Part shown: positions 1-64,000 of the stretch, piece by piece
How the letters are laid out: each line of letters opens with the position of its first letter
Position numbering within the stretch: position 1 is the first letter of the stretch
Program-made: the position numbers and the translations under genes
Notes under the pieces: generated by a model
What the model saw: the letters and a program-made list of their open reading frames with translations, nothing else
Databases searched by the model: none
What the model was told of the DNA's origin: nothing
Assembly: GCA_009360885.1 (NCBI GenBank)
Contig: SPEL01000005.1
Coordinates: 291,157 to 355,156, forward strand
Length of the DNA: 64,000 nucleotides
From: Sphingobium sp.
Lineage (GTDB): Bacteria; Pseudomonadota; Alphaproteobacteria; Sphingomonadales; Sphingomonadaceae
Direction: 5' to 3'

Positions 1-555
1 GGTCAGCACCAGCGAGCCCGCCGACAAAAGATTGTTCAAAATCTTTGTCACCTGCCCCAGCCCTGCCACCTTACCAACATGATAAATGCGCCCAAAAGTC
101 GTTAGCATATCAGCAACGGAATCCCGCTCATCATCACCGCATGCCAGCATGATGGCAACCGTCCCGGCCCGCGCACCGGCAACCCCACCACTTACCGGCG
201 CATCAATGAAGGAAACACCTTTCTCTCGCAGTGCTTTTGCCAGATGTTCCACCATATCCGGCCCGGTCGTAGACAGATCCACGACCCGTTTCAGGCGCTT
301 ACCATCCAGCAGCCCCCCCTGCCCTAACACCACAGATTCGACGACATCCGGCGTCGGCAGGCTAAGGAACACGGTATCGACAGCATCGGCCAAATCTTTC
401 GGAGTGGCATATAGTGTCGCCCCGCCATCGGTCCAGCGCCGCGCGACATCTTCACGCACTTCACAAAGGTGAAGCTCATAACCCGCATCGCGCAGATGGC
501 AGCAGAAGGGGTCCCCCATGTTCCCAAGCCCAATAAAACCTGCCGCCTTTGCCAT
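1..555 (-). CDS. NAD(P)-dependent beta-hydroxyacid dehydrogenase (partial, runs off left edge)
   Basis: The gene reads leftwards off the window; 185 codons are visible from an ATG at 555. The product belongs to the 3-hydroxyisobutyrate / tartronate-semialdehyde / 6-phosphogluconate dehydrogenase-like family, which oxidises or reduces a 3-hydroxyacid pair in the cytoplasm. Seen directly: the Rossmann loop GFIGLGNMG (residues 6-14), DLSTTGP (93-99), the substrate loop APVSGG (119-124) and GLGQVTKILNNLL (165-177), where Lys171 matches the family's catalytic lysine. About 100 C-terminal residues are outside the window. It is divergent from the LigM-like gene and shares with it a 341-bp region holding a GntR-type operator (799-814), so the two are probably co-regulated. 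The substrate cannot be read from the sequence. Confidence 0.88.
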   Translation of the reverse strand, partial: MAKAAGFIGLGNMGDPFCCHLRDAGYELHLCEVREDVARRWTDGGATLYATPKDLADAVDTVFLSLPTPDVVESVVLGQGGLLDGKRLKRVVDLSTTGPDMVEHLAKALREKGVSFIDAPVSGGVAGARAGTVAIMLACGDDERDSVADMLTTFGRIYHVGKVAGLGQVTKILNNLLSAGSLVLT

Positions 556-798
556 ATGCTGCCTCAACCTTTTATCTTTGTTACACGGGAGGAAAATCCC
601 GTAGAAATCTTTGTTTTACGATCACGCCGCGCCGATTACACATGCCAAACAGCACTGCTATCTGGCCAGAAGCACGCCCCTCGCGCATAACCAACAAACA
701 ACATGTACGGATATGTATAGGCAATGGAGCAGATTGCCAATATGCTTTTTTGCGATAATCATGTGGGATTAACCGGGCCATACCGACATTAATTTTAA

Positions 799-814
799 AC
801 TTGTCCGGCCAAGA
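799..814. promoter_or_regulatory. Putative GntR-family operator, copy 1
   Basis: ACTTGTCCGGCCAAGA matches the 16-bp palindrome ACTTGNCCGGNCAAGT found at five places in the first 11 kb. It is the only structured signal seen in the 341-bp gap between the divergent dehydrogenase and demethylase genes, so it could control both. That the GntR protein at 2459 binds it is inference. Confidence 0.6.
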
Positions 815-896
815 TAGAATTTATAAGCATGAGAATCGAAAGAAGCATGCGCGGGCTACACACCGCAGACTTCCCATATTAAGAAGAGGACAATCA

Positions 897-2234
897 ATGA
901 CAACCGCCGCCCAGCCAGTGCCCCTAAACCATGTACCTGAAGTGCCCTTTGATCCTCTGGCCGTCACCTACACCCGATTTGGCACCGGGTTTGAACCGCA
1001 TGAATATAGCGGATGGATCGACGAAAGCATGTCGTGGAAGAAAACATGCTTCATTGGGGACTGGTCTCCTCTGCTCAAATTGAAAATCAAAGGGCCGGAC
1101 GCGATCCGTTTCTTTTCCGACATCACCGTCAACGGATATAAAAAGTTCGACATCGGACAGGCAAAGCACATCATCATGTGCAATGATGACGGCAAGCTGA
1201 TGGGCGAAGGCGTGCTGATGCGTCAGGGCGAGGAAGAATTTTTATTCACCAGCGGCCCGGCCATTCCATGGATGCTGTATCAGGCACGCAAAGGGCAGCA
1301 CAATATCACCACAGACCTCATCAGCCAAAATCAGTTCATTTTTCAGGTACAAGGCCCCAATGCACTGTTCTTGCTGGAAGAAGCCATTGGTTCATCCATC
1401 AGAGACATAGGGTTTATGCGCTTTCGCAAAGCCGAAATTGACGGCATGTCCTTCGACATTTTGCGCCAGGGCATGGCCGGTGAATTGGGCTATGAATTGC
1501 ATGGCCGCGCCGATCAGGGCGTCGCCATTTACAATCGCCTGCTTGAAATCGGTAAAAAATGGGGCCTGCACCGATTGGGCGGACGCACCAAAATGGTCAA
1601 CCATGTCGAAGCTTGCTTCCCCACTCCTACCGTTGATTATATCCCCGCAATTTTCACCGATGAAGCCGCAGAATTTCGCGATATGCTGAAAGATGTTGCG
1701 CCATTTCTGCTCAACATATTACGTCCCGCAGGCAGCTATGAAGCCGCCAACATCAGCGATTATTACCGCTCCCCCGTTGAAATGGGCTGGGCAAAGAACA
1801 TCAAATTCACCCATGATTTCATTGGCCGTGCCGCACTGGAAAAAGAGGTAGCGGCACCGAAACGGGTTATGACAACCCTTGTCTGGAACGCCGAAGATGT
1901 GAATGACGTCCATGCATCGCTGTACCGGCCCGGCACCCCTTATACTTATATGGAAATGCCACGCAATCTGTTGGGCCTGATGTGGACCGATCAGGTTTTG
2001 CAGGATGGCAAATTGGTGGGAGCCTCAACATCCCGGTGCTATAGCTATCATTTCCGGGAAATGCTTTCCCTCTGCGTTATTGATCCTGCCCTTGCCGCCC
2101 CCGGCACACAAGTCGATATTGTATGGGGAGCATCAGGCGGGCCACAAAAAATCATCCGGGCAACGGTAGCCCCGGCACCCTATAAGCCCGACAATCGGAA
2201 AATCGACGTTCACGCCCTCCCATCCTATCTATAG
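897..2234 (+). CDS. GcvT-fold aminomethyltransferase-family protein, LigM/DesA-like O-demethylase
   Basis: A 445-aa protein of the aminomethyltransferase (GcvT) fold. Its length and C-terminal half resemble the tetrahydrofolate-dependent aromatic O-demethylases LigM and DesA: the segment DYYRSPVEMGW followed by KFTHDFIGRAALE, and a conserved SLCVIDPALAAPGTQV-type stretch near the end. Known relatives move a methyl group from an aryl methyl ether to tetrahydrofolate. ATG 897 is preferred because AGAAGAGGA lies just upstream (883-891); an in-frame extension to a TTG at 801 would start inside the operator at 799-814. The gene is monocistronic, with a hairpin after the stop. No folate-recycling genes (metF, folD, purU) are visible nearby. 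The aryl-ether substrate is inferred; a different methyl donor such as a dimethyl-amino compound is possible. Confidence 0.8.
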   Translation: MTTAAQPVPLNHVPEVPFDPLAVTYTRFGTGFEPHEYSGWIDESMSWKKTCFIGDWSPLLKLKIKGPDAIRFFSDITVNGYKKFDIGQAKHIIMCNDDGKLMGEGVLMRQGEEEFLFTSGPAIPWMLYQARKGQHNITTDLISQNQFIFQVQGPNALFLLEEAIGSSIRDIGFMRFRKAEIDGMSFDILRQGMAGELGYELHGRADQGVAIYNRLLEIGKKWGLHRLGGRTKMVNHVEACFPTPTVDYIPAIFTDEAAEFRDMLKDVAPFLLNILRPAGSYEAANISDYYRSPVEMGWAKNIKFTHDFIGRAALEKEVAAPKRVMTTLVWNAEDVNDVHASLYRPGTPYTYMEMPRNLLGLMWTDQVLQDGKLVGASTSRCYSYHFREMLSLCVIDPALAAPGTQVDIVWGASGGPQKIIRATVAPAPYKPDNRKIDVHALPSYL

Positions 2235-2275
2235 GGCCAGAACCCTAAAACCCTAGCATGACACCCTAGCATAAT

Positions 2276-2304
2276 AAGGCCCCGGAACAGCAAAACGGGG
2301 CCTT
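2276..2304. terminator. Hairpin after the LigM-like gene
   Basis: AAGGCCCCG (2276-2284) pairs perfectly with CGGGGCCTT (2296-2304) across an 11-nt loop. No T-tract follows, so it may act as a weak terminator or an mRNA-stabilising hairpin. Just upstream, ACCCTAGCAT occurs twice (2250-2259 and 2263-2272). Confidence 0.55.
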
Positions 2305-2326
2305 ACCTGCTCCGATCAATGAAAAT

Positions 2327-2342
2327 ATTTGACCGGACAAGT
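2327..2342. promoter_or_regulatory. Putative GntR-family operator, copy 2
   Basis: ATTTGACCGGACAAGT matches the palindrome ACTTGNCCGGNCAAGT at all but one defined base. It lies about 117 bp upstream of the GntR start and suggests autoregulation. Confidence 0.6.
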
Positions 2343-2420
2343 AAAATCACCCGAATAGAGGCAGCGGGTTCAGAAAATTCTTACCAAGAATAACTTTCGT
2401 TATAAGTGTTCGCTTTGTTG

Positions 2421-2436
2421 ATTTGCACTGACAAGT
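2421..2436. promoter_or_regulatory. Putative GntR-family operator, copy 3 (degenerate core)
   Basis: ATTTGCACTGACAAGT keeps the outer arms of the palindrome (TTG and CAAGT) but has ACTG in place of the CCGG core. It sits 22 bp before the gntR start, a position that would block transcription or initiation. Weaker match, probably a secondary autoregulatory site. Confidence 0.45.
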
Positions 2437-2458
2437 GAAAATAGGATAAGCTACCCTT

Positions 2459-3235
2459 ATGACGAGCAACTCAGCACAAACAGAACCCTCCCCCCCCGTT
2501 ACAGGAAACACACCTCCGCTCTATCAAATGGTGGTCAGCGAATTACGGACAGAAATTCTACAGGGATTATACCCAGTCGGAACATCCCTGCCGTCAGAAC
2601 TTTCTCTGGTCAGCAGATTTGGCGTGAGCCGCCACACCATCCGCGAAGCATTACGCAATTTGCGTGATCTGGGTTTGGTGGAATCCCATCAGGGTAAAGG
2701 CACACTTGTCCTTCAACCTGGCGGCCCGCAGGTCTATGTGCATCAGGTCAACTCCATCGCGGATCTTCATGATTATAATATGGAATCCCGCTATGACGAC
2801 AAAGCGGAAACCGTCAAACTCAGCCCGGATATGGCCGATCGACTAGGCGTTGAATCCGACGAAACATGGCTGAAAATAGGCGGAACCCGCTATAAGCTGA
2901 ATGAAAAAGACCCAATCTGCGCCGTTGAAATTTTCGTTCATGGCCGCTTCGCTGGCATTGGAAGGTTATTAGGCCGTCGCACCGGGCCAATTTATGGGCT
3001 GGTTGAGGATGTTTATGGCGAAGTCATCAGCGAAGTGGACCAGACTCTGCGCGCTGCGCCTGTGCAGGGCAAGCTGGCCGAAATATTGAAGCTAGCCGAA
3101 GGCGAGATGGCTGTCGAAATCAAACGCGTCTATCGCCTGCTGGACGGTACGCCCGCTGAAATTACGTTTAACTATTACAAAGCCGATAATTTCAGCTTTT
3201 CCATGAACCTTCGTCGCGTCCGAAATGGAGGATAA
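2459..3235 (+). CDS. GntR family transcriptional regulator with UTRA domain (HutC subfamily)
   Basis: A 258-aa cytoplasmic regulator. Residues about 20-90 form the GntR winged helix-turn-helix, with the signature PSELSLVSRFGVSRHTIREAL and a wing ending ESHQGKGTLV. Residues about 110-250 form a UTRA ligand-binding domain, including KIGGTRYKLNEKDPICAVEIF and the C-terminal strand AEITFNYYKADNFSFSM. HutC-type members sense small pathway metabolites and bind short palindromes. The gene lies between the LigM-like gene and the MBL-fold gene, in the same direction, with two copies of the repeated 16-bp palindrome in its own promoter and others before its neighbours. It is the best candidate regulator of the first cluster. 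The effector is unknown. Confidence 0.93.
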   Translation: MTSNSAQTEPSPPVTGNTPPLYQMVVSELRTEILQGLYPVGTSLPSELSLVSRFGVSRHTIREALRNLRDLGLVESHQGKGTLVLQPGGPQVYVHQVNSIADLHDYNMESRYDDKAETVKLSPDMADRLGVESDETWLKIGGTRYKLNEKDPICAVEIFVHGRFAGIGRLLGRRTGPIYGLVEDVYGEVISEVDQTLRAAPVQGKLAEILKLAEGEMAVEIKRVYRLLDGTPAEITFNYYKADNFSFSMNLRRVRNGG

Positions 3236-3283
3236 AATATTCCGCGTTTTTGACGCTTGAGTTTCATCCCATTCCCCTGTTAA

Positions 3284-3299
3284 AGATGACCGGACAAGT
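3284..3299. promoter_or_regulatory. Putative GntR-family operator, copy 4
   Basis: AGATGACCGGACAAGT matches the palindrome's core and right arm exactly. It lies 56 bp upstream of the MBL-fold gene, which heads the run MBL, NTF2-like, SDR and GMC. Confidence 0.58.
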
Positions 3300-3305
3300 T
3301 GTTCG

Positions 3306-3324
3306 CCATATGCGATTCATATGG
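3306..3324. promoter_or_regulatory. Perfect inverted repeat in the MBL-gene promoter
   Basis: CCATATG, a 5-nt spacer, then CATATGG: a perfect 7-bp inverted repeat seven bases after operator copy 4 and about 30 bp before the start codon. It does not match the GntR-type palindrome, so a second regulator or an mRNA 5' hairpin is possible. Confidence 0.35.
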
Positions 3325-3354
3325 AACTGAACACAACCGAGGCAGGAGGATGAT

Positions 3355-4251
3355 ATGGCATTGAAGGATGTCAAAAGCTGGCAGGTCGGGGATGTCCGGA
3401 TAACGCGCATCGTAGAAGTTGCATCCTATCCGGCCGATATAGGCATGTTGCTAAAGGATGCAGGGCCGGAAATTTTCGCCCCGCATAAAGACTGGTTATC
3501 CCCGCACTTCATCACTGATGACGGCCAGATGCTGATGCAATGGCAGGCCTTTGCCGTGCAAACGCCGACCCGGACAATGATGATTGACACCTGCATCGGC
3601 AATGACCGCAAGCTCTATTTCGATGTTTTCAACGATATGCAGACCTCCTTTCTGGAAGATCTGAAGGCAAGCGGCATAGACCCGGATGATGTCGATACCG
3701 TGTGCTGCACCCATCTGCATTATGACCATGTTGGTTGGAACACCAAGCTGGTTGATGGGAAATGGGTGCCCACATTCCCCAATGCCCGCTATTTATTTGA
3801 TGAAACCGAATATCAGGAGATACGGCATTTACAGGAAATTGGTGACTGGCACGGCGGCCATCTGCCCGACGCCATAGACCCCGTCATGGACGCCGGGTTG
3901 CACCAGTTCATTTCCGCACCGGGATATCAGGTTTGTGACGAGGTACGGATGGAACACACGCCCGGCCATACGGCAGGGCATTGCGCCATTTATATAGAAT
4001 CACAGGGTGAACGTGCCGTCATCACCGGTGATCTGCTGCATCATCCGGTGCAGTTCGCCATGCCCCAGCGCCACGGATCATTCGATCACGACCCCGTCAA
4101 AGGGGCCGAGACCCGGCAAGCCTTTGTTGCGCAAAATGCCGATGGCGCGATCATGGTAATCGGTTCCCATTTCAGCGACCCAACCGCCGGATGGATCATC
4201 CCCGATGGCGATGCATGGCGATTTGTAACAGAGCGGCCAAATGCGGCCTGA
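3355..4251 (+). CDS. MBL-fold metallo-hydrolase
   Basis: A 298-aa protein of the metallo-beta-lactamase fold, similar in layout to quorum-quenching lactonases and other hydrolases of the AHL-lactonase branch. The zinc motif HLHYDH is at residues 120-125, and the later ligands lie in HTPGHTAGH and in VITGDLLHHP. No signal peptide is seen, so it is cytoplasmic. The start is supported by AGGAGG seven bases upstream. It heads a same-strand run with an NTF2-like protein, an SDR and a GMC oxidoreductase, and follows a putative GntR operator. In a catabolic setting it more likely opens a lactone or hydrolyses an ester intermediate than degrades signals; this is inference. Confidence 0.88.
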   Translation: MALKDVKSWQVGDVRITRIVEVASYPADIGMLLKDAGPEIFAPHKDWLSPHFITDDGQMLMQWQAFAVQTPTRTMMIDTCIGNDRKLYFDVFNDMQTSFLEDLKASGIDPDDVDTVCCTHLHYDHVGWNTKLVDGKWVPTFPNARYLFDETEYQEIRHLQEIGDWHGGHLPDAIDPVMDAGLHQFISAPGYQVCDEVRMEHTPGHTAGHCAIYIESQGERAVITGDLLHHPVQFAMPQRHGSFDHDPVKGAETRQAFVAQNADGAIMVIGSHFSDPTAGWIIPDGDAWRFVTERPNAA

Positions 4252-4299
4252 AGACGTTTAAATATAGCACATCAACAACAATTTAATCAGGAGAAGACC

Positions 4300-4731
4300 A
4301 TGGCTGAAGCAGGCAATGCACAGGAACAACTCATCATTGATTTCTTTGAAACCCTCAGCTCCGGTGATCTCGATGCGCTGGCGGGGTATCTGCACGAAGA
4401 TATGAGCTGGACCACGATGATTACCGATGTGCCCGGCGCAGGGCGGCATGACGGGCGCGACCATGTGTTGAACACCTTCCTCGCCCCGGTACGCGGCACC
4501 TTTAAAGAGGGCGATCCGAAAGTCCATGTGGACAGCCTCGTCTCCAGTGGCGACAAGGTGATGGCCGAAACCCACGCAACGGGTGAGCGGGCCGATGGCC
4601 GCCCCTATAACAACCTCTATGCATGGGCGTTTGAACTGCGCGACGGCAAAATTCTGCATGTCCGTGAATATATGGACAGCCTCTATGTCGCGCGCTTCTT
4701 TAACATGGATTTGTCGGAGCCAGCCGCGTGA
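4300..4731 (+). CDS. NTF2-like / SnoaL-like domain protein
   Basis: A 143-aa single-domain protein of the NTF2-like alpha+beta barrel (SnoaL, ketosteroid isomerase and related folds). It has the usual opening (FFETLSSGDLDALAGYLHEDMSW), the middle GRDHVLNTFLAPV and the C-terminal strand pair ending VREYMDSLYVARFF. Family members bind small hydrophobic molecules and act as isomerases, dehydratases or cyclases, but the fold alone does not fix the reaction. AGGAG lies upstream. The stop overlaps the next gene's GTG start (GTGA at 4728-4731), so it is translationally coupled to the SDR and they probably act on successive intermediates. It is one of three such proteins in the window. Confidence 0.82.
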   Translation: MAEAGNAQEQLIIDFFETLSSGDLDALAGYLHEDMSWTTMITDVPGAGRHDGRDHVLNTFLAPVRGTFKEGDPKVHVDSLVSSGDKVMAETHATGERADGRPYNNLYAWAFELRDGKILHVREYMDSLYVARFFNMDLSEPAA

Positions 4732-5480
4732 GCGATTTCGCAGGAAAAGCCTATTTCATCGGCGGGGCAGCGAAGGGGCTTGGCCGGGCCATTGCGATTG
4801 ATCTGGCCCGGCGCGGTGCCAGCATCGGCATTGCTGATCTGGATGAAGCAGCACTGGCCGATGTCGCACAGGAAATCACCTCCGCAGGCGGAAATTGTGT
4901 CAGCACCCCGGCGGATCTGGCGGGACGATCGGCCGTATTGGATGCAGTCGGTGCCCTTGCCGCCCAATGCGGGGGCGTGGATGGGGTCATCAACAACGCA
5001 TCCTGCCTGATCTATGAACCAATAGAAGATGTGACCGAGGAAACGCTCGATAAAATGCTGGGCGCAGGCCTCAAATCTGCGGTGTGGGGCAGTCAGGCGC
5101 TGATACAATATCGCCGCCCTGATGCCCCGGCGAGCATTATCAATTTCAGCTCCCCCGTCGTTTACAAGGGCTATCCGCGCACATCCATATACAGCATGGT
5201 CAAAAGCGCCGTCGCCAGCCTGACAAGAACATTGGCGGCAGAATTGGGGCCGCAGAATATCAGGGTCAATTCCATCGCCCCCGGTTCCGTCCCCACGCCC
5301 GGTGCGCTGACCTATGTTGATGCACAGGAATATGAACGCCGCGCGGCCACAATCGCGCTGCGCCGCCTGGGGCGCGAGGATGACATCACGGAGGCTATCG
5401 CATTTTTACTGAGCGATGCAGCATCCTTCGTCAATGGCGCAACATTGGCGGTTGATGGCGGCATCATCGCATCGGCCTGA
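4728..5480 (+). CDS. SDR family NAD(P)-dependent oxidoreductase
   Basis: A 250-aa classical short-chain dehydrogenase. The cofactor loop is GGAAKGLGRA near residue 13 (the usual TGxxxGxG with Gly for Thr), followed by the NNAS motif near residue 90, and the active site has Ser in INFSSP with YSMVK. The C-terminus ends LAVDGG. The GTG start overlaps the stop of the NTF2-like gene by four bases, which argues for coupled expression. Such enzymes interconvert alcohols and ketones in catabolic routes; the substrate cannot be inferred. A 114-bp gap with no clear terminator separates it from the GMC gene, so all four genes may be one transcript. Confidence 0.9.
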   Translation: MSDFAGKAYFIGGAAKGLGRAIAIDLARRGASIGIADLDEAALADVAQEITSAGGNCVSTPADLAGRSAVLDAVGALAAQCGGVDGVINNASCLIYEPIEDVTEETLDKMLGAGLKSAVWGSQALIQYRRPDAPASIINFSSPVVYKGYPRTSIYSMVKSAVASLTRTLAAELGPQNIRVNSIAPGSVPTPGALTYVDAQEYERRAATIALRRLGREDDITEAIAFLLSDAASFVNGATLAVDGGIIASA

Positions 5481-5594
5481 TGTCCCTTCGCCCCGAAAAG
5501 GGCAGCGGGTGGCACCCAAGGCAAAACCGGTCAGTCACCTTCATAAATTTGTGATTTGCGGGCGGCGTATAAAACATAAAAAGGAACCCAAAAC

Positions 5595-7238
5595 ATGCGT
5601 TCCAGTTCAAATGAAAACCATGATTATATCATTTTAGGCGGGGGCACCGCCGGGTGCGTACTGGCCAATCGCCTGAGCGAAGACCCGCGCAACAGCGTTT
5701 GTCTGCTGGAAGCAGGGCCGCCAGATACCAACCCCCTCATCCGCATACCGGCGGGGGTCGCCTTCACCATCCTCAACCCGAAACTGGGGTGGGGCCTCAA
5801 AACCGTGCCCCAGCCCCATTGCAACAACCGGGAAATCATGATTCCGCGTGGGCGGGTATTGGGCGGGTCCAGTTCCATCAATGGGATGGTCTATTTTCGT
5901 GGGCACCCCGGTGATTTTGATGACTGGGCCGCAGCCGGTGCCACCGGATGGGGCTATGACGATGTGCTTCCTTATTTCTTGCGATCAGAAAATAACGAAT
6001 TTTACGAAGGCAGCCCGTATCATGCTATAGGCGGGCCGATGACCATCACCACATTGCGGGAATTTAATCCGTTGGTGATGAGCTTTCTGGATGCGGCAAA
6101 GGCGCTTGGCCTTAAAATGCAGGATGATTTTAACGGCCCTGACCCGGAAGGGTTCGGCACAAGGCAAGCCGCGATCCGAAATGGCAGACGGGAATCCGGC
6201 ACCACGGCCTTTCTGAATCCCGCCCGGTCCCGCAGCAATCTGCGCGTCATTACCGATGCGCCGGTCAAAAAAATACTGATAGAAAATGGCCGCGCCGTGG
6301 GCGTTATTTTCAGTCAGCATGGAATCGAAAAGACCATCCGCGCCAACCGTGAGGTCATCATCAGTGGCGGCGCTTATGGATCACCTACCATGTTACTGCA
6401 CAGCGGCATTGGCCCGGCGGATGAACTACGCGCCATCGGCATAGATGTGGTGCATGACCTGCCCGGTGTTGGCAAAGGGCTGCGCGACCATCCTTCTGCT
6501 GCGTTACAAATGCGAACGACCGACACCACCTCTTATGGCATGTCCCTGCGCAAAGCTGTTCCCAACGCCATTGATGGCCTGCGCTACCTGCTGTTCCGCA
6601 GTGGCCCAGTGGCGGGCAATATGTTCGAAGGCCATGGTTTTTGGAAAAGTTCACCGGAACTCAGCCGCCCTGATATGCAGATCATCATGATGCCCGCCCA
6701 TCGCAATGCCGAGCCAAAGGCACTACCACGCGGGCATGGATATGGCATTATATCGGCGCTGGTGAAGCCAAAGAGCCTCGGTTCCATCACCATCGGGTCA
6801 AAAGACCCTGCAGCAACCCCATTGATTGACCTCAACTTTCTGGGGGAAGAAGAGGACATCGTCAAAATTCGCACCGGGCTGAAACTGGGCCGGAAAATGC
6901 TCAGTAACTCGGCCTTTTCGCGCTACCATGGCCATGAGATATTGCCCGGCAATGATGTGCAATCGGATGATGAATGGGATGATTATATCCGTCGGACCTG
7001 CACTATGGTGCATCACCCCACCAGTTCCTGTCGTATGGGCACAGACCCGATGGCAGTGGTAGACCCCGAATTAAAGGTTAGCGGCATAGAGGGGTTGCGC
7101 GTGGTAGATGCATCCATATTCCCGACATTAATCGCCGGAAATACCAATGCCGGGGTCGTGATGGTGGCAGAGAAAGCGTCCGACATCATTCTGGGTCGGC
7201 CCGCGCCGCTACCCATCCGCCTACCCCATGCGCAATAA
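5595..7238 (+). CDS. GMC family oxidoreductase (choline-dehydrogenase-like)
   Basis: A 547-aa FAD-dependent alcohol dehydrogenase/oxidase of the glucose-methanol-choline family. The FAD-binding motif GGGTAGCVLANRLS is at the N-terminus, with the GMC signatures GRVLGGSSSINGMVYFRG (about residues 84-101) and SGGAYGSPTMLLHSGIG (about 256-272). The C-terminal active site has VHHPTSSCRMG with the catalytic His pair region and NTNAGVVMVAEKASD. AAGGAA lies before ATG 5595. No signal peptide is seen. Relatives oxidise aliphatic or aryl alcohols to aldehydes. It is last in the MBL-NTF2-SDR-GMC run and is followed by a strong bidirectional terminator. Confidence 0.92.
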   Translation: MRSSSNENHDYIILGGGTAGCVLANRLSEDPRNSVCLLEAGPPDTNPLIRIPAGVAFTILNPKLGWGLKTVPQPHCNNREIMIPRGRVLGGSSSINGMVYFRGHPGDFDDWAAAGATGWGYDDVLPYFLRSENNEFYEGSPYHAIGGPMTITTLREFNPLVMSFLDAAKALGLKMQDDFNGPDPEGFGTRQAAIRNGRRESGTTAFLNPARSRSNLRVITDAPVKKILIENGRAVGVIFSQHGIEKTIRANREVIISGGAYGSPTMLLHSGIGPADELRAIGIDVVHDLPGVGKGLRDHPSAALQMRTTDTTSYGMSLRKAVPNAIDGLRYLLFRSGPVAGNMFEGHGFWKSSPELSRPDMQIIMMPAHRNAEPKALPRGHGYGIISALVKPKSLGSITIGSKDPAATPLIDLNFLGEEEDIVKIRTGLKLGRKMLSNSAFSRYHGHEILPGNDVQSDDEWDDYIRRTCTMVHHPTSSCRMGTDPMAVVDPELKVSGIEGLRVVDASIFPTLIAGNTNAGVVMVAEKASDIILGRPAPLPIRLPHAQ

Positions 7239-7282
7239 AATTCCTTCGTGTCGCACACGCGCCCGGTAACAGCCTGGGCCTC

Positions 7283-7318
7283 AACCGCCCGACGCCTCTG
7301 CGCGCCGGGCGGTTTTCC
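7283..7318. terminator. Bidirectional intrinsic terminator
   Basis: AACCGCCCG (7283-7291) pairs with CGGGCGGTT (7306-7314), a 9-bp GC-rich stem followed by TTCCTT. It lies between the convergent GMC and NTF2-like genes and probably ends both transcripts. Confidence 0.75.
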
Positions 7319-7750
7319 TTACCCGAATATCAACGTCATATTGCCTTTGCGTGATTTCAGACGCCAGCCATCAGCGGTTCTGACGAAATTATCCCGATAT
7401 TCACCCACGAATATTTTCGGTTCCGCAGCCACCGGGCGGGCCGCATCCACATCGGTCGTCGATAGAAATGTGACATAACTGATACCGGTGGCTTCATCCG
7501 GCCCCAGAACGTCAATCACGATATTGCTCATGATATGGCGGGACAGCCGGGGTGGCCGCGCCTGAAGCATAGCCAGTATTTCCGCCCGGCCAATAGTGGG
7601 GTTTTCCGGGTCCAGCGGGCGAGCAAAGGAGCCATCCTCCACGAATAAAGCCGCCAGCTTTTCCAGCTCTCCCAGATCATTGAACACCGCAAATTGCTTT
7701 ACGATTTTCTCGCAAGCCAATTCGGCAGATTGCCTTTCTTCATCCTTCAT
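7319..7750 (-). CDS. NTF2-like / SnoaL-like domain protein
   Basis: A 143-aa NTF2-like protein: helix AELACEKIVKQFAVFNDLGELEKLAALF, then FVEDGSFARP and the closing strands FVGEYRDNFVRTADGWRLKSRKG. This layout is typical of SnoaL-like or ring-hydroxylating-dioxygenase beta-subunit-like folds; no oxygenase alpha subunit is adjacent. The open frame extends to 7846 inside the upstream racemase gene, but AAGGAG nine bases before the ATG at 7750 marks the likely start; a GTG at 7753 is an alternative. It is the third gene of a leftward operon (CoA ligase, racemase, this gene), 16 bp after the racemase. It may process the CoA thioester or its product. Role unproven. Confidence 0.8.
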   Translation of the reverse strand: MKDEERQSAELACEKIVKQFAVFNDLGELEKLAALFVEDGSFARPLDPENPTIGRAEILAMLQARPPRLSRHIMSNIVIDVLGPDEATGISYVTFLSTTDVDAARPVAAEPKIFVGEYRDNFVRTADGWRLKSRKGNMTLIFG

Positions 7751-7766
7751 CACATGCATCTCCTTA

Positions 7767-8867
7767 TCATTGCAATTCCACGCCCCATTGTCGGGCAGCT
7801 TCCACGCCGCCATCGCCCGCGCCCACTGGCGGCCCCTGAATGGCACCCGGCGTCACAGACAGACGCGGCGCGGGGGCAGGGTGCTGCACATCATCCATTG
7901 CAACAAAGGCCTCACGCGCCTTGTTATGGGGATGATGGCGGGCCTCTGACATATTCAGCACCGGGGCAAAGCAGGCGTCGCCGCCCTCAAATAGCACCGT
8001 CCATTCATCCCGCGTTTTTGTCGCGATGATGCCAGCCAGCTTCTGTTTGAGGTACGGCCAGTTTTCCTGCGTCATCTGGCCATCAAAATCCGCATCCTGC
8101 ATATCCGCGATGCGCCGCAATTCCGCATAAAATTGCGGTTCAATCGCCCCCAGAGCAATCCAGTTACCATCTGAACATTGATAGCAATTATAGAAATGCG
8201 CCCCCCCATCGATGATGTTGACGCCGCGCTCATCACGCCAGCTACCGCGCGCCTGATGGCCATAGAGCATCCCCATCAGGCCAATGGTGCCGTCACTCAT
8301 CGCGCAATCAATAACCTGCCCCTGCCCGGTGTGTTCGGCATGGCGCAATGCCGCCAGAACACCAAAGGCCAGATAGAGCGCCCCGCCGCCAAAATCCCCA
8401 ACAAGATTAAGCGGCGGCACCGGGCGTTCCGTCGTGCCGATAGCGTGCAACGCCCCGGTAATCGCAATGTAATTTATGTCATGCCCCGCCATATGGGCAT
8501 AAGGGCCATATTGGCCCCAGCCCGTCATCCGCCCGTAAACGAGGCGGGGATTACGGGATAAGGCTATGTCAGGGGCCAACCCCAATCGCTCCATCACGCC
8601 GGGACGATATCCTTCGATGAGGACATCTGCCTTCTCTATCAGACGCAGAATATTTTCCTGCCCCTCCGGGCTTTTCATATCAACGACGAGAGAACGGCGG
8701 CCCCGCGTTTCGACCATATATTTATCGTAGACGGCACCGGGCCTGTCGATACGCAGAACATCCGCCCCCATATCAGACAGCATCATCCCGCAAACCGGCA
8801 CCGGGCCGATCCCTGCAAATTCCAGCACCTTCACACCGGCGAGCGCGCCGCCTGATTCCGCAACCAT
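7767..8867 (-). CDS. CaiB/BaiF class III CoA-transferase family, alpha-methylacyl-CoA racemase-like
   Basis: A 366-aa member of the CaiB/BaiF family that most resembles alpha-methylacyl-CoA racemase (AMACR). It opens with the AMACR-type LAGVKVLEFAGIGPVPVCGMM and ADVLRIDRPG. His129 in AGHDINYIA and Asp158 in VGDFGGGALYL correspond to the acid-base pair of mycobacterial MCR (H126/D156). AMACR epimerises the 2-methyl centre of branched acyl-CoAs so that beta-oxidation can proceed. It overlaps the upstream acyl-CoA ligase by one base (TGATG), so the ligase probably supplies its substrate. This points to a 2-methyl-branched carboxylic acid such as a terpenoid, steroid side chain or aryl-propionate-type acid; CoA transfer instead of racemisation is the alternative. 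Confidence 0.87.
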   Translation of the reverse strand: MVAESGGALAGVKVLEFAGIGPVPVCGMMLSDMGADVLRIDRPGAVYDKYMVETRGRRSLVVDMKSPEGQENILRLIEKADVLIEGYRPGVMERLGLAPDIALSRNPRLVYGRMTGWGQYGPYAHMAGHDINYIAITGALHAIGTTERPVPPLNLVGDFGGGALYLAFGVLAALRHAEHTGQGQVIDCAMSDGTIGLMGMLYGHQARGSWRDERGVNIIDGGAHFYNCYQCSDGNWIALGAIEPQFYAELRRIADMQDADFDGQMTQENWPYLKQKLAGIIATKTRDEWTVLFEGGDACFAPVLNMSEARHHPHNKAREAFVAMDDVQHPAPAPRLSVTPGAIQGPPVGAGDGGVEAARQWGVELQ

Positions 8868-10456
8868 CAGCCCATCTCCAGCTTCGTGCGGCGCATCAAA
8901 ATGCCTGCCTTTTCACGGTCCCAGCAATCATCGCGGATGCCTTCGTCCCGCAACCGATGCTTTTCAATTTTCTGGGTGGGCGTGCGGGGAAATTCATCAA
9001 CCACCCGGATGAAACGCGGAATCATATGATGTGCAATTTCGCCTTTCAGAAAATCCATCAACGCTAGCGGGTCAAAATTGTCAGGCTGGCGCACCCGTAG
9101 CACCGCAAGAATTTCCTGCTCCGTTCCATCTGGCGCCGGGACACCAACAGCCGCCGCCTCCATAATATCATCATAGCCAAGCAGCGCGCTTTCCACCTCA
9201 AAGGAGGATATATTCTCCCCCCGCCGCCGGATGGAATCCCGCGCACGATCAATAAAATGATAATGGCCCAGATCATCACGGCGGAACATATCGCCACTAT
9301 GGAACCAGCCATTGCGCCATGCCGATGCGGTCGCCTTATCATCATTGAGATAGCCATGGCTGATCGTCCATGGCCGTTCCATTCTAAGGACCAGTTCCCC
9401 GGTTTCTCCCGCAACGACTTCTTCATCACAGGCATCAACCAAACGGAGTTCCACACCCGGCGATGGCACACCGCATGTCCCGGAAACCTTCGGATTAGGC
9501 CCGCAAAAAAGGGGAACGGCCAGCTCGCTCATATTATATTCGGTGTACACATCGACACCAAAACGATCGGCAAAGCGCATCGCAGCCGGGCCATAAGGCG
9601 CGATTATCACGGTCCTGAGGCTGTGATTTTTATCCTCCGGCGACGGCTCCGTCGCATTAAGGAAATCTACCATCGAACCAAGCAGGCCGGTTGTGGTCAC
9701 CGCATATTCGTTCACAATTGACCAGAAACGACTGGTGCTGAAACCATTCTGCACGACGACTGATCCGCCATGAAATAACGCCCAGAACAGGCCATAAACC
9801 CCACCGACATGGTAAAATGGCATTGCCGTCAGGTTCCGATCCTGCGGCCCGATATTGCGAAACCCCAATGCCGCAGTCCGGCCATGACGATAGCTGGAGA
9901 GAACGCCCTTTGCCGGCCCGGTCGTACCAGAGGTATAAATAACCATCTGAGTGTCATGGTCCGCCACCTGTTTCTCAGGCGGCTGCACAATATCAGCATC
10001 ACCGCGCAGCATTGTATCTTCGATGATTTCCAGACCGGCCACAGATGCCCTGTCCGTGCCCAGAACAATTGCTTTCTCCAGCTTTCCACAATCAATATCG
10101 GTCAGCCTGTCCATCAACCCGCCATGCAATATCATATGCCGGGCGTTGGAATGGCGAATGATATGCGCCAGACTAGCCCCGCGATAATTCGGATTTACCG
10201 GAACATATATTGCCCCCAGATAAGCGAGCGCGAAGATAGTCGCCACAGCCGTGGGTGAATTGGGCTGCCAGCTCAGGACATAATCCCCTTGCCTCACGCC
10301 GATTTGCTGCAATCCCTGTGCCATTGCCCGGGCGATGTGGCGTACATCCCTCCATGTCCATCGCGGCCCGTCCACGAACAGAATCGCTTCTTCATCGGGA
10401 CATTCCGCTGCCCTCTGTTCCAATAAATGGACAAAATAGGGGTAGTTTTTATTCAT
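8867..10456 (-). CDS. AMP-dependent acyl-CoA synthetase/ligase
   Basis: A 529-aa ANL-superfamily enzyme that activates a carboxylic acid to its CoA thioester through an acyl-adenylate. The P-loop-like signature YTSGTTGPAKGV lies near residue 172, followed by the YTEYNMSE region (A5), WFHSGDMFRRDDLGHYHFIDRARDSIRRRGENIS (A7-A8, given here as positions about 390-425), and the terminal catalytic lysine region PRTPTQKIEKHRLR. It leads the leftward operon with the AMACR-like gene and the NTF2-like gene. Its promoter region (10457-10729) is shared with the divergent PcaC-like gene and contains the best copy of the GntR-type operator. The substrate is unknown. Confidence 0.92.
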   Translation of the reverse strand: MNKNYPYFVHLLEQRAAECPDEEAILFVDGPRWTWRDVRHIARAMAQGLQQIGVRQGDYVLSWQPNSPTAVATIFALAYLGAIYVPVNPNYRGASLAHIIRHSNARHMILHGGLMDRLTDIDCGKLEKAIVLGTDRASVAGLEIIEDTMLRGDADIVQPPEKQVADHDTQMVIYTSGTTGPAKGVLSSYRHGRTAALGFRNIGPQDRNLTAMPFYHVGGVYGLFWALFHGGSVVVQNGFSTSRFWSIVNEYAVTTTGLLGSMVDFLNATEPSPEDKNHSLRTVIIAPYGPAAMRFADRFGVDVYTEYNMSELAVPLFCGPNPKVSGTCGVPSPGVELRLVDACDEEVVAGETGELVLRMERPWTISHGYLNDDKATASAWRNGWFHSGDMFRRDDLGHYHFIDRARDSIRRRGENISSFEVESALLGYDDIMEAAAVGVPAPDGTEQEILAVLRVRQPDNFDPLALMDFLKGEIAHHMIPRFIRVVDEFPRTPTQKIEKHRLRDEGIRDDCWDREKAGILMRRTKLEMG

Positions 10457-10644
10457 TCACCCTCACCCTTCATGGCCCGGAATATCCGCCGCGCACATAA
10501 GAAGGCAGCACATATTCTGGCACCATCCTCACCCAGAGACACACAGACTTATCCGTACATTTATTGTTTTGAAAATAAGCATCGAATTGAATTGATGACA
10601 AGATTTTTATCAGAAATGAACTGTTTTTCGGTAATCTGTTGCAA

Positions 10645-10660
10645 ACTTGGCCGGACAAGT
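10645..10660. promoter_or_regulatory. Putative GntR-family operator, copy 5 (best match)
   Basis: ACTTGGCCGGACAAGT fits the palindrome ACTTGNCCGGNCAAGT at every defined base. It lies between the divergent ligase operon (start 10456) and the PcaC-like gene (start 10730), so one site could control both and tie them to the GntR gene 7 kb away. Confidence 0.65.
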
Positions 10661-10729
10661 GATAGGCATTAAGCGGTCGCTGAATACACCAATGCACACC
10701 AGCGCAAACGAAATGACGAAAGGAAAACC

Positions 10730-11113
10730 ATGTCTAGCGAGGCATATGAAAGAGGTCTGGCACTTCGTAAGGAAGTTCTGGGCGCAGACTATGTAGAGCG
10801 TTCATTCGCTAATGCTGATGAATTCAGCCGTCCTATGCAGGAATTATCGACCGAATATTGCTGGGGCACTATATGGTCCCGCCCCGGGCTGGCGCGTCGC
10901 GAAAGAAGCTTGCTGAATATCGGCATGATAAGCGCGCTCAACCGTCCGCATGAATTGAAACTGCATATCAAAGCAGCCCTGAATAACGGCCTAACCCGCG
11001 AAGAAATCCGCGAGGCTTTGCTGCAGGTAGCGGTATATTGCGGCGTGCCGGCTGGCCTTGATTCAACCCGCATCGCGCGCGAAGCCTTTGCCGAGGTGGA
11101 TGCCGCAGCCTGA
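10730..11113 (+). CDS. Carboxymuconolactone decarboxylase family protein (PcaC-like)
   Basis: A 127-aa all-helical protein whose whole length follows gamma-carboxymuconolactone decarboxylase (PcaC): YERGLALRKEVLG at the start, FANADEFSRP, WGTIWSRPGLARRERSLLNI in the middle, and the final helices with REALLQVAVYCGVPAG. It lacks the CxxC of the AhpD peroxidase branch, which supports a lyase-type role. PcaC itself acts in the beta-ketoadipate pathway, but no other pca genes are visible here, so a related lactone or beta-keto acid substrate is likely. AGGAAA precedes ATG 10730. It is followed after 22 bp by the serine-hydrolase gene, with which it probably forms an operon. Confidence 0.88.
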   Translation: MSSEAYERGLALRKEVLGADYVERSFANADEFSRPMQELSTEYCWGTIWSRPGLARRERSLLNIGMISALNRPHELKLHIKAALNNGLTREEIREALLQVAVYCGVPAGLDSTRIAREAFAEVDAAA

Positions 11114-11135
11114 TAATAATATAGAGAGGATGATT

Positions 11136-12311
11136 GTGAACATGCATAACCCGACGATTTCTGCTGCCCCCGGCCTGATACAGGACCGCCTCAACCATCT
11201 GGAAAATGTGGTGAAATCAGATGTTGAAAATGGGGCCTATTGGGGTGCCAGACTGATTGTTGCACGCCACGGTGAAATTGGCCTCGACGCCACAATCGGG
11301 TGGGCGGATAAAGAAAGAACGCGCCCGCTTGCGCATGACAGCGTGTTCACAATTTTCTCTATGACAAAGGCAATGACCAATATTTTGTGCCTGCGCGCAA
11401 TTGAAAATGGTCAGTTTTCTTTGGCGACAAAGGTTGCGGACGTCATCCCCGAATTTAAAGGCGGCCTGCGCGAACATATCACTGTTTTTCACCTGCTAAC
11501 CCATATGTCTGGCCTGCCGATGCTGTTTCTTTTGAAACCCGATATGCCCATCGACATTCTGGACGACACCATCCGGGTCGCTTGTGAAATTGTGCAGGCG
11601 ATCGAACCGGCAGGTGAAAAATGTAATTATTCGCCTATGTTGAACCAGCTTTTTCTGGGTGAAATATTGCGCCGGACAGACCCCAAAGGACGCGCCTATC
11701 GCGATATTGTGCGCGAAGATTTGCACGAACCGCTGGGTATGACGAGCAGCGCCATCGGCCTGCGCAAAGATTTAAAAGAACGGCATATTTTCCCCGATTT
11801 TCGTGGCAATGCACCGATTAATCACATCGGCAGCAGCGGCCTCGGTGAAAATGGTGCCTACCGCGAAGAATTTGCCGAAATGCCATGGGTTGGTGCAGTA
11901 TCTACGGCCCCTGATATTTTCCGTATGGCAGAAATGCTGCGTCAGGGCGGCACCCTTGGTGATGCACGCATCCTGTCACCCGCAATGGTGAAGAAAGCAC
12001 GCCAGTGCTATACCGGGGACAAGCCCAACGAGCTATATAAAACATTGGCCCACAAGGATCAGTGGGAAGTATCACCCGGCTATATCGGTCTGGGATTTTC
12101 GCTACGTGGCACCAAAATGACCAACCATATGTATGGTACACAGACGTCGCCCGAAACCTTTGGCAATTACGGCGCTGGCAGTACTATTTTCTGGGTTGAT
12201 CCGGAACTGGACATGACATTTGTTTGTCTGACAACCGGCCTCCTCGCATCTAACCCCAATATTGTGCGCTTCCATCGCCTTGCAGATATTGCCGTTTCCG
12301 CAGCGCGATAA
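11136..12311 (+). CDS. Serine hydrolase of the beta-lactamase (class C / family VIII esterase) fold
   Basis: About 391 aa. The nucleophile motif SMTK (Ser75, Lys78) and the motif-II Tyr in CNYSPMLNQLF fit the class C beta-lactamase / family VIII esterase fold; the third motif position is GNYGAGST rather than KTG, which is common in esterases. No signal peptide is seen, arguing for a cytoplasmic esterase rather than a resistance enzyme. The open frame extends upstream to 11058 inside the PcaC-like gene, but GAGAGGA (11124-11130) points to GTG 11136 or ATG 11142. It lies 22 bp after the PcaC-like gene and ends in a strong hairpin. It may hydrolyse an ester or lactone on the same pathway. Confidence 0.87.
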   Translation: MNMHNPTISAAPGLIQDRLNHLENVVKSDVENGAYWGARLIVARHGEIGLDATIGWADKERTRPLAHDSVFTIFSMTKAMTNILCLRAIENGQFSLATKVADVIPEFKGGLREHITVFHLLTHMSGLPMLFLLKPDMPIDILDDTIRVACEIVQAIEPAGEKCNYSPMLNQLFLGEILRRTDPKGRAYRDIVREDLHEPLGMTSSAIGLRKDLKERHIFPDFRGNAPINHIGSSGLGENGAYREEFAEMPWVGAVSTAPDIFRMAEMLRQGGTLGDARILSPAMVKKARQCYTGDKPNELYKTLAHKDQWEVSPGYIGLGFSLRGTKMTNHMYGTQTSPETFGNYGAGSTIFWVDPELDMTFVCLTTGLLASNPNIVRFHRLADIAVSAAR

Positions 12312-12324
12312 CCAGGCTTATTAC

Positions 12325-12361
12325 AACGACGCCCTGTTCTTTTCAGGTACAAGGCGTCGTT
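12325..12361 (+). terminator. Terminator hairpin after the serine hydrolase
   Basis: AACGACGCC (12325-12333) pairs with GGCGTCGTT (12353-12361), and CCTG/CAGG inside extend the stem. TATATC follows, so the T-tract is weak. Confidence 0.65.
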
Positions 12362-12439
12362 ATATCACTGTGGCGCTATTTGAGTATATCTGGTGACTGG
12401 TTCCAGCAGGCGGCGATGGTTGAACCATTCCGCCTCCGT

Positions 12440-12525
12440 CGGCTCACAATGCCCGTCGCGAAGATGAAGCTCTGAAGCAGAAATCAGACCGATTGGGAAT
12501 CAACTTTGCCAACGCGATCTAAATG
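12440..12525 (-). mobile_element. Decayed end of an IS5-family element
   Basis: Read on the minus strand, GATTCCCAATCGGTCTGATT and the following TTCTGCTTCA align with the left end of the IS5 copy at 39706 (GATCCCAATTTGCCTGATTT then CTGATTCA), and AGATCGCGTTGGCAAAGTT corresponds to the terminal repeat. A little further on, ACGGAGGCGGAATGG parallels the first codons of that transposase. No open frame survives. It lies in the 230-bp gap between the serine-hydrolase and HxlR genes. Confidence 0.5.
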
Positions 12526-12541
12526 ATGTTTTTCGGGGCAT

Positions 12542-12985
12542 TCAAAGTTCTTCACCATCATCGAAAAGCATTCGCGCTTGTTGAATTGGCACACGATGTC
12601 GCTCGACCCAGTTCAGCAAGCCATGGACCTCCCCCATCAAATTCTGCCCCATATCCGTCAGACAATAGCTAACCTTTGGCGGAATATCTGCGGTAGTTTT
12701 TCGCTCTACCAGTCCTTCACGCTCCAGCCCCCTCAATTTCAGGGTCATCATCCGCTGAGAAATTCTCTCTGTCTCACTCAGCCTGATTAATATTCGCCGC
12801 AAGTCAGTATGGCGCCAGGTGCCAAGTTCCAGCACCAACAGGATAAGGGTTGACCATTTATCCCCCAGCATCGCGAATATTTCACGCACAGGATCATGCC
12901 GTCCTGCCCCATTCATCTGCATGCTTCCGGCTAATTGCCTAATCCCCTCACGCAGATCTTCTCTGATATCTTCCAGATTAATCAT
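12542..12985 (-). CDS. HxlR family winged-helix transcriptional regulator
   Basis: A 147-aa regulator of the HxlR type. The winged helix lies at about residues 30-115: DPVREIFAMLGDKWSTLILLVL, the recognition region LSETERISQRMMTLKLRGLE and the wing with ADIPPKVSYCLTDMG. These proteins often sense small aromatic or electrophilic compounds. The open frame extends far upstream (to 13483) only as the complement of the divergent SDR gene; ATG 12985 is the first start consistent with the family's length. AAGGAGG lies about 15 bases upstream, rather far, and an in-frame ATG at 13012 just precedes it. It probably regulates the divergent SDR/desaturase-like operon; the intergenic palindrome ACAAATTTGT is a candidate site. 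Confidence 0.85.
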   Translation of the reverse strand: MINLEDIREDLREGIRQLAGSMQMNGAGRHDPVREIFAMLGDKWSTLILLVLELGTWRHTDLRRILIRLSETERISQRMMTLKLRGLEREGLVERKTTADIPPKVSYCLTDMGQNLMGEVHGLLNWVERHRVPIQQARMLFDDGEEL

Positions 12986-12989
12986 GGGT

Positions 12990-12999
12990 ACAAATTTGT
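12990..12999. promoter_or_regulatory. Palindrome in the HxlR/SDR divergent promoter
   Basis: ACAAATTTGT is a perfect 10-bp palindrome directly upstream of the HxlR start. It is short and AT-rich, so chance is possible, but its position suits an autoregulatory site. Confidence 0.3.
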
Positions 13000-13084
13000 G
13001 CCTCCTTCTCATGGGGTGGTCAAGCGCTATTGTCTTTGGCTGAGCGGTATCAGCCGCCAGATGGATAAGGAGAGGACCATTCAC

Positions 13085-13885
13085 ATGTATGATGCAACGC
13101 GTCTTACAGACAAGGTAGCAATAATTACCGGCGGAGCAGGAGGGATCGGTGCCGCAACGGCACGCCTCTTCAGCCAGCGTGGCGCACGGGTGGTTATTGC
13201 CGATATTGCCGGTGATCGGGCGCGGGCGGTAGCGGACGAGTTGCCAGATGCTTTGCCGGTCGAAGTAGACCTCGCCAGCGAAGATTCCATTATCGCCATG
13301 ATATCCGCCACAATTGCCCATTACGGCAAGCTGGACATCCTCGATAATAATGCTGCCCTGCTCGACCCGGATATGGGTCCGAAGGACATTGATATCGAGC
13401 ATATGGAAAGCAGCACCTGGGATCGCACCTATGCGGTCAATGTTCGCGGCACAATGATCGCCTGCCGCGAGGCTCTGCCACATTTGCGGTCAACGGGCGG
13501 CTGCATCATCAACACGGTCAGCAATCTTGCTCTACAGGGCCATGTTATTCAGGCCGCATATTCATCATCCAAAGCGGCGATTATTCAGATGACCAGATCC
13601 ATCGCGGCCAGCCACGGACGATCCGGTGTGCGTTGCAATGCTGTTGCACCGGGCATGACGATGACGCCCGCATTAAAGGCCGCTTTTCCAGAGCATCTGC
13701 GCCTGTTGGTGGAGGATGAAACGCTGCGAAACCAACTCGGAGCCCCCGAAGACATAGCAGAGGCTGTGGCGTTTCTGGCGTCAGATGCAGCACGCAACAT
13801 TACCGGGCAATTACTGGTGTGTGACGGAGGAGCCGCGAGCCATGTGCCGGGTTACACCGCATTTCGCACAGCAATGGGGTTTTAA
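13085..13885 (+). CDS. SDR family NAD(P)-dependent oxidoreductase
   Basis: A 266-aa classical SDR with TGGAGGIG at residues 14-21, the motif DNNAA replacing the usual NNAG near residue 92, active-site Ser in NTVSNLALQG, and YSSSK as the YxxxK motif. The end has LLVCDGGAASHVPGYTA. ATG 13085 is preferred over upstream in-frame starts because AAGGAGAGG lies nine bases before it. It is divergent from the HxlR gene and three bases before the phytoene-desaturase-like gene, so it leads that operon. It is likely to oxidise an alcohol or cis-diol in the second catabolic block. Confidence 0.9.
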   Translation: MYDATRLTDKVAIITGGAGGIGAATARLFSQRGARVVIADIAGDRARAVADELPDALPVEVDLASEDSIIAMISATIAHYGKLDILDNNAALLDPDMGPKDIDIEHMESSTWDRTYAVNVRGTMIACREALPHLRSTGGCIINTVSNLALQGHVIQAAYSSSKAAIIQMTRSIAASHGRSGVRCNAVAPGMTMTPALKAAFPEHLRLLVEDETLRNQLGAPEDIAEAVAFLASDAARNITGQLLVCDGGAASHVPGYTAFRTAMGF

Positions 13886-13888
13886 ATA

Positions 13889-15475
13889 ATGAGCTATGAT
13901 ATTGTTGTGATGGGTGCAGGCCATAACGGACTGACAGCGGCCGCCTATATGGCGAAGGCAGGCAAAAAGGTTCTCGTTCTGGAGAGCAAGCCTTTTTATG
14001 GGGGCGGGGTATCCACCCGTGAACTGATTCGCCCGGGATATTGGCATGATGAGCATTCCGCAGTGCATATCATGATTCAGGGTAATCCGATGCTGCGGGA
14101 TGATGAACTGGGCCTGCTGTCGAAATTTGGCCTGGAATATCACTATCCCGATCTGGTGCATGTTAGCATATGGGAAGACGGCACGGTTATCCGTAGCTAT
14201 AAGGATCTGGATCGCACTTGTAACGAACTGGCGCAGGTTACGTCGGAAAAAGACGCCGAAGCATATCGCAGATTTGTGAAAATGAGCATGGCCGCATTAC
14301 CCATGCTGGTTTCCGGCCTGTACACCCCGCCTTTTCCACTCGGCGCTTTCGTCGCAATGATGGACCAGTCCGATGAAGGGCGCTTCTTGCTGGATATGAT
14401 GCAGCGTTCAGCAATGGATGTCGTGTCGCAATATTTCGACAGCGAATTGCTGCGCGTACACATTGTGCGTCTGGTCACAGAAAATTTGCAAATGCCTGAT
14501 GAACTGGGGACAGGCATGGGGGCGTTTGTCATGCCCGGCATCATCCACACTTATGGCTGTTCCCGTCCGATCGGGGGGTCTGGCCAGCTAAGCCATGCTC
14601 TGGTCCGGGCGATTGAGTATATGGGCGGCGAGGTACGTGTGAATGCCCCCGTCCGGCGCATATTGGTCTCCGGCGGCAAGGCGATTGGCGCAGAACTGGA
14701 AAATGGTGAGCAGATACTCGCCAAAGATGGCGTCATCGGTACAATTCATCCGCACCGCCTGCGCCAATTTGTAAGCGAGGCACCCGAACCGGTATTACAG
14801 CGTGCGGAACGTGTCACCCAGTCAACATTCTCTATCAATCTGACACATGCCATATTGAAGGAACGTCTTGAGCTGAAAGTTGGCAATGACTGCAACGCAG
14901 TGATGACGGAGTTCATGGATTTCTATGACATGCGAGACATGTGTCTGGAGTTCGATAAGCTGCGCCGGGGCGAAGTATCCCCTCGCCTGATTGCTGGCGG
15001 AGACACCACCGTTTTCGATACAAGCAGAGCGCCGGAAGGGGGAGGCGTCCTATATGGCGTTAATTTTGCGCCCTATCATCTTCATGATGGCGGGGCCGCC
15101 GCATGGGATGAGCAAAAGGTGGAGCATAGTGATCGCTCACTAGCCCAGCTTCGGAAATTCTTCAAAAATCTGGATGATGACAATATCATGGGGCGCAAGG
15201 TCTGCTCTCCACTCGATCATGAACGAGGCAGCCCCAATTCCATGGCGGAGGGAGACGCCCATGGCTGTGCGCCTTTCTTTTATCAATCAATGGGGCACCG
15301 CCCTACACCCGATTTGGGCAGCTTCCGTGTACCATCTGTAGGTGGGCTCTATCTGACGGGACCATTCATGCACCCCGGCGGCGGCGTATTTGGTGCAGGC
15401 AGGGCAACAGCCATCCAAATGATGGACGACATGGGCATCAATTTTGACCAAGTTTGTGGGGAGGCCATTCGATGA
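13889..15475 (+). CDS. FAD-dependent oxidoreductase, phytoene-desaturase-like
   Basis: A 528-aa flavoprotein of the phytoene desaturase / PYROXD2-like branch. It has a strong N-terminal dinucleotide motif DIVVMGAGHNGLTAAAYMAKAGKKVLVLE (residues 4-32; Gly-rich core GAGHNG), the substrate-side GGGVSTRELIRPG, and the C-terminal FAD signature GGLYLTGPFMHPGGGVFGAGRATAIQMM. Carotenoid genes are absent, so a carotenoid role is unlikely. In sphingomonad catabolic clusters such proteins are thought to desaturate or rearomatise alicyclic intermediates; that is inference. It follows the SDR by three bases and its stop overlaps the next small gene (ATGA), so the three are one operon. Confidence 0.85.
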   Translation: MSYDIVVMGAGHNGLTAAAYMAKAGKKVLVLESKPFYGGGVSTRELIRPGYWHDEHSAVHIMIQGNPMLRDDELGLLSKFGLEYHYPDLVHVSIWEDGTVIRSYKDLDRTCNELAQVTSEKDAEAYRRFVKMSMAALPMLVSGLYTPPFPLGAFVAMMDQSDEGRFLLDMMQRSAMDVVSQYFDSELLRVHIVRLVTENLQMPDELGTGMGAFVMPGIIHTYGCSRPIGGSGQLSHALVRAIEYMGGEVRVNAPVRRILVSGGKAIGAELENGEQILAKDGVIGTIHPHRLRQFVSEAPEPVLQRAERVTQSTFSINLTHAILKERLELKVGNDCNAVMTEFMDFYDMRDMCLEFDKLRRGEVSPRLIAGGDTTVFDTSRAPEGGGVLYGVNFAPYHLHDGGAAAWDEQKVEHSDRSLAQLRKFFKNLDDDNIMGRKVCSPLDHERGSPNSMAEGDAHGCAPFFYQSMGHRPTPDLGSFRVPSVGGLYLTGPFMHPGGGVFGAGRATAIQMMDDMGINFDQVCGEAIR

Positions 15476-15705
15476 AAATGGATAAAAAGGCACCAGAAGC
15501 GCGGATTTTTGACGGTCAAAACAAAGAATTGATGACCATTCGGAAAATAGAAAGGGAAGACAATAGCATCGTCATTCGTGGAAAGATATTTGGCGCAATG
15601 CCAATGGTGGCAAAGCTGACACCAGAAGAAGCCCGCGCAGCGTTAAAAATACTCGATAGAAAGACGATTTTATTTCTAATAACTCTCTTATTCCGAAAAT
15701 CCTAA
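15472..15705 (+). CDS. Small conserved-looking protein of unknown function
   Basis: A 77-aa protein not recognised by family. The ATG at 15472 overlaps the stop of the desaturase-like gene by four bases, a sign of coupled translation and of a real gene. The sequence is basic at the start, then has strand-like DNSIVIRGKIFGAMPMVAKL, a helix TPEEARAALKILDR and a hydrophobic end ILFLITLLF that could touch the membrane. No cysteine or metal motif is seen. It may be a small partner of the flavoprotein. A further in-frame start at 15478 (MDKKAPEA) is possible. Confidence 0.65.
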   Translation: MKMDKKAPEARIFDGQNKELMTIRKIEREDNSIVIRGKIFGAMPMVAKLTPEEARAALKILDRKTILFLITLLFRKS

Positions 15706-15845
15706 CAATGATGGCATTGCCTGATTAATATTACGGCAATACTGGATGAAAACATGGTTCGGGCGGAATAAATGCCCGGACCATCCTCATCATAAGTGTT
15801 CTCAATCCAATTATAAAATTCCACAATATGTACCATGAGGTAGAA

Positions 15846-16163
15846 ATGATTTCTATTTTAGTGATTGATAGAGAGGGGAAGAGCCATAACATCGAGGCTG
15901 CGGACGGCTCTTCTTTAATGGAAGCTGTTCGCGATGGAGGCATTTCTGAAATGCTGGCCCTATGTGGCGGCTGCCTGTCCTGCGCAACATGCCATGTCTA
16001 TGTAGAGGCGGATAGGTTTGATAGCTTACCATCAATGTCGGATGATGAAAACGACCTACTGGATAGTTCCGACCATCGCACGGCCTATTCACGATTGGCC
16101 TGCCAAATCATGATGGACCACACATTAGAAGGCATGAATATCAATCTCGCGCCAGAAGAATAG
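15846..16163 (+). CDS. [2Fe-2S] ferredoxin, adrenodoxin/putidaredoxin type
   Basis: A 105-aa plant-fold ferredoxin of the adrenodoxin class. The cluster ligands are C-x5-C-x2-C in [13 protein letters not shown] with the fourth Cys in LACQ, and there is an extra Cys inside the loop (CGGC). Its length equals that of DdmB, the ferredoxin of dicamba O-demethylase. The ATG 15846 is chosen because GAGG lies six bases upstream. It sits 140 bp after the small gene and before a clean terminator. It can carry electrons to a Rieske oxygenase or a P450; three Rieske oxygenases without their own reductase lie at 55.8-63.3 kb. No ferredoxin reductase is visible in the window. Confidence 0.92.
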
Positions 16164-16177
16164 GGCGAAGCTATTAC

Positions 16178-16206
16178 TCCGCACATCATGAAAATGCGGA
16201 TTTTTT
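16178..16206 (+). terminator. Intrinsic terminator after the ferredoxin gene
   Basis: TCCGCA (16178-16183) pairs with TGCGGA (16195-16200), followed by six T residues: a classic short terminator. Confidence 0.75.
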
Positions 16207-16427
16207 GCTGTTGGGATATCAATCAGGTCGCAAAACCATCCTGCCAGCCGTCATGCTTATCTGCGGGATATCTCATCCTGTGCTCACTCAGGCCCTGAAT
16301 TCACTGCCCCCTGCATCGCAAAAAGAACAATTGGGAAAGAAGGAGCAACGACACGATTAGGGTCAGTGGCTTATTAATCAGCGCGGCTATAATCTGGCCT
16401 CTATCGGCGGGATAGAAAAACGAGATT

Positions 16428-16443
16428 ATAGCAGTGCTGCTAT
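16428..16443 (-). terminator. Possible terminator of the leftward SDR-cupin-FAH operon
   Basis: On the minus strand ATAGCAG and CTGCTAT form a 7-bp stem with a 2-nt loop, followed by AATCTCGTTTTT. The loop is very small, but the position 12 bp after the SDR stop fits a terminator. Confidence 0.45.
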
Positions 16444-16454
16444 GCCCCGATGTT

Positions 16455-17216
16455 TTACGTTCCGTCGGTGATAATGGTCCCGCCATCTACTACCAGATTG
16501 TGCCCGGTCACGAAGGCTCCAGCCGGAGAGGATAAGAATAATGCGGCACCGGATACGTCTTTAATTTCTCCGGGGCGACGCAGCGGCGTCATTTGCATGC
16601 GCCTGGCCATGAATTCCTCATTTGCAATCAATGGCGCAGAGAGTTCGGTGCGAATAAATCCGGGAGACAGTGCATTAACCCGCACATTTTTTGGTCCCCA
16701 CTCAACCGCCAGATTACGGGCTAACTGCGCCACGCCCGCCTTGGCGAGTGCATAGGCGTTAATCGATGCGTTTCCGCGCAGCCCCGACAGGCTAGAGATC
16801 AGCACCGCTGCGCCCCCGCCACGCGCCGCAATATGGGGCAAGGCGAGATTGCATAGCTTTACCTGAGACCGCAGATTAATGGCCATCACCCGATCATAAT
16901 CATCCATATCGATGGACGAAAAAGGCCCCGGTTTGCCGGTAACCCCGGCGTTGCAAACCAGAATATCAATGCCTCCAAAATGGCTAAGGGTGCTGTCCAC
17001 TAACTCCGCGAGTTGCGATTCATCGCTCACATCTGCTGGAACAGCCAGCGCACCCGTCTTTTGCCCAATTGCCATGCAATCTTCGGCATTTTCGCTGGAT
17101 ATGACGACCTGCGCTCCGTGGGATTGCATCGCCTGCGCAATCCCTAAGCCAATTCCGCGCGTCGACCCGGTGATAATCGCTACTTTACCAGAAAGGTCAA
17201 ACAAACCCATTGTCAT
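16455..17216 (-). CDS. SDR family NAD(P)-dependent oxidoreductase
   Basis: A 253-aa classical SDR: TGSTRGIGLG near residue 17, CNAGVTG near residue 90, active-site Ser in LISSLSGLRG and YALAKAG as YxxxK, ending NLVVDGG. The resemblance is to FabG-like and 2-deoxy-gluconate/cyclohexanol-type dehydrogenases. The ATG overlaps the stop of the cupin gene by four bases (ATGA), so it is the last gene of a three-gene leftward operon with the cupin and FAH-family genes. It probably oxidises a hydroxylated intermediate of the same pathway. Confidence 0.9.
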   Translation of the reverse strand: MTMGLFDLSGKVAIITGSTRGIGLGIAQAMQSHGAQVVISSENAEDCMAIGQKTGALAVPADVSDESQLAELVDSTLSHFGGIDILVCNAGVTGKPGPFSSIDMDDYDRVMAINLRSQVKLCNLALPHIAARGGGAAVLISSLSGLRGNASINAYALAKAGVAQLARNLAVEWGPKNVRVNALSPGFIRTELSAPLIANEEFMARRMQMTPLRRPGEIKDVSGAALFLSSPAGAFVTGHNLVVDGGTIITDGT

Positions 17217-17737
17217 TCCGACTGGTATTTTTCTTCGGGTTTCTCTTCCTGCAAAGGCTGTCCATTATGCATATAGGCCGGGGCTTCTATCAGGATGAAT
17301 GCAATACGACACGGATTGCTGGTAGTATTGCGCCAGAGATGATTGGTGCCGCGCTGAATAATAATACCGCCTTCACGCACAGTCTTCTTGCGTCCGTCTT
17401 CAAGCTCCAGTTCAATTTCGCCTGATAGTATAATGCCATAATCAATGCTGTTGGTCCGGTGCATCGGCGATTCCTTGCCCGGCAGCATATCCACTATGCG
17501 AATGACCGACCCCCGATTGAGGGTCAGGCCTGCATCACGCAAACGTCCATCCGTTTCATCATTATTGTCGGCCGGAACAGTTGCGGTCGTCCAGACAAGA
17601 AGAAAGGCCGCGTCACCAGAAGGGATCATTTCTGTGGCTGTCACATCTTCCGATTTGAAAATGGCGCGGCCATTCTCATCATGACCGGTCACGACGCGCT
17701 GTACTGGCGGCAATCCGGAATCACTGAGCTGGTTCAT
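17213..17737 (-). CDS. Cupin-domain protein
   Basis: A 174-aa single-cupin protein. The C-terminal half carries the barrel: DYGIILSGEIELELEDGRKK (motif 1) and GTNHLWRNTTSNPCRIAFI (motif 2 with its His). Motif 1 has HRTNSIDYG, so only part of the metal-binding set is present. AAAGGA seven bases upstream supports ATG 17737 over a TTG at 17758. It is coupled by ATGA overlap to the SDR downstream and lies 27 bp after the FAH-family gene. Small cupins in aromatic clusters act as isomerases, ring-cleaving enzymes or binding proteins; the role here is open. Confidence 0.83.
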   Translation of the reverse strand: MNQLSDSGLPPVQRVVTGHDENGRAIFKSEDVTATEMIPSGDAAFLLVWTTATVPADNNDETDGRLRDAGLTLNRGSVIRIVDMLPGKESPMHRTNSIDYGIILSGEIELELEDGRKKTVREGGIIIQRGTNHLWRNTTSNPCRIAFILIEAPAYMHNGQPLQEEKPEEKYQSE

Positions 17738-17764
17738 GGGAAGTCCTTTTCTATCCAACCAACA

Positions 17765-18712
17765 TTATTGAGCCGCAACCACTTGCTGGTTGATTGCACC
17801 AAAGGGCGTGCGACCATCAGGCAGGCGTCCTTCCATACGGACTCGGTCACCAAATCGCATGAAACCGGTACGCGGCACTCCTTCGTCGACGACCTCAATC
17901 CCGCGCCGTTCCGCAATGCAGGAGGAACCGACTTCGCGGAAATTCTCATTAGAGACCGTGCCAGACCCGATCACTGTGCCAGCAACGAGGGTCCGGGTTC
18001 GCGCCGCATGGGCGACCAGTTCATGAAACCCAAAACTCATAGGCTCGCCATTGGCCGCGCCAAAGCGAGCGTCGTTCCAATCCACCAATAAATCCATACA
18101 AACACGGCCATCGCGCCATGCTTTGCCCAGTTCATCAGGGGTAATTGCAAAGGGCGCCATTGAGCAGGCAGGCTTTGCCTGCACCCAACCGAAGCCTGTC
18201 TTCATTTCTGATCCAGCAAGCGCCCGGAGTGACCAGTCATTTATCTGCACAATAAGGCGGATATGCCTCATCGCATCCTGCGCATGAGTGCCCATGGGCA
18301 CTTCATCAACAATAACGCCAAATTCCCCTTCAAAATCGATACCGAGGCTTTCATCAGGCAGCGGCACATCATCCTGCGGTCCATAGAAATGATCGGACAT
18401 TCCCTGATACATAAGCGGCACACCAGTCTTTTCAGGCGCGATGCCAAGCACCTTATCCATCAACGCACCGTGGCTTTCAAAGGCGGACCCATCCAACCAT
18501 TGCCAGGCGCGCGGCAGTGGTGCCATCAGCACTGAAAGATCAAGGGCATGTGGAAATTCTGTCAGAGAGGCGAGATGGTGCTGCACTTCATCCCAGCGCT
18601 CTATTGCCTGCTGTAGCGTATTTACCGGTGCAAGCGCGTAATGCGTACCTTCTGGCGATACTATGATTAATTGCCCGTCTATGCCGCCATTATTCAGCGT
18701 CGCCAGTCGCAT
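17765..18712 (-). CDS. Fumarylacetoacetate hydrolase (FAH) family protein
   Basis: A 315-aa protein of the FAH superfamily. It starts with the family's MRLATLNNGGIDGQL, and its catalytic domain has YQGMSDHFYGPQDDVP, the metal-ligand segment GIDFEGEFGVIVDE (Glu-x-Glu), and GSGTVSN with GRTPFGAINQQ near the end. Members hydrolyse acylpyruvates or hydrate/isomerise dienoate products of meta-cleavage. ATG 18712 with GGAGAG upstream is preferred over an in-frame start at 18748. It leads the leftward operon with a cupin and an SDR. Together with the hydrolase at 18919 and the extradiol-like enzyme at 20937 it suggests ring-cleavage processing. Confidence 0.9.
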   Translation of the reverse strand: MRLATLNNGGIDGQLIIVSPEGTHYALAPVNTLQQAIERWDEVQHHLASLTEFPHALDLSVLMAPLPRAWQWLDGSAFESHGALMDKVLGIAPEKTGVPLMYQGMSDHFYGPQDDVPLPDESLGIDFEGEFGVIVDEVPMGTHAQDAMRHIRLIVQINDWSLRALAGSEMKTGFGWVQAKPACSMAPFAITPDELGKAWRDGRVCMDLLVDWNDARFGAANGEPMSFGFHELVAHAARTRTLVAGTVIGSGTVSNENFREVGSSCIAERRGIEVVDEGVPRTGFMRFGDRVRMEGRLPDGRTPFGAINQQVVAAQ

Positions 18713-18793
18713 ATTCTCTCCATCCCATATAATAATGCCGGTTCGCATCTATGTTCTGCGATGAAACAGGCCCCGGCCCGGGTCAAAGCCAAT

Positions 18794-18803
18794 CTATCGA
18801 TAG
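18794..18803. promoter_or_regulatory. Palindrome in the FAH/hydrolase divergent promoter
   Basis: CTATCGATAG is a perfect 10-bp palindrome in the 206-bp region between the leftward FAH operon and the rightward hydrolase operon. It may be a shared operator; its short length keeps confidence low. Confidence 0.3.
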
Positions 18804-18918
18804 CCAGCTTCCATAAATTCAATTTGATCCGCTTATCAGGAGAGCGGCATTGCAGACCACGGCCTGAACCCGCCCGCAGCGGCGCATAATGTTGCGATCA
18901 TAAAATAAGGATGCCCTT

Positions 18919-20082
18919 ATGTTCGAACCTTTCCCCGGCAATTATGTCTGGAACCTTGCAACCAATCTCGCTTTTTGCGGTGGAGGCAATCATGGCGAAA
19001 TAGATGAAGCCAACCGTCCGATTATGGAAGCAGCGAAAAGAGGTGCAGACGCTGGCAGTTCGGCCATGTTCGATAGCTGGGTCGCCGTTGCCGATCAGGT
19101 TGCGGATAATGCGGCAGCCGATGAAGCCGCAGGCTATCTTCTTTCCGCGGGCACCAAATATTTGCGCGCCAGCGGCTATTATCTCGCGGCGGAGCGGATG
19201 CAAAGTCGTGATTATGCGCCGCGTTGGGCCGCTTATGACAGAGGGCTGGAGCTGTATGCAAAGGGTTCGGCATTACGCGGGCTGCACGTTGATTTTGTTG
19301 AAATACCGTATGAAGGCAGTGCCTACACAGGCATTTTCATTCACGACGGTTCCGGGACGCCTCGCCCAACGCTCGTTTCAGTAAATGGCCTCGATTCAAT
19401 GAAGGAGCAGGTCAACATGGGCGGCCATGGCGCCTCCAATCTGGAAAGAGGCATGAACACCCTGTTTATCGATCAGCCCGGAACTGGCGAAGCACTTCGC
19501 AAGCGCAATCTGCCAGCCGTATATGAGGCAGAAAGATGGGGATCGCCAGCCTTCGACTATTTGCTGACCCGAACCGATGTAGTGCATGACAAAATCGGTA
19601 TATTCGGCCTGTCTTTCGGCGGTTATCATGCACCGCGTATTGCCGCAAACGACCCGCGTTATGCGCTTTGTGCGGTGATGGGGGCCAACCACATATGGGG
19701 GCAGAGACAGCGGGAACGCGTTGCCAATGAAGGTGAAAATCCCGTGCCCCATTATTGGGATCATGTAATGTGGGTATTCGGGTTTGAAGATCGCGATGCT
19801 TTTCTTGATTATGCGGATCAGATCACATTAGACGGACAGGTTGAAAAAATCCGCGTACCGTTCCTTATCACCCATGGTGAGAATGATCGGCAGATTCCGT
19901 TATTCAATGCCAAGATGAGCTACGATCAGGCAGTTCATTCGCCTAAGCGAACCTTGCGCATATTCACCAAGAAAGATTTTGAGGTCGAGCATTGCGGTGC
20001 TGATAATGGTACCGGTATGCGCGACTATATCGCCGACTGGTGCGCGCAAACGTTCGCGGAAATGGACCAGCGGGAAGGCTGA
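18919..20082 (+). CDS. Alpha/beta hydrolase, FrsA / dihydroxypseudooxynicotine-hydrolase-like
   Basis: A 387-aa alpha/beta hydrolase with a helical N-terminal cap. The nucleophile elbow is GLSFGG (in IGIFGLSFGGYHAPRIA, near residue 235), with the oxyanion region VSVNGLDSMKEQ; an acid residue lies in THGENDRQIP and the catalytic His in EHCGADNG. This arrangement matches the FrsA / 2,6-dihydroxypseudooxynicotine hydrolase branch, which includes C-C bond hydrolases. ATG 18919 opens a two-gene operon; the stop overlaps the start of the VOC gene (TGATG). The likely role is hydrolysis of a ring-cleavage product or of an ester. Confidence 0.85.
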   Translation: MFEPFPGNYVWNLATNLAFCGGGNHGEIDEANRPIMEAAKRGADAGSSAMFDSWVAVADQVADNAAADEAAGYLLSAGTKYLRASGYYLAAERMQSRDYAPRWAAYDRGLELYAKGSALRGLHVDFVEIPYEGSAYTGIFIHDGSGTPRPTLVSVNGLDSMKEQVNMGGHGASNLERGMNTLFIDQPGTGEALRKRNLPAVYEAERWGSPAFDYLLTRTDVVHDKIGIFGLSFGGYHAPRIAANDPRYALCAVMGANHIWGQRQRERVANEGENPVPHYWDHVMWVFGFEDRDAFLDYADQITLDGQVEKIRVPFLITHGENDRQIPLFNAKMSYDQAVHSPKRTLRIFTKKDFEVEHCGADNGTGMRDYIADWCAQTFAEMDQREG

Positions 20083-20483
20083 TGGCCCAATTCAGCTTTC
20101 ATCATGGCGGGGTGAGTGTTCCCAGCCTTAACGATGCCATTGACTGGTATGGGCGGGTTCTGGGTTTTGAGATCGAAAAACGCTTTTATATTGATGCTGC
20201 CCGCTCTCACACCGCAATGATGCGGAAAGGGCAACTGCGTTTCGAAATTTTCGAAGTGGAAGGCGCCGCTCCGTTACCCGAAGAGCGCCGCTATCCCCCG
20301 TCGGACCTGCGCACTCATGGTAACAAACATATCGCCTTCCGCGTTGAAGATCTGGACGATTTCCTGCCTGAAATGGAGCAAAAAGGCGCAGATATCGCTT
20401 TTGTTGTCAGGGAAGAATTTGGCAAGGCGTGTTTTCTGCGCGATTGCGCGGGTAATCTCATTGAATTTGTTGAGGAAAACTGA
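20082..20483 (+). CDS. VOC family (glyoxalase/extradiol fold) protein
   Basis: A 133-aa single-module vicinal-oxygen-chelate protein. Candidate metal ligands are visible at the expected places: His in FSFHHGGVSVPS, Glu in LRFEIFEVE, His in GNKHIAFRVEDLDDF and Glu in GNLIEFVEEN. The single-domain size fits glyoxalase I, epimerase or small isomerase-like members rather than full extradiol dioxygenases. ATG 20082 overlaps the hydrolase stop by one base and is preferred over an in-frame start at 20040 inside that gene. It is followed by a strong terminator. Confidence 0.87.
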   Translation: MAQFSFHHGGVSVPSLNDAIDWYGRVLGFEIEKRFYIDAARSHTAMMRKGQLRFEIFEVEGAAPLPEERRYPPSDLRTHGNKHIAFRVEDLDDFLPEMEQKGADIAFVVREEFGKACFLRDCAGNLIEFVEEN

Positions 20484-20569
20484 CGCTTTCTGTTGAAAAA
20501 TCACATGGCTTCAAAAGTGAAATTTCGGCTGAATCAGTACGTTCCTGTAATCTGCCTAATCTGTTTTAC

Positions 20570-20598
20570 GCCTGCCCCCTTATTTGCTGGGGGCAGGC
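20570..20598 (+). terminator. Strong hairpin after the hydrolase-VOC operon
   Basis: GCCTGCCCCC (20570-20579) pairs with GGGGGCAGGC (20589-20598), a perfect 10-bp stem followed by TTATAC. Confidence 0.7.
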
Positions 20599-20630
20599 TT
20601 ATACGTAACGAGAGGCGATTATCACGGGTG

Positions 20631-20938
20631 AGGGTCAGGACCCATTAATTTCATGAACCGTGATGGCCTGTTTGCGGGATGAAATGCAAGGACGTAACGA
20701 GCATGCCATGCCGGGGCATGGCAAAGCGCAGGCTCGCGCGCAATGCGGGGTTTGCCCCTCGGATAAGCGCTTTGACACCGCAGTTTACCTGCAAACGGCC
20801 ACCCTGTGGGCTTGGCTATTTTGGCCGCTGGCTGTGTCACTCGCTTGGCAAATAGCACCACTATTTTCCTGCGCTCCTTCCGTGTCAGCGGCCAAAACAG
20901 ATCAAGTCACGGCCACGGAATTAATGGGTCCTGACCCT
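20631..20938. mobile_element. MITE-like element with perfect 20-bp terminal inverted repeats
   Basis: The 308-bp element is bounded by AGGGTCAGGACCCATTAATT and its exact complement. It has no transposase. The inside is rich in short palindromes (GCATGCCATGCC...GGCATGGC) and is shared with the element at 51604-51809. The same terminal sequence borders a transposase remnant at 50151-50330 (AGGGTCAGGCCCCATTGATT), so the element is probably a non-autonomous derivative of that IS5-type family. No target-site duplication is obvious. Its right end touches the stop codon of the following minus-strand gene. Confidence 0.75.
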
Positions 20939-22007
20939 AGATCGCATGCTCATCTTCTTCCGTAATTTCGGCGAGCTTACCTTCAACCGGTAACTTGCCC
21001 GGCTTAGTTTTGCGATAAGGCTCAAAGCTTTTGCGATCCGCGTCAAAGCTCATATCCCACGGGATATTGTCCCCCCGGAAGATCGGCGGCGCATTGTTCG
21101 CCCACAGCAATGAACCAAAGCGAAAGTCCCAAGCGCGCGGTACCCAATTGTCATCGACATAATCCGTATCGGCGTGATATTCCGCTTCACCCTGTTTGCC
21201 CGGAATATCACAATAATAATAAATAGCGGATGATATACGGTGACGCGAAATACCGCCTGAGCTGTTCATACTCGCATTCTTCCAGCCTTTCGCCTCCATA
21301 ATGTTGGCACCCAGCATCACCTCATCAATATCATCACAGCCAAAAGCTATGTGCATGAATTTGAAATGGTCGGGGGCAATTGGCAGGTCACAATTCACCC
21401 AGAAGATCGAATGATGTTCAAACGTACCATCGGCGCGTGCAAAAATGCCGGTCCCTTTGCTGTGGTCTATGTATCTGAAGCCCAGATGACGCTCATAAAA
21501 TTCAAAGCTCCCTACATAGTCGGGGGAGAAAAATACGACATGATTGATGGTTTTAGGGATCGCTTTTCTGCGCCATATGCGATGCTGGTTAAAGCGGGGA
21601 TAAGAGGACGGAGTGTTAACCGGACTGGTCTGGCTGACCACAGGGCGCTTGGACCAGACACGCAGCGCGATTGGCTGACCATCAGGGCACACACACCGTA
21701 CTGTGCCGTCCGCACCGCGAACGGTCACGACTTCCCTTGCCAGACTTTTCTCGATCCTATCCAGTGTATCGCTATTCTCTACCCCCCAGACCGTTTCCTT
21801 GAGGCCATCGCCCGGAAATGGATCTGGCGATGGCAGCCTCGCATCGCCATGGAGATACAACACGACTCTGGAGCCTGAGGCGAGCCTGAACACAGCCTCT
21901 TTTTCATCCGCGTATAGTAACGGCAAACCAAAATCCGTCCAGAAACGGAGATTTTCCGCCAAATCGGAAACCCCAAAAACGACACTTTCAACGCCCAATA
22001 CAGACAT
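20937..22007 (-). CDS. Two-module VOC protein, extradiol-dioxygenase-like
   Basis: A 356-aa protein with two VOC modules, the layout of type I extradiol dioxygenases. The catalytic C-terminal module keeps a likely Fe ligand set: His156 in TINHVVFFS, His219 in FKFMHIAFGC and Glu276 in GEAEYHADTDY. A nearby His at FEHHSIFW and Tyr residues fit the active site. ATG 22007 is preferred for its GGGAG; an in-frame start lies at 22025. It probably cleaves a catecholic ring, feeding the FAH and alpha/beta hydrolase genes of this block. The C-terminus ends DEHAI and its TAG stop lies at the border of the MITE-like element, so the tail may have been altered by insertion. Confidence 0.85.
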   Translation of the reverse strand: MSVLGVESVVFGVSDLAENLRFWTDFGLPLLYADEKEAVFRLASGSRVVLYLHGDARLPSPDPFPGDGLKETVWGVENSDTLDRIEKSLAREVVTVRGADGTVRCVCPDGQPIALRVWSKRPVVSQTSPVNTPSSYPRFNQHRIWRRKAIPKTINHVVFFSPDYVGSFEFYERHLGFRYIDHSKGTGIFARADGTFEHHSIFWVNCDLPIAPDHFKFMHIAFGCDDIDEVMLGANIMEAKGWKNASMNSSGGISRHRISSAIYYYCDIPGKQGEAEYHADTDYVDDNWVPRAWDFRFGSLLWANNAPPIFRGDNIPWDMSFDADRKSFEPYRKTKPGKLPVEGKLAEITEEDEHAI

Positions 22008-22221
22008 GGCAACTCCCTTCTCCATCGTCTGATTATGGAAGAGTAGGAAGCGCCCTAAAAACGCATTTCATGGCGAGCTGCTATTAGCCGAATTAATAAG
22101 AGGATGGTGCATATGATGCACCTGTCATACGCATTCGTAATAAACCGAACGACCCGCACGCGCCAATGCAGCAAAATCTTATGCGCTGTTTCATCAGGCA
22201 GAGAGATTGAGGGGCGGGCCC

Positions 22222-23253
22222 CTAAGCACCACGAGCCTGCCCGGAGGTGTGGCTTTGAAACTGAGCACTCAATTCTTTATGCGACATTCCGCAACGCGTT
22301 GCATTTAACGGCACAACCCCCTGTTCCAAAGCAGCGGATGGGGTAGCCGCAGGTTGACGGGCATGGATCGTCAGATGTTCGACAACCCAACGAATGGCAG
22401 GATCGTTATTGCTAGAAATATGCCATTGCACAGCTTCCCGTATCGATGGAATTTCGAAAGGCAGTTCATGAATGATAAGGGGTAGATACTCTGCCGCACG
22501 CAATGCGAGACGCCGATGCATCGTGGCAATACGTTTTGTCCCGATAACAAAGCTGGGTAATGCTGTGAAGTTATGAGCGATAACCTCTATCCTGCGCTGG
22601 CGATTTTGTCGGCGAAGAAACCAGTCTTCAAACGCAGATACCCGTCCCCGGCCAAACCGAGCCGTCACATGGCCGGATTCAAAATAAAGCTCTTTAGTCA
22701 TAGGGGCAACCATCGCCGGATTAGCGGCACATCCGACGACGACATAGTCATCTTCGAACAAGATTTGACTGGGATGATCCGCCGAAATCGCATAATCAAT
22801 AGTTATCAGCAGGTCCATGAAGCCGCGCTCCAGCGTTTCCAGCAAACCGGCGTTAAGTTGCTGAATCTCAAAACGCATATGCGGCGCTTTTTCCTGAAGG
22901 TCGATAAAAGCGGGCGCTAGTAAAACCTCAGACATATAATCAGATGCCATAATGCGAATGGTACGATCCGACGTGGCAGGATCAAAAGGAGGAGGCACTG
23001 CAATGGTAGAGCGTATCTGTTCCAGCACGGCCCGAACGGGTTCGACCAGTCCTTCTGCGCGGGCAGTCAGCATCATTTGCCGCCCTTTTTGCACCAGAAG
23101 ATCATCACTAAAATAATCGCGCAACCGCCCTAAGGCTGAGGATGTTGCGGATTGGGACAAGCAAATACGTTCCGCAGCGATACTAACGCTCCGTTCGCTC
23201 AGCAGGGCGTCCAGCGCGACCAGCAGATTGAGATCAAGCCTGTCAAATCGCAT
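22222..23253 (-). CDS. LysR family transcriptional regulator
   Basis: A 343-aa LysR-type regulator, somewhat long because of a C-terminal tail. The N-terminal helix-turn-helix is LDLNLLVALDALLSERSVSIAAERICLSQSATSSALGRLR (residues 6-45), close to the NodD/PcpR-like branch. An effector-binding domain follows from about residue 90 (IRIMASDYMSEVLLAPAF). GAGAGGA precedes the ATG. It lies between the extradiol-like gene and an epimerase/dehydrogenase gene, all leftward. It probably activates the ring-cleavage genes in response to an aromatic inducer. The last 30 residues (after QPAATPSA) look low-complexity and may be dispensable. Confidence 0.92.
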   Translation of the reverse strand: MRFDRLDLNLLVALDALLSERSVSIAAERICLSQSATSSALGRLRDYFSDDLLVQKGRQMMLTARAEGLVEPVRAVLEQIRSTIAVPPPFDPATSDRTIRIMASDYMSEVLLAPAFIDLQEKAPHMRFEIQQLNAGLLETLERGFMDLLITIDYAISADHPSQILFEDDYVVVGCAANPAMVAPMTKELYFESGHVTARFGRGRVSAFEDWFLRRQNRQRRIEVIAHNFTALPSFVIGTKRIATMHRRLALRAAEYLPLIIHELPFEIPSIREAVQWHISSNNDPAIRWVVEHLTIHARQPAATPSAALEQGVVPLNATRCGMSHKELSAQFQSHTSGQARGA

Positions 23254-23287
23254 ATCCTATCCTCTCATTTTATTTGTTCTATTTGTT

Positions 23288-24217
23288 TTACTCTTTAGCG
23301 ATCACCGTCAACGCATTAGTAACAAGTGCTGCGAGCGTACCATCATGCACGAAGCCCGCGCACTCCGCCATTGGTGTAGCAAGTGGGGGTTGCGCCCCAA
23401 AACCAGCCTCCAGCACCGCATCAGGTTGATACGATACCAGATGAGTTGAAACATTACATTGGCGCGCAACCTCGGACACAAGATCACTCATCGCAATGCG
23501 TTGAGCAGGTAATGTAACGGTGCGCGTCGGCGGCATTAACGCAATATCCATCATCAGCGCGTGCATTAAATTATCAACGCAACAAGTAACCGACTGCGCC
23601 CAAATGGTCGCATCTGGCGATACGGGACACATAAATTGCTGATTTGCGCGTAACGCGTGGAAAAGGTCGCTCATAAAGGCCGATTTCATTCCGCTTGGCC
23701 CCTTGGGACGCGCCAGAATGCCTGGCAAGCGAACAGACACACCTTCAATTTCTTCTCGATGATGCATCATTGCGACAGCGGGTTCCATCATCGCCTTGTG
23801 TCCGCCATAAATCATGCGCGGCGCGAGCGGCGTATTATCGTCAACACCATGGCCGGGCAACGGGTCGCCCAAAACCGCAATCGAACTGGCATATACAATG
23901 CGTGGGCGATTTCCTGCCGCTTTGGCATCTTCCAACAGGTCATACATCGCATCGACATTCACCCGGCGCGATGCGGCAGGATCCGCTTCCGCAGCACCGC
24001 CCGGCACCGTTGCCAGATGCACAAGCGCGTCGCACCCATCACGAAATGCCTCTGCCCTCACATCTGCCGAACATATATCCCCGACCACGGCTCGCGCACC
24101 TGTGGCCGCGCCGTCTGACGCATTATCCATGGCAACAACAGGCCGCCCGGCATCGACAAGCCGCTGCACTAACTGGCGTCCGACAAAGCCACCTGCCCCC
24201 GTCACGATGATCGTCAT
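23288..24217 (-). CDS. Extended-SDR NAD-dependent epimerase/dehydratase family protein
   Basis: A 309-aa extended SDR with the TGAGGFVG cofactor motif at residues 6-13 and YASSIAVLG before YGGHK, which supplies the YxxxK pair. The layout (DNASDGAATGARAVVGDI, then LVHLATVPGGAAEADP) is close to the D-erythronate dehydrogenase (DenD)-like group, which oxidises sugar acids, though other substrates are possible. ATG 24217 gives the normal N-terminus; GGAGTG is upstream, and an in-frame GTG at 24229 is an alternative. It ends 34 bp upstream of the LysR gene and could be in the same transcript. The 384 bp on its other side (24218-24601) hold only its promoter region and no gene or repeat that I can see. 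Confidence 0.83.
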   Translation of the reverse strand: MTIIVTGAGGFVGRQLVQRLVDAGRPVVAMDNASDGAATGARAVVGDICSADVRAEAFRDGCDALVHLATVPGGAAEADPAASRRVNVDAMYDLLEDAKAAGNRPRIVYASSIAVLGDPLPGHGVDDNTPLAPRMIYGGHKAMMEPAVAMMHHREEIEGVSVRLPGILARPKGPSGMKSAFMSDLFHALRANQQFMCPVSPDATIWAQSVTCCVDNLMHALMMDIALMPPTRTVTLPAQRIAMSDLVSEVARQCNVSTHLVSYQPDAVLEAGFGAQPPLATPMAECAGFVHDGTLAALVTNALTVIAKE

Positions 24218-24601
24218 GGATTGAAACACTCCTGTTCATTATAATTCTCAGCAGCAATGAGCATGGCGCAGCACCGCTAAATACCAATATTCAGCCTTCG
24301 CAATAAACAACCGTTACTATGTAACACGGCGATTATGGCTATTGTCAGGCATTTCTATTCTACAATTACTGCAAGGAACCAAATAAAGCGACATTCTGCT
24401 TCCGCGCGCTGGAGACGCCCGTAATTAGGCCCAGCCAAATGGCGGGAACACGCAACCGTTGGCAAAATAAGGCTTATGTCTCCCTCCCAGTATGAAATGC
24501 GTGATGTTTTCTATCTCTGCGGCAATTCTGATCCCTAGACGCCATAGATGTCATATTGATTGTGTGAATAGCTGGCATCCATAACGGGTGAATGAACCCC
24601 A

Positions 24602-25209
24602 GGAGGCGTGGACAAATTTGATCCAGTATCTGGCTGTTGCGATATGGCCCATGCTCATAAAGCTGGCAGCGAGTTAATCATATCGGGTTGCGATGGCCCG
24701 GTTGATCTTGAGATGGCCGAACATGCGCTCGATGCGGTTGCGCTGCTTGTAGAGCGCCCGATCATGTTTGATTTTCACCCGGCGGTTTGATCGGCCGGGA
24801 ATGACGGCCTTTATGTCGCGGCTGGCAAGGTCTGCGCGAATGGAGCCCTTGTCCGCGAGGAGCGCCTGTGGTGCTTGCTCCGGCAAGGCGATCAACGTGT
24901 CATAAGCCCTGCAATCCGCCGCTTCGCCAACCGTCAAGTGAAAGGCGAGTGGTCGTCCTCGGGCGTCAGCCAGGCAGTGAAGCTTACTGGTGAACCCGCC
25001 CCGCGAACGGCCAAGAGCGCGTCGATGAGTCCCCCTTTTCCGCCCGCTGCCGAGACGTGAGCGCGGACTGTGGTGCTATCGATGCTGTAATGGCCGCCAT
25101 CCGCCATGATCTCGGCCAGCGTTACCGCTACGACCAGTTTGCCAATAGCTTCCTTGGCATGGTCCATCTCGCCACCGCCAGATACTGGCTCAAATTTGTC
25201 CACGCCGCC
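24602..25209 (-). mobile_element. Internally deleted IS5-family (IS427-like) element
   Basis: Both ends survive as inverted repeats: GGCGTGGACAAATTTG near 24604 and its complement CAAATTTGTCCACGCC ending at 25207, extended by CCAGTATCTGGC on each side. On the minus strand the transposase survives as two frames: one from 25203 with IDSTTVRAHVSAAGGKGG (the start of the DDE core), and one at 24674-24937 with ALLADKGSIRADL and the C-terminal RNRIERMFGHLKINRAIATRYD. The N-terminal domain is missing, so the 608-bp element is defective; complete relatives are about 850 bp (see 39706-40556). Confidence 0.8.
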
Positions 25210-25222
25210 TAATAAGAAGGGT

Positions 25223-25511
25223 TTAATTCACCCTCTCAACCGGCCATTGGCGTGCTGCATGGAGGATACGCAATATTCTGATGTTATCAGCCGTCACGTC
25301 ATAAACGATGATATAATTCTGGTGAGCAACCAGTTCCCGCGTTCCCGGCATCCGGCCCAATCGCCCTATGGATGGATGATCGACAAGACGACTAACCTTC
25401 TCGGTGAATAACCCATCCAACGCCAGTGCAGTGCGGGGATTATCAGCCTCTATTGACATAAATCGCTTCACGGTCAGCAAGGGCGAGTGCCGTCCAATAT
25501 AGCTGCATCAT
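25223..25511 (-). pseudogene. RelE/ParE family toxin, apparently frameshifted
   Basis: The usual ParE sequence is split between two frames. From ATG 25511 (or 25508), overlapping the antitoxin end, the frame gives MMQLYWTALALADREAIYVN and then stops; the frame continuing to 25223 gives IEADNPRTALALDGLF, then GTRELVAHQNYIIVYDVTADNIRILRILHAARQWP. Adding one AT to CAATAGAGG near 25450 would restore one open frame of normal length (about 96 aa). The C-terminal half keeps the conserved GTRELVAH and LHAARQWP motifs. Either the toxin is inactivated or the base calls are wrong here. Translation from an internal GTG at 25480 would lack the first helix. Confidence 0.72.
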
Positions 25512-25791
25512 TCCGCATCAAGTCTGCGTGAGTTGCCGCACGACGCTGAGCGAATTGCGCTTCAACATCATCGTCCGAAATCAACTGCCCTGCATTAGCA
25601 GCATCCACACCATGCTGAACCTGCTGACGGAACCATATGTCATGTTCCTCCATCTGCTGCTGACGCTGCACATACTCTCGCATGAAATCACGCAGCAACT
25701 GCGCCCCCGTCCGGTCCTTTGACTTCGCCGCCGTAGAAAAGGCACTTTTGAGCTGCTCATCGACCCGGAAGGTAAAGGTTGCTTCTGTCAT
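25474..25791 (-). CDS. ParD/RelB-like ribbon-helix-helix antitoxin
   Basis: A 105-aa protein beginning with a ribbon-helix-helix pattern (TEATFTFRVDEQLKSAFSTAAKSKDRTGAQLLRDFMREYV), followed by a charged C-terminal part typical of an antitoxin's toxin-binding tail. It overlaps the toxin start by about 38 bases, the usual antitoxin-toxin arrangement, and should repress its own promoter; GTGCTATAAAGCAC on the minus strand (25822-25835) is a good candidate site. The frame is intact although the toxin looks broken, the order in which toxin-antitoxin pairs commonly decay. Confidence 0.82.
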   Translation of the reverse strand: MTEATFTFRVDEQLKSAFSTAAKSKDRTGAQLLRDFMREYVQRQQQMEEHDIWFRQQVQHGVDAANAGQLISDDDVEAQFAQRRAATHADLMRNDAAILDGTRPC

Positions 25792-25821
25792 CGCACATCA
25801 TCCGCATGTGTTACATAATTA

Positions 25822-25835
25822 GTGCTTTATAGCAC
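25822..25835. promoter_or_regulatory. Inverted repeat upstream of the antitoxin gene
   Basis: GTGCT, a 4-nt spacer, then AGCAC: a 5-bp inverted repeat 31 bp before the antitoxin start. Ribbon-helix-helix antitoxins bind such sites for autoregulation. Confidence 0.4.
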
Positions 25836-25938
25836 AGCATTCCTAACAGCATCATATGATCGGATACATGCATCATTGCCCCCTCATCCACATATGCGCA
25901 TAATAATGCGTATACATACGGAGCATATATGGGGCAGG

Positions 25939-26067
25939 TTGAATCACGATTTTGCAGGGCGATCAACCAATGTGTCCCTTGGCACCGAATTGCTGGTAGA
26001 GCCAAAGCGACTGGGCATCAATATCTCCCGCGCTTGCGAGACAGGATTGAGCCAGCAAATCGCAGAA
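25939..26067 (+). pseudogene. CcdA-like antitoxin, cut off by IS5 fragment
   Basis: The plus-strand frame reads FAGRSTNVSLGTELLVEP then KRLGINISRACETGLSQQIAEE, the N-terminal DNA-binding part of CcdA-family antitoxins. The match ends exactly where IS5 sequence begins (about 26068), so the toxin-binding tail and any ccdB are lost. No ATG is in the right place; a TTG at 25939 is the only start, so the 5' end may also be damaged. About 43 of the normal 75-80 residues remain. Confidence 0.7.
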
Positions 26068-26451
26068 GAGCATGGCCGCGAATGGTGGTGCTATCGATCA
26101 TGTGCTGCCAGTCGTCGGTCAGCCCCAGTTCGACCAATGTCGCCAAGATCGCATCCCACACGCCTTGTTCGGCCTAGCGCCGGAACCGCACATAGACCGA
26201 GTTCCACTTGCCGTCGCGCTCGTGCATATCCCGCTGCGGACAGCCAACCCGCAGACCATGCAGCATGCCGTTGAGGAAACGTCGGTTATCATGGGCAGGC
26301 CGCGATTTACGGCCGCACTCCGATGGCAACAGCCCCGCAATCACATCCCATCTTCGTCCGTCAGATCGCCCCGACCCATCATCGTTCATCGCAAAGAACG
26401 GCCTTGAATCAGAAATCAGGCAAATTGGAAATCCACTTTGTCAACGCCGCC
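26068..26451 (-). mobile_element. Truncated IS5-family (IS427-like) element, 5' part
   Basis: Closely similar to the left half of the intact IS at 39706: terminal GGCGGCGTTGAC (minus strand from 26451), then orfA sequence including WDVIAGLLPSECGRKSRPAH, NRRFLNGMLHGLRVGCPQRD and TDDWQHMIDSTTIRGH. A TGG-to-TAG change stops the frame after VRFRR, and the first codons are frameshifted. The copy ends inside the DDE region, abutting the ccdA remnant. Confidence 0.8.
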
Positions 26452-26614
26452 TAATGATTTCTTCCCCCCAAATAGCTAAATTGCCTTATTCAAAGGAGGG
26501 AGATAAGATTGTAGGACATCATCCAGCCGTTGGATAAAAAGAGTAATATACGATAGTGATATTGGCTATATGTAAGGCATCAATGTAGGTTTTATCGTGG
26601 AAGAAAGGATAAAA

Positions 26615-27280
26615 GTGCTTAACCAAGAATTTGATCATATTATTAGCTTGGGTGGCCATTGCCAAACAGCATATCAAATAAGGAGATACTTTAATATTGA
26701 TACAGCGTACCCGTTTGATTGGTGGGTAACACCTACAGTTGCATTAGTTGATTTGTTTGAAAGTGGGTTTGCTAATCTTTTTCGTGAAGAAAATATGAAA
26801 ATAGTACAAGAAGAAACAGGCCCTGCTGTTATGTGCTCTCATTATGGAATAATGCATTATCATGACTTTGATGAAGCAAAAATAAATGGAGTTTACAATC
26901 CTTATTTAGTAAGATCGAAATGCAATGCGAATAACTCAAAATATTCATACTTAGTAAAAAAGCTAATAAGTATAAGTGGCAGAGTTTTGTTTATAAGGTT
27001 TTCGCATGGGTGGGCTCAATTTTATGACAAGACCACGATGTTTAATGATTATTTACTTACAAGGTTAATTAAATCAATTAATAACAATATTACCAATATA
27101 GAGTTTAATATTTTACTGTTAAATGATTATAATTTTGACTACGGAATGGATGGTAATCCAATTGAAAAAATTTACACTTCCGTGGTAAATAATTATGAAG
27201 AAAAGCAATGGCATGGAAGCAACCAAGGGTGGGATGAGCTGTTTTCGTATCATGGGATAAAATATAATAAAAATGTGTAA
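26615..27280 (+). CDS. DUF1796 family putative papain-like cysteine peptidase
   Basis: About 221 aa, with the DUF1796 signature: HIISLGGHCQTAYQIRRYF then DTAYPFDWWVTP at the N-terminus, where Cys in GGHCQ is the proposed nucleophile, and later His residues in CSHYGIMHYHDF. Proteins of this family are often found beside glycosyltransferases in surface-polysaccharide loci; their activity is not established. GTG 26615 has AAAGGA upstream and is preferred over a GTG at 26597. The gene is very AT-rich compared with the catabolic blocks, suggesting recent transfer. It overlaps the next glycosyltransferase gene by eight bases and opens the capsule locus. Confidence 0.78.
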   Translation: MLNQEFDHIISLGGHCQTAYQIRRYFNIDTAYPFDWWVTPTVALVDLFESGFANLFREENMKIVQEETGPAVMCSHYGIMHYHDFDEAKINGVYNPYLVRSKCNANNSKYSYLVKKLISISGRVLFIRFSHGWAQFYDKTTMFNDYLLTRLIKSINNNITNIEFNILLLNDYNFDYGMDGNPIEKIYTSVVNNYEEKQWHGSNQGWDELFSYHGIKYNKNV

Positions 27281-28475
27281 TTTTCATACTATTAGAAATA
27301 TATACGACCTCCTTCGGAAGAAAAAACACGAAAGTCCGCGCCAACTTTTGGTTGACGTTTCGGTGTTTTGGCGTAGGGATGCAGGAACTGGGATTCAGCG
27401 TGTAGTGCGAGCATTAAGTAGGCAATTGCTAGATGCGCAAAATGAAGAATATCAAATTCGCTTTGTAGCAGCCACGCGTAGAAGACGTTATCGCTATCTT
27501 GATCTTTGCGATAGAGAAAATCTACGCTTCCGCCCCGGAGGTCGAGTTAAGATAGGTGCAGGGGATATTTTTCTTGGACTGGATCTAAGTAGCCGCATAC
27601 TACCCAAACATAAACATCAGGTTATGGCTTGGCGGAAACGCGGCGTTCGTATTTGTGTTGTTATTTACGATCTACTTCCAGTGGAACATCCGGAATGGTT
27701 TGGCAATAATCATTCTACGCAATTTGAGAATTGGCTTCGTTTCATTGGGCATTATGTTGATATGGCCCTTTGTATTTCTCAGAGCGTAGAAGAAAGCTTA
27801 AAAAAATGGTTAAAGCAAGAGCAAATTTCACGAGCCGATGCAATTGATATACGGAATTTCCCTTTAGGGGGAGATTTGAGTAAATCCCAGCCTTCCATTG
27901 GGATAACCGAAGATAATGAATTAGCATTAGAATTATTGAAATCTCATAGGTATGTTCTGACCGTGGGAACGATTGAGCCACGCAAAGGGCATGCAATCGC
28001 GTTGGATGCATTTGACCTTCTGTTTGCAGGGGAAGCAGATGATGTTCCAGCATTGGTCATTGTCGGTCGTTCTGGTTGGAAAACCGATGATTTGCAAGAG
28101 CGTATACGGGGGCACAAACAGTTAGGCAAAAAGCTGTTCTGGTTTGATAATGCAAGCGATGAGTTGCTGGACAAGCTATATGACGGCTGTGCCGGAGTGC
28201 TGTTCCCCTCATTAGCAGAAGGTTTTGGCCTTCCGGTAGTAGAAGCTTTAATGCATCATCGCCCGGTGCTGGTTAGGAATCTCACTGTTTTTCGTGAATT
28301 GGGCATGCCGTCGATCAGCTATTTTGACGAAGATTCACCAACTGCTTTGGCAAAAGCGATAACTGATTGGCTGAAACGCGGCAGGAAGACCTATGGGACA
28401 GGGCCGCATGAGATATTTACATGGAAAAAATCCTGCGATGTTCTATTAAGACACTTGAGAGTTTTGATACGATAA
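27273..28475 (+). CDS. Glycosyltransferase family 4 protein
   Basis: A 400-aa retaining GT-B glycosyltransferase of the GT4 type. The acceptor half has [21 protein letters not shown]; the donor half has [12 protein letters not shown] and the E-x7-E motif in [15 protein letters not shown]. It is cytoplasmic or peripheral on the inner membrane, using a nucleotide sugar, here plausibly GDP-mannose or GDP-rhamnose. Its start overlaps the DUF1796 gene and gmd follows after 13 bp, so it belongs to the capsule operon. The same GT4 subtype occurs twice in the 1020-aa protein at 29585. Confidence 0.9.
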
Positions 28476-28488
28476 ATTTGAGGAATGT

Positions 28489-29523
28489 ATGAAAAAAGCT
28501 TTGGTGACAGGAATTTCTGGGCAAGATGGTGCTTATCTATCGGAATTGCTGCTTAATAAAGGATATGCGGTATATGGTACATTCCGGCGTACTAGCTCAG
28601 TTAATTTCTGGCGTATCGAAGATTTAGGTATAGAAAAACATCTAAATTTTCATCCAGTAGAAAGTGATCTTACAGATTTGGGGAATTCTATTTCTCTTAT
28701 CAATAACGTTCAGCCTGATGAAATATATAATCTCGCCGCCCAAAGCTTTGTTGGGGTAAGTTTTGAACAGCCCGTCACTACAGCTCAGATCACTGGTGTA
28801 GGTGCTCTTAACATGCTGGAAGCAATTCGGTTGGTGAACCCGAAAATTCGTTATTATCAGGCCAGCACATCTGAAATGTTCGGTAAAGTTCAGGAAATTC
28901 CTCAAAAGGAAACGACCTCATTTTACCCTCGTAGTCCTTATGGTGTTGCAAAACTTTACGCACACTGGATGACAGTCAACTATCGTGAGAGCTACGATAT
29001 ATTCGCCGCAAGCGGCATTCTCTTCAACCATGAAAGTCCGCTGCGTGGACGCGAATTTGTAACACGCAAAATTACGGATGCTGTTGCCAAGATAAAACTG
29101 GGTAAGCTTGATGCCCTGGAACTTGGCAATATTGATGCCCAACGCGACTGGGGATACGCTAAGGAATATGTAGAAGGCATGTGGCGTATGCTGCAGGTTG
29201 AGCGTCCGGATACATATGTTCTTGCTACCAACCGCATGTTTACGGTTCGTGATTTCGTCTCGCTTGCGTTCAAGGCTGCGGGCATAGATATTGAATTCAA
29301 GGGATCTGGCATTGATGAAGTGGCCTTGGATACGGCGACGGGCAAAACCGTGATGCGCATTAATCCGAAATTTTATCGCCCTGCCGAAGTTGATCTTTTG
29401 ATTGGGGATGCCAGCAAGGCCAAAGCTGACTTGGGCTGGGAGGCCAAAACTCCCCTTGAAGAGCTTTGCGCGATGATGGTCAAAGCAGATCTGCAACGAA
29501 ATGAAAAAGGTGCCTCTTTCTGA
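28489..29523 (+). CDS. gmd: GDP-mannose 4,6-dehydratase
   Basis: A 344-aa extended SDR that converts GDP-D-mannose to GDP-4-dehydro-6-deoxy-D-mannose. Diagnostic features: [16 protein letters not shown] at residues 7-22, the RRTSSVN NADP-binding segment, [12 protein letters not shown], the catalytic Thr/Ser-Glu region [12 protein letters not shown], and [15 protein letters not shown] with the catalytic Tyr and Lys. The later [18 protein letters not shown] is also typical of Gmd. Its substrate would come from ManC (41910), and its product is probably reduced by the Rmd-like enzyme (32647) to GDP-D-rhamnose. It is the fourth-from-last conserved step of a capsule sugar route. Confidence 0.97.
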
Positions 29524-29584
29524 CGCTAAAAAGTTGGTGGGCTAGTTTTCCTTAAATGTACGAAAATCCGAAGGTGATATTATA

Positions 29585-32500
29585 ATGACGCATGTTCCGC
29601 CCGGCACTTTGCGATCTTTGATGGAGAAAAATGGCAAGGATTTTGTGCAGGCTTGTTATCAGGAAATTTTGCATAGGGATGCAGATGCTGAAGGACAGGC
29701 CCATCACCTTCAGGCGTTAGAAAATGGTTTGTCAAAGGCCAGAATTGTTGCCTCTATCGCTAGCAGCGATGAAGCGTGCCTCAATAACATGGCAACGTCT
29801 CAGATCGCCAAGGCCGCCCGTCTGAAAGCTTTTGAAGAAGGCGGCTCTTTGCTTAGGCCCCTGAAGCATGTACTTGGCCAAGCGATGGAGCGAAAAAAAA
29901 CAATAGCTCTGGAGGGGCGGCGTCAGACATTACTGGAGCAAATACAGGCGTCTGCCGCTCAAAGCCCCGCCGGAACTCAGCAAGCGGTTGAAACCCTACG
30001 ACTAGCCCTGGAAGATTGGCAGAGGAAAATGGGCAAGGGCCGGGCGGAACGACATGGCATTAATAATAAGCATATCAATAACCTTTGGTTTGATTTGACT
30101 ACGGCCTTCCAATGGCATGGCGGGGTCGTTGGTATTGTGCGCGCAGAATTGGAAATGGCATGTGGCCTTGCCCGGCTTTATCCCGATCTTAGATTTTCGA
30201 TGCAGATTGATCAGGGGTTTGCGGAAATCGACAAGAGCGAACTGCATTGGCTGTTGAATGCGGAAAATGTTGCGGATGCCTATATGCGGTTTTTCGCTAG
30301 ATACAAGGGGGCAACGGATAAGCCTAAGTCAATCCATATTGAGGCCCCTGATATAGAAGGTTTCTTTCATCCATATGAGGATGGGGACGCCGTGATCGCT
30401 GTGGGCTGGATGGACAGCCAGAAGGAACGATATTTTTCTCTGGTAAAAAGAGAAGTTCCAAGCTTGCATCTGTTTTACCTAGTATATGATATTATATTGC
30501 TGCTGGATGATACGAAACACTTTTATGATCCTGTAGGACGTGAGCGTTTTGAACGTTATGTGGAATGGATTTCTTATAACTGCGACATGATTTTCTATGG
30601 AGGTCGCACCGCACAGGCTGATACCGAAGCCCTCCAAAAAGAGAAAGGATGGCCCACCCCGCCCGGGGTCCCGGTGAAATTTGGAACGGATATCGTTAAG
30701 TCCAAAGGAACAGACGATGATGAGGTGCTGCTGAAGACATTAGGGATCACCGGTGAGTATATTATTACTGTCGGTTCGCTAGAGCCTCGCAAAAATCATG
30801 AAACTCTATACCGCGCCTATCTTATGGCGCTTGAGATGGAGAATGACGATCTTCCCCAGCTCATATTCATCGGGAAACCGATGTGGCGGGTAGATGATAT
30901 GCTGGATACCATCTTACGTCATCCTCGATTGAAAGAGAAATTACTCTGCCTGACGCCAACTGACCTGGAACTGGCGGTTTTATACAAGCATTGTCGGTTT
31001 ACTCTGTTGCCTAGCCTATACGAAGGGTGGAGCCTGACGCTTCCTGAAAGTCTTGGGCAGGGTAAATTCTGCCTTTGCTCAGACACTCCGCCCCTTCGTG
31101 AAATTGGCGGAAATCTGGTGGATTATGTTGATGTCTTTGATATCCGTGGTTGGGCAGAAAAGATCATTACCTATTCCAAAGATGACAAACTGTTACATGA
31201 TTTCGAGAATAGGATTGCTAAAGATTGGCCTAATACAAAATGGTCAGATACCGCGCAAATGTTGCTAGATGCCGTTGAGGCGTATTCCCCGTCTGGTAAA
31301 AACCAGAATTTTGATAATCCACCAGTCATATGGATGGATCTTACCACATCATTCCTTGAGTGGGAAGGTAGTATTAGTGGTATTGTTCGTGCAGAACTTG
31401 AATATGCTAGGTATCTTAAAAAAATTGATCCTAGGACGAGCTTCTTTGCTTATCAAAGAGGGTATAATTATTTCTTCAAAATTGAAGATAGCTACTTAGA
31501 GTGGTTGTTTGATAGCGAAGATCTCTCGGCTAGTTATAGCGAATTTCGTAATTTCTGGAACGAGCATGAAAAAAATGGCACCGGACATCGTAACCCGTTC
31601 CGTCAACAAGGATGTGATGGAAACGCATATCCTGCACATGCTGCATATTTGCCGCATATACCCAGAAATTCAGTAGTCTTTTTCGCTGGCATTGATTCCG
31701 ACGGGACGGGGAATCTCTCAAGAATTGAAAAGATCAAAGGGATTGTCGATGATGGCAATTTTGTAACATTATCTCAGACAATTTATGATCTCACTCCAAT
31801 ATTGACGCCTCATCTTCACATGCCGCCAACTTGTCTGGGTTTCGGGGCTATGTTTGAATATGTATCAAACCATTTCGATCATATCATCTATGGCGGCCGT
31901 ACCGCGCAGTGCGACGGCATTTCGGTGCAGAAGCAACAAAATTGGAAAGTTCCGGTAAGCGATTTCGTGGAATTCGGGTCGGATATCAATGCTTCTGGAG
32001 AAATGAAAGCAGAAGGTAAATCTGACTCTGAAATACTGAAAAACTTAGGGTTAAATGCAGATTTTGCTATAACAGTTGGCACGATTGAGCCGCGCAAAAA
32101 TCATGAAGCACTTTATAAGGCCTATCTTATGATGCTGCGGCAAGGGCTATTGGATAAGGCATTTCAGTTGGTTTTTGTCGGCAATAGGGGGTGGAAATCA
32201 GGAGATTTCCTTGCATCCCTTGAACAGGATGAGAGGGTTAAGGGTAAAATTTTGATTATGAGCCCTTCCGATGAAGAACTAGACGTTCTGTACCGGAATT
32301 GCAAATTCACCCTTTTGCCCAGCTTCTATGAAGGGTGGAGCCTGACCCTTCCTGAAAGTCTCTCATACGGTAAATTCTGCCTTACATCTGATGTTGACCC
32401 TCTGCGTGAAACGGGGCGTGACTTGGTGGAATACATTCACCCGCTCGATGCGGCTCGTTGGGCCGAACGCATGGCATATTATGCAAATAATTCGGACGCA

Positions 32501-32647
32501 TTGGAGCCGTGGGAAAAGAAAATCGAGAGTCATTGGAAAGCTCGCACTTGGTATCAATCTGCTGAAATGTTGTTGGAAGCATTGCGGCGCGCCCATGGCA
32601 ATATGATTGAAAGTTACAAAGCCTCATTGAAAGAGGGGGGTGTATAA
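29585..32647 (+). CDS. DUF4214 - GT4 - GT4 fusion glycosyltransferase
   Basis: A 1020-aa protein with three parts. Residues about 8-70 resemble DUF4214 (FVQACYQEILHRDADAEGQ). Residues about 155-565 and 585-1005 are two GT4 domains that are clear duplicates: LWFDLTTAFQWHGG versus IWMDLTTSFLEWEG, IFYGGRTAQ versus IIYGGRTAQ, VGSLEPRKNHETLYRAYLM versus [19 protein letters not shown], and LLPSLYEGWSLTLPESL versus LLPSFYEGWSLTLPESL. Both keep E-x7-E and the RK donor-binding motif, so both may be active. Dual GT4 proteins commonly make a two-linkage repeat unit. The stop overlaps the next start (TAATG). Confidence 0.9.
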   Translation: MTHVPPGTLRSLMEKNGKDFVQACYQEILHRDADAEGQAHHLQALENGLSKARIVASIASSDEACLNNMATSQIAKAARLKAFEEGGSLLRPLKHVLGQAMERKKTIALEGRRQTLLEQIQASAAQSPAGTQQAVETLRLALEDWQRKMGKGRAERHGINNKHINNLWFDLTTAFQWHGGVVGIVRAELEMACGLARLYPDLRFSMQIDQGFAEIDKSELHWLLNAENVADAYMRFFARYKGATDKPKSIHIEAPDIEGFFHPYEDGDAVIAVGWMDSQKERYFSLVKREVPSLHLFYLVYDIILLLDDTKHFYDPVGRERFERYVEWISYNCDMIFYGGRTAQADTEALQKEKGWPTPPGVPVKFGTDIVKSKGTDDDEVLLKTLGITGEYIITVGSLEPRKNHETLYRAYLMALEMENDDLPQLIFIGKPMWRVDDMLDTILRHPRLKEKLLCLTPTDLELAVLYKHCRFTLLPSLYEGWSLTLPESLGQGKFCLCSDTPPLREIGGNLVDYVDVFDIRGWAEKIITYSKDDKLLHDFENRIAKDWPNTKWSDTAQMLLDAVEAYSPSGKNQNFDNPPVIWMDLTTSFLEWEGSISGIVRAELEYARYLKKIDPRTSFFAYQRGYNYFFKIEDSYLEWLFDSEDLSASYSEFRNFWNEHEKNGTGHRNPFRQQGCDGNAYPAHAAYLPHIPRNSVVFFAGIDSDGTGNLSRIEKIKGIVDDGNFVTLSQTIYDLTPILTPHLHMPPTCLGFGAMFEYVSNHFDHIIYGGRTAQCDGISVQKQQNWKVPVSDFVEFGSDINASGEMKAEGKSDSEILKNLGLNADFAITVGTIEPRKNHEALYKAYLMMLRQGLLDKAFQLVFVGNRGWKSGDFLASLEQDERVKGKILIMSPSDEELDVLYRNCKFTLLPSFYEGWSLTLPESLSYGKFCLTSDVDPLRETGRDLVEYIHPLDAARWAERMAYYANNSDALEPWEKKIESHWKARTWYQSAEMLLEALRRAHGNMIESYKASLKEGGV

Positions 32648-33540
32648 TGGCTCGTATATTAGTCACGGGTGCAACGGGGTTTTTAGGATCCTATGTTTAT
32701 GCGTTTTTGAAAGATGCTGGCCATGAAGTTTATGGCACCACAAAATCACGTCCAGATGGCAATATAATTTATTGTAATATAGAAGATAGATCTTCTGTAA
32801 AATTTATGGTAAGATCAGTAAATCCCGATATAATAGTTCATTGTGCGGCTATATCTAGCGTCACTTCTTCGTCTGGAAAAGAATACTATCTTTCTAATAC
32901 GATTGGAACAGAAAATATTCTTAAAGCCACTGAGGAATGTAAAGGCAGGGTACGGTTCGTTTTCATAAGTACCGCAGGCGTTTATGGAAATCAGGATAGT
33001 GATTGTCTGTCTGAAAAACTGTGCCCGAGGCCGGTTCATCATTACGGGATGAGTAAATTCTGTGCAGAGAGATTGGTTATAAATTATTCGGAATTCATAG
33101 ACTATACGATTATCAGGCCATTTAACATTATTGGTTATGGCCAAAATAAGGAGTTTATAGTTCCAAAGCTGGCATGTGCTTTTTCGAGAAGAGACCCATC
33201 AATAAAACTTGGCAACATTGATGTTTACAGAGATTACATAGATATATCAGAAGCTACAAATATAATAAATTGTATCATTTTTTCGGAAAAATCTTATGGT
33301 GAAACGGTAAATATGTGCACCGGCATACCTATTTCATTGAAAGAATTATTGTCTATTTTCAAAAGTTTGACTGGTCACGATATAAAAATTGAAATCGCAC
33401 CCGAATTTTTAAGGAAAAATGAAGTTTGGCGCTTGATAGGGGATGCTACAAAGCTTAATAATATTATAGATGGCACCATTTCTTCGTTATCAATAGAAGA
33501 TAGTATTAAAAATATTATCAGCGCATATGAAAATAAATAA
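32647..33540 (+). CDS. NAD-dependent epimerase/dehydratase, Rmd-like (GDP-4-dehydro-6-deoxymannose reductase candidate)
   Basis: A 297-aa extended SDR: TGATGFLGSYV at residues 7-17, HCAAISSV, catalytic Ser-Thr in FISTAGVYG and YGMSK as YxxxK, then RPFNIIGYGQ. Size and context next to gmd suggest reduction of GDP-4-dehydro-6-deoxy-D-mannose to GDP-D-rhamnose; other sugar epimerases of this fold cannot be excluded. The gene is much richer in A and T than gmd and the glycosyltransferases on either side, so it may have a separate origin. It starts inside the stop codon of the fusion glycosyltransferase and is followed after 17 bp by another GT4 gene. Confidence 0.82.
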   Translation: MARILVTGATGFLGSYVYAFLKDAGHEVYGTTKSRPDGNIIYCNIEDRSSVKFMVRSVNPDIIVHCAAISSVTSSSGKEYYLSNTIGTENILKATEECKGRVRFVFISTAGVYGNQDSDCLSEKLCPRPVHHYGMSKFCAERLVINYSEFIDYTIIRPFNIIGYGQNKEFIVPKLACAFSRRDPSIKLGNIDVYRDYIDISEATNIINCIIFSEKSYGETVNMCTGIPISLKELLSIFKSLTGHDIKIEIAPEFLRKNEVWRLIGDATKLNNIIDGTISSLSIEDSIKNIISAYENK

Positions 33541-33557
33541 ATTAGTATTGAGACATT

Positions 33558-34691
33558 ATGAATATTGATTTGGGTGTTGATGCCCTATCTCCTCAGCTAA
33601 CAGGAATAGGCCGATATACATTAGAGCTTATTTATGGGCTAAGATCGCACCCCAGCATCCATTCACTAAGAGCAGTATATCAAGGTCAGGAAATCAATGA
33701 CCCATCCTGCTTATTGAGGGGGGATCAGCCATTTCCTCGTTATCAGCGCACCAGATTATATAGAAATCTGACATTAGCCAGAAATTGGATATTACCGCGC
33801 CATTCCCTTTATCATGGACCAAATTTCATGCTTCCATCTCATATTGATGGCGGAATTATAACGGTCCATGATTTGTCTGTTTGCAAATATCCGGAGACCC
33901 ATCCCCCGGAACGCATTGCCCATTTTGAACGTGATTTTGGCCGCTCTTTAGAAAGAGCGTGGCATGTTATTACCGACACTGAGACGGTAAAGAAGGAGTT
34001 AATGGAATTCGCCAATATTCCAGCTGATCGCATTACGGCGGTACATCTCGGGGTGAGCGATGCCTACAGGCCTGAGCGACAGAATGATGGCTCTGTGCGC
34101 TATGCCGATTATGGGATAGATTCAGGTGGCTACATACTTTTAGTTGCTACCTTTGAACCGCGTAAGCGCATAGATGCTGCTCTGAAGGCTTTTGCCCTTT
34201 TACCGGAAAAAGTAAAAAAGCGCTTCCCACTTGTTCTAGCTGGGGCCACGGGTTGGCGAAATGAGCATTTGTACGAACAACTCTCTCAGGATGAAGATAA
34301 AGGATATATCCGGTTTCTCGGATATGTTCCTGAGGAATATTTGCCGGGAATTTATAGCGGTGCCCGCTTGTTTTTATACCCTTCAATTTATGAAGGATTT
34401 GGGCTGCCCCCAATAGAAGCAATGGCATCCGGTGTGCCTGTTATAGTTTCAAATCGATCATGCTTGCCAGAGGTAACAGGGGGGGGCGCTATGATGATCG
34501 ATCCTGATGATGTTGAAGGGTTTTCATCTGCGATTGAACGGGGCGTAGAGGATGATATCTGGCGTCAGCAGGCGATACAGGCGGGATTGGAGATCGCTAC
34601 AAGGTATAAATGGAAATATTGTATAGAAAATATCGTTGGCATTTATCAAAAGATATGGTGCCAACATATTGCTTCTGGCATCCGACCTTAA
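33558..34691 (+). CDS. Glycosyltransferase family 4 protein
   Basis: A 377-aa GT4 enzyme of the mannosyltransferase-like type: GVDALSPQLTGIGRYTLELIYGL at the start, HGPNFMLPSH and TVHDLSVCKYPETHPP in the acceptor half, then VATFEPRKRIDAAL and E-x7-E in PSIYEGFGLPPIEAMASG. It is the last rightward gene of this run, 17 bp after the Rmd-like gene. A 12-bp perfect inverted repeat follows the stop. Likely role: transfer of a mannose or rhamnose residue in capsule repeat-unit assembly. Confidence 0.9.
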   Translation: MNIDLGVDALSPQLTGIGRYTLELIYGLRSHPSIHSLRAVYQGQEINDPSCLLRGDQPFPRYQRTRLYRNLTLARNWILPRHSLYHGPNFMLPSHIDGGIITVHDLSVCKYPETHPPERIAHFERDFGRSLERAWHVITDTETVKKELMEFANIPADRITAVHLGVSDAYRPERQNDGSVRYADYGIDSGGYILLVATFEPRKRIDAALKAFALLPEKVKKRFPLVLAGATGWRNEHLYEQLSQDEDKGYIRFLGYVPEEYLPGIYSGARLFLYPSIYEGFGLPPIEAMASGVPVIVSNRSCLPEVTGGGAMMIDPDDVEGFSSAIERGVEDDIWRQQAIQAGLEIATRYKWKYCIENIVGIYQKIWCQHIASGIRP

Positions 34692-34695
34692 CGTA

Positions 34696-34727
34696 CCGTG
34701 GTTTGATGAGAATATATCAAACCACGG
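34696..34727. terminator. 12-bp hairpin between convergent genes
   Basis: CCGTGGTTTGAT (34696-34707) pairs perfectly with ATCAAACCACGG (34716-34727). It lies between the convergent GT4 and RTX genes. No T-tract on either side, but the long stem probably separates the transcripts. Confidence 0.6.
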
Positions 34728-34756
34728 CGGGGCTGCATTACTGATAAGAGCGAGGA

Positions 34757-36817
34757 TTAGAAGAAAGTAAAGTCGTCAATGCTGAGAGACCATTGGTTCG
34801 TATTAAGAAATGTTATCGATGATCCTTCATCGAACTGAACAAAAACATTGTTACCATATTGTGTGGCACGAGCCTGTACATCAGCATAGCTGGTAACGCC
34901 CAACTGTTTGGAAAGGGCCAACACATCTCCTACGCCATTTCCTTCTTCAAAATCCAAGAGATAGTCGCTACCATCACCCGGTTGGAAAACGAAATAGTCA
35001 TTGCCAGAGCCGCCCGACAAGAAATCATCACCGGCCTGACCGTAAAGCCAGTCGTCGCCTTCTCTGCCATAAAGGGTGTCATTGCCGGATCCTCCGAGCA
35101 GGGTATTTTGCCCGGCATCTCCCCTTATGCTGTCATTAAAAGCACTGCCTTCTAACATTTCTACATTGTAATAAGTATCGCCAGAAGCTTCGCCAGTATT
35201 GTGTGAAACAAACGCCAGATCAATTACTGTATCACCAGAAGCATAACGATAGGATGCTGCATCTTGACCGTTCCCGCCATCTAGCACGTCGGAACCGGCA
35301 CCGCCATATAGTATGTCTGCGCCATTCCCACCATTAAGATAATCGGAGCCACTCTCACCGAAAATCTGATCGTTTCCGTCATCGCCTAGCAGGGTATCAT
35401 TGCCATCCCGTCCAAACAGGACATCGTTCCCCATGTTCCCCTTCAAATAATTTGCCAAATCATCTCCTCGCAAACTATCATCCAGCTCGGAGCCCATGAT
35501 GCCTTCGATCTCCAGATAAATATCTCCTGCGGCCCGCCCTTGATTTTGGGACGTATAGAGTAGATCGGCAGTTACACCTGCAACTGAAGGAGAGGCTGCA
35601 TCATGTCCTTGGGAATAATCCGCAAGATCAAACCCCTCGCCGCCATGTAATATGTCAGCGCCAGACCCGCCATTCAATATGTCGTTGCCGCCTCTGCCAT
35701 AAAGCCAGTCGTTACCGGACTGCCCTATTAAATGATTATTACCACTATCCCCTCGCAGGCTGTCATCATAATCAGACCCGATGATGCCTTCAGTGTTGAC
35801 GAAGCTATCATTGGCTGCGGCTGCGGTATTTTCTGATTGAAATTGCAGATCAACCGTTAACGCTGTGGGTGCGAAAACATAAGATACATAGTCTGTATCA
35901 GCGCCGCCATCTATTTGATTGGAGCCGGCACCTGCTATGAACAGGTCATTCCCTTCCTCGCCGTAAAGTCGGTCGTTGCCATTGCCGCCGGATAGTAGAT
36001 CATCTCCGCTGCCGCCATACAAGGTGTCACTAAACATCCCACCATATAGGGCGTCATTACCCCCTCTGCCATCGAATGTGAGGCCGATAGCAAGGCCAGA
36101 GGGGAGAGCCGATCTAGCTGTGAATGTGTTATCAGCAGCACTGCCGTATATCACTACTTCTGAAATTCCAGAAACTACAATGACATTTTCGAAATTAAGA
36201 GCTGTAAATCCCCCTTGAGAAGAGGTACCTTGACCAGTATCCAAGTCAACAGAAACGCCCGAATATCCAAGTGTCAGAGTATCTATTCCATCTTGGCCAT
36301 CTAATTTTATTCCATTAGAATCAAAGATAGAAAACTCAAATAAATCATCACCACTACCACCTAAATATGTTCCAGCTATAGCAGATAAAGAGATTTTGTC
36401 ATTTCCCGCTCCAGCATCGACATATTCAGCATATCTACCAGGCATAATTTCATCATCACCAGCCCCAGCAGATATTGATAAGCGTCCAGTATATAGGCCA
36501 AAATTAAATACATCTCTTCCCGATCCGCCATACAAAACTTCGACATTCGACATCTGATAGTTAGCAACAGATATTCTGTTACTCGCGGAGTCAAAACTCC
36601 AGAAAGCTTGGGGCTGCATTGAGAAGGCAGAAAAGTCGAAGCTGTCGCGTCCTGAACCACCATCAAAATAAGAAGGGGCCGGGGTCGGGTAGCCTGTGGT
36701 GACAGACGAAACACGAAGAATGTCATCACCGCTGCCGCCGTAAATTTGATTTGTTCCGCTTCCAGGCTCTATAATGTCAGAACCATCGCCGCCATAAACT
36801 GTATCATTGCCTGACAA
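34757..36817 (-). CDS. RTX (haemolysin-type calcium-binding) repeat protein, start uncertain
   Basis: A 686-aa protein made of glycine-rich nonapeptide repeats (GGSGDDxLxGGxGxD), for example GGSGDDLLSGGNGNDRLYG, in several blocks separated by DYVSY/ADYSQGH-type linkers. Such repeats fold as Ca-binding beta-rolls outside the cell. The C-terminus (DFEEGNGVGDVLAL to DDFTFF) is typical of type I secretion signals. No protease or lipase domain is seen. The frame opens at a TTG (36817) without a ribosome site. Upstream in-frame codons GTSGNDILNGTDYDDF continue the repeat, and an ATG at 36890 or 36896 is out of frame by one lost AT unit (near 36878), so the true N-terminus may be frameshifted. It sits between the glycosyltransferases and the capsule exporter; no HlyB/D pair is visible. 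Confidence 0.83.
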   Translation of the reverse strand: MSGNDTVYGGDGSDIIEPGSGTNQIYGGSGDDILRVSSVTTGYPTPAPSYFDGGSGRDSFDFSAFSMQPQAFWSFDSASNRISVANYQMSNVEVLYGGSGRDVFNFGLYTGRLSISAGAGDDEIMPGRYAEYVDAGAGNDKISLSAIAGTYLGGSGDDLFEFSIFDSNGIKLDGQDGIDTLTLGYSGVSVDLDTGQGTSSQGGFTALNFENVIVVSGISEVVIYGSAADNTFTARSALPSGLAIGLTFDGRGGNDALYGGMFSDTLYGGSGDDLLSGGNGNDRLYGEEGNDLFIAGAGSNQIDGGADTDYVSYVFAPTALTVDLQFQSENTAAAANDSFVNTEGIIGSDYDDSLRGDSGNNHLIGQSGNDWLYGRGGNDILNGGSGADILHGGEGFDLADYSQGHDAASPSVAGVTADLLYTSQNQGRAAGDIYLEIEGIMGSELDDSLRGDDLANYLKGNMGNDVLFGRDGNDTLLGDDGNDQIFGESGSDYLNGGNGADILYGGAGSDVLDGGNGQDAASYRYASGDTVIDLAFVSHNTGEASGDTYYNVEMLEGSAFNDSIRGDAGQNTLLGGSGNDTLYGREGDDWLYGQAGDDFLSGGSGNDYFVFQPGDGSDYLLDFEEGNGVGDVLALSKQLGVTSYADVQARATQYGNNVFVQFDEGSSITFLNTNQWSLSIDDFTFF

Positions 36818-36930
36818 AGCACGAATAAAGTCATCATAGTCTGTGCCATTCAGAATGTCATTACCAGAGGTTCCGATTATATTCGGCCATATTCATAATC
36901 CCCACGATATATTAAATAATTAGGTATAAC

Positions 36931-37578
36931 CTATAGTCTGATGTAATCCTGAACAGCGGCATTTACATCTTCATATTCCCTTGCTTCTCCATTATGGAGC
37001 AAGATTGCCTTGTTGCATATTTGCTGAACCAGTTCCGTGCTGTGTGATGCAAGAATCATGCTTCTGTTCTGGCGTTTTTCCAGTAGTTCAGAATGACATT
37101 TGCGATTGAAATTTTGATCGCCTACCATGATGACTTCGTCGATCAAATAGCAATCAAATTCGATCGCCAGAGATAAAGCAAAAGCCAGGCGGGCACGCAT
37201 CCCTGAAGAATAAGTCTTCACCGGCATTTTCAGTTGTGCGCCTAATTCCGTAAAATCTTCTACGAAATCACGGATTTTCGGGTAGCTGACCTGGTATATG
37301 CGAGCAATGAAGCGAGCGTTGTCATAGCCTGTTAGGCTGCCCTGAAAGCCACCTGCAAAACCCAGAGGCCACGAAACTGACATATCACGAATGACTTTGC
37401 CAGTTGTGGGCATTTCTACGCCACCGATCAGTTTTATTAAGGTGCTTTTTCCGGCTCCATTACGCCCAAGTAAAGCGACACGATCTCCAGGTTTTACTGA
37501 AATATTGATATTGTTCAGAACCTGCTTCTGGCCAACGCCATGCTTATAGGTTTTTGAAATATGATCGCATATTATCAT
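36931..37578 (-). CDS. kpsT: Capsule polysaccharide export ABC transporter ATP-binding protein
   Basis: A 215-aa ATPase of the KpsT/BexA/CtrD group. Walker A is GRNGAGKST (near residue 40), the signature is YSSGMRARLAFALSLA, and Walker B is CYLIDEVIMVGD; the H-loop His is in ASHST. The segment WPLGFAGGFQGSLTGYDNARF is characteristic of polysaccharide exporters. It powers transfer of lipid-linked capsule across the inner membrane with the permease next to it. ATG 37578 overlaps the permease stop by four bases; an in-frame start at 37611 inside the permease is less likely. Confidence 0.93.
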   Translation of the reverse strand: MIICDHISKTYKHGVGQKQVLNNINISVKPGDRVALLGRNGAGKSTLIKLIGGVEMPTTGKVIRDMSVSWPLGFAGGFQGSLTGYDNARFIARIYQVSYPKIRDFVEDFTELGAQLKMPVKTYSSGMRARLAFALSLAIEFDCYLIDEVIMVGDQNFNRKCHSELLEKRQNRSMILASHSTELVQQICNKAILLHNGEAREYEDVNAAVQDYIRL

Positions 37579-38372
37579 TCGACTGTAAGTATCCGGCGTA
37601 CATAACGGCATAAAGCTAAGCCAATTACAATTGCTATCATAGAGCAGATTAGCGGATTCCAGACATTATAATATGTCGTGATTTTGTCACCCCATATTCC
37701 TGCACGCATCATTTCCATGGCGTTCACGAAAGGAGATAGCAGCAAATATTGGCGCATTTCCGGTGTTAACCATGATGCCATAGTAAAGAGACCGGAAAAT
37801 GGAATCATTATATATGTTGTGACTGGAACGAATTTTTCTACTACTTCTGACATTTCAGAAAGAGGAGCGATTATAAGGCATATAGAGAATGAAAAAAGAG
37901 CATATATCATCCATCCGGCTATGAGCAGTCCTATATTTTCAGGAACAGGAAAAAGATTAAATAATACAAGTATTAATGCAGCAAATATATACGCCATCAT
38001 TCCGCCAAGTAATTCTATTATAAATCTTGATACAATAAAATCATTTATTTTTATCTGTCGGTGATAAAGCAAACTGGAATTAGCCGTAAAAACTGCAGTG
38101 CTTCTTGCGATTCCATGCCGGAATAATGTGATAGGAATATAGCCGGATATGATGAAGGCGGCTACGCTCATGCCATGAGCTTCGGACCCTTTCATGATGT
38201 TCCACATAATTGCTACAAGTCCAGCAAATAATAGTGGCTCAACCATAATCCAGAGAAAGCCGATATTCTCTCTTCCAAATCGAGTATTCAATTCTCGAAT
38301 TATGAGTGCGTGAATGACGCGAATTTGAACGTGGCAGCCCCCAAAGAATTTATGCAAGAACGACGAAGTCAT
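37575..38372 (-). CDS. kpsM: Capsule polysaccharide export ABC transporter permease
   Basis: A 265-aa ABC-2 type permease with about six membrane segments (for example IGFLWIMVEPLLFAGLVAIMW, the one following RFIIELLGG, and the last one ending VIGLALCRYV). The conserved N-terminal LIIRELNTRFGRENIGFLW is typical of KpsM/BexB/CtrC. ATG 38372 lies three bases after the KpsE stop; the open frame reaching 38420 would start inside kpsE. It is coupled by ATGA to the ATPase, and together they form the inner-membrane exporter of an ABC-dependent (group 2/3-like) capsule. Confidence 0.92.
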   Translation of the reverse strand: MTSSFLHKFFGGCHVQIRVIHALIIRELNTRFGRENIGFLWIMVEPLLFAGLVAIMWNIMKGSEAHGMSVAAFIISGYIPITLFRHGIARSTAVFTANSSLLYHRQIKINDFIVSRFIIELLGGMMAYIFAALILVLFNLFPVPENIGLLIAGWMIYALFSFSICLIIAPLSEMSEVVEKFVPVTTYIMIPFSGLFTMASWLTPEMRQYLLLSPFVNAMEMMRAGIWGDKITTYYNVWNPLICSMIAIVIGLALCRYVRRILTVE

Positions 38373-38374
38373 TA

Positions 38375-39544
38375 TTACTTTTCCGGAGCATGTTCGAGAA
38401 TGCCTACAATGAACATCCATGCGATGAAATAGAGGCAGGTGGCTGCGGCAAACACAACGAGAATGTTCAGCAAGCCTTTAGGTAGCAAGGGCGTGTCAGG
38501 CAGGTTGGGGTCAACAACCCGTTCCAGATAGAATTGTTGCTTCTGCGCTTCTGCGCGGGCCTGAACCAGCGCAGCGTTGGCGACATTCAAACTCTCGGTT
38601 GCGAATTCTTGTTCTACCAGCAAATCCTCATAGCCGCCGAGCTTCGACGCTATGCCGGTGCTGGTGCCAACTACGCGGTTGTCCTGCGATGCAATTTGCG
38701 CAGATATGGCACCTATCCGATTGCGAAGGGCGGGAATAGAGGGATTTTGCGGGGTCAGGCGCTGCATCGTATCCAGCTGGGCCTGGAGCGCAGCCTTTTC
38801 TGCAATCATACTGTTAGCGATTTCTATTACCCCAACCGCTTGCTTTTCTGGATCAATTAATTCCTGAGCATTACGATATTCGGCTAATGCGATACGCGCG
38901 GCGTTCGCCCGGTCGGTTGCCAATTCTACCTGTTTCTGAGCTTCGGAAATGCCTTTAGTCTGAGCGCGGGCGTTGAGGCGGTTAACCAAATCTTCGCTCA
39001 GACCAAGCAGGCGTTGATTGATCTGATATGCATCCTGAGGGGTGAAGGCTTTGGTGGTAATCACAGCGGTGCCGGTTTCCGTGTCGAGCCGGGCGCTGAC
39101 CATCTTACCATAGTATTTGTACAAATCCTCAAAGCTGTCGCCGCCGAAGGGCCTAGGAAAGCGTGCCAGAAAATCCGCATAATGAGCGGACACTCGATCT
39201 CTCAGGCCCGGATTTTCCTCTAGCGCCTTCAATGCATCGCGGGATTGCACATAGGCCATAACCTCATTTGTCTGCTCTTGTCCGCCTGAAAGTCCGGTGG
39301 TCTGGATGAGATTGGCCAGCGTTGAAGATGATGAACGCTTTTGATCGGGGCTTTTGATAACGAAGCGGGATTCGGAAATATAGATATCCGACGCGAATAG
39401 CCCATAATAAACGGCCGCCAGCAGAGTTGGTACAATGACACAAAGTATAAACCAGAACCGCTTCTTAACCCAATTCGCTAATGCGGAGGGCCGGGGCTTT
39501 TCTTCTGCTTCGGTCAGGGCCGGAAGCGAGGTTTGTACGTTCAT
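38375..39544 (-). CDS. kpsE: Capsule polysaccharide export inner-membrane protein
   Basis: A 389-aa polysaccharide co-polymerase of the KpsE/BexC/CtrB group. It has a short cytoplasmic start, a first membrane helix in RFWFILCVIVPTLLAAVYYGLF, the conserved ISESRFVIKSPDQ just outside it, a long periplasmic coiled-coil region (about residues 180-330), and a second membrane helix near the C-terminus (LNILVVFAAATCLYFIAWMF). It links the ABC exporter to the outer-membrane channel. It leads the leftward kpsE-kpsM-kpsT operon. Its own promoter lies in 39545-39705, just before the IS5 element, so the insertion separates it from the outer-membrane gene. Confidence 0.92.
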   Translation of the reverse strand: MNVQTSLPALTEAEEKPRPSALANWVKKRFWFILCVIVPTLLAAVYYGLFASDIYISESRFVIKSPDQKRSSSSTLANLIQTTGLSGGQEQTNEVMAYVQSRDALKALEENPGLRDRVSAHYADFLARFPRPFGGDSFEDLYKYYGKMVSARLDTETGTAVITTKAFTPQDAYQINQRLLGLSEDLVNRLNARAQTKGISEAQKQVELATDRANAARIALAEYRNAQELIDPEKQAVGVIEIANSMIAEKAALQAQLDTMQRLTPQNPSIPALRNRIGAISAQIASQDNRVVGTSTGIASKLGGYEDLLVEQEFATESLNVANAALVQARAEAQKQQFYLERVVDPNLPDTPLLPKGLLNILVVFAAATCLYFIAWMFIVGILEHAPEK

Positions 39545-39705
39545 AAATGCCTTTGCAATGCCTTACCGAGATATTATCATTCATCGTCTGCGTTAAGCCA
39601 ACAAAGGACGAGGCGCAAGACTTGCATAGCAATGTGTCGATGAAGTGTCGCTCACTTCGTCTCAATGTTTCGCTAGTTGATAATAAGGGGATGTCTAAAC
39701 AGCTC

Positions 39706-40556
39706 GGCGGCGTGGACGAATTGGGATCCCAATTTGCCTGATTTCTGATTCAAGGCCGTTCTTTGCGAGGAGCGGTGATGGGCCGGGGCGATCTGACAGA
39801 TGAGGAATGGGATGTGATCGCGGGACTTCTGCTATCGGAGCGCGGCCGTAAATCGCGGTCTGCCCATGATAACCGACGTTTCCTCAATGGCATGCTGCAT
39901 GGTCTGCGGGTCGGTTGTCCGTGGCGCGACATGCACGAGCGCTACGGCAAGTGGAACTCGGTTTATGTCCGCTTCCGGCGCTGGGCCGAGCAAGGCGTCT
40001 GGGATGCCATCCTGACCACGCTGGTCGATTTCGGGCTGACCGACGACTGGCAGCACATGATCGATAGCACCACCATTCGCGGCCATGTATCGGCCGTGGG
40101 CGCTAAAGGGGGGCTTTTGCACAGGCTTTTGGTCGATCACGCGGCGGCTTCACGCGCAAGGTCCATGCCCGCTGTGACAATCAGAGATGCCCTATCGGCT
40201 TCATCCTGACGGGCGGTGAAGCGTCCGACTATGGCGCTGTCGATGCCCTAATGGCGTTCCCTGTCGCCAAGCCCAAGGTGCTGCTGGCAGACAAGGGCTA
40301 TGATGGTGACGCGGTTCGAGTGAACCTGCTGGCGCACGGCATCCTGCCGATCATCCCACCCAAGGCCAACCGGCGCGAGCACATTCCCTGTGACTTCCGC
40401 CGCTATCGTGACCGCTACCGCATCAAGCGGATGTTCGGCCACCTCAAGCATCAACGCTGCATTGCCACCCGTTACGACAAAATCGCGCTGTCGTTCGCCA
40501 CTTTCCTCAATCTCGCAGCAATCCGAAAATGGCTGCCTAACTTTGTCCATGCCGCC
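39706..40556 (+). mobile_element. Complete-looking IS5-family (IS427 group) insertion sequence
   Basis: An 851-bp element bounded by imperfect inverted repeats GGCGGCGTGGACGAATT and the complement of AACTTTGTCCATGCCGCC. It encodes a transposase in two overlapping frames joined by a -1 shift. It lies between kpsE and the outer-membrane export gene. No clear target duplication is seen (left flank AGCTC, right flank TAGAA). Two defective relatives (24602-25209 and 26068-26451) and one relic (12440-12525) occur in the window. Confidence 0.88.
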
Positions 40557-40559
40557 TAG
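39778..40559 (+). CDS. IS5-family transposase, two frames (OrfA/OrfAB by -1 frameshift)
   Basis: Frame A starts at ATG 39778 (GAGG upstream) and runs to 40209: GDLTDEEWDVIAGLLLSE, NRRFLNGMLHGLRVGCPWRD and the first catalytic Asp in MIDSTTIRGH. Frame B, one base back, carries GRSRGGFTRKVHARCDN, FILTGGEASDY, LLADKGYDGDAV (second Asp) and the C-terminal RYRIKRMFGHLKHQRCIATRYDK with the catalytic Glu region. The frames join in AAAGGGGGG at about 40105-40113, a run of six G that allows -1 slippage, as known for IS427-type elements. The fused product of about 260 aa would be a complete DDE transposase. The stop TAG lies at the element's end. Confidence 0.85.
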
Positions 40560-40652
40560 AATGCAGCGACACGAAGCGAAACTATTGTTCATTCCCGAAA
40601 GCTGATGCTAAGGCGTGGCATCAAGTATGCAAGGTTTCAGGTTCATTCTGTA

Positions 40653-41789
40653 ATGCGATTCAAGAATATTATATGTCTAACCGTGGCATTTGGGCTTGCG
40701 GGCTGTGCGACGCTCCCAACCAATGGCCCAACGCGGGGGCAGATCGAAAAATCCATTGCTGCGCCTGAAGCTGGCTTACCGATCAATCTGGTTCAAGTAG
40801 CTACTATGGCTGATGTGCCGGTGACGGCAAAACCTGTTGCATCAGAAAATGCGCCGCTAGAGCCGCCGCCATTGCCCACCGACATGATTGGGCCGGGGGA
40901 TGTTCTAGATATTAATATATATGAAGCAGGCGTTACCTTATTCTCTGCTGGCAGTAATGGGATAAGCCAAATGGCTGCCGCCCCCGGTGTGCAGGCCCAA
41001 AAATTGCCACCTGTCCGGGTGGATGATAGCGGCCAGATCGCTATTCCTTATGCTGGCAAGCTTTATGTCGCGGGCCATACCTTGCGTGAGGTTGAGGCGA
41101 TGGTACGCAATTCCTTGCGTGGCATGTCGCAAAATCCGCAGGTGCTGATCGCGATGGGTCAGGCCATCACCAATAGCGTGATCGTTGGCGGTGAAGTAGC
41201 AAGACCTGGCAGGCTGGTACTGCAGACCAATAAGGAAAGATTGTCTGATGTTATCGCCCTTGCTGGCGGTTATCGTGGCAATACCAAAGATTTGCTCGCG
41301 CGTGTATTCCGGGGCAGTGAAATATTAGACATTCGCTTGAATGATCTGGTAGATAACCCATTGCAGGATATGCGAATTTATCCCAGTGATCGACTGATGC
41401 TGATTAATGAGCCTCGCACTTATTCGGTTCTCGGTGCATCGGGTCAGGTGGCACAATTCCCCTTCAGTAGGTCTACGGTAACTCTGACCGAAGCAATCGC
41501 TACGGCGGGCGGGGTTAATAACAATATCGGTGATCCGGCGGCTATATTCCTGTTCCGTTATGAAATAGACGCCGAAGGCAATGAAGTGCCAAAAGTGTAT
41601 CATCTCAACATGATGAAGGCGAGCACTTATTTCCTCGCCCAGCGCTTTGTGATGCGGGATAAGGATGTGCTGTATTTCGGCAATGCTGCAGCCAACCAGC
41701 CCAGCAAGCTGTTCTCGCTTATCAGCCAGCTTTTCACGCCGTTAATGACCATCACGGCGGCGGTGCAAACGGTGCAAAACAGCAATTAA
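40653..41789 (+). CDS. Outer-membrane capsule polysaccharide export lipoprotein (Wza/KpsD/BexD family)
   Basis: A 378-aa polysaccharide export protein. ATG 40653 gives a lipoprotein signal peptide, MRFKNIICLTVAFGLAGC, with lipobox LAGC. The export domain begins near residue 80 (MIGPGDVLDINIYEAGV) and has VDDSGQIAIPYAGKLYVAGHTLREVE; SLBB-type repeats follow (VIVGGEVARPGRLVL and VLGASGQVAQFPF). It forms the outer-membrane channel that receives capsule from KpsE. The open frame to 40605 would lack a signal peptide. It lies 50 bp after the IS5 element, whose insertion may have changed its promoter, and 120 bp before manC. Confidence 0.92.
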   Translation: MRFKNIICLTVAFGLAGCATLPTNGPTRGQIEKSIAAPEAGLPINLVQVATMADVPVTAKPVASENAPLEPPPLPTDMIGPGDVLDINIYEAGVTLFSAGSNGISQMAAAPGVQAQKLPPVRVDDSGQIAIPYAGKLYVAGHTLREVEAMVRNSLRGMSQNPQVLIAMGQAITNSVIVGGEVARPGRLVLQTNKERLSDVIALAGGYRGNTKDLLARVFRGSEILDIRLNDLVDNPLQDMRIYPSDRLMLINEPRTYSVLGASGQVAQFPFSRSTVTLTEAIATAGGVNNNIGDPAAIFLFRYEIDAEGNEVPKVYHLNMMKASTYFLAQRFVMRDKDVLYFGNAAANQPSKLFSLISQLFTPLMTITAAVQTVQNSN

Positions 41790-41909
41790 TTTAGCGAAAG
41801 GGAAAAGGTGGAAGTCGTATTCTTCGCTTATAGGGCCGATAATCTATATTGCCTATTATAAGTAAGGCAATGATAACTAGACAAATTCGTATGAAAATGG
41901 AGCGAAGTT

Positions 41910-43352
41910 GTGGCACTAAATAAGATTTTCCCGGTTATTCTAGCTGGTGGTTCCGGGACACGCTTGTGGCCATTGTCGCGTAAATCCTACCCCAAGCAAT
42001 TTGTCCCGCTTGTCGGTGAGGAGACATTATTTCGTGCGGCCGTGCAGCGCCTGTCTGGTGAAACGCCAGCGCTGCAGTTTCAAAATCCCACAGTGCTGAC
42101 CGCTGCGGCTTTCCGCTTCATCGTGATGGAACAACTCAGCCTTGATGACGTGCAGCCGGAGGCGGTGTTGATTGAACCTTCTTCACGGAATACAGCGCCC
42201 GCCATTCTCGCCGCCGCATTGCGCCTTGTGGTGCACAATCCGGATGCCATCATGCTAGTCGCCCCTTCCGATCAGGTCGTGCCAGATACTGCCATATTTC
42301 ACGAGGCCATCGCGCAGGGCCTCAAGGCGGTGGCGCAAGGCAATCTGGTTACCTTCGGTATCCAGCCAACCCATGCTGAAATTGGCTATGGCTATCTGGA
42401 GCTTGCAGCAAAACCCGATGGTAGCGGCGTGCCAATTCCCCTCTCGCGCTTTGTGGAAAAGCCCGATGAAGCGCGTGCAACAGAGATGCTGGCCGCAGGC
42501 AATTATATGTGGAATGCGGGCATCTTCCTATTCGCCGCAAAGGATCTGATAGCAGCCTTTGAGCAATACGCACCGAATTTGCTATCCCCCGTGCGTCAAG
42601 CCGTTGAAGAAGCACAAGCAGACCTTGATTTTATCCGCCTTGCCCCCGGCCCCTGGGAGCAGGCAGAGGATATTTCAATCGACTATGCCATTATGGAACA
42701 CGCATCCAATCTTTCGGTTGTGCCTTATGGTGCTGCCTGGTCTGATTTGGGTGGGTGGGACGCCGTATGGCGCAGTGCAGAACAGGACGAGCAAGGTTTG
42801 GCCATCTCTGGCTCTGCTTATGCGATTGATTGCCGGGATACTTTACTGCGGTCAGACAGTGAAGGGCTAACGGTCGTGGGGCTGGGCCTCGATAATATCG
42901 TAGCGGTAGCGATGAATGACGCGGTGTTGATAGCTGATAAGAGCCGTGGGCAGGAAGTGAAACTGGTCGTGGACATGCTGAAGGCTGAAAAAATAGATCA
43001 GGCCACCCATTTCCCTAAGGATCACCGTCCTTGGGGCTGGTATGAGAGCCTTGTTGTGGGGGGACGTTTTCAGGTGAAGCGCATTTCGGTACACCCCGGC
43101 GCGTCCTTAAGCCTCCAGAGCCATTTTCATCGGTCAGAGCATTGGATAGTGGTAGAAGGCACCGCAAAGGTGACTGTGGACCAGAAAGTCCAAATTTTGT
43201 CGGAAAATCAATCGGTTTATATTCCATTGGGTGCTGTTCATCGCATTGAGAACCCCGGCAAGATACCGATGGTGTTCATTGAGGTTCAGACCGGCAGCTA
43301 TGTTGGTGAAGACGACATTATCCGCTATGAGGATAAATATTCCCGGAACTAA
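41910..43352 (+). CDS. manC: Mannose-1-phosphate guanylyltransferase / mannose-6-phosphate isomerase
   Basis: A 480-aa bifunctional enzyme of the ManC/CpsB/AlgA type. The N-terminal nucleotidyltransferase has PVILAGGSGTRLWPLSRKSYP and FVEKPDEARA; the middle has SIDYAIMEHA and WSDLGGWDAVW; the C-terminal cupin (about residues 360-475) has RPWGWYESL, LSLQSHFHRSEHWIVVEG and IPLGAVHRIENPG with the metal-binding His residues. It makes GDP-mannose, the precursor used by Gmd. The start is GTG 41910 with GGAGCGAAG upstream. It is the last gene of the capsule locus; IS and toxin-gene debris follows. Confidence 0.95.
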   Translation: MALNKIFPVILAGGSGTRLWPLSRKSYPKQFVPLVGEETLFRAAVQRLSGETPALQFQNPTVLTAAAFRFIVMEQLSLDDVQPEAVLIEPSSRNTAPAILAAALRLVVHNPDAIMLVAPSDQVVPDTAIFHEAIAQGLKAVAQGNLVTFGIQPTHAEIGYGYLELAAKPDGSGVPIPLSRFVEKPDEARATEMLAAGNYMWNAGIFLFAAKDLIAAFEQYAPNLLSPVRQAVEEAQADLDFIRLAPGPWEQAEDISIDYAIMEHASNLSVVPYGAAWSDLGGWDAVWRSAEQDEQGLAISGSAYAIDCRDTLLRSDSEGLTVVGLGLDNIVAVAMNDAVLIADKSRGQEVKLVVDMLKAEKIDQATHFPKDHRPWGWYESLVVGGRFQVKRISVHPGASLSLQSHFHRSEHWIVVEGTAKVTVDQKVQILSENQSVYIPLGAVHRIENPGKIPMVFIEVQTGSYVGEDDIIRYEDKYSRN

Positions 43353-43374
43353 CAACCGTAACTTGTATGGCAGG

Positions 43375-43680
43375 CTCAGCGACTATGTATGTCGTCGAGC
43401 CTGCCCGGCGGTCATGAAAAAGCTGATTGGGTGACCGTTCGCATCGCTTATAGCATGCAGCTTGGTGTTCATGCCGCCCTTCGTGCGACCGATCAGGCGT
43501 CCCGGATTCCCTTTTTACCCGCAGGCTTGATGCCGTGCGGTAGGACTTCAAATAAGTCGCGACGATCATGATCGTCTTGCGATCGGGAGCCTGAGGTGTC
43601 GCCAGACCTTCCCTCATGCAGATGAAAAGCCTTTGTCGCTCCACCGCTTCCAGCGATTGTAGGGCGTCTTTGCCGGGGCA
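43375..43680 (-). mobile_element. Internal fragment of a second IS5-type transposase
   Basis: On the minus strand, broken frames read YNRWKRWSDKGF, then MIVATYLKSYRTASSL, then GRTKGGMNTKLHAISDANG and PISFFMTAGQ, all from the central DDE part of one IS5-type transposase. At least two frameshifts separate the pieces and both ends are missing. This type differs from the element at 39706 and fits the FWL-type remnant at 50151-50330. It abuts the RES-domain remnant at about 43680. Confidence 0.72.
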
Positions 43681-44029
43681 TATCTCCTCGGGGCATCCCG
43701 CCGCCAGCCCATCCCTCGCCGTGCTGGAGGTCATGGTGCATCTGGACTTAACGTCTGATCTGCTTCCCGATGATTTACGCCTGTTGACGATCGAACTACC
43801 CGATGATGCGCCTTTTGCTGAGCTTGCCACCTGCCCCACAGAGGATGACGCCTGCCTTGCGGCGGGGCAGGCCTTTCTGAATGACGGCGCAGCGCTGGGC
43901 ATGATGGTGCGTAGCGTTGTTGTGCCGCAGGAACAGAATATCCTCCTCAACCCCCGGCGTCATGATATGGTCCGGGTGAGCCTGCGCGCTAATGATGCGT
44001 TTGAGATCGACCCGCGTTTCTTCGCCTGA
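43680..44029 (+). pseudogene. RES-domain toxin, 3' remnant
   Basis: About 115 codons match the C-terminal part of RES-family toxins: PAASPSLAVLEVMVHLDL, LLPDDLRLLTIELPDDAP, and MMVRSVVVPQEQNILLNPRRHD near the end, the usual signature of this fold. RES toxins of Res-Xre pairs degrade NAD+. The N-terminal half with its conserved Arg and Tyr is missing; IS5-type sequence begins where it should be, and no Xre-like antitoxin remains. The open frame reaching 43616 begins in the IS fragment. The following 376 bp (44030-44405) contain no gene that I can support, only a 6-bp hairpin near 44372-44400. Confidence 0.7.
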
Positions 44030-44405
44030 TGCCAGGTACAGGCCGTGAGTTGCCAAGCATAACAGGATGTACCGGCTCATAGAAAGTCATGGCGCCGCCC
44101 TTTCTCTGTCGATCTTCCTAGCGATAAACACTCGCCCCTGACAGTCCGGCAAACTTTAGCCATTGTGCCCCAAACCCTGCGCCGTGCAATCTGCTCCCGC
44201 CTTCGCCTGCGCACTTATGGTGTTGGTTTTCGTGCATCGCATAAGGTCTCGTGCAGAGCGGGTAACCATTGTCTGCACGTTCTAAATTAGGCGGTCTGAG
44301 TTTTGCATATTCGTGCAGCCACACGGCATATTTTTCGTTTTATTTTTATTGCCCTGCTCGTTTTGGACAGGGAGGGGTATGTAGAAAACCCTACCCCCGA
44401 TTCAT

Positions 44406-45299
44406 TCAATTTTGCGAGGTAGGTCCCACGGGCAAAGCAAAGGGGTTAAACCCGCTGCGACCAAAGCCCTCCAGACGTGCGGCATCATCCAGCAATAGGC
44501 TGGCCAGATCGTCAGCGACCAGTTCCGCGTCGGCATCCCGTTCCTGCGAAATGACCTTCAAATAGCCACCACAGGCTCCGCAAGCCTCGGCGCGTATCGA
44601 TGCCTCCGGCGTATCAAAGCTGAGATAATCGAGATCACCAGCATCACCGCAGTTAGAACATTTCGCCCGCACCATATGCCATTCACATTCACATAAGACG
44701 CAATGGAGATAGCGCATCCCTTCATGGTCGGCATTGTGAATGAGGCTGGCAACGGGGGCCGTGCCGCATATCGGGCAATTGGCCGTTTCCTCTTCCCCTT
44801 TTTCCGGCAAAGGAATGATGCGCGCCAGTTGGCTAACCTCAACCGACAAGGCCGCCCAGATGAAGGGGGCCGTCGCCGCATCAGCATCAGAAAACCGCCC
44901 CTCTGCCAAAGCCTGCGCGGTATCACGGCGATCTGCTTCAGACATAGCAATCAGGGTGTCGAGATGGGGTTTAACCGCATCTGGCACCTGCGGCCGGAGA
45001 TGCCCTAGCATGTGGTCCAGCAGCTTTGGCCAGCCCCCCGTGCGGGCAATGGCCGCCGGGTCAACATGTGTTACAGCGGTAATAGCCTCATCAAGACAAT
45101 GTGCCTGCGCCTCACAAATATGCGCGCACAGGCGCAGATATTCCGCCAGATCATGCTGATCCGACAGGTCACGCAAACGCCCTGCCCGCCGTGCATACAG
45201 GTCCGCAAGAACAGGGCGCAAAAGCGGTTCAAAATGTCGCGTCGATTCCTCTGATGGCACAGAGGACCGGGCAGAGGCACCAAATGTCGCCTCACTCAC
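44406..45299 (-). CDS. fdhE: Formate dehydrogenase accessory protein FdhE
   Basis: A 297-aa FdhE protein, needed for assembly of active membrane-bound formate dehydrogenase. Three Cys pairs of its rubredoxin-like iron sites are visible: NCPICGTAP, CVLCECEWHMVRAKCSNCG and EACGACGGYLK. The N-terminal half is helical (PLLRPVLADLYARRAGRLRDL). ATG 45299 overlaps the stop of the cytochrome subunit gene by four bases, so it is the last gene of the four-gene fdo-type operon. The sulfurtransferase FdhD, also needed, is not in the window. Confidence 0.93.
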   Translation of the reverse strand: MSEATFGASARSSVPSEESTRHFEPLLRPVLADLYARRAGRLRDLSDQHDLAEYLRLCAHICEAQAHCLDEAITAVTHVDPAAIARTGGWPKLLDHMLGHLRPQVPDAVKPHLDTLIAMSEADRRDTAQALAEGRFSDADAATAPFIWAALSVEVSQLARIIPLPEKGEEETANCPICGTAPVASLIHNADHEGMRYLHCVLCECEWHMVRAKCSNCGDAGDLDYLSFDTPEASIRAEACGACGGYLKVISQERDADAELVADDLASLLLDDAARLEGFGRSGFNPFALPVGPTSQN

Positions 45300-45979
45300 G
45301 CCTTTTCACCCTGTCGATCCAGAGCCGCTCTTTCGGCAGATTCCTTAGCATCCAGTTCTTCGGCCCAACGGTCATGGTGCTGCCGCGCCCATGCCTTAGA
45401 AACATAGCCGGTCACCATGCCGGTGATGGAACCACGCACCCAGATTGCCAGATAAATATGGCCGAGAATAAGCAAAATAAGCCCTATCCCCGCAATGGAG
45501 TGCGCCAAAATTGCCAGACGCAGCACCGGAATGGGGAAATATTGCGCGAAATAGGCGCGCCACATAATCAGGCCGGAAATCAGCAAGACGCTGATAGAAA
45601 TCATAATCAGCCAGAACAGCACCTTCTGACCCGCATTATATTTACCGATTTTCAGGGGCTGGGAATGATCGTTCAGCAACACACCCTTCACATTGCGAAA
45701 CCAGATTTTATCGGTTTCCGCTGGCATATTATAATGAACGAATTTCACGAACATATAACACAGGCCCAGAAAGACGATGATCCCGAAAAAGGGATGCAGC
45801 ACCCGCGCCATTTGCGGCGTCCCCAAAAAGGAGGAGAGCCAGCTGAAGGTCGGGAAAAACCATGAAAGCCCGGATGTTGCCGCCAGAAAAAAGCAGAAAA
45901 CAATCATCCAGTGGCACAGCCGCTCCGGCAGCTTGGTACGCAAAATCTGGTTCTTTTTCTTTGTGTTATGATTGCCCAT
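45296..45979 (-). CDS. fdoI: Formate dehydrogenase cytochrome b556 (gamma) subunit
   Basis: A 227-aa membrane protein of the FdnI/FdoI type with four helices: RLCHWMIVFCFFLAATSGL, the next after LGTPQMARVLHPFFGIIVFL, VLFWLIMISISVLLISGLIMW and LILLILGHIYLAIWV. Conserved His residues in these helices (LCHWM, LHPFFG, AHSIAG, GHIYLAIW) are the likely haem b ligands. It anchors the complex and passes electrons from the iron-sulfur subunit to quinone. It lies 12 bp after the beta subunit and overlaps fdhE by four bases. A short Asn/Lys-rich start (MGNHNTKKKNQ) precedes the first helix. Confidence 0.93.
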   Translation of the reverse strand: MGNHNTKKKNQILRTKLPERLCHWMIVFCFFLAATSGLSWFFPTFSWLSSFLGTPQMARVLHPFFGIIVFLGLCYMFVKFVHYNMPAETDKIWFRNVKGVLLNDHSQPLKIGKYNAGQKVLFWLIMISISVLLISGLIMWRAYFAQYFPIPVLRLAILAHSIAGIGLILLILGHIYLAIWVRGSITGMVTGYVSKAWARQHHDRWAEELDAKESAERAALDRQGEKA

Positions 45980-45991
45980 TACGCCCCTCCC

Positions 45992-46879
45992 TTATGCCGC
46001 ATCATCGGGGGATTCTTCCCCTTCTTCGGTGACATTCGGGCCAACGCTGATGAAGTGCGCCGCCATGGCCCCGACGGCGACAGCCCCGGCGACGGCGGCG
46101 GCGGGCTTCAGCACATCCTTCCAACCTTCGACCACGCCGCTAATTTTCGGGTCTTTGGGCAGGCCTGCGTAACGCTTTGGATCATCAGCATGTTGAAGCA
46201 CATACATAACGTGCGTGCCACCCACACCTTCGGGGTCATAAAGGCCCGCATTTTCATAGCCGCGTTCATTCAAATCACTAATGCGCGTGGCGGCCAGCGT
46301 CTTCATCTCCTCCTTGGAACCGAAGGAAATCGCCCCCGTGGGGCAGGTCTTGGCGCAGGCCGGGGTTTGGCCCACCGCCACACGATCAGAACAGAGGGTG
46401 CATTTATAGGCCTTGTTATCCTTTTGGGAAATACGCGGCACATCAAAGGGGCAGCCAGCAACGCAATAGCCACAGCCGACACACAGGTCTGACTGAAAAT
46501 CAACAATACCATTGGCATATTGCACAATCGCGCCGGGAATGGGGCAAGCCTTGAGGCAGCCGGGATCTTCGCAATGCATACAGCCATCCTTGCGGATCAG
46601 CCATTCCAGCTTGCCGGTTTCCTCCTCCTCATGCTCGGTAAAGCGCATCAGCGTCCATGTTTCCGGCGCCAGATCACGCGGGTTATCATAGACGCCAACA
46701 TTTTCTTCTACTTCGCCGCGCAGATCATTCCATTCATTACAGGCAACCTGACACGCTTTGCAGCCGATGCAGGTGGAAACGTCGATCAGCTTCGCCACCT
46801 CCATCTGATGGTCGCGCACATGGGGCGCGGGGGTGATTTCGCTGGTGGCAGAGCGTTTGATGATGTTCTGCGAATTCAT
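45992..46879 (-). CDS. fdoH: Formate dehydrogenase iron-sulfur (beta) subunit
   Basis: A 295-aa protein with four [4Fe-4S] motifs: [43 protein letters not shown] and [21 protein letters not shown]. The C-terminus has one membrane helix ([19 protein letters not shown]), as in E. coli FdnH/FdoH. It relays electrons from the molybdenum subunit to cytochrome b on the outer face of the inner membrane, carried through Tat by the alpha subunit. The ATG overlaps the stop of the alpha gene by four bases. Confidence 0.95.
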
Positions 46880-49800
46880 GCCGCGACCTCGTCGGTTTTC
46901 TCGATATTGACAAGGAACGCCTTAAACTCTGGCGTTTGCGAATTGGCATCCCCCACGCCGGGTGACAATGTATTGGCAAGGAAGCCCTTGCGCGTCGCCC
47001 CTTCAAAGCCCCAGTGGCAGGGAATGCCAATCTGATCGACCTCCTGCCCCGCAACATTCAGGGTGCGCATACGTTTGGTGACGACGGCTTTTGCGGTGAT
47101 ATACCCCCGTTTCGTGGTCACTTTTACCGTGTCACCATGGCCAATGCCCTTTGCCGCCGCCAGCTTTTCACCAATTTCGATGAACTGTTCTGGCTGAAGC
47201 ATGGCATTCAGATGGCTGTGCTTGGTCCAATGGCGGAATAGTTCCGTCACCGAATATGTTGTGGCGACATAGGGAAATTCCGTGCGGTTCCCCATGCGCT
47301 CCGCATCATTCTGGAAAATGCGCGCTGTCGGGTTATGCGTGACCTTTGCATGCAGCGGATTTTTGGCAATAGGGCTTTCGACCGGTTCATAATGTTCCGG
47401 GAAGGGGCCATCATTCATACCCTTCGCAGAGAACAGACGCCCAACCCCTTCGGGCAGCATGATGAACGGGGCGGCTTCCTTGCCCGGCGGGATTGTCGCC
47501 GGGAAATCAGGAACATCAGCGCCCACCCATTTTTCACCATTCCAGTGCAGAATTTGGCGATGGGGATCCCATGAATTGCCATCTATATCCATGGAGGCCC
47601 GATTATATAATATGCGGCGGTTCGCGGGCCACGCATAGGCCCAGCCCGGTGTATTACCAAGGCCGGTGTCGGTATTATCCCGGTTGGCCATCTGGTTTCC
47701 GGCCTCGGTCCATGATCCGGTAAAGACCCAACAAAAGCTTTGTGTGCTGCCATCATCACGCAGATCGGCAAAGCTGTTTAAGAGCTGGCCTTCTTTGTAA
47801 AGCAGCTTGCCGCTGTCATCATAAATATCCTGCGTGGCATAGCCATTGGCTTCTTTCGCCATTTCCTCAGGGTGCGGGAAGGACGGATCATGATAGGTGT
47901 CCTCATCCCATGTCATGTGCAATAGCTGTTCGGGGCAGGCACCGCCCTCTTCTGCGTAAAGGCGGCGAAGCTCCGTCATGATGCCGCCCAATATCGCCGG
48001 GTCATGGCGCGCATCACCCGGTGGCTCCTGCCCGGCGAAATGCCATTGCAACCAGCGGCCGGAATTAACAATCGCGCCATTTTCCTCGGCAAAACAGTTG
48101 GATGGCAGACGGAAAACCTCTGTCTGAATATCCTCTGTTTTCACATCATTATAGCGGCCTTCGTTGCGCCAGAAATTGGATGTTTCCGTCACCAGCGGAT
48201 CAATGATGACCAGAAATTTCAGTTTCGATAACGAAAGGGAGGTCTTATTTTTGTCCGGCATGGCCGCCAGCGGGTTAAACCCCTGCGCGATATAGCCGTT
48301 CACCTTGCCCTGATACATCAGGTCAAAATAAGCGAGCATGTCATAGCTGCGATCCCATTTGGGAAGCAGGTCAAAATCGAAACCATTTTCCTTTGTGGCG
48401 TGCTTGCCATAAAGGTTTTTGAGCATCGAAATGAAGAATTTAGGCGTATTCTTCCAATAATTGACCTGTCCCGGAATGACATCCTTGGGCGTGGTTTCGT
48501 CGAGATATTGCTGCAATGTCTGCTGATTATCAGACGGCAGATTCATATATCCCGGCACGCGCAAAGACAGCAGTCCCAGATCAGTATAGCCCTGAATATT
48601 GGAATGGCCGCGCAGCGCATTCACGCCGCCGCCGGCCATGCCAATATTGCCCAAAAGCAACTGTATCATGGCAGAGCCACGAATAATCTGTGCGCCGCCT
48701 GTGTGGTGGGTCCACCCCAGCGCATAGAGCCATGTCAGCGTTTTAGTCTTAGCAGAACAAGACCCGATAATTTCCGCAATTTGCAGGAAATCCGCTTTTT
48801 TAACGCCCGTAATAGTCTCGACCATTTCCGGCGTGTAACGATCTACATGCTGTTTCAGCAGTTGCAATACGCTGCGTGGGTGGGTCATCGTCATATCACG
48901 AAGGGCATTGCCATCCGGGCCGGTTTCATAGGTCCAGCTCGATTTGTCATAGCTCTTCGTGGCCGCGTCAAAGCCAGAGAATACGCCGTCATGAAAGGCG
49001 AAATCTTCCCGCACGATCATGGTCGCATTGGTATAAGAACGCACATAGTCATGCTGAATCTGGTCGGTTTCCAGCAAATACCGTACCATTCCCATCAGGA
49101 ATGCGGTGTCAGACCCCGCGCGAATGGGCGAGAAAATATCGGCAACCGCCGCCGTACGGTTAAAGCGCGGATCAACAACAATGACCTTCGCCTTGTTCTT
49201 GATCTTCGCTTCGATCACCCATTTGAAGCCAACAGGATGGGCTTCTGCCGGGTTACCGCCCATGACAATAACCACATTGGCGTTCTTAATATCCACCCAG
49301 TGATTGGTCATCGCCCCGCGGCCAAAAGAGGGCGCGAGCGCGGCCACCGTCGGCGCGTGGCAAAGCCGCGCCTGACAATCTAGCCCCAACATACCCAGAC
49401 CACGGGCAAATTTGAAATCCAGCACGCCAGTTTCATTGGACGCCGCAGACGATGCCAGCATCCCCGATGTCAGCCAACGGTTAACCAACTGGCCCTTTTC
49501 ATTGTGCGAAATGAAATTCTTGTCGCGGTCATCTTTCAGTAGACGAGCAATGCGCTTCGTTGCTTCATCCCAACTGATTCGCACCCATTCTTTGGAACCG
49601 GGTGCGCGATATTCGGGGTATAGCAAACGGTTCTTGGAATGGATCATATCAAGGAGCCCGGCCCCCTTCGGGCAGAGAGAGCCGCGGCTGACGGGGTGGT
49701 CAGGGTCGCCTTCTATATGGAATATTCTGGGCTTGGCATTTTTCGCACCATCCCCAAGGGAATACATGAGGATTCCGCAGCCAACCGAACAATATGTGCA

Positions 49801-49968
49801 GTTGTTCCGCGTTTCTTTAGCACGCAGAAGCTTGAAAGGCCGGACCCCTGCGGAGACCTGAGCCTGAGCAGTGGAAAGTCCCATTGCTGAGGCTGAAAAG
49901 GCAGCGGCGCCTGCACCAAGAATTTGAAGGAATTGCCGCCGACCAAGGTTGAGTTTCGAACCTTGCAT
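46876..49968 (-). CDS. fdoG: Formate dehydrogenase-N/O catalytic (alpha) subunit, Cys variant
   Basis: About 1030 aa, a full-length molybdopterin enzyme of the FdnG/FdoG class that oxidises formate in the periplasm. A twin-arginine signal is visible ([20 protein letters not shown]). The [4Fe-4S] site is CTYCSVGC plus Cys in SLCPKG. The catalytic position reads [17 protein letters not shown], so Cys203 stands where E. coli has selenocysteine; no in-frame TGA or SECIS is needed. The end has [18 protein letters not shown] 49968 is chosen; a GTG at 49983 is an alternative. It leads the operon alpha-beta-gamma-fdhE. Gap 49969-50450 holds only an IS relic (50151-50330) and promoter DNA. Confidence 0.95.
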
Positions 49969-50150
49969 GCTAACTATATTCACCCGTTCTTATATGATGT
50001 TCCTGCCATGTCACACCCCGGAACAGAACGCAATAGTAGGCTTTTTTCCTCAAATTCCGCATATTTTTAATGATACGCATTATTATAAAAATAGCACTCA
50101 GATCGTTGGTTTATAAACTTATTTCCACCTGCCGGAGAACATCCATAGCC

Positions 50151-50330
50151 AGGGTCAGGCCCCATTGATTTGAGGTAACGATCATGTTTCAGGGGACCGT
50201 GGAAGAGCCTGAGTTTTAGGGATTTATTCTGGCTGACGAACGAGCAAATGGCACGTCTTCAGCCCTATTCTCCGCGGTATCCCTCGCTGCCAACGACATC
50301 TTCTGGTTCTGATCGATAAGTCCTGACCCT
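50151..50330 (+). mobile_element. Deleted IS5-type element with AGGGTCAGG ends
   Basis: The left end AGGGTCAGGCCCCATTGATT matches the 20-bp repeat of the MITE-like element at 20631, and the right end CCTGACCCT is its complement. Between them the plus strand reads FWLTNEQMARLQPYSPRYPS, the N-terminus of an FWLS-type IS5 transposase, before a stop. About 180 bp remain of a normal element of roughly 800 bp. It links the MITE-like repeats to a transposase family. Confidence 0.72.
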
Positions 50331-50450
50331 ATGATGCGAACCAAAACTATCGAGTTTCCCGATAGCAACTATTGAGCCAACGCGTTTTGCGCGGATGCAT
50401 CCTCCCGATAGGCAGACACTCAATAAATAGTGTTGGAGGGGTCTCTCAGG

Positions 50451-51575
50451 ATGATTGCCGGTAAAAAAGTTTTGATCGTAGGCGGCGGTATCGGGGGCAT
50501 GGCAACGGCTATCCGCATGGCCGAACTAAACGCTAATGTAATGCTGATTGATCTCGATCCTGATTGGCGTGTTTATGGCGCGGGTATCACTATCACGGGT
50601 CCGACATTACGTGCTTATAAACGGCTCGGTTTACTTGACGCGATCAAGGAACAGGGGGCGACGGCAGATGGCTCAACCATCTTCAAATATGACGGCACCC
50701 GGTTAGGTAATCTGGATGAACCGGCGCTGGAGGAGGGATTGCCTGCGACCGGCGGGATTATGCGGCCCGTGCTCCACCGTATAATGCAGGCCAGAATCCG
50801 GGAACTGAATATCCCGGTTCAGCTTGGCCTGTCGGTTAAGGCTTTGACCAATCGTGATGATGCCGTTGACGTCACCTTCACCGATGGCACTGAAGCGCAG
50901 TTTGACGTTGTGGTTGGGGCGGACAGTGTATTCTCTGGGGTGCGCCAGATTGCATTTCCCCACATGGCGGAAGCAGTAGCCACAGGGCAGGCTTGTTGGC
51001 GCCTTTCAATTCGTCGCCCCCCGAATATGCCGCAGGGCGAATTCTATCTTGGCCATCGCTATGCTGCGGGGATTAACCCCTGCGGATCAGACATGGTCTA
51101 TCTGTGGATGTTAACCCCCCACATAGAGCGTGAAACACATTTTACCGACCAGGAATTGTTCGTCATGCTGAAGGACAATCTGGCCGATTTTGGCGGAAAT
51201 GCTGGCTGGATACGCGATAATATGACTCAGGACGATTGGATTAATTATCGTCCCTTAGCAGCCGTGCTTCAACCCGCGCCATGGTTTGTCGGCAATATTG
51301 TGCTGCTGGGTGATGCCGTTCATGCAACAACGCCTCATCTCGCTTCTGGTGCAGGTATGGCGGTAGAAAGCGCGCTGGTGCTGGCAGAGGAACTGGATCA
51401 AGCAGACAGTGTCGCAGAGGGCTTGCAAGCTTATCAGGATCGTCGCTTCGATCGCTGCCGTCATGTTGTGGATACCAGCGTCACTGTTGGCAGGATGCAA
51501 TTAGAGGGCGGCTCCGCTGATGAGATTGGCAAGCTGATCGGTGCGGGGCTTCACCGACTGGCTGAAAATTATTGA
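50451..51575 (+). CDS. FAD-dependent aromatic-type monooxygenase
   Basis: A 374-aa group A flavoprotein monooxygenase of the salicylate/3-hydroxybenzoate hydroxylase-like type. Motifs: GGGIGGMATAIRMAE (residues 10-24), the DG motif DVVVGADSVFSGVR (about 150-163), and GD motif IVLLGDAVHATTPHLASGAGMAVESA (about 283-308). It hydroxylates an aromatic ring or performs decarboxylative hydroxylation using NAD(P)H and O2. ATG 50451 follows AGG; a TTG at 50430 is an alternative. It stands alone between an IS relic and a MITE-like element, divergent from the formate dehydrogenase operon, so its original cluster is unclear. Confidence 0.88.
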   Translation: MIAGKKVLIVGGGIGGMATAIRMAELNANVMLIDLDPDWRVYGAGITITGPTLRAYKRLGLLDAIKEQGATADGSTIFKYDGTRLGNLDEPALEEGLPATGGIMRPVLHRIMQARIRELNIPVQLGLSVKALTNRDDAVDVTFTDGTEAQFDVVVGADSVFSGVRQIAFPHMAEAVATGQACWRLSIRRPPNMPQGEFYLGHRYAAGINPCGSDMVYLWMLTPHIERETHFTDQELFVMLKDNLADFGGNAGWIRDNMTQDDWINYRPLAAVLQPAPWFVGNIVLLGDAVHATTPHLASGAGMAVESALVLAEELDQADSVAEGLQAYQDRRFDRCRHVVDTSVTVGRMQLEGGSADEIGKLIGAGLHRLAENY

Positions 51576-51603
51576 ACGAAGAAATCGTCTAAAACAGCAA
51601 ATG

Positions 51604-51809
51604 AGGGTCAGCATCTATTATGGCCTGTTTGCGGGATGAAATGTAAGGACGTAACGAGCATGCCATGCCGGGGGCATGGCAAAGCGCAGGCACGCACGCA
51701 ATGCGGGGCCTGCCCCCCGGATAAGCGCTTTGACACGGCAGTTCACCTGCAAACGGCCTGCCCTGTGGGCTTGGCTGTTTTGGCCACGGAATTAATCAGC
51801 CCTGACCCT
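51604..51809. mobile_element. MITE-like element, shorter copy
   Basis: 206 bp bounded by AGGGTCAG and CTGACCCT. The interior repeats the element at 20631 almost base for base (GCCTGTTTGCGGGATGAAAT through CCTGTGGGCTTGGCT) but lacks about 100 bp that the first copy has between two GGCC(A/G)-type repeats near its right end. Terminal repeats are less perfect (inner bases differ). No coding capacity. Confidence 0.7.
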
Positions 51810-51875
51810 AGATGATAACAATCGACGCTCCCCATCAGGAAACGCTGATTTTCTTTAGCTTGATTGTAAAGCAGC

Positions 51876-52643
51876 TTAGTCTGCTGTCCAGCCGCCATCG
51901 ACGACAAGACTCGTCCCGGTCATCAACGCAGAGGCATCGGAGGCGAGAAATACCACCGCGCCCATCAAATCCTGCACCGTGCCGATACGGCCCAGCTTGA
52001 TCTTCTCCAAAACGCTCGCCAGAAATATCTTGTCCTCAAAAAAAGGCCGCGTCATCGGCGTTTCAATAAAGGTTGGCGCGATAGTGTTCGATCGGATTCC
52101 ATGGGGCGCAAGATCAAGCGCCATGGCTTTGTTCAATCCCTCCAGCCCCCATTTAGATGCGCAATACAGGGAACGCCGCAGCCCACCAACATGGCCCATT
52201 TGCGATCCCATATGAATGATCGATCCATGCACATTTGTATCAATCATCCGCCGTGCTACGCTCTGCGCGACGAAGAAAGCAGCGCGCAGGTTGAGGCCCA
52301 GAACAGCATCATAGTCGTCCTCCGTCACCTCGGTAACGGGCTTGGGCCGGTTCGTGCCTGCATTGTTGAGCAACACATGAAAAGGCGCGACGGCATCGAG
52401 TGCTGCCGCTGTGCCAGTTACATCGCTAACATCAAGGCGCAGCGCCTCTGCCTTTCCTCCGGCTGCGCAAATCGCCTGTGCGCCCGCCTCTATCTCATCC
52501 AGACTACGGGCGGCCAGCGTCACCTGCGCGCCCGCCTGCGCCAGAGCGGCAGCGCAGGCAAGACCGATGCCACGGCCTGCTCCCGTGACGAGTGCGCGCC
52601 TGCCATCCAGCCGAAAATCAGGCGTTATAGGTAACGATTCCAT
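51876..52643 (-). CDS. SDR family NAD(P)-dependent oxidoreductase
   Basis: A 255-aa classical SDR: TGAGRGIGLACAAALA near residue 17, NNAGTNRP near residue 92, active-site Ser in IHMGSQMGHVGG with YCASKWG as YxxxK, ending SLVVDGGWTAD. It resembles gluconate 5-dehydrogenase and related polyol dehydrogenases. It starts two bases after the stop of the truncated HisD-like gene and is the third gene of a leftward operon controlled, probably, by the divergent LacI regulator. The SDR itself looks intact. A 66-bp gap separates its stop from the MITE-like element. Confidence 0.9.
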   Translation of the reverse strand: MESLPITPDFRLDGRRALVTGAGRGIGLACAAALAQAGAQVTLAARSLDEIEAGAQAICAAGGKAEALRLDVSDVTGTAAALDAVAPFHVLLNNAGTNRPKPVTEVTEDDYDAVLGLNLRAAFFVAQSVARRMIDTNVHGSIIHMGSQMGHVGGLRRSLYCASKWGLEGLNKAMALDLAPHGIRSNTIAPTFIETPMTRPFFEDKIFLASVLEKIKLGRIGTVQDLMGAVVFLASDASALMTGTSLVVDGGWTAD

Positions 52644-52645
52644 CC

Positions 52646-53575
52646 TCAGGCTACCGTTGCTGCGGACGGTTCCGCTGCGCCCGCATATGGAATATTTCGT
52701 CCGCCATAACGGCGCACACGAACATTGGCCTGTTCACCATGACCAGCAAAGCCCTCCAGCGCACACAGGCGGCTGCAATATTCGCCAATCAGCGTCGTGG
52801 CTTCATCGGTCAGCACCTTCTGATAAGTGCAGGTTTTGATGAACTTACCGACCCAAAGGCCACCCGTGTAACGAGCGGATTTCTTTGTAGGCAGCGTGTG
52901 ATTAGTACCAATCACCTTATCGCCATAAGAAACATTGGTCCGCGCGCCAAGGAACAGAGCGCCATAGTTGGTCATATTCTTCAGGAAATAATCAGGATCA
53001 GCGGTCATCACTTGCACATGCTCTGATGCGATATCGTCAGCGATACGTACCATCTCGGCATCATCCTCGGCAACGATGACCTCGCCGAAGGTTTCCCATG
53101 CCTTGCGGGCATAATCAGCAGTGGGCAGGATGCTAAGCAGGCGCTCGACCTCCTTCATTGTCTCCCGCGCCAGTCTTTCCGAGGTGGTGAGCAGCACCGC
53201 CGGACTATCCGGCCCATGTTCCGCCTGCCCCAGCAGATCGGTCGCGGACAGTTCTGCATCGCAGCCAACTTCGTCACAGATAATCAGCGTTTCGGTGGGG
53301 CCAGCGAACAAATCTATCCCAACCCTGCCGTAAAGCTGGCGCTTAGCCTCTGCGACGAAGGCATTGCCGGGACCAACCAGCATATCGACAGGGTCAATGC
53401 TCTGCGTGCCGAGCGCCATTGCCCCTACTGCCTGAATCCCGCCCAGCGCATAAATGGCATCCGCCCCGGCCAACGCCTGCGCAGCAACAATAGCGCGTGC
53501 GGGCTTGCCCTGAAAGGGCGGCGCACAGGTAATGACGCGCGGCACACCCGCGACCTTCGCAGTTATGACCGACAG
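52646..53575 (-). pseudogene. Histidinol-dehydrogenase-family (HpsN-like) gene lacking its N-terminal third
   Basis: The frame encodes the C-terminal two thirds of a HisD-family NAD-dependent alcohol dehydrogenase: [38 protein letters not shown], zinc ligands in [10 protein letters not shown], catalytic pair in [21 protein letters not shown], and final ligand region in [13 protein letters not shown]. Sequence style is closer to sulfopropanediol 3-dehydrogenase (HpsN)-like members than to biosynthetic HisD. About 130 N-terminal residues, including part of the first Rossmann domain, are absent: the homology starts at 53575, inside the 3' end of the small monooxygenase gene. GTG 53545 is the only plausible start. 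Probably inactive. Confidence 0.78.
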
Positions 53576-53847
53576 TGGAACACATCCGGTTGATTTTGAA
53601 AAAACGGGCCTGCCAACGCGCGCCAGCGTTGGAATCCTTCAGAATTACGGAAAGCAACCATATGCGCCTCTACGCTCTCCCAGCCGACGGTAAGTATATA
53701 GAGGCCCGGGCGGTCCACGGCTCGATCCAGACGAAAACTATAGCAACCATCCGCAGCATGAAAATTTTGTTCGGCCTGAGCAACGGCTTCTTCGAAAGCC
53801 GCACTTTCCGCGGGATCAATCTGTATTAGCGCAATTTCGCTGACCAT
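53563..53847 (-). CDS. Antibiotic biosynthesis monooxygenase (ABM) domain protein, 3' end altered
   Basis: A 94-aa ferredoxin-fold protein of the ABM/YgiN type: [36 protein letters not shown], then [20 protein letters not shown]. Members act as cofactor-free monooxygenases or haem-degrading enzymes, often working on quinols. The last codons (CRS, stop) come from the joint with the HisD-like sequence, so the original C-terminus may be lost by only a few residues. It leads the leftward operon, with a palindrome (53872-53885) about 25 bp upstream and a LacI gene divergent to it. Confidence 0.8.
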
Positions 53848-53871
53848 GATTCCCTCCCCTCATTTTTTGAT

Positions 53872-53885
53872 TGCATACGTATTCA
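53872..53885. promoter_or_regulatory. Putative LacI-type operator
   Basis: TGCATACGTATTCA is a 14-bp palindrome with an exact ATACGTAT centre and TG/CA ends, about 25 bp before the ABM gene and 137 bp before the lacI-type gene. LacI-family operators are typically of this size with a central CG. Confidence 0.55.
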
Positions 53886-54021
53886 CTCAAAATTGACATT
53901 CTTCAATTTGATAGAATCAATACTACGGTTTTACGGTAAGAATATAATGAAACAGGAATGAAAGCATATGCATCACTCTCGGCTTGATAATCATATGAGA
54001 GGCTGCAATTAAAAGAAGAAT

Positions 54022-55041
54022 ATGAACGATCGCATTTTTATCACCGCGCAAGACGTTGCGCGGGAGGCAGGCGTGTCACAATCTGCCGTTTCCCGCGCCT
54101 TCACCCCCGGCGCGCGGATTGCCAGAGACACGCGCGCGCATATCATCGCCACAGCGGAGCGCTTAGGCTATCGACCTAATCTGCTTGCCCGCTCCCTTAA
54201 TAGCGGGCGTTCCAACATGGTTGGTGTAGGGGTTGGCGACCTCAACAATCCTTTTTTTGTTCAGACACTGCAATTGCTCTCCCATCGCCTTGATGAAGCG
54301 GGGTTGCGTCTGCTTCTTTTTCCAGCCGAAACAGGCGGAAGGCCAGAACCTTCAATTCATGAGATACTGGATTACCGCCTCAATGCGCTGATTTTACTAT
54401 CGGTCGGGCTTACATCGGATTTGGCGGAAGAGTGCCGCAGGGCGCAGGTACCAATAGTTCTTTATAACCGAACCACAACGAACCCGGACGCCTCCAGCGT
54501 CATTAGCGACAATATGGTCGGTGCGCGCACCATCGCCGCCCACCTTCTCGCAGGAGGGCATCAGAAAATCGCTTATATGGCGGGCACCGAGGGTTCATCC
54601 ACCAATGCCCAGCGGGAAGAAGCATTTTTCAGCCATCTATCACAACAAGGCGCTGCGATGCCCCTGCTCGAAAAAGGCGAATTCCGAATGGAAGCGGCCA
54701 GCGCAGCAACACGGCGCCTGCTCGCTCGCCCAGATCGCCCGGACGCGATCTTCTGCGCTAATGATGTTATGGCCATCGCTGCGATTAATGTCGCCCGATA
54801 TGAATATGGGCTGGATGTAGGACGCGAACTGTCCATCATAGGGTATGATGATACGCCAATGGCCTCATGGCCCACTTTCTCGCTCACCACCTATTCCCAG
54901 CCTGCGGCAAGGATGGTGTCAGAAACCGTGCGGCTGGTTCATAATCTGCAAGGCATGCCCTCGGCCCATGAAAATGTTGTACTGGAAGGTTCGCTCGTTG
55001 TGCGCGGAAGTAGCCGGTCCGTAACAATGAAACCAGCATAG
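54022..55041 (+). CDS. LacI family transcriptional regulator
   Basis: A 339-aa LacI/GalR regulator. The N-terminal helix-turn-helix is TAQDVAREAGVSQSAVSRAF (residues 8-27) with hinge helix RPNLLARSLNSGRS, followed by a periplasmic-binding-protein-like effector domain (VGVGVGDLNNPFFVQTL, NDVMAIAAINVARYEYGL, IIGYDDTPMASW). It probably represses the divergent ABM / HisD-like / SDR operon. Since HisD-like and SDR enzymes act on polyols or hydroxy-sulfonates, a small polyol-like effector is likely. No ribosome site stands out beyond AAAAGAAG upstream. Confidence 0.93.
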   Translation: MNDRIFITAQDVAREAGVSQSAVSRAFTPGARIARDTRAHIIATAERLGYRPNLLARSLNSGRSNMVGVGVGDLNNPFFVQTLQLLSHRLDEAGLRLLLFPAETGGRPEPSIHEILDYRLNALILLSVGLTSDLAEECRRAQVPIVLYNRTTTNPDASSVISDNMVGARTIAAHLLAGGHQKIAYMAGTEGSSTNAQREEAFFSHLSQQGAAMPLLEKGEFRMEAASAATRRLLARPDRPDAIFCANDVMAIAAINVARYEYGLDVGRELSIIGYDDTPMASWPTFSLTTYSQPAARMVSETVRLVHNLQGMPSAHENVVLEGSLVVRGSSRSVTMKPA

Positions 55042-55145
55042 CGCACCATGCACCAGCCCCTATTTCCGTGCCTCTTTTCGCATCTCAGCATACAGGTCAG
55101 GACCAGACGATTACCGCATAGCTAACAGCACAAAGTCACAGAAAG

Positions 55146-55562
55146 CTATACGGTCCGCGGAGTTCTGATTCCATCAGGAGCTATGTGGGTGAACGTCAAA
55201 TAGGACACTTTGATGGATGTAAACCGCCCATCCGCAATTTCATACAACACAACCCCATGGAATTCCAGCCTGTCCCCGATGCGTACCGGACCCACCGGAG
55301 TTGAATCGGCATCGGCTGTTGGCTCAAATGTGGTGAGCAATTCTGCAGCGGCGGTTTTTTCATCTGATACAAAGCGTAATATATTGAGCGTTTCGATAAA
55401 GCTTTTCCAAATCACAGCATAGTGATTCTTCATGCCATCGATGCCAGTGTAGAAAAATTCTCCATTCCACACTTTAACATCAGGCGAAAGATATTCGTCA
55501 AATACAGTTAAATCGCGTTTATTGAAACGATTGACGTAATCGTCATATTCCTCTCTCTTCAC
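55146..55562 (-). CDS. NTF2-like / SnoaL-like domain protein
   Basis: A 138-aa NTF2-like protein: YDDYVNRFNKRDLTVFDEYL, VWNGEFFYTGIDGMKNHYAVIW, and strands GDRLEFHGVVLYEIADGRFTS. It lies divergent to the damaged Rieske oxygenase gene across 208 bp of AT-rich DNA containing two ATCGAT units (near 55610) but no clear operator. It may isomerise or dehydrate a product of the oxygenase; the third protein of this fold in the window. Confidence 0.8.
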   Translation of the reverse strand: MKREEYDDYVNRFNKRDLTVFDEYLSPDVKVWNGEFFYTGIDGMKNHYAVIWKSFIETLNILRFVSDEKTAAAELLTTFEPTADADSTPVGPVRIGDRLEFHGVVLYEIADGRFTSIKVSYLTFTHIAPDGIRTPRTV

Positions 55563-55770
55563 ATCATTCTCCTAATCATACCATTATATTGATAGTTTTG
55601 ATTTTGATTATCGATTCTCATCGATGAATTTGGATGAAATACTCATCATTCCTCGGATGAAGCACAAATCCGACTTATAAATCCAACACATCTATTGGAT
55701 CGATTTGATAAGCGTATGTACCGCGATTACACAAAATAAAAAATAATGTCCTGCGATTAAGGAGAGGGAC

Positions 55771-56827
55771 GTGTTCATAAAGAACTGCCGGTATGGCGCA
55801 CGAAATCGACCAAGGCACATTGACACAGGTTCAGATGATCGGGGAACCGATCATGCTTTTTCGTGATGAAAATGGCAGGGCCCGCGCGTTAGAAGATCGT
55901 TGCTGCCATCGCTTTGCTCCCCTTTCCAAAGGAAGGCTGGAAGCGGATGGAAATATTCGATGCCTGTATCATTGTTTGAAATTCTCTAGTGACGGGCGCT
56001 GTACCGAGATTCCCGGGCAAGATATTATTCCTGATGCTGCTTTTGTGCCCGCGTATGAAGTGGAAGAGCGACACGGCTGGCTATGGATTTGGATGGGTGA
56101 CAAGAATAACGCTGACAGATCTTTAATCCCGCCAGCAGTTGGGCCAGATGACCCTCGCTATATCATGCGTCCGGGGCGTATGGATTATGAGGCTAATTAT
56201 GAGTTGATCAATGACAACCTCACTGATTTCTCTCATCTTTCCTATGTGCACTCCGCATCTTTTGGCGCTTCAGAAAGCTGGGCTGATGAACGCCCTGTTG
56301 TTCGCCGAATAGATCGAGGCATCAGAGTAACCAGATGGGTAGGCGGCAGCGATAAATCACCTGTAAATGATGATGCACCGGAAGCGTTGCGCTCAGGCCT
56401 TTCACCTGAAACCGCACTGTTTCAAACTTATGATTACCTCGCTCCTGGTATCCTCACCATGCTCAGCCAGGTTCTGCCTATTGAATTAATGCCCGATGAT
56501 CGCGGCCCTCCTGACGCGGCCGTAGTTCCAATTATGGAAACGTTTACCAGCCAGGCCGTCACGCCAATTGACGATAAGCATAGTCGCTATTTCTTTGCTT
56601 TCGGACCATGGGCAAAAGCCGGAGACGAAGCAGCCGATCAAATTTACGAAGTCACTAAACTGGCATTTTCCGAAGATAAAGAAATTATCGAAGCACAGCA
56701 GCGCATAATTAACCTGAAGCCAGGCCGTGAAGTCATGACTTCGGCAGATGTCGGCCCTGCACAAATGCGGTCAGTAATCAGGAAACTGATAAAATCAGAA
56801 ACAGCATATGAAGTTACCTCACAATAA
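55771..56827 (+). pseudogene. Rieske [2Fe-2S] oxygenase (VanA/DdmC type) with damaged 5' end
   Basis: From ATG 55793 the frame gives 344 aa of a ring-hydroxylating or O-demethylating Rieske oxygenase: Rieske ligands CCHR (C37, H39) and CLYH (C57, H60), mononuclear-iron region NDNLTDFSHLSYVHSASFG. The two sibling enzymes (59284, 62295) begin with 12-13 more residues, NCWYxAAW-like. The good ribosome site AAGGAGAGG points to GTG 55771, which reads VFIKNCRYGA in another frame and soon stops. So about 11 bases seem deleted near 55791. The protein may be made weakly from 55793, or not at all. CLYHC instead of CPYHG is also unusual. It is followed by the TonB receptor gene. Confidence 0.8.
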
Positions 56828-56891
56828 ATAACTATTAAAATAATAACATTAAAATAACATAAATTACTCATTTGAATATGGGGAGGATTAG

Positions 56892-59219
56892 ATGATAAAA
56901 AAAATTATATTTACCGTAACTATGGCTACTGCATCTACTGCATATGCAAATGCCGATACTGCAGATCAGCAGAGAACAGCTAATGGCGATCCTGAGAGCG
57001 GAATTCATGCACAATCGGGCATCGCTGACATCATTGTCACGGCAACTCGTCGGGCCGAAAATATCCAGAAAGCAGCCCTGTCGATCCAGTCACTGGATTC
57101 AGCGGCTTTAACGCGCGCCGGGGTGACCCGGCCGGAGGATTTGGCCTCCATCGCCGCTGGTGTCAATATCGGCACCGGGGGGAATAATCCGCAAACTTAT
57201 ATCCGTGGGGTAGGGAACTATGCCACCGATGCTTACGCGGAAGGGGCGGTCGCATATAATATTGATGGTGCCTATATTTCACGACCGTGGGCAACACGCG
57301 GCCTGTTCTTTGATGTGGATCGTGTAGAGGTGCTCAAGGGCCCGCAAGGGACATTATATGGCCGCAATGCATCAGGAGGAGCAATTAATATCCTCAGCAA
57401 AAGGCCTCAGCTCGACCAGACGACTGGATTTGTGGAGTTAGAAGCGGGCAATTTCGATTTATTCAGAGCATCCGCCGCTGTTAACCTGCCGATCAGTTCC
57501 ACTCTGGCGCTACGAGCCGCTGGTCAAATTTTGCAACGAGATGGTTATCTTTCTGATGGCAGTGAAGATGAGAAAAGCCAGTCGGCCCGCCTCTCATTGC
57601 TGTGGGAACCAGCACCTAATTTTTCTGCGCTTGTGATTGGGTCATACCAGCATGTTTATGGCAAAGGTGCGGGGGCAGTCGTTTTCCCTCTACGTGAGAA
57701 GAATAAATGGACCGGTGCGGCAGACCCCAAGGCAACCGCTATTTTCACTTCTGAGCCTGGCATCGGTTCTTTGATAACTCACCCTGAAACAGACGGCTTT
57801 CTCAACATCGACGTTTATGGAATCAGTGCTGAGCTCAATTATGATTTTGGCCCTGCTCAGCTCACCATCCTCCCCGCCTATCGCGAAGCTAAAATGAGCG
57901 ATCAGACCTATGTTCCCGGTTTCCGGGTGAATGATCGCCCGCACGACAAACAGACCAGTGTTGAAGCTCGCTTAGGTGGCAGCAGCAATGCCCTTAAATG
58001 GGTGTTGGGTGGTTATTATTTTAATGAAGACCAAACCAACCAAAATGGTGAACGCCTCCTGTTCGTCGAACAGGGCGTGAATACCCAGATCGTTGGCAAT
58101 TTCGATTCCAATATCCGCAGCTACGCGGGCTTTGGTCAGGCAACACTGTCTATAACCGATGGGATCCGGTTGACCGGCGGACTGCGCTATACCTATGAGC
58201 GCAAGGCTCAATCAGGGCTGAGCAGCACTTATTCCTTTCCGAATGAAACTGGCGGCTGCGCGTTGGGTAATTTTGATCCCACCACACCAACACCGCCTCT
58301 CTTTTGCCGGGTAGACATTCCTCTGACTGGCCACCTGGTCTATAAGAACTGGACTTACAAGGTCGGCGCTGAGGCAGATATCGGCCCGCAATCAATGGCA
58401 TATATTAATTACAGCACAGGCTTTAAATCAGGAGGCTTCTTCGCTGCGCCACAGCCCAATACATTTCGCCCTGAAAAGTTACGCGCACTGGAAGTGGGTG
58501 TAAAAAACCGTTTCTTCGACAACATGCTGCAACTTAATATAGAGGGATTTTACTGGAAGTATAAGGATCATCAGGAAGCTCATCTTGGCCCAACGTCTTT
58601 GCCAGGATTCTTTACCTTCATTACGGAGAATGCCGGGGCAGCAAAAAGCTATGGCGCTGATCTGGATATTATTTTTGCACCGACATCTAATGATAATTTA
58701 TCATTCAAGGTGCAGTATAATAAAACGAAATATGACAGCTTCCTTTATACCAACAATAGTGCCATTCTTGGTGCTCCAGTCACCGGATGCAATGTTGGTG
58801 CGCTAACAACCGACGGAACCCAGAGCATAGACTGTTCAGGATTTCAGTTAGTTCGGTCCCCGACATGGTCAGGTACGGCGCGTTATTCCCATATATTTGA
58901 CCTTAATAATGGGGATACGTTGGAATTGGCGGGTAATGTCCAGTTTTCCTCCGGCTATTATCTCTCGATTGATTTTCTGAAAGATGGTTATCAGGATAGC
59001 TACGCCCTTGGCGACCTCGATGTAACCTACACCACTGCGGGCGGAAAACTGGCGATGACGGCTTATGTCCACAATGTCACCAAGGAAGCGATTGCAACGC
59101 AGGGGTTCAGGAGCCCGTTCATTTCAAGCGCCAATCCGGTATTGGATGGCTCTCCTCTGTTTCTCTCCAGCCTAAGAGCACCCAGAACTTTTGGAGCCCG
59201 CATTAGATATAGTTTCTGA
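56892..59219 (+). CDS. TonB-dependent receptor
   Basis: A 775-aa outer-membrane receptor. Signal peptide MIKKIIFTVTMATASTAYA, a TonB-box-like DIIVTATRRAENIQ, a plug domain (YIRGVGNYATDAYAEGAVA; VEVLKGPQGTLYGRNASGGAIN near residue 155), and a 22-strand barrel ending in Phe. The closest type is the sphingomonad receptors found beside catabolic genes, thought to import hydrophobic or aromatic substrates, rather than a siderophore receptor. GGGGAGGA precedes ATG 56892. It lies 64 bp after the damaged Rieske gene and is followed by a strong terminator. Confidence 0.95.
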   Translation: MIKKIIFTVTMATASTAYANADTADQQRTANGDPESGIHAQSGIADIIVTATRRAENIQKAALSIQSLDSAALTRAGVTRPEDLASIAAGVNIGTGGNNPQTYIRGVGNYATDAYAEGAVAYNIDGAYISRPWATRGLFFDVDRVEVLKGPQGTLYGRNASGGAINILSKRPQLDQTTGFVELEAGNFDLFRASAAVNLPISSTLALRAAGQILQRDGYLSDGSEDEKSQSARLSLLWEPAPNFSALVIGSYQHVYGKGAGAVVFPLREKNKWTGAADPKATAIFTSEPGIGSLITHPETDGFLNIDVYGISAELNYDFGPAQLTILPAYREAKMSDQTYVPGFRVNDRPHDKQTSVEARLGGSSNALKWVLGGYYFNEDQTNQNGERLLFVEQGVNTQIVGNFDSNIRSYAGFGQATLSITDGIRLTGGLRYTYERKAQSGLSSTYSFPNETGGCALGNFDPTTPTPPLFCRVDIPLTGHLVYKNWTYKVGAEADIGPQSMAYINYSTGFKSGGFFAAPQPNTFRPEKLRALEVGVKNRFFDNMLQLNIEGFYWKYKDHQEAHLGPTSLPGFFTFITENAGAAKSYGADLDIIFAPTSNDNLSFKVQYNKTKYDSFLYTNNSAILGAPVTGCNVGALTTDGTQSIDCSGFQLVRSPTWSGTARYSHIFDLNNGDTLELAGNVQFSSGYYLSIDFLKDGYQDSYALGDLDVTYTTAGGKLAMTAYVHNVTKEAIATQGFRSPFISSANPVLDGSPLFLSSLRAPRTFGARIRYSF

Positions 59220-59237
59220 GCCATAGTCGACATAGAA

Positions 59238-59273
59238 AAAGCGGGGCGTTTCGACACCCCGCTTTATTTTTAT
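59238..59273. terminator. Bidirectional intrinsic terminator
   Basis: AAAGCGGGG (59238-59246) pairs with CCCCGCTTT (59257-59265), flanked by A and T runs on both sides. It lies between the convergent TonB receptor and Rieske genes. Confidence 0.85.
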
Positions 59274-59283
59274 ACCTTTACGA

Positions 59284-60315
59284 TCAGGCCGCACCGGCCT
59301 CCTCATCAATTTTCCCATACAATATATTTCGTGCTCTTGCGCCGGCTGCATCGCCCGGCAACCAGCCTAGTTTCATTGTACGAAATTCGCGGTCACCGAT
59401 ATTAATTTGCTGATCCTCCAGCATTGGCAAATCTTCAGTTTCAAAAGGCATTTTGAGGAACTCCACCTGTTCATTTGCCATCGCTTCGCCCATTGGCCCC
59501 ATCGCCTTGGGGAAGCATATCGCGTACCAGTAATGGGAACTCGTCTCGGTTTCCGGGGTGAAAAGATGCGTCGTAGGGGTTTCACGCCCCTCAGATTTCG
59601 GGCGACTCGATGCCACAGCCCCGGCAAAGATCGCCATAGACGCCGGTGCGTGCCAGCGAACATTAATCCATCTGTCAACTTTTGCGCCGGGCTCTACCCC
59701 CATAGCCACAGACAGTTCATCTGTCATGACTTCGCCATACACATCGCGGTTAGACCAGATGACTTCGCCATCTTGCTTCCATTCATAATGGCCCTCAGAA
59801 ACCTGACCGCTGCCTAATGTGGTTGGATGCAAAAACTGAATATGGCTGAGATCAAGGATATTCTCGATTTCCAGCTCATAGCTGGCCTTGACGTTCATAT
59901 ATCCTTTACCGATCCACGCCTGTTCGGGATCATTGAATGAGAAGTCCGGCACGAGGGAAGCATCTGCTTTGTCCTCATCTCCCATCCATATCCAAATCGC
60001 GCTATATTTTTCTATTACAGGATATGGGCGTATTTTCATTGCCTTGGGAGGCGAACCAAATGGGTTGTGCACGCAAGCACCCGTACTATCGAAGCCCAGC
60101 CCATGGTAACCGCATTTAACGACATCACCATCCAGCACGCCGCGCCCCAATGGCGCAAAGCGATGTGGACACACGCCCTGCAAGGCTTTCACCTGACCTT
60201 CGCTGTCGCGGAAAAATATAATCAGCTCGCCCAAAATGCGGCGCGACAATAATTTCTCTTCTGCAACCTCATGATCCCAGCCCGCGACATACCAGCTATT
60301 CCTCAGATAGGCCAT
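59284..60315 (-). CDS. Rieske [2Fe-2S] oxygenase, VanA/DdmC type
   Basis: A 343-aa aromatic monooxygenase. Rieske ligands CPH (C49, H51) and CGYH (C68, H71), mononuclear-iron His158 and His163 in NILDLSHIQFLHPTTLG, and a typical C-terminal THLFTPETETSSHYWY. ATG 60315, six bases after GGGAGAG, is preferred over ATG 60321. Relatives such as vanillate and dicamba monooxygenase remove O-methyl groups and release formaldehyde; hydroxylation of other rings is also known. It needs a separate ferredoxin and reductase, absent here. A palindrome 38 bp upstream suggests control, perhaps by the TetR gene behind it. Confidence 0.92.
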   Translation of the reverse strand: MAYLRNSWYVAGWDHEVAEEKLLSRRILGELIIFFRDSEGQVKALQGVCPHRFAPLGRGVLDGDVVKCGYHGLGFDSTGACVHNPFGSPPKAMKIRPYPVIEKYSAIWIWMGDEDKADASLVPDFSFNDPEQAWIGKGYMNVKASYELEIENILDLSHIQFLHPTTLGSGQVSEGHYEWKQDGEVIWSNRDVYGEVMTDELSVAMGVEPGAKVDRWINVRWHAPASMAIFAGAVASSRPKSEGRETPTTHLFTPETETSSHYWYAICFPKAMGPMGEAMANEQVEFLKMPFETEDLPMLEDQQINIGDREFRTMKLGWLPGDAAGARARNILYGKIDEEAGAA

Positions 60316-60352
60316 TTGCATCTCTCCCGTTCAATTATATGATTAAATTTGC

Positions 60353-60365
60353 GTACCGATGGTAC
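60353..60365. promoter_or_regulatory. Palindrome in the promoter of the leftward Rieske gene
   Basis: GTACC, a 3-nt centre, then GGTAC: a perfect 5-bp inverted repeat 38 bp before the start codon; TATAAT (minus strand, near 60333-60338) could be the -10 box, so the palindrome would overlap the -35 region. Candidate operator. Confidence 0.4.
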
Positions 60366-60501
60366 ACTTTTTATAAATCAGCGTCAATTGTGATGGGAAA
60401 GTCAACGGCAAGTGCTGCTGCCAAATAGATGGCGTCAGACAAAATAATGCATTCATTGTGCGAAATGAAATAATGAACCCGTACGCTTGGCCAAAGAAGG
60501 G

Positions 60502-61176
60502 TTAGCCAGCTGCTCCATGGAGAAACAGATGAGCGGTTTTCTCCGCTTGTTTTGCTATTTCGTTTCCATTCGGAATGGAAGGCTCAATCCCCAGAAGCAC
60601 GCGTTCATAAAGCCCCGCCCGCACCATATGGGTTAACTGGCTGGCCGCTTCCATACAATCCAGGTCAGGGCGGAGGCCACGACCCAGCCAGTTATTGAGA
60701 TATGCAGCAAATTCAGAAACAATGAACTGTTGAGCAGTGCGATAGAAACTCTCCGCCAAGTTTCCCGATCCGTCTCTTGCCGTAATGACTGCACGATATA
60801 TTGATAAGGAATCCGGCATCAGATAAAATTGCAGTAAACCTGTCAATACCGTCGAAAGCGATTGTTTAATATCTGATTTTATAACATTTTTACCATCAGG
60901 CGTTAATATCAGTTGCTGCATTAATTCGCGTGCACTTTCTTCGATCGCAGCAGCGATAAGGCCCGCGCGATTGCCGTAATATTTTACTACGGTTGCTTTC
61001 GATCCTCCGGCAAGGCGCAATACTTCATTCAGGCTGACGGCTTCGACGCCTCCAGATGCAATCAGAGCCCTCGTCTCCCGCACAAATGCAGCTTTTCTGG
61101 AAGCCGCAGCCCGATGCTTGCTATTATCGTCCTGACCAAGCCCGTCCTGAACATTTTTATTCATGCTGTCTTTCAT
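60502..61176 (-). CDS. TetR family transcriptional regulator
   Basis: A 224-aa TetR-type regulator. The helix-turn-helix lies at about residues 26-75: ETRALIASGGVEAVSLNEVLRLAGGSKATVVKYYGNRAGLIAA (given as positions; key part GGSKATVVKYYGNR). The C-terminal part has the length of an effector domain (to residue 224). ATG 61176 or 61164 is likely; the frame to 61245 has an atypical hydrophobic start and no ribosome site. It lies between the leftward Rieske gene and a divergent SDR-Rieske operon, and a 17-bp perfect palindrome in that divergent region (61333-61349) is a strong candidate operator. Confidence 0.88.
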   Translation of the reverse strand: MKDSMNKNVQDGLGQDDNSKHRAAASRKAAFVRETRALIASGGVEAVSLNEVLRLAGGSKATVVKYYGNRAGLIAAAIEESARELMQQLILTPDGKNVIKSDIKQSLSTVLTGLLQFYLMPDSLSIYRAVITARDGSGNLAESFYRTAQQFIVSEFAAYLNNWLGRGLRPDLDCMEAASQLTHMVRAGLYERVLLGIEPSIPNGNEIAKQAEKTAHLFLHGAAG

Positions 61177-61332
61177 GGCAATCTGTATGAAAATTTCAAT
61201 GCCGCCCTTCTCAGGCTGAAACACTACAACTAAGCAGAAAAGCAAGCCCAGTAATCACTATATTGAAACAGGAGTATATTATCTGTCTCATCAAATCTGC
61301 CCAGAGGGACAGTGGTGACGACATCCAACCCC

Positions 61333-61349
61333 TCAATATAATATATTGA
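61333..61349. promoter_or_regulatory. 17-bp perfect palindrome, putative TetR operator
   Basis: TCAATATA, a single central A, then TATATTGA: perfect 8-bp arms. A related half, TATATTGA, occurs at about 61259. It is the most structured element in the 378-bp region (61177-61554) between the TetR gene and the divergent SDR gene; no other gene is seen there. Confidence 0.5.
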
Positions 61350-61554
61350 AATTATAATTTTGCACTACATAGTCCCTGTAGACAGAATAGTGAGAAGCCA
61401 GTCTAAAAATAGGCGGCGTATATGGAGAGAATGGCTGGCGGATGAGGCGGTTCAGCGACAAATGAACGCGCCCCCTTCTGCGGAAGAAAAACCCTTCCCA
61501 TAGCAGCATGCATAGAAAGCTTGGCGATAGTGACCGGGCAAAGGGAGGCGTGGC

Positions 61555-62283
61555 TTGGCAAATACAAGGCTCAGCGGCAAGGTTGCGCTGGTCACAGGGG
61601 CGATGAGCGGCATTGGACAGGGCTGTGCGCAGGCGATGAGAAATGAGGGAGCGCTGGTAATTGGCGTTGACCGCATTGCCGATGACACTGCTGGGATTAT
61701 CGCTGCCGATCTCACCGACGAAGAAAACGTCACTGCACTGACCCAGATAATTCGTCAGCAGCATAGCAGTATCGATATTCTCGTTAACGCTGCGGCATCC
61801 GCCATATTCGCCCCTATAGAAGAAATGTCGCTAAAAGACTGGCGCGCCACTTTAATCGGTGAACTCGACATTGTGTTTCTCCTTACAAGGGCCATGTGGC
61901 CGTTGATGAAGCAAAGTGGCAATGCCTCTATCGTCAACTTTAGCTCTGCTAATGCCCGCCATGCACTGGAAGGATCTCCCGCACTGGCTCATTGTGCCGG
62001 GAAGGGTGGTGTTCTCGCAATGACCCGGCAATTGGCAATGGAAGGTGCGCCTTATGGAATTCGTGCCAACACTATTGCGCCGGGGTTTATCGTAACGGCT
62101 GCTACCCGTGCCCATTTAGAAATCGACCCGGGTTTCGCCGAACATGTGATGGCTAAAAACATGATAAAACGTCTGGGTAAACCAGATGACATCGCCGCCT
62201 GCGTTATCTGGCTAGCGTCCGACGAGGCTGGTTATGTCACCGGCGCGGACATTGCCATCGATGGCGGCGCAACAGCATGGTAG
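61555..62283 (+). CDS. SDR family NAD(P)-dependent oxidoreductase
   Basis: A 242-aa classical SDR from a TTG start (GGGAGG six bases upstream): TGAMSGIGQG near residue 14, NAAASAIFAP in place of NNAG, and NFSSANARHALEG as the Ser region. The usual Tyr of YxxxK is replaced: the aligned segment is ALAHCAGKGGV, with His/Cys where Tyr is normal, while Lys is kept. That is uncommon and may reduce or change activity. The end has DIAIDGG. It overlaps the normal reading of the next Rieske gene only by spacing (11 bp to ATG 62295), so the two are co-transcribed. Confidence 0.87.
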   Translation: MANTRLSGKVALVTGAMSGIGQGCAQAMRNEGALVIGVDRIADDTAGIIAADLTDEENVTALTQIIRQQHSSIDILVNAAASAIFAPIEEMSLKDWRATLIGELDIVFLLTRAMWPLMKQSGNASIVNFSSANARHALEGSPALAHCAGKGGVLAMTRQLAMEGAPYGIRANTIAPGFIVTAATRAHLEIDPGFAEHVMAKNMIKRLGKPDDIAACVIWLASDEAGYVTGADIAIDGGATAW

Positions 62284-62294
62284 AGGAGAGAGAA

Positions 62295-63311
62295 ATGCCG
62301 TTTCTGAAAAATTGCTGGTATCTTGCTGCATGGGGGGAGGAAATCCCGGCGGGCGGTATGATGGCCCGCCAGATCGCCGGTGAACATGTGCTGTTCATTC
62401 GTGATGATGATGGAAACGTAGCTGCTGTATCGGAAACCTGCCCTCATCGCTTTGCCCCATTGGGTATGGGCAGTTGCAGCCATGGTGTTGTCACCTGCCC
62501 TTATCATGGCATTCGCTTCGATATGGCTGGGAAATGCGTTGAAAATCCGCACGGACCAATCAGTTCCGCACTTAAGCTGAAATCATTCAGCACAGCAGAG
62601 CGACACTCAGCAATCTGGTTATGGCTTGGCGACGAAAACCCCGATGAAAACATGATTCCTAATTATGACTTTATCGACCGCACTGCGCCCGATGCCCGGG
62701 TAAAAGGCTATCTGCATTCACGTGCTGATTATCGGCTCATGGTCGATAATATCATGGACCTGACCCATGCCGATTATTTGCATGCGACATCCCTTGGCGG
62801 GGGCATAAACACACGCGCCAAAGCACAGGCAGAGCGGGATAATGACAAAATCAAAATCACATGGACTGCGATGAACGACCAGTTGGCTCCATTGCATGCC
62901 CAGATACTCGGTTCTGACCTCGGAGATTTTTACAATCAGGTTATATGGGAGGCCCCCGGCAATATGGTGCAGCGGATTCTCTTGTCGCGTCCGGGACAGC
63001 TTGAAACAGCAGGCATGGACAGTTTGACATGCCATGTCATGACGCCGGAAACAGAAGCGTCGACGCATTATTTCTTTTGCCACACAAGTGATGCCGTTAG
63101 CGCTCACCCTGAAATCGCTCCAGGCGTGCGTGCTGGCCTTGTAGCAGCCTTTGCAGATGAGGATGCTCCTATGCTTGCCGCGCAAACACGGAGAATCGCG
63201 GGGGCGGATTTCTGGTCCCTTAAACCTGCACTCCTTCCATCGGACAAAGGCGCAGTTTTAGCCCGCAGGGAGCTGGATGCGCTGCTCGCGAAAGAAGGCG
63301 CCATGGCCTGA
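62295..63311 (+). CDS. Rieske [2Fe-2S] oxygenase, VanA/DdmC type
   Basis: A 338-aa aromatic monooxygenase, a paralogue of the genes at 55771 and 59284. Rieske ligands CPH (C49, H51) and CPYH (C68, H71); mononuclear-iron His158 and His163 in DNIMDLTHADYLHATSLG; C-terminal HVMTPETEASTHYFF, very close to the matching segment of dicamba monooxygenase. ATG 62295 follows GGAGAGAGAA; an in-frame start at 62277 lies inside the SDR gene. Likely reaction: O-demethylation or hydroxylation of an aromatic acid with electrons from a ferredoxin. It ends the catabolic block; no terminator is clear in the 150 bp that follow. Confidence 0.92.
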   Translation: MPFLKNCWYLAAWGEEIPAGGMMARQIAGEHVLFIRDDDGNVAAVSETCPHRFAPLGMGSCSHGVVTCPYHGIRFDMAGKCVENPHGPISSALKLKSFSTAERHSAIWLWLGDENPDENMIPNYDFIDRTAPDARVKGYLHSRADYRLMVDNIMDLTHADYLHATSLGGGINTRAKAQAERDNDKIKITWTAMNDQLAPLHAQILGSDLGDFYNQVIWEAPGNMVQRILLSRPGQLETAGMDSLTCHVMTPETEASTHYFFCHTSDAVSAHPEIAPGVRAGLVAAFADEDAPMLAAQTRRIAGADFWSLKPALLPSDKGAVLARRELDALLAKEGAMA

Positions 63312-63464
63312 TCTTCAGCACCAGCAAGCTGAGTAGCTGACATATCGGAAGTCTCCGCCGTTCCTTTTATGTAAGAGGGACGGCACCTTATATGATAGAA
63401 TAATGCATCTTCGGCTATGCCTGCGCACTGGCCACATCGTCAGGAATAGTATCCATTTACGATA

Positions 63465-63829
63465 CGATTGATTCATCTGGAGCGCAGCTCCAGCTCATCT
63501 GGTCGTCTTGACTGATAGCGATAAACCCGTGGATCAACACCAATCAGACCACAGGCACGGCGCTGTGGAGAGCTTCACTCTCAATTGCCCAGCTCACGGC
63601 TTTCTTCCTTGAACCTGGCATTAGAAGTTTTTTCCGAGCAGTCTCCGCTTCCAGAGGCTTTAGCCGCTTGGCTTCTGATACTTCCATGCCGCCATATTTG
63701 CTGCGCCATTTGTAGAAGGTCACATCACTGATACCGTGCTTGCGGCATAGCGCCTCTGCCGCCAAACCGGCCGCGTACTCCTTCAATATCCATATTATCT
63801 GCTCTTCAACTAAACCGTGATCGGTTCAT
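63465..63829 (-). mobile_element. Decayed IS3-family element (orfA and start of orfB)
   Basis: On the minus strand from ATG 63829, MNRSRF is followed, after one extra base, by QIIWILKEYAAGLAAEALCRKHG and SDVTFYKWRSKYGGMEVSEA, the OrfA helix-turn-helix of IS3-family elements. After an internal deletion, OrfB-like QRRACGLIGVDPRVYRYQSRR appears in another frame (about 63560-63470). The catalytic part is missing. Confidence 0.75.
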
Positions 63830-63952
63830 TGTCCGGCCCATCCTTCAAGGAAAAGGAACAGAGCTAACCTCAAAATGAGGACATCTCAGGAGAGCAAGTC
63901 AACCCTCGACTGGACGGAGCGGCAAGCCGTTGGAAAGGCGGGTAAAACAACA

Positions 63953-63978
63953 AAACCCGCAGCGGAAGCTACGGGTTT
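63953..63978 (-). terminator. Intrinsic terminator (leftward), probably of a tRNA gene
   Basis: AAACCCG (63953-63959) pairs with CGGGTTT (63972-63978); an inner AGC-GGAA-GCT hairpin extends it. On the minus strand it is followed by TTGTTGTTTT, a good T-rich tail. Confidence 0.75.
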
Positions 63979-63989
63979 GTTAGAATCGT

Positions 63990-64000
63990 TGGTTGCGGGG
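63990..64000 (-). tRNA. Probable 3' end of a tRNA gene (cut by right edge)
   Basis: On the minus strand the last 11 bases read CCCCGCAACCA, the acceptor 3' strand with encoded CCA; this ending is that of initiator tRNA-Met in many Alphaproteobacteria. A terminator lies 11 bases downstream. Only the end is visible, so the identity is a guess. Confidence 0.5.

Follow-up and report, generated by a model that had tools for sequence, protein, structure and literature searches.

What is the function of the 16-bp palindrome that recurs in the promoter gaps at the left end of the 64-kb stretch of Sphingobium DNA analysed here (the whole stretch is referred to as the window)? The sequence-only reading had listed five copies and proposed that they define a probable GntR regulon, tying six transcription units to one substrate. 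We propose, with a probability of about 0.85, that the palindrome is the operator of an autogenous, ligand-released repressor of the GntR/HutC type, controlling one catabolic regulon of about ten predicted transcription units. The GntR/HutC dimer would bind the palindrome at its own promoter and at those of the ten or so predicted units of a 25-kb block, thereby repressing them, until a pathway metabolite bound by its UTRA domain releases it. Because this metabolite would release GntR, the uptake genes and the enzymes would be induced together. From comparisons of sequences, we infer binding, the dimer, repression rather than activation, ligand release, cooperativity and a single pathway.

All five copies were found where they had been reported and all (5/5) are intergenic; four are good matches, while 2421 is weak but conserved. 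The predicted primary operator at 799..814 (ACTTGTCCGGCCAAGA, one mismatch to ACTTGNCCGGNCAAGT) lies between a 3-hydroxyisobutyrate-dehydrogenase-like gene (5' part, 1..555, minus strand; whole gene C7:290809-291711, C7 being the contig of the window; NAD_binding_2 and NAD_binding_11 domains; 77% identity to its reciprocal best hit on the plasmid pEP1, the pEP1 percentages below being given likewise) and a gene predicted to encode a LigM/DesA-like tetrahydrofolate-dependent demethylase or demethylenase (897..2234, plus strand; 445 aa; GCV_T domain; 80%). The site is indeed in promoter position, but the two genes, formerly read as a pair following it, are divergent. The gene of the GntR/HutC-type regulator (2459..3235, plus strand; 258 aa; GntR winged helix-turn-helix and UTRA domains) is preceded by a predicted distal operator at 2327..2342 (ATTTGACCGGACAAGT, one mismatch) and a predicted weak one at 2421..2436 (ATTTGCACTGACAAGT, three mismatches), which lies 23 bp before the gntR ATG. 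The predicted operator at 3284..3299 (AGATGACCGGACAAGT, two mismatches) stands ahead of a plus-strand run comprising a lactonase-like MBL-fold hydrolase (3355..4251; 86%), an NTF2/SnoaL-like protein (4300..4731; 83%), an SDR oxidoreductase (4728..5480; 74%) and a GMC oxidoreductase (5595..7238; 84%). The perfect copy, a predicted operator at 10645..10660 (ACTTGGCCGGACAAGT, no mismatch), separates the minus-strand genes of an AMP-binding acyl-CoA ligase (8867..10456; 67%), a CaiB-like family III CoA-transferase (7767..8867; 77%) and a SnoaL_4/NTF2-like protein (7319..7753; 82%) from the plus-strand genes of a PcaC-like carboxymuconolactone decarboxylase (10730..11113; CMD domain; 91%; TIGR02425 at 149.8 bits for a cut-off of 155.7) and a serine hydrolase of the beta-lactamase/esterase fold (11142..12311; 88%), the last block gene common to pEP1.

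The consensus of the palindrome, ACTTGTCCGGACAAGT, fits the pattern GT-N4-AC; every primary site retains an exact GT or AC in at least one half, with the opposite half often relaxed. The original set of five is real but too small. It is enlarged by two weak auxiliary sites, at 701..716 (ACATGTACGGATATGT; 98 bp from 799 and 146 bp before the dehydrogenase start) and 10547..10562 (ACTTATCCGTACATTT; 98 bp from 10645, on the ligase side), and by four good sites on the same contig to the left of the window, C7:279699, 279784, 285158 and 288824 (-11457, -11372, -5998 and -2332 in window numbering, i.e., up to 11.5 kb out). The whole block (25 kb, C7:278760-303467, reaching window position 12311) comprises 19 genes, including two TonB receptors and one MFS transporter for uptake. 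Several units do share the predicted operator, as had been claimed, but they are about ten predicted units instead of six, in a block extending left to C7:278760. The SMP-30 gene here has no good site directly upstream. To the right, the earlier statement that the remaining 53 kb (10661 to 64000) hold no clear copy proved correct: the best score was 13.1 (at 17679, in a gene) with a matrix built from pEP1 sites only, and 14.3 (at 34267, in an ORF) with a matrix built from seven sites of this genome. A consensus promoter scan returned promoter-like matches at the chance level (10 versus 10.3).

Could these palindromes be a dispersed repeat or chance matches? Allowing three mismatches, the window has 8 matches for 2.33 expected (0/100 shuffles reached 8), which is a small excess when taken alone, and the whole genome shows no enrichment at this stringency (92 places per strand versus 185 for a reversed-pattern control). 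By contrast, a stricter pattern occurs at four places in the 2.93-Mb genome, all (4/4) in the block, with none for the reversed control, and the sites are concentrated in the promoters of one block and conserved across a rearrangement (see below), so that this explanation retains a practically negligible probability. With up to two mismatches, six of nine genomic places are in the block, the three others being inside ORFs. A looser pattern gave 34 distinct places, nine of them listed sites and 24 outside the block; all 11 of these 24 that were checked, including the seven highest-scoring, are inside ORFs. Across patterns, 14/14 outside near-matches checked are inside ORFs, as called mechanically, and were dropped as regulon members for this reason. 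C2:341583, whose pEP1-matrix score of 18.3 exceeds those of two block sites (17.7 and 16.9), lies in a 935-aa ORF with no Pfam match; C2:200958 lies in a racemase gene, C4:556516 in the EF-Tu gene, window position 20993 in a VOC ORF, and ten looser-pattern places in other ORFs (that at C4:246855 being only 103 aa long). A scatter of comparably good copies through promoters of unrelated genes, which would speak against a regulon, was not found among the near-matches inspected. Besides 20993, the three-mismatch matches of the window include 4778, in the SDR gene, and 13797 (ACATTACCGGGCAATT), which is intergenic, 77 bp before an FAD oxidoreductase gene, and scores 11.5 with the pEP1 matrix, which should yield about 1.7 chance hits of at least 12 over 83 kb.

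The comparison with pEP1, a conjugative plasmid of Sphingobium sp. EP60837, supports the probable regulon. First, pEP1 carries a GntR orthologue (80.6% identical), and every one of the 19 block genes has its reciprocal best hit on this plasmid (19/19; 63.5-92%), in a different order. Second, the palindrome is kept in most orthologous promoters: a matrix made from the sites of the present genome alone, when run over 86 kb of pEP1, produced 13 hits scoring at least 16 (12/13 intergenic) versus 0.35 per shuffle (40 first-order Markov samples per sequence), the largest shuffled maximum being 18.1. The return scan of 83 kb of this genome with the pEP1 matrix gave nine such hits versus 0.075; unlike the outward scan, it is not independent, because the pEP1 sites had been found with this genome's matrix. 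Third, the geometry is preserved. Site 799 corresponds to pEP1 131052 (TCTTGGCCGGACAAGT) and site 701 to 131152 (100 bp from the primary site there), placing the two dehydrogenase sites 244 and 146 bp upstream of the gene here versus 244 and 144 bp on pEP1; similarly, the gntR sites are 117 and 23 bp upstream here versus 120 and 23 bp on pEP1 (166055 and 166152). Site 2421, which would not be convincing on its sequence alone because the genome is unenriched at three mismatches relative to the reversed-pattern control, is backed by this counterpart with its identical 23-bp gap to the gntR ATG. At 3284, ATGACCGGACAAGTTG is identical in pEP1 (167015), and at 10645 the site is conserved with its flank TTGCAAA (175495). 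The pEP1 cluster agrees with the present one in its orthologous regulator, its set of 19 genes and its operators. It differs in being rearranged and plasmid-borne, and in having additional folD, folB, purU, maleylacetate reductase, dioxygenase and P450 genes, which sit in units starting beside operators.

The regulator itself combines an N-terminal GntR winged helix (PF00392, 73 bits, cut-off 27) with a C-terminal UTRA domain (PF07702, 52.7 bits, cut-off 23.8). It matched 26 named NCBIfam GntR equivalog families, and all 25 matches listed fell below their curated cut-offs, the best among them being PhnF (87.9 bits, cut-off 156.8), with HutC at 67.5 (cut-off 220). In the palindrome, GT and AC are 4 nt apart, the usual operator spacing of the HutC subfamily (PMC4494728). 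The nearest solved relatives are YvoA/NagR of B. subtilis and DasR of Streptomyces, which similarly have a GntR winged helix, a UTRA domain, a GT-N4-AC palindrome and an arginine reading G-4: Arg48 of NagR corresponds to Arg58 of the present protein, and the base G-4 is retained. The natural NagR sites are likewise imperfect palindromes (PMC4333415). The second operator-reading arginine of NagR, Arg38, which reads G-5, is replaced here by Leu48, the base being T, so that the regulator does not have the pair expected of a NagR/DasR orthologue; in addition, the core of the palindrome is TTGTCCGGACAA versus TGGTCTAGACCA for NagR, and the targets are a catabolic cluster instead of N-acetylglucosamine genes. 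A scan of genome contigs with the protein gave only five distant loci, the best segments of which match part of it at 41-44% identity; they were set aside as orthology evidence.

Look-alike palindromes can serve different dimeric regulators. That another regulator binds this one, gntR being merely one target, would agree with the IclR, LacI and LysR genes found near the block on pEP1, yet we regard it as very improbable, since the 19 genes common to both blocks include no regulator other than GntR, the site fits both the HutC spacing and the conserved Arg58-guanine contact, and 13/42 homologues have a site scoring at least 10 ahead of their own gene, versus 16/541 control tiles. The other 29/42 homologue promoters stay under a score of 10, and some of the closer homologues are among them (L060, 37%; L020 and L079, 36%). 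Homologues that have the motif and those that lack it are not distinguished by their residues at NagR positions 38 and 49. In G101 and on the Mycobacterium branderi plasmid, the single strict-pattern place lies away from the gntR homologue, and the Aminobacter plasmid has no strict-pattern place.

In several promoters, the strong primary operator is accompanied by a weaker copy at a distance of about 85-111 bp, an arrangement consistent with cooperative binding of GntR. The best partners fell at 85-111 bp in 13/16 cases (P about 4e-7) and, after collapsing orthologous promoters, at 80-115 bp in 7/10 cases (P 0.006), both ranges having been picked after seeing the data. Primaries with no partner at 85-111 bp at about p<=0.03 amount to 3/7 here and 4/9 on pEP1, the helical phasing of the pairs is inconsistent by hand (spacings of 78-111 bp), and the pairs and sites of Variovorax and Aminobacter were counted without a shuffle control. 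GntR might instead activate, or act both ways, with the upstream site of each pair activating. Some sites are far from the start codon, with 2327 lying 117 bp ahead of it and the two dehydrogenase sites 146 and 244 bp, as an activator would allow, while five lie 23-70 bp before it (2421, 3284, 10645, C7:285158 and C7:288824) and the characterised HutC relatives NagR and DasR are described as repressors; we therefore consider activation or dual action improbable and favour repression.

What does the regulon degrade? All its units may act on one substrate. A single regulon whose genes are split among more than one pathway or substrate is possible but rather unlikely: it would account for the two TonB receptors, the two lactonase-like MBL proteins, the two NTF2-like proteins, and the size of the pEP1 block (about 59 kb) with its P450, maleylacetate reductase and dioxygenase genes absent from the block here, whereas the 19/19 genes found together in two genomes, most with one operator, argue for one pathway. 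The LigM-like protein belongs to the GCV_T fold family, its closest solved chain is LigM, and it scores below the curated cut-offs of DesA (274.7 of 800 bits) and LigM (236.7 of 580). A methylenedioxy demethylenase family, SesA/BrdA, has been described (PMC5547118). The pEP1 dioxygenase might be of the hydroxyquinol type; at E<=1e-40, the sole NCBIfam family that it matches is chlorocatechol 1,2-dioxygenase (152 of 359 bits), and a search run with no control found no match to it in the present assembly (79.6% complete). There is no MTHFR gene on pEP1. Speculatively, and with a good deal of doubt, we envisage a mobile paired-operator regulon, in which the GntR dimer would loop the DNA between primary and auxiliary operators about 95-105 bp apart, and thereby turn on and off a transferable pathway acting on plant aromatics that bear methylenedioxy or methoxy groups. 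The LigM-like protein would be the demethylenase. In the pEP1 version, the one-carbon units would be processed via tetrahydrofolate, FolD and PurU, and the ring would reach 3-oxoadipate by way of hydroxyquinol, with the help of the dioxygenase and of maleylacetate reductase.

Two characterised systems are worth comparing. Atu1419 of Agrobacterium fabrum is a GntR-superfamily repressor of an aromatic pathway with a folate-dependent O-demethylase, the proposed effector of the repressor being methylene-tetrahydrofolate (PMC7797058). As for our regulator, its palindromes are spread over several promoters, with one intergenic region holding two; it differs in belonging to the FCD/VanR group, in being a tetramer, in its operator (ATGTATACAT) and in the 190-bp distance between its two sites (PMC7797058). 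The FCD domain of that group is absent from the Pfam matches of the present regulator, which has UTRA instead. DesR, a MarR-type protein, regulates vanillate/syringate catabolism in Sphingobium sp. SYK-6; it shares with our case the genus and a pathway with tetrahydrofolate-dependent demethylases, and differs in its regulator family and apparently in its pathway (PMC6888825). In the open-licence library searched, no paper on this cluster was found for GntR regulons of Sphingobium or sphingomonads, and the exact strings TTGTCCGGACAA, TTGTCCGGACA and TGTCCGGACA retrieved no bacterial-regulator paper by title.

Together, these data assemble catabolic genes that look unrelated into a single unit that can be tested, has a named candidate regulator and defined predicted operators, and is shared with a conjugative plasmid. 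This allows the 19 genes to be handled as a single candidate pathway, the substrate of which could be found through the release of GntR from a 16-bp probe, and the predicted operator gives access to some of the HutC-type regulators in this family.

The palindromes and a catabolic block of 19 genes that includes the GntR/HutC-type regulator (window 2459-3235; block C7:278760-303467, on the contig that carries the window as C7:291157-355156) appear, from sequence comparison, to make up one compact and conserved GntR/HutC regulon, a reading that is well supported. From left to right, the block comprises genes for an MBL hydrolase (minus strand), a succinate-semialdehyde dehydrogenase (plus; TIGR01780 over its cut-off), an MFS transporter (minus; nearest to the aromatic-acid symport subfamily, below cut-off), two TonB receptors with SMP-30 between them (all minus), a CrtO-like FAD oxidoreductase (minus; far below the CrtO cut-off), a 3-hydroxyisobutyrate-dehydrogenase-like protein (minus), a LigM/DesA-like protein (ninth gene, plus) and GntR (tenth, plus; GntR wHTH and UTRA), followed by an MBL-NTF2-SDR-GMC run (plus), an NTF2-CaiB-ligase run (minus) and, at the right end, a PcaC-like gene and then a serine hydrolase gene (both plus). 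GntR is the sole regulator among them. A PmbA/TldD-type metallopeptidase gene pair lies left of the block (locus L052, 2617-5575).

First, the five palindromes that the sequence-only reading had reported at window 799, 2327, 2421, 3284 and 10645 are indeed present, and all are intergenic; they differ from ACTTGNCCGGNCAAGT by 0-2 mismatches, or by 3 in the case of 2421. With at most 3 mismatches, the window holds 8 matches against 2.33 expected, a count reached in none of 100 shuffles; genome-wide there is no enrichment at 3 mismatches (92 versus 185 in the control). In the assembly (2.93 Mb, 79.6% complete; the window's right edge is a contig end), at most 2 mismatches occur at nine places, six of them in one stretch of C7 (285158, 288824, 291955, 293483, 294440 and 301801) and three elsewhere, each inside an ORF (C2:341583, C4:556516 and C7:312149). 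Two further good sites, C7:279699 and C7:279784, emerged from scanning with a matrix and with a looser pattern. Genome-wide, the strict pattern WNWTGWCCGGWCAWNW matches at four places, all in the block (reversed control, 0). The looser pattern WNWTGNMCKKNCAWNW matches at 34 distinct places, against 8 and 6 on the two strands for its reversed control; the 34 are the nine sites listed here, a tenth place in the block that falls within a TonB gene, and 24 off the block. In this genome scan, which the sequence-only reading had proposed, all inspected off-block near-matches lay inside ORFs, including 11/11 of those inspected among the 24, the seven highest-scoring among them. With a matrix built from the conjugative plasmid pEP1 of Sphingobium sp. 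EP60837, the eight good block sites score 16.9-22.8, site 2421 scores 11.4, the best off-block places score 18.3 (C2:341583), 15.6 (C2:200958) and 15.3 (C4:556516), and the other scored places at most 13.0. The C2:341583 match (ACATGATCGGACAAGT; locus L053, 9584-9599), in a 935-aa ORF without Pfam match, scores like the weaker regulon sites; it is probably a chance match, and we list it as a candidate off-block site. Another candidate is the weak palindrome ACATTACCGGGCAATT (window 13797-13812), 77 bp before a FAD oxidoreductase gene (13889-15475). At 46%, this gene resembles the pEP1 orthologue of the FAD oxidoreductase in the regulon.

Second, a tblastn search of plasmids returned one close GntR orthologue, 80.6% identical, on pEP1, all other records being below 60%; within the genus, the regulator was found at E<=1e-35 in 2/94 genomes, ours included. 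Every one of the 19 block genes has its reciprocal best hit on pEP1 (identity 63.5-92%); there the genes occupy 128.8-187.8 kb in changed order. The flank comparison covered eight genes to the right of the block: six gave no hit, SDR2 gave a reciprocal hit of 29%, and the FAD oxidoreductase matched the paralogue at 46%, though not reciprocally. Further right, two ORFs of more than 1000 aa (window 29585-32647 and 46876-49983), each beside shorter co-directional ORFs, look like what we take, from size and order, to be RND-type efflux operons.

Third, the nine-site matrix of our genome found 13 places scoring at least 16 on 86 kb of pEP1, where shuffles gave 0.35 each. Twelve of the 13 are intergenic; the remaining one falls within the end of MmgE, 114 bp upstream of the gene orthologous to our leftmost MBL gene. 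Sites are kept in the orthologous promoters of gntR (two), gntR-MBL, ligase side/PcaC, dehydrogenase-divergent and both TonB receptors; the pEP1 succinate-semialdehyde dehydrogenase gene comes after a P450 gene, whose promoter holds sites. The alignment shows identity islands at the operators, such as ATGACCGGACAAGTTG, and site-to-start gaps are nearly kept for the dehydrogenase (244/146 versus 244/144 bp on pEP1) and gntR (117/23 versus 120/23 bp).

The sites also tend to be paired. When the best second place was sought 20-150 bp from seven primary (strong) sites of our genome and nine of pEP1, with the other genome's matrix, it fell at 85-111 bp in 13/16 cases, a range chosen post hoc with the data already seen; collapsed to ten promoters, 7/10 partners lie within 80-115 bp (P 0.006). 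Taken one by one, only five pairs in each genome stand out (about p<=0.03); one of our five has its partner at -143 bp, within a gene, and a second, weaker one at +92. PMC4494728 describes pairs of HutC sites with an almost constant spacing in divergent promoters and interprets them as cooperative; the paired arrangement therefore has a precedent. The same paper places GT and AC 4 nt apart in most HutC operators, a spacing shared by our palindrome. The nearest solved chains of the GntR protein are YvoA/NagR and DasR. In NagR, G-4 is read by Arg48 and G-5 by Arg38 (PMC4333415); Arg48 is kept as Arg58 in our GntR, and every primary site has G-4, whereas Leu48 replaces Arg38 and T replaces G-5. 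Position 48 is Arg in no aligned homologue row and does not predict the motif carriers. Judging from its subfamily and the operator positions, GntR would repress at the operators and be released by a ligand.

Family and order searches gave 43 loci, 42 of them with sufficient upstream DNA. A site scoring at least 10 precedes the locus's own gntR within 250 bp in 13/42, versus 16/541 control tiles from the same loci, those promoters included. Since the other 29/42 promoters score below 10, many relatives probably use other operators. Genome G094 (GntR 46% identical) has ACTTGTCCGGTCAAGT before gntR and a second strict match about 18 kb off, the only two in its 4.5 Mb. The strict-match positions elsewhere speak against a simple rule: in genome G101 the single one lies on a contig other than that of the gntR homologue, on a Mycobacterium branderi plasmid some 77 kb separate it from the homologue, and on the Aminobacter plasmid there is none. 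At 9 bits or more, a looser matrix (without shuffle control) did pick up one place just before gntR on the Mycobacterium plasmid, eight within a 20.7-kb part of Aminobacter pUSP2, and TTGTACGTACAA variants in Variovorax VAI-C, of which two stand 101 bp from each other. The TTGTACGTACAA-like palindromes of the Variovorax paradoxus VAI-C plasmid (L074: 4178, 4279, 7672, 7808), near a 40%-identical GntR, may belong to a sister regulon whose operator centre has changed. On pUSP2 of Aminobacter sp. MSH1, a 39%-identical GntR is accompanied by CoA-transferase and acyl-CoA dehydrogenase genes, and the surrounding 20.7 kb contain TGTCCGGACA-type places (L076: 273, 505, 9804, 14514, 17231, 20163), none of which fits the strict pattern; they may mark a related regulon.

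On pEP1, the units that begin next to operators contain additional genes: purU, maleylacetate reductase (labelled from the record annotation) with a dioxygenase, folD with folB, a second LigM-like gene and the P450 gene; PurU and FolD are over cut-off. These extra genes are absent from our block. About 48 kb left of it, at C7:228691-230339, a purU homologue (65% identical to pEP1 PurU) stands immediately behind a divergent MTHFR-like gene (40.8 bits); neither pattern matches at this locus, which has the look of a pair for one-carbon disposal that lies outside the regulon. A second purU homologue lies on C1. Just past the pEP1 block, a formate dehydrogenase operon adjoining a LysR gene (L077, 3477-9555) would fit one-carbon disposal. 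A Pfam search found no MTHFR on pEP1; genome G636 of the same genus, which from its identical match coordinates is probably that of EP60837, has one, outside pEP1. In SYK-6, methyl-tetrahydrofolate from O-demethylation is oxidised by an MTHFR homologue (PMC12585457), whereas the demethylenase BrdA hands a methylene group to tetrahydrofolate (PMC5547118). With no MTHFR on pEP1 in that Pfam search, it is conceivable, as a conjecture, that the pathway acts on a methylenedioxy substrate, for example one yielding hydroxyquinol.
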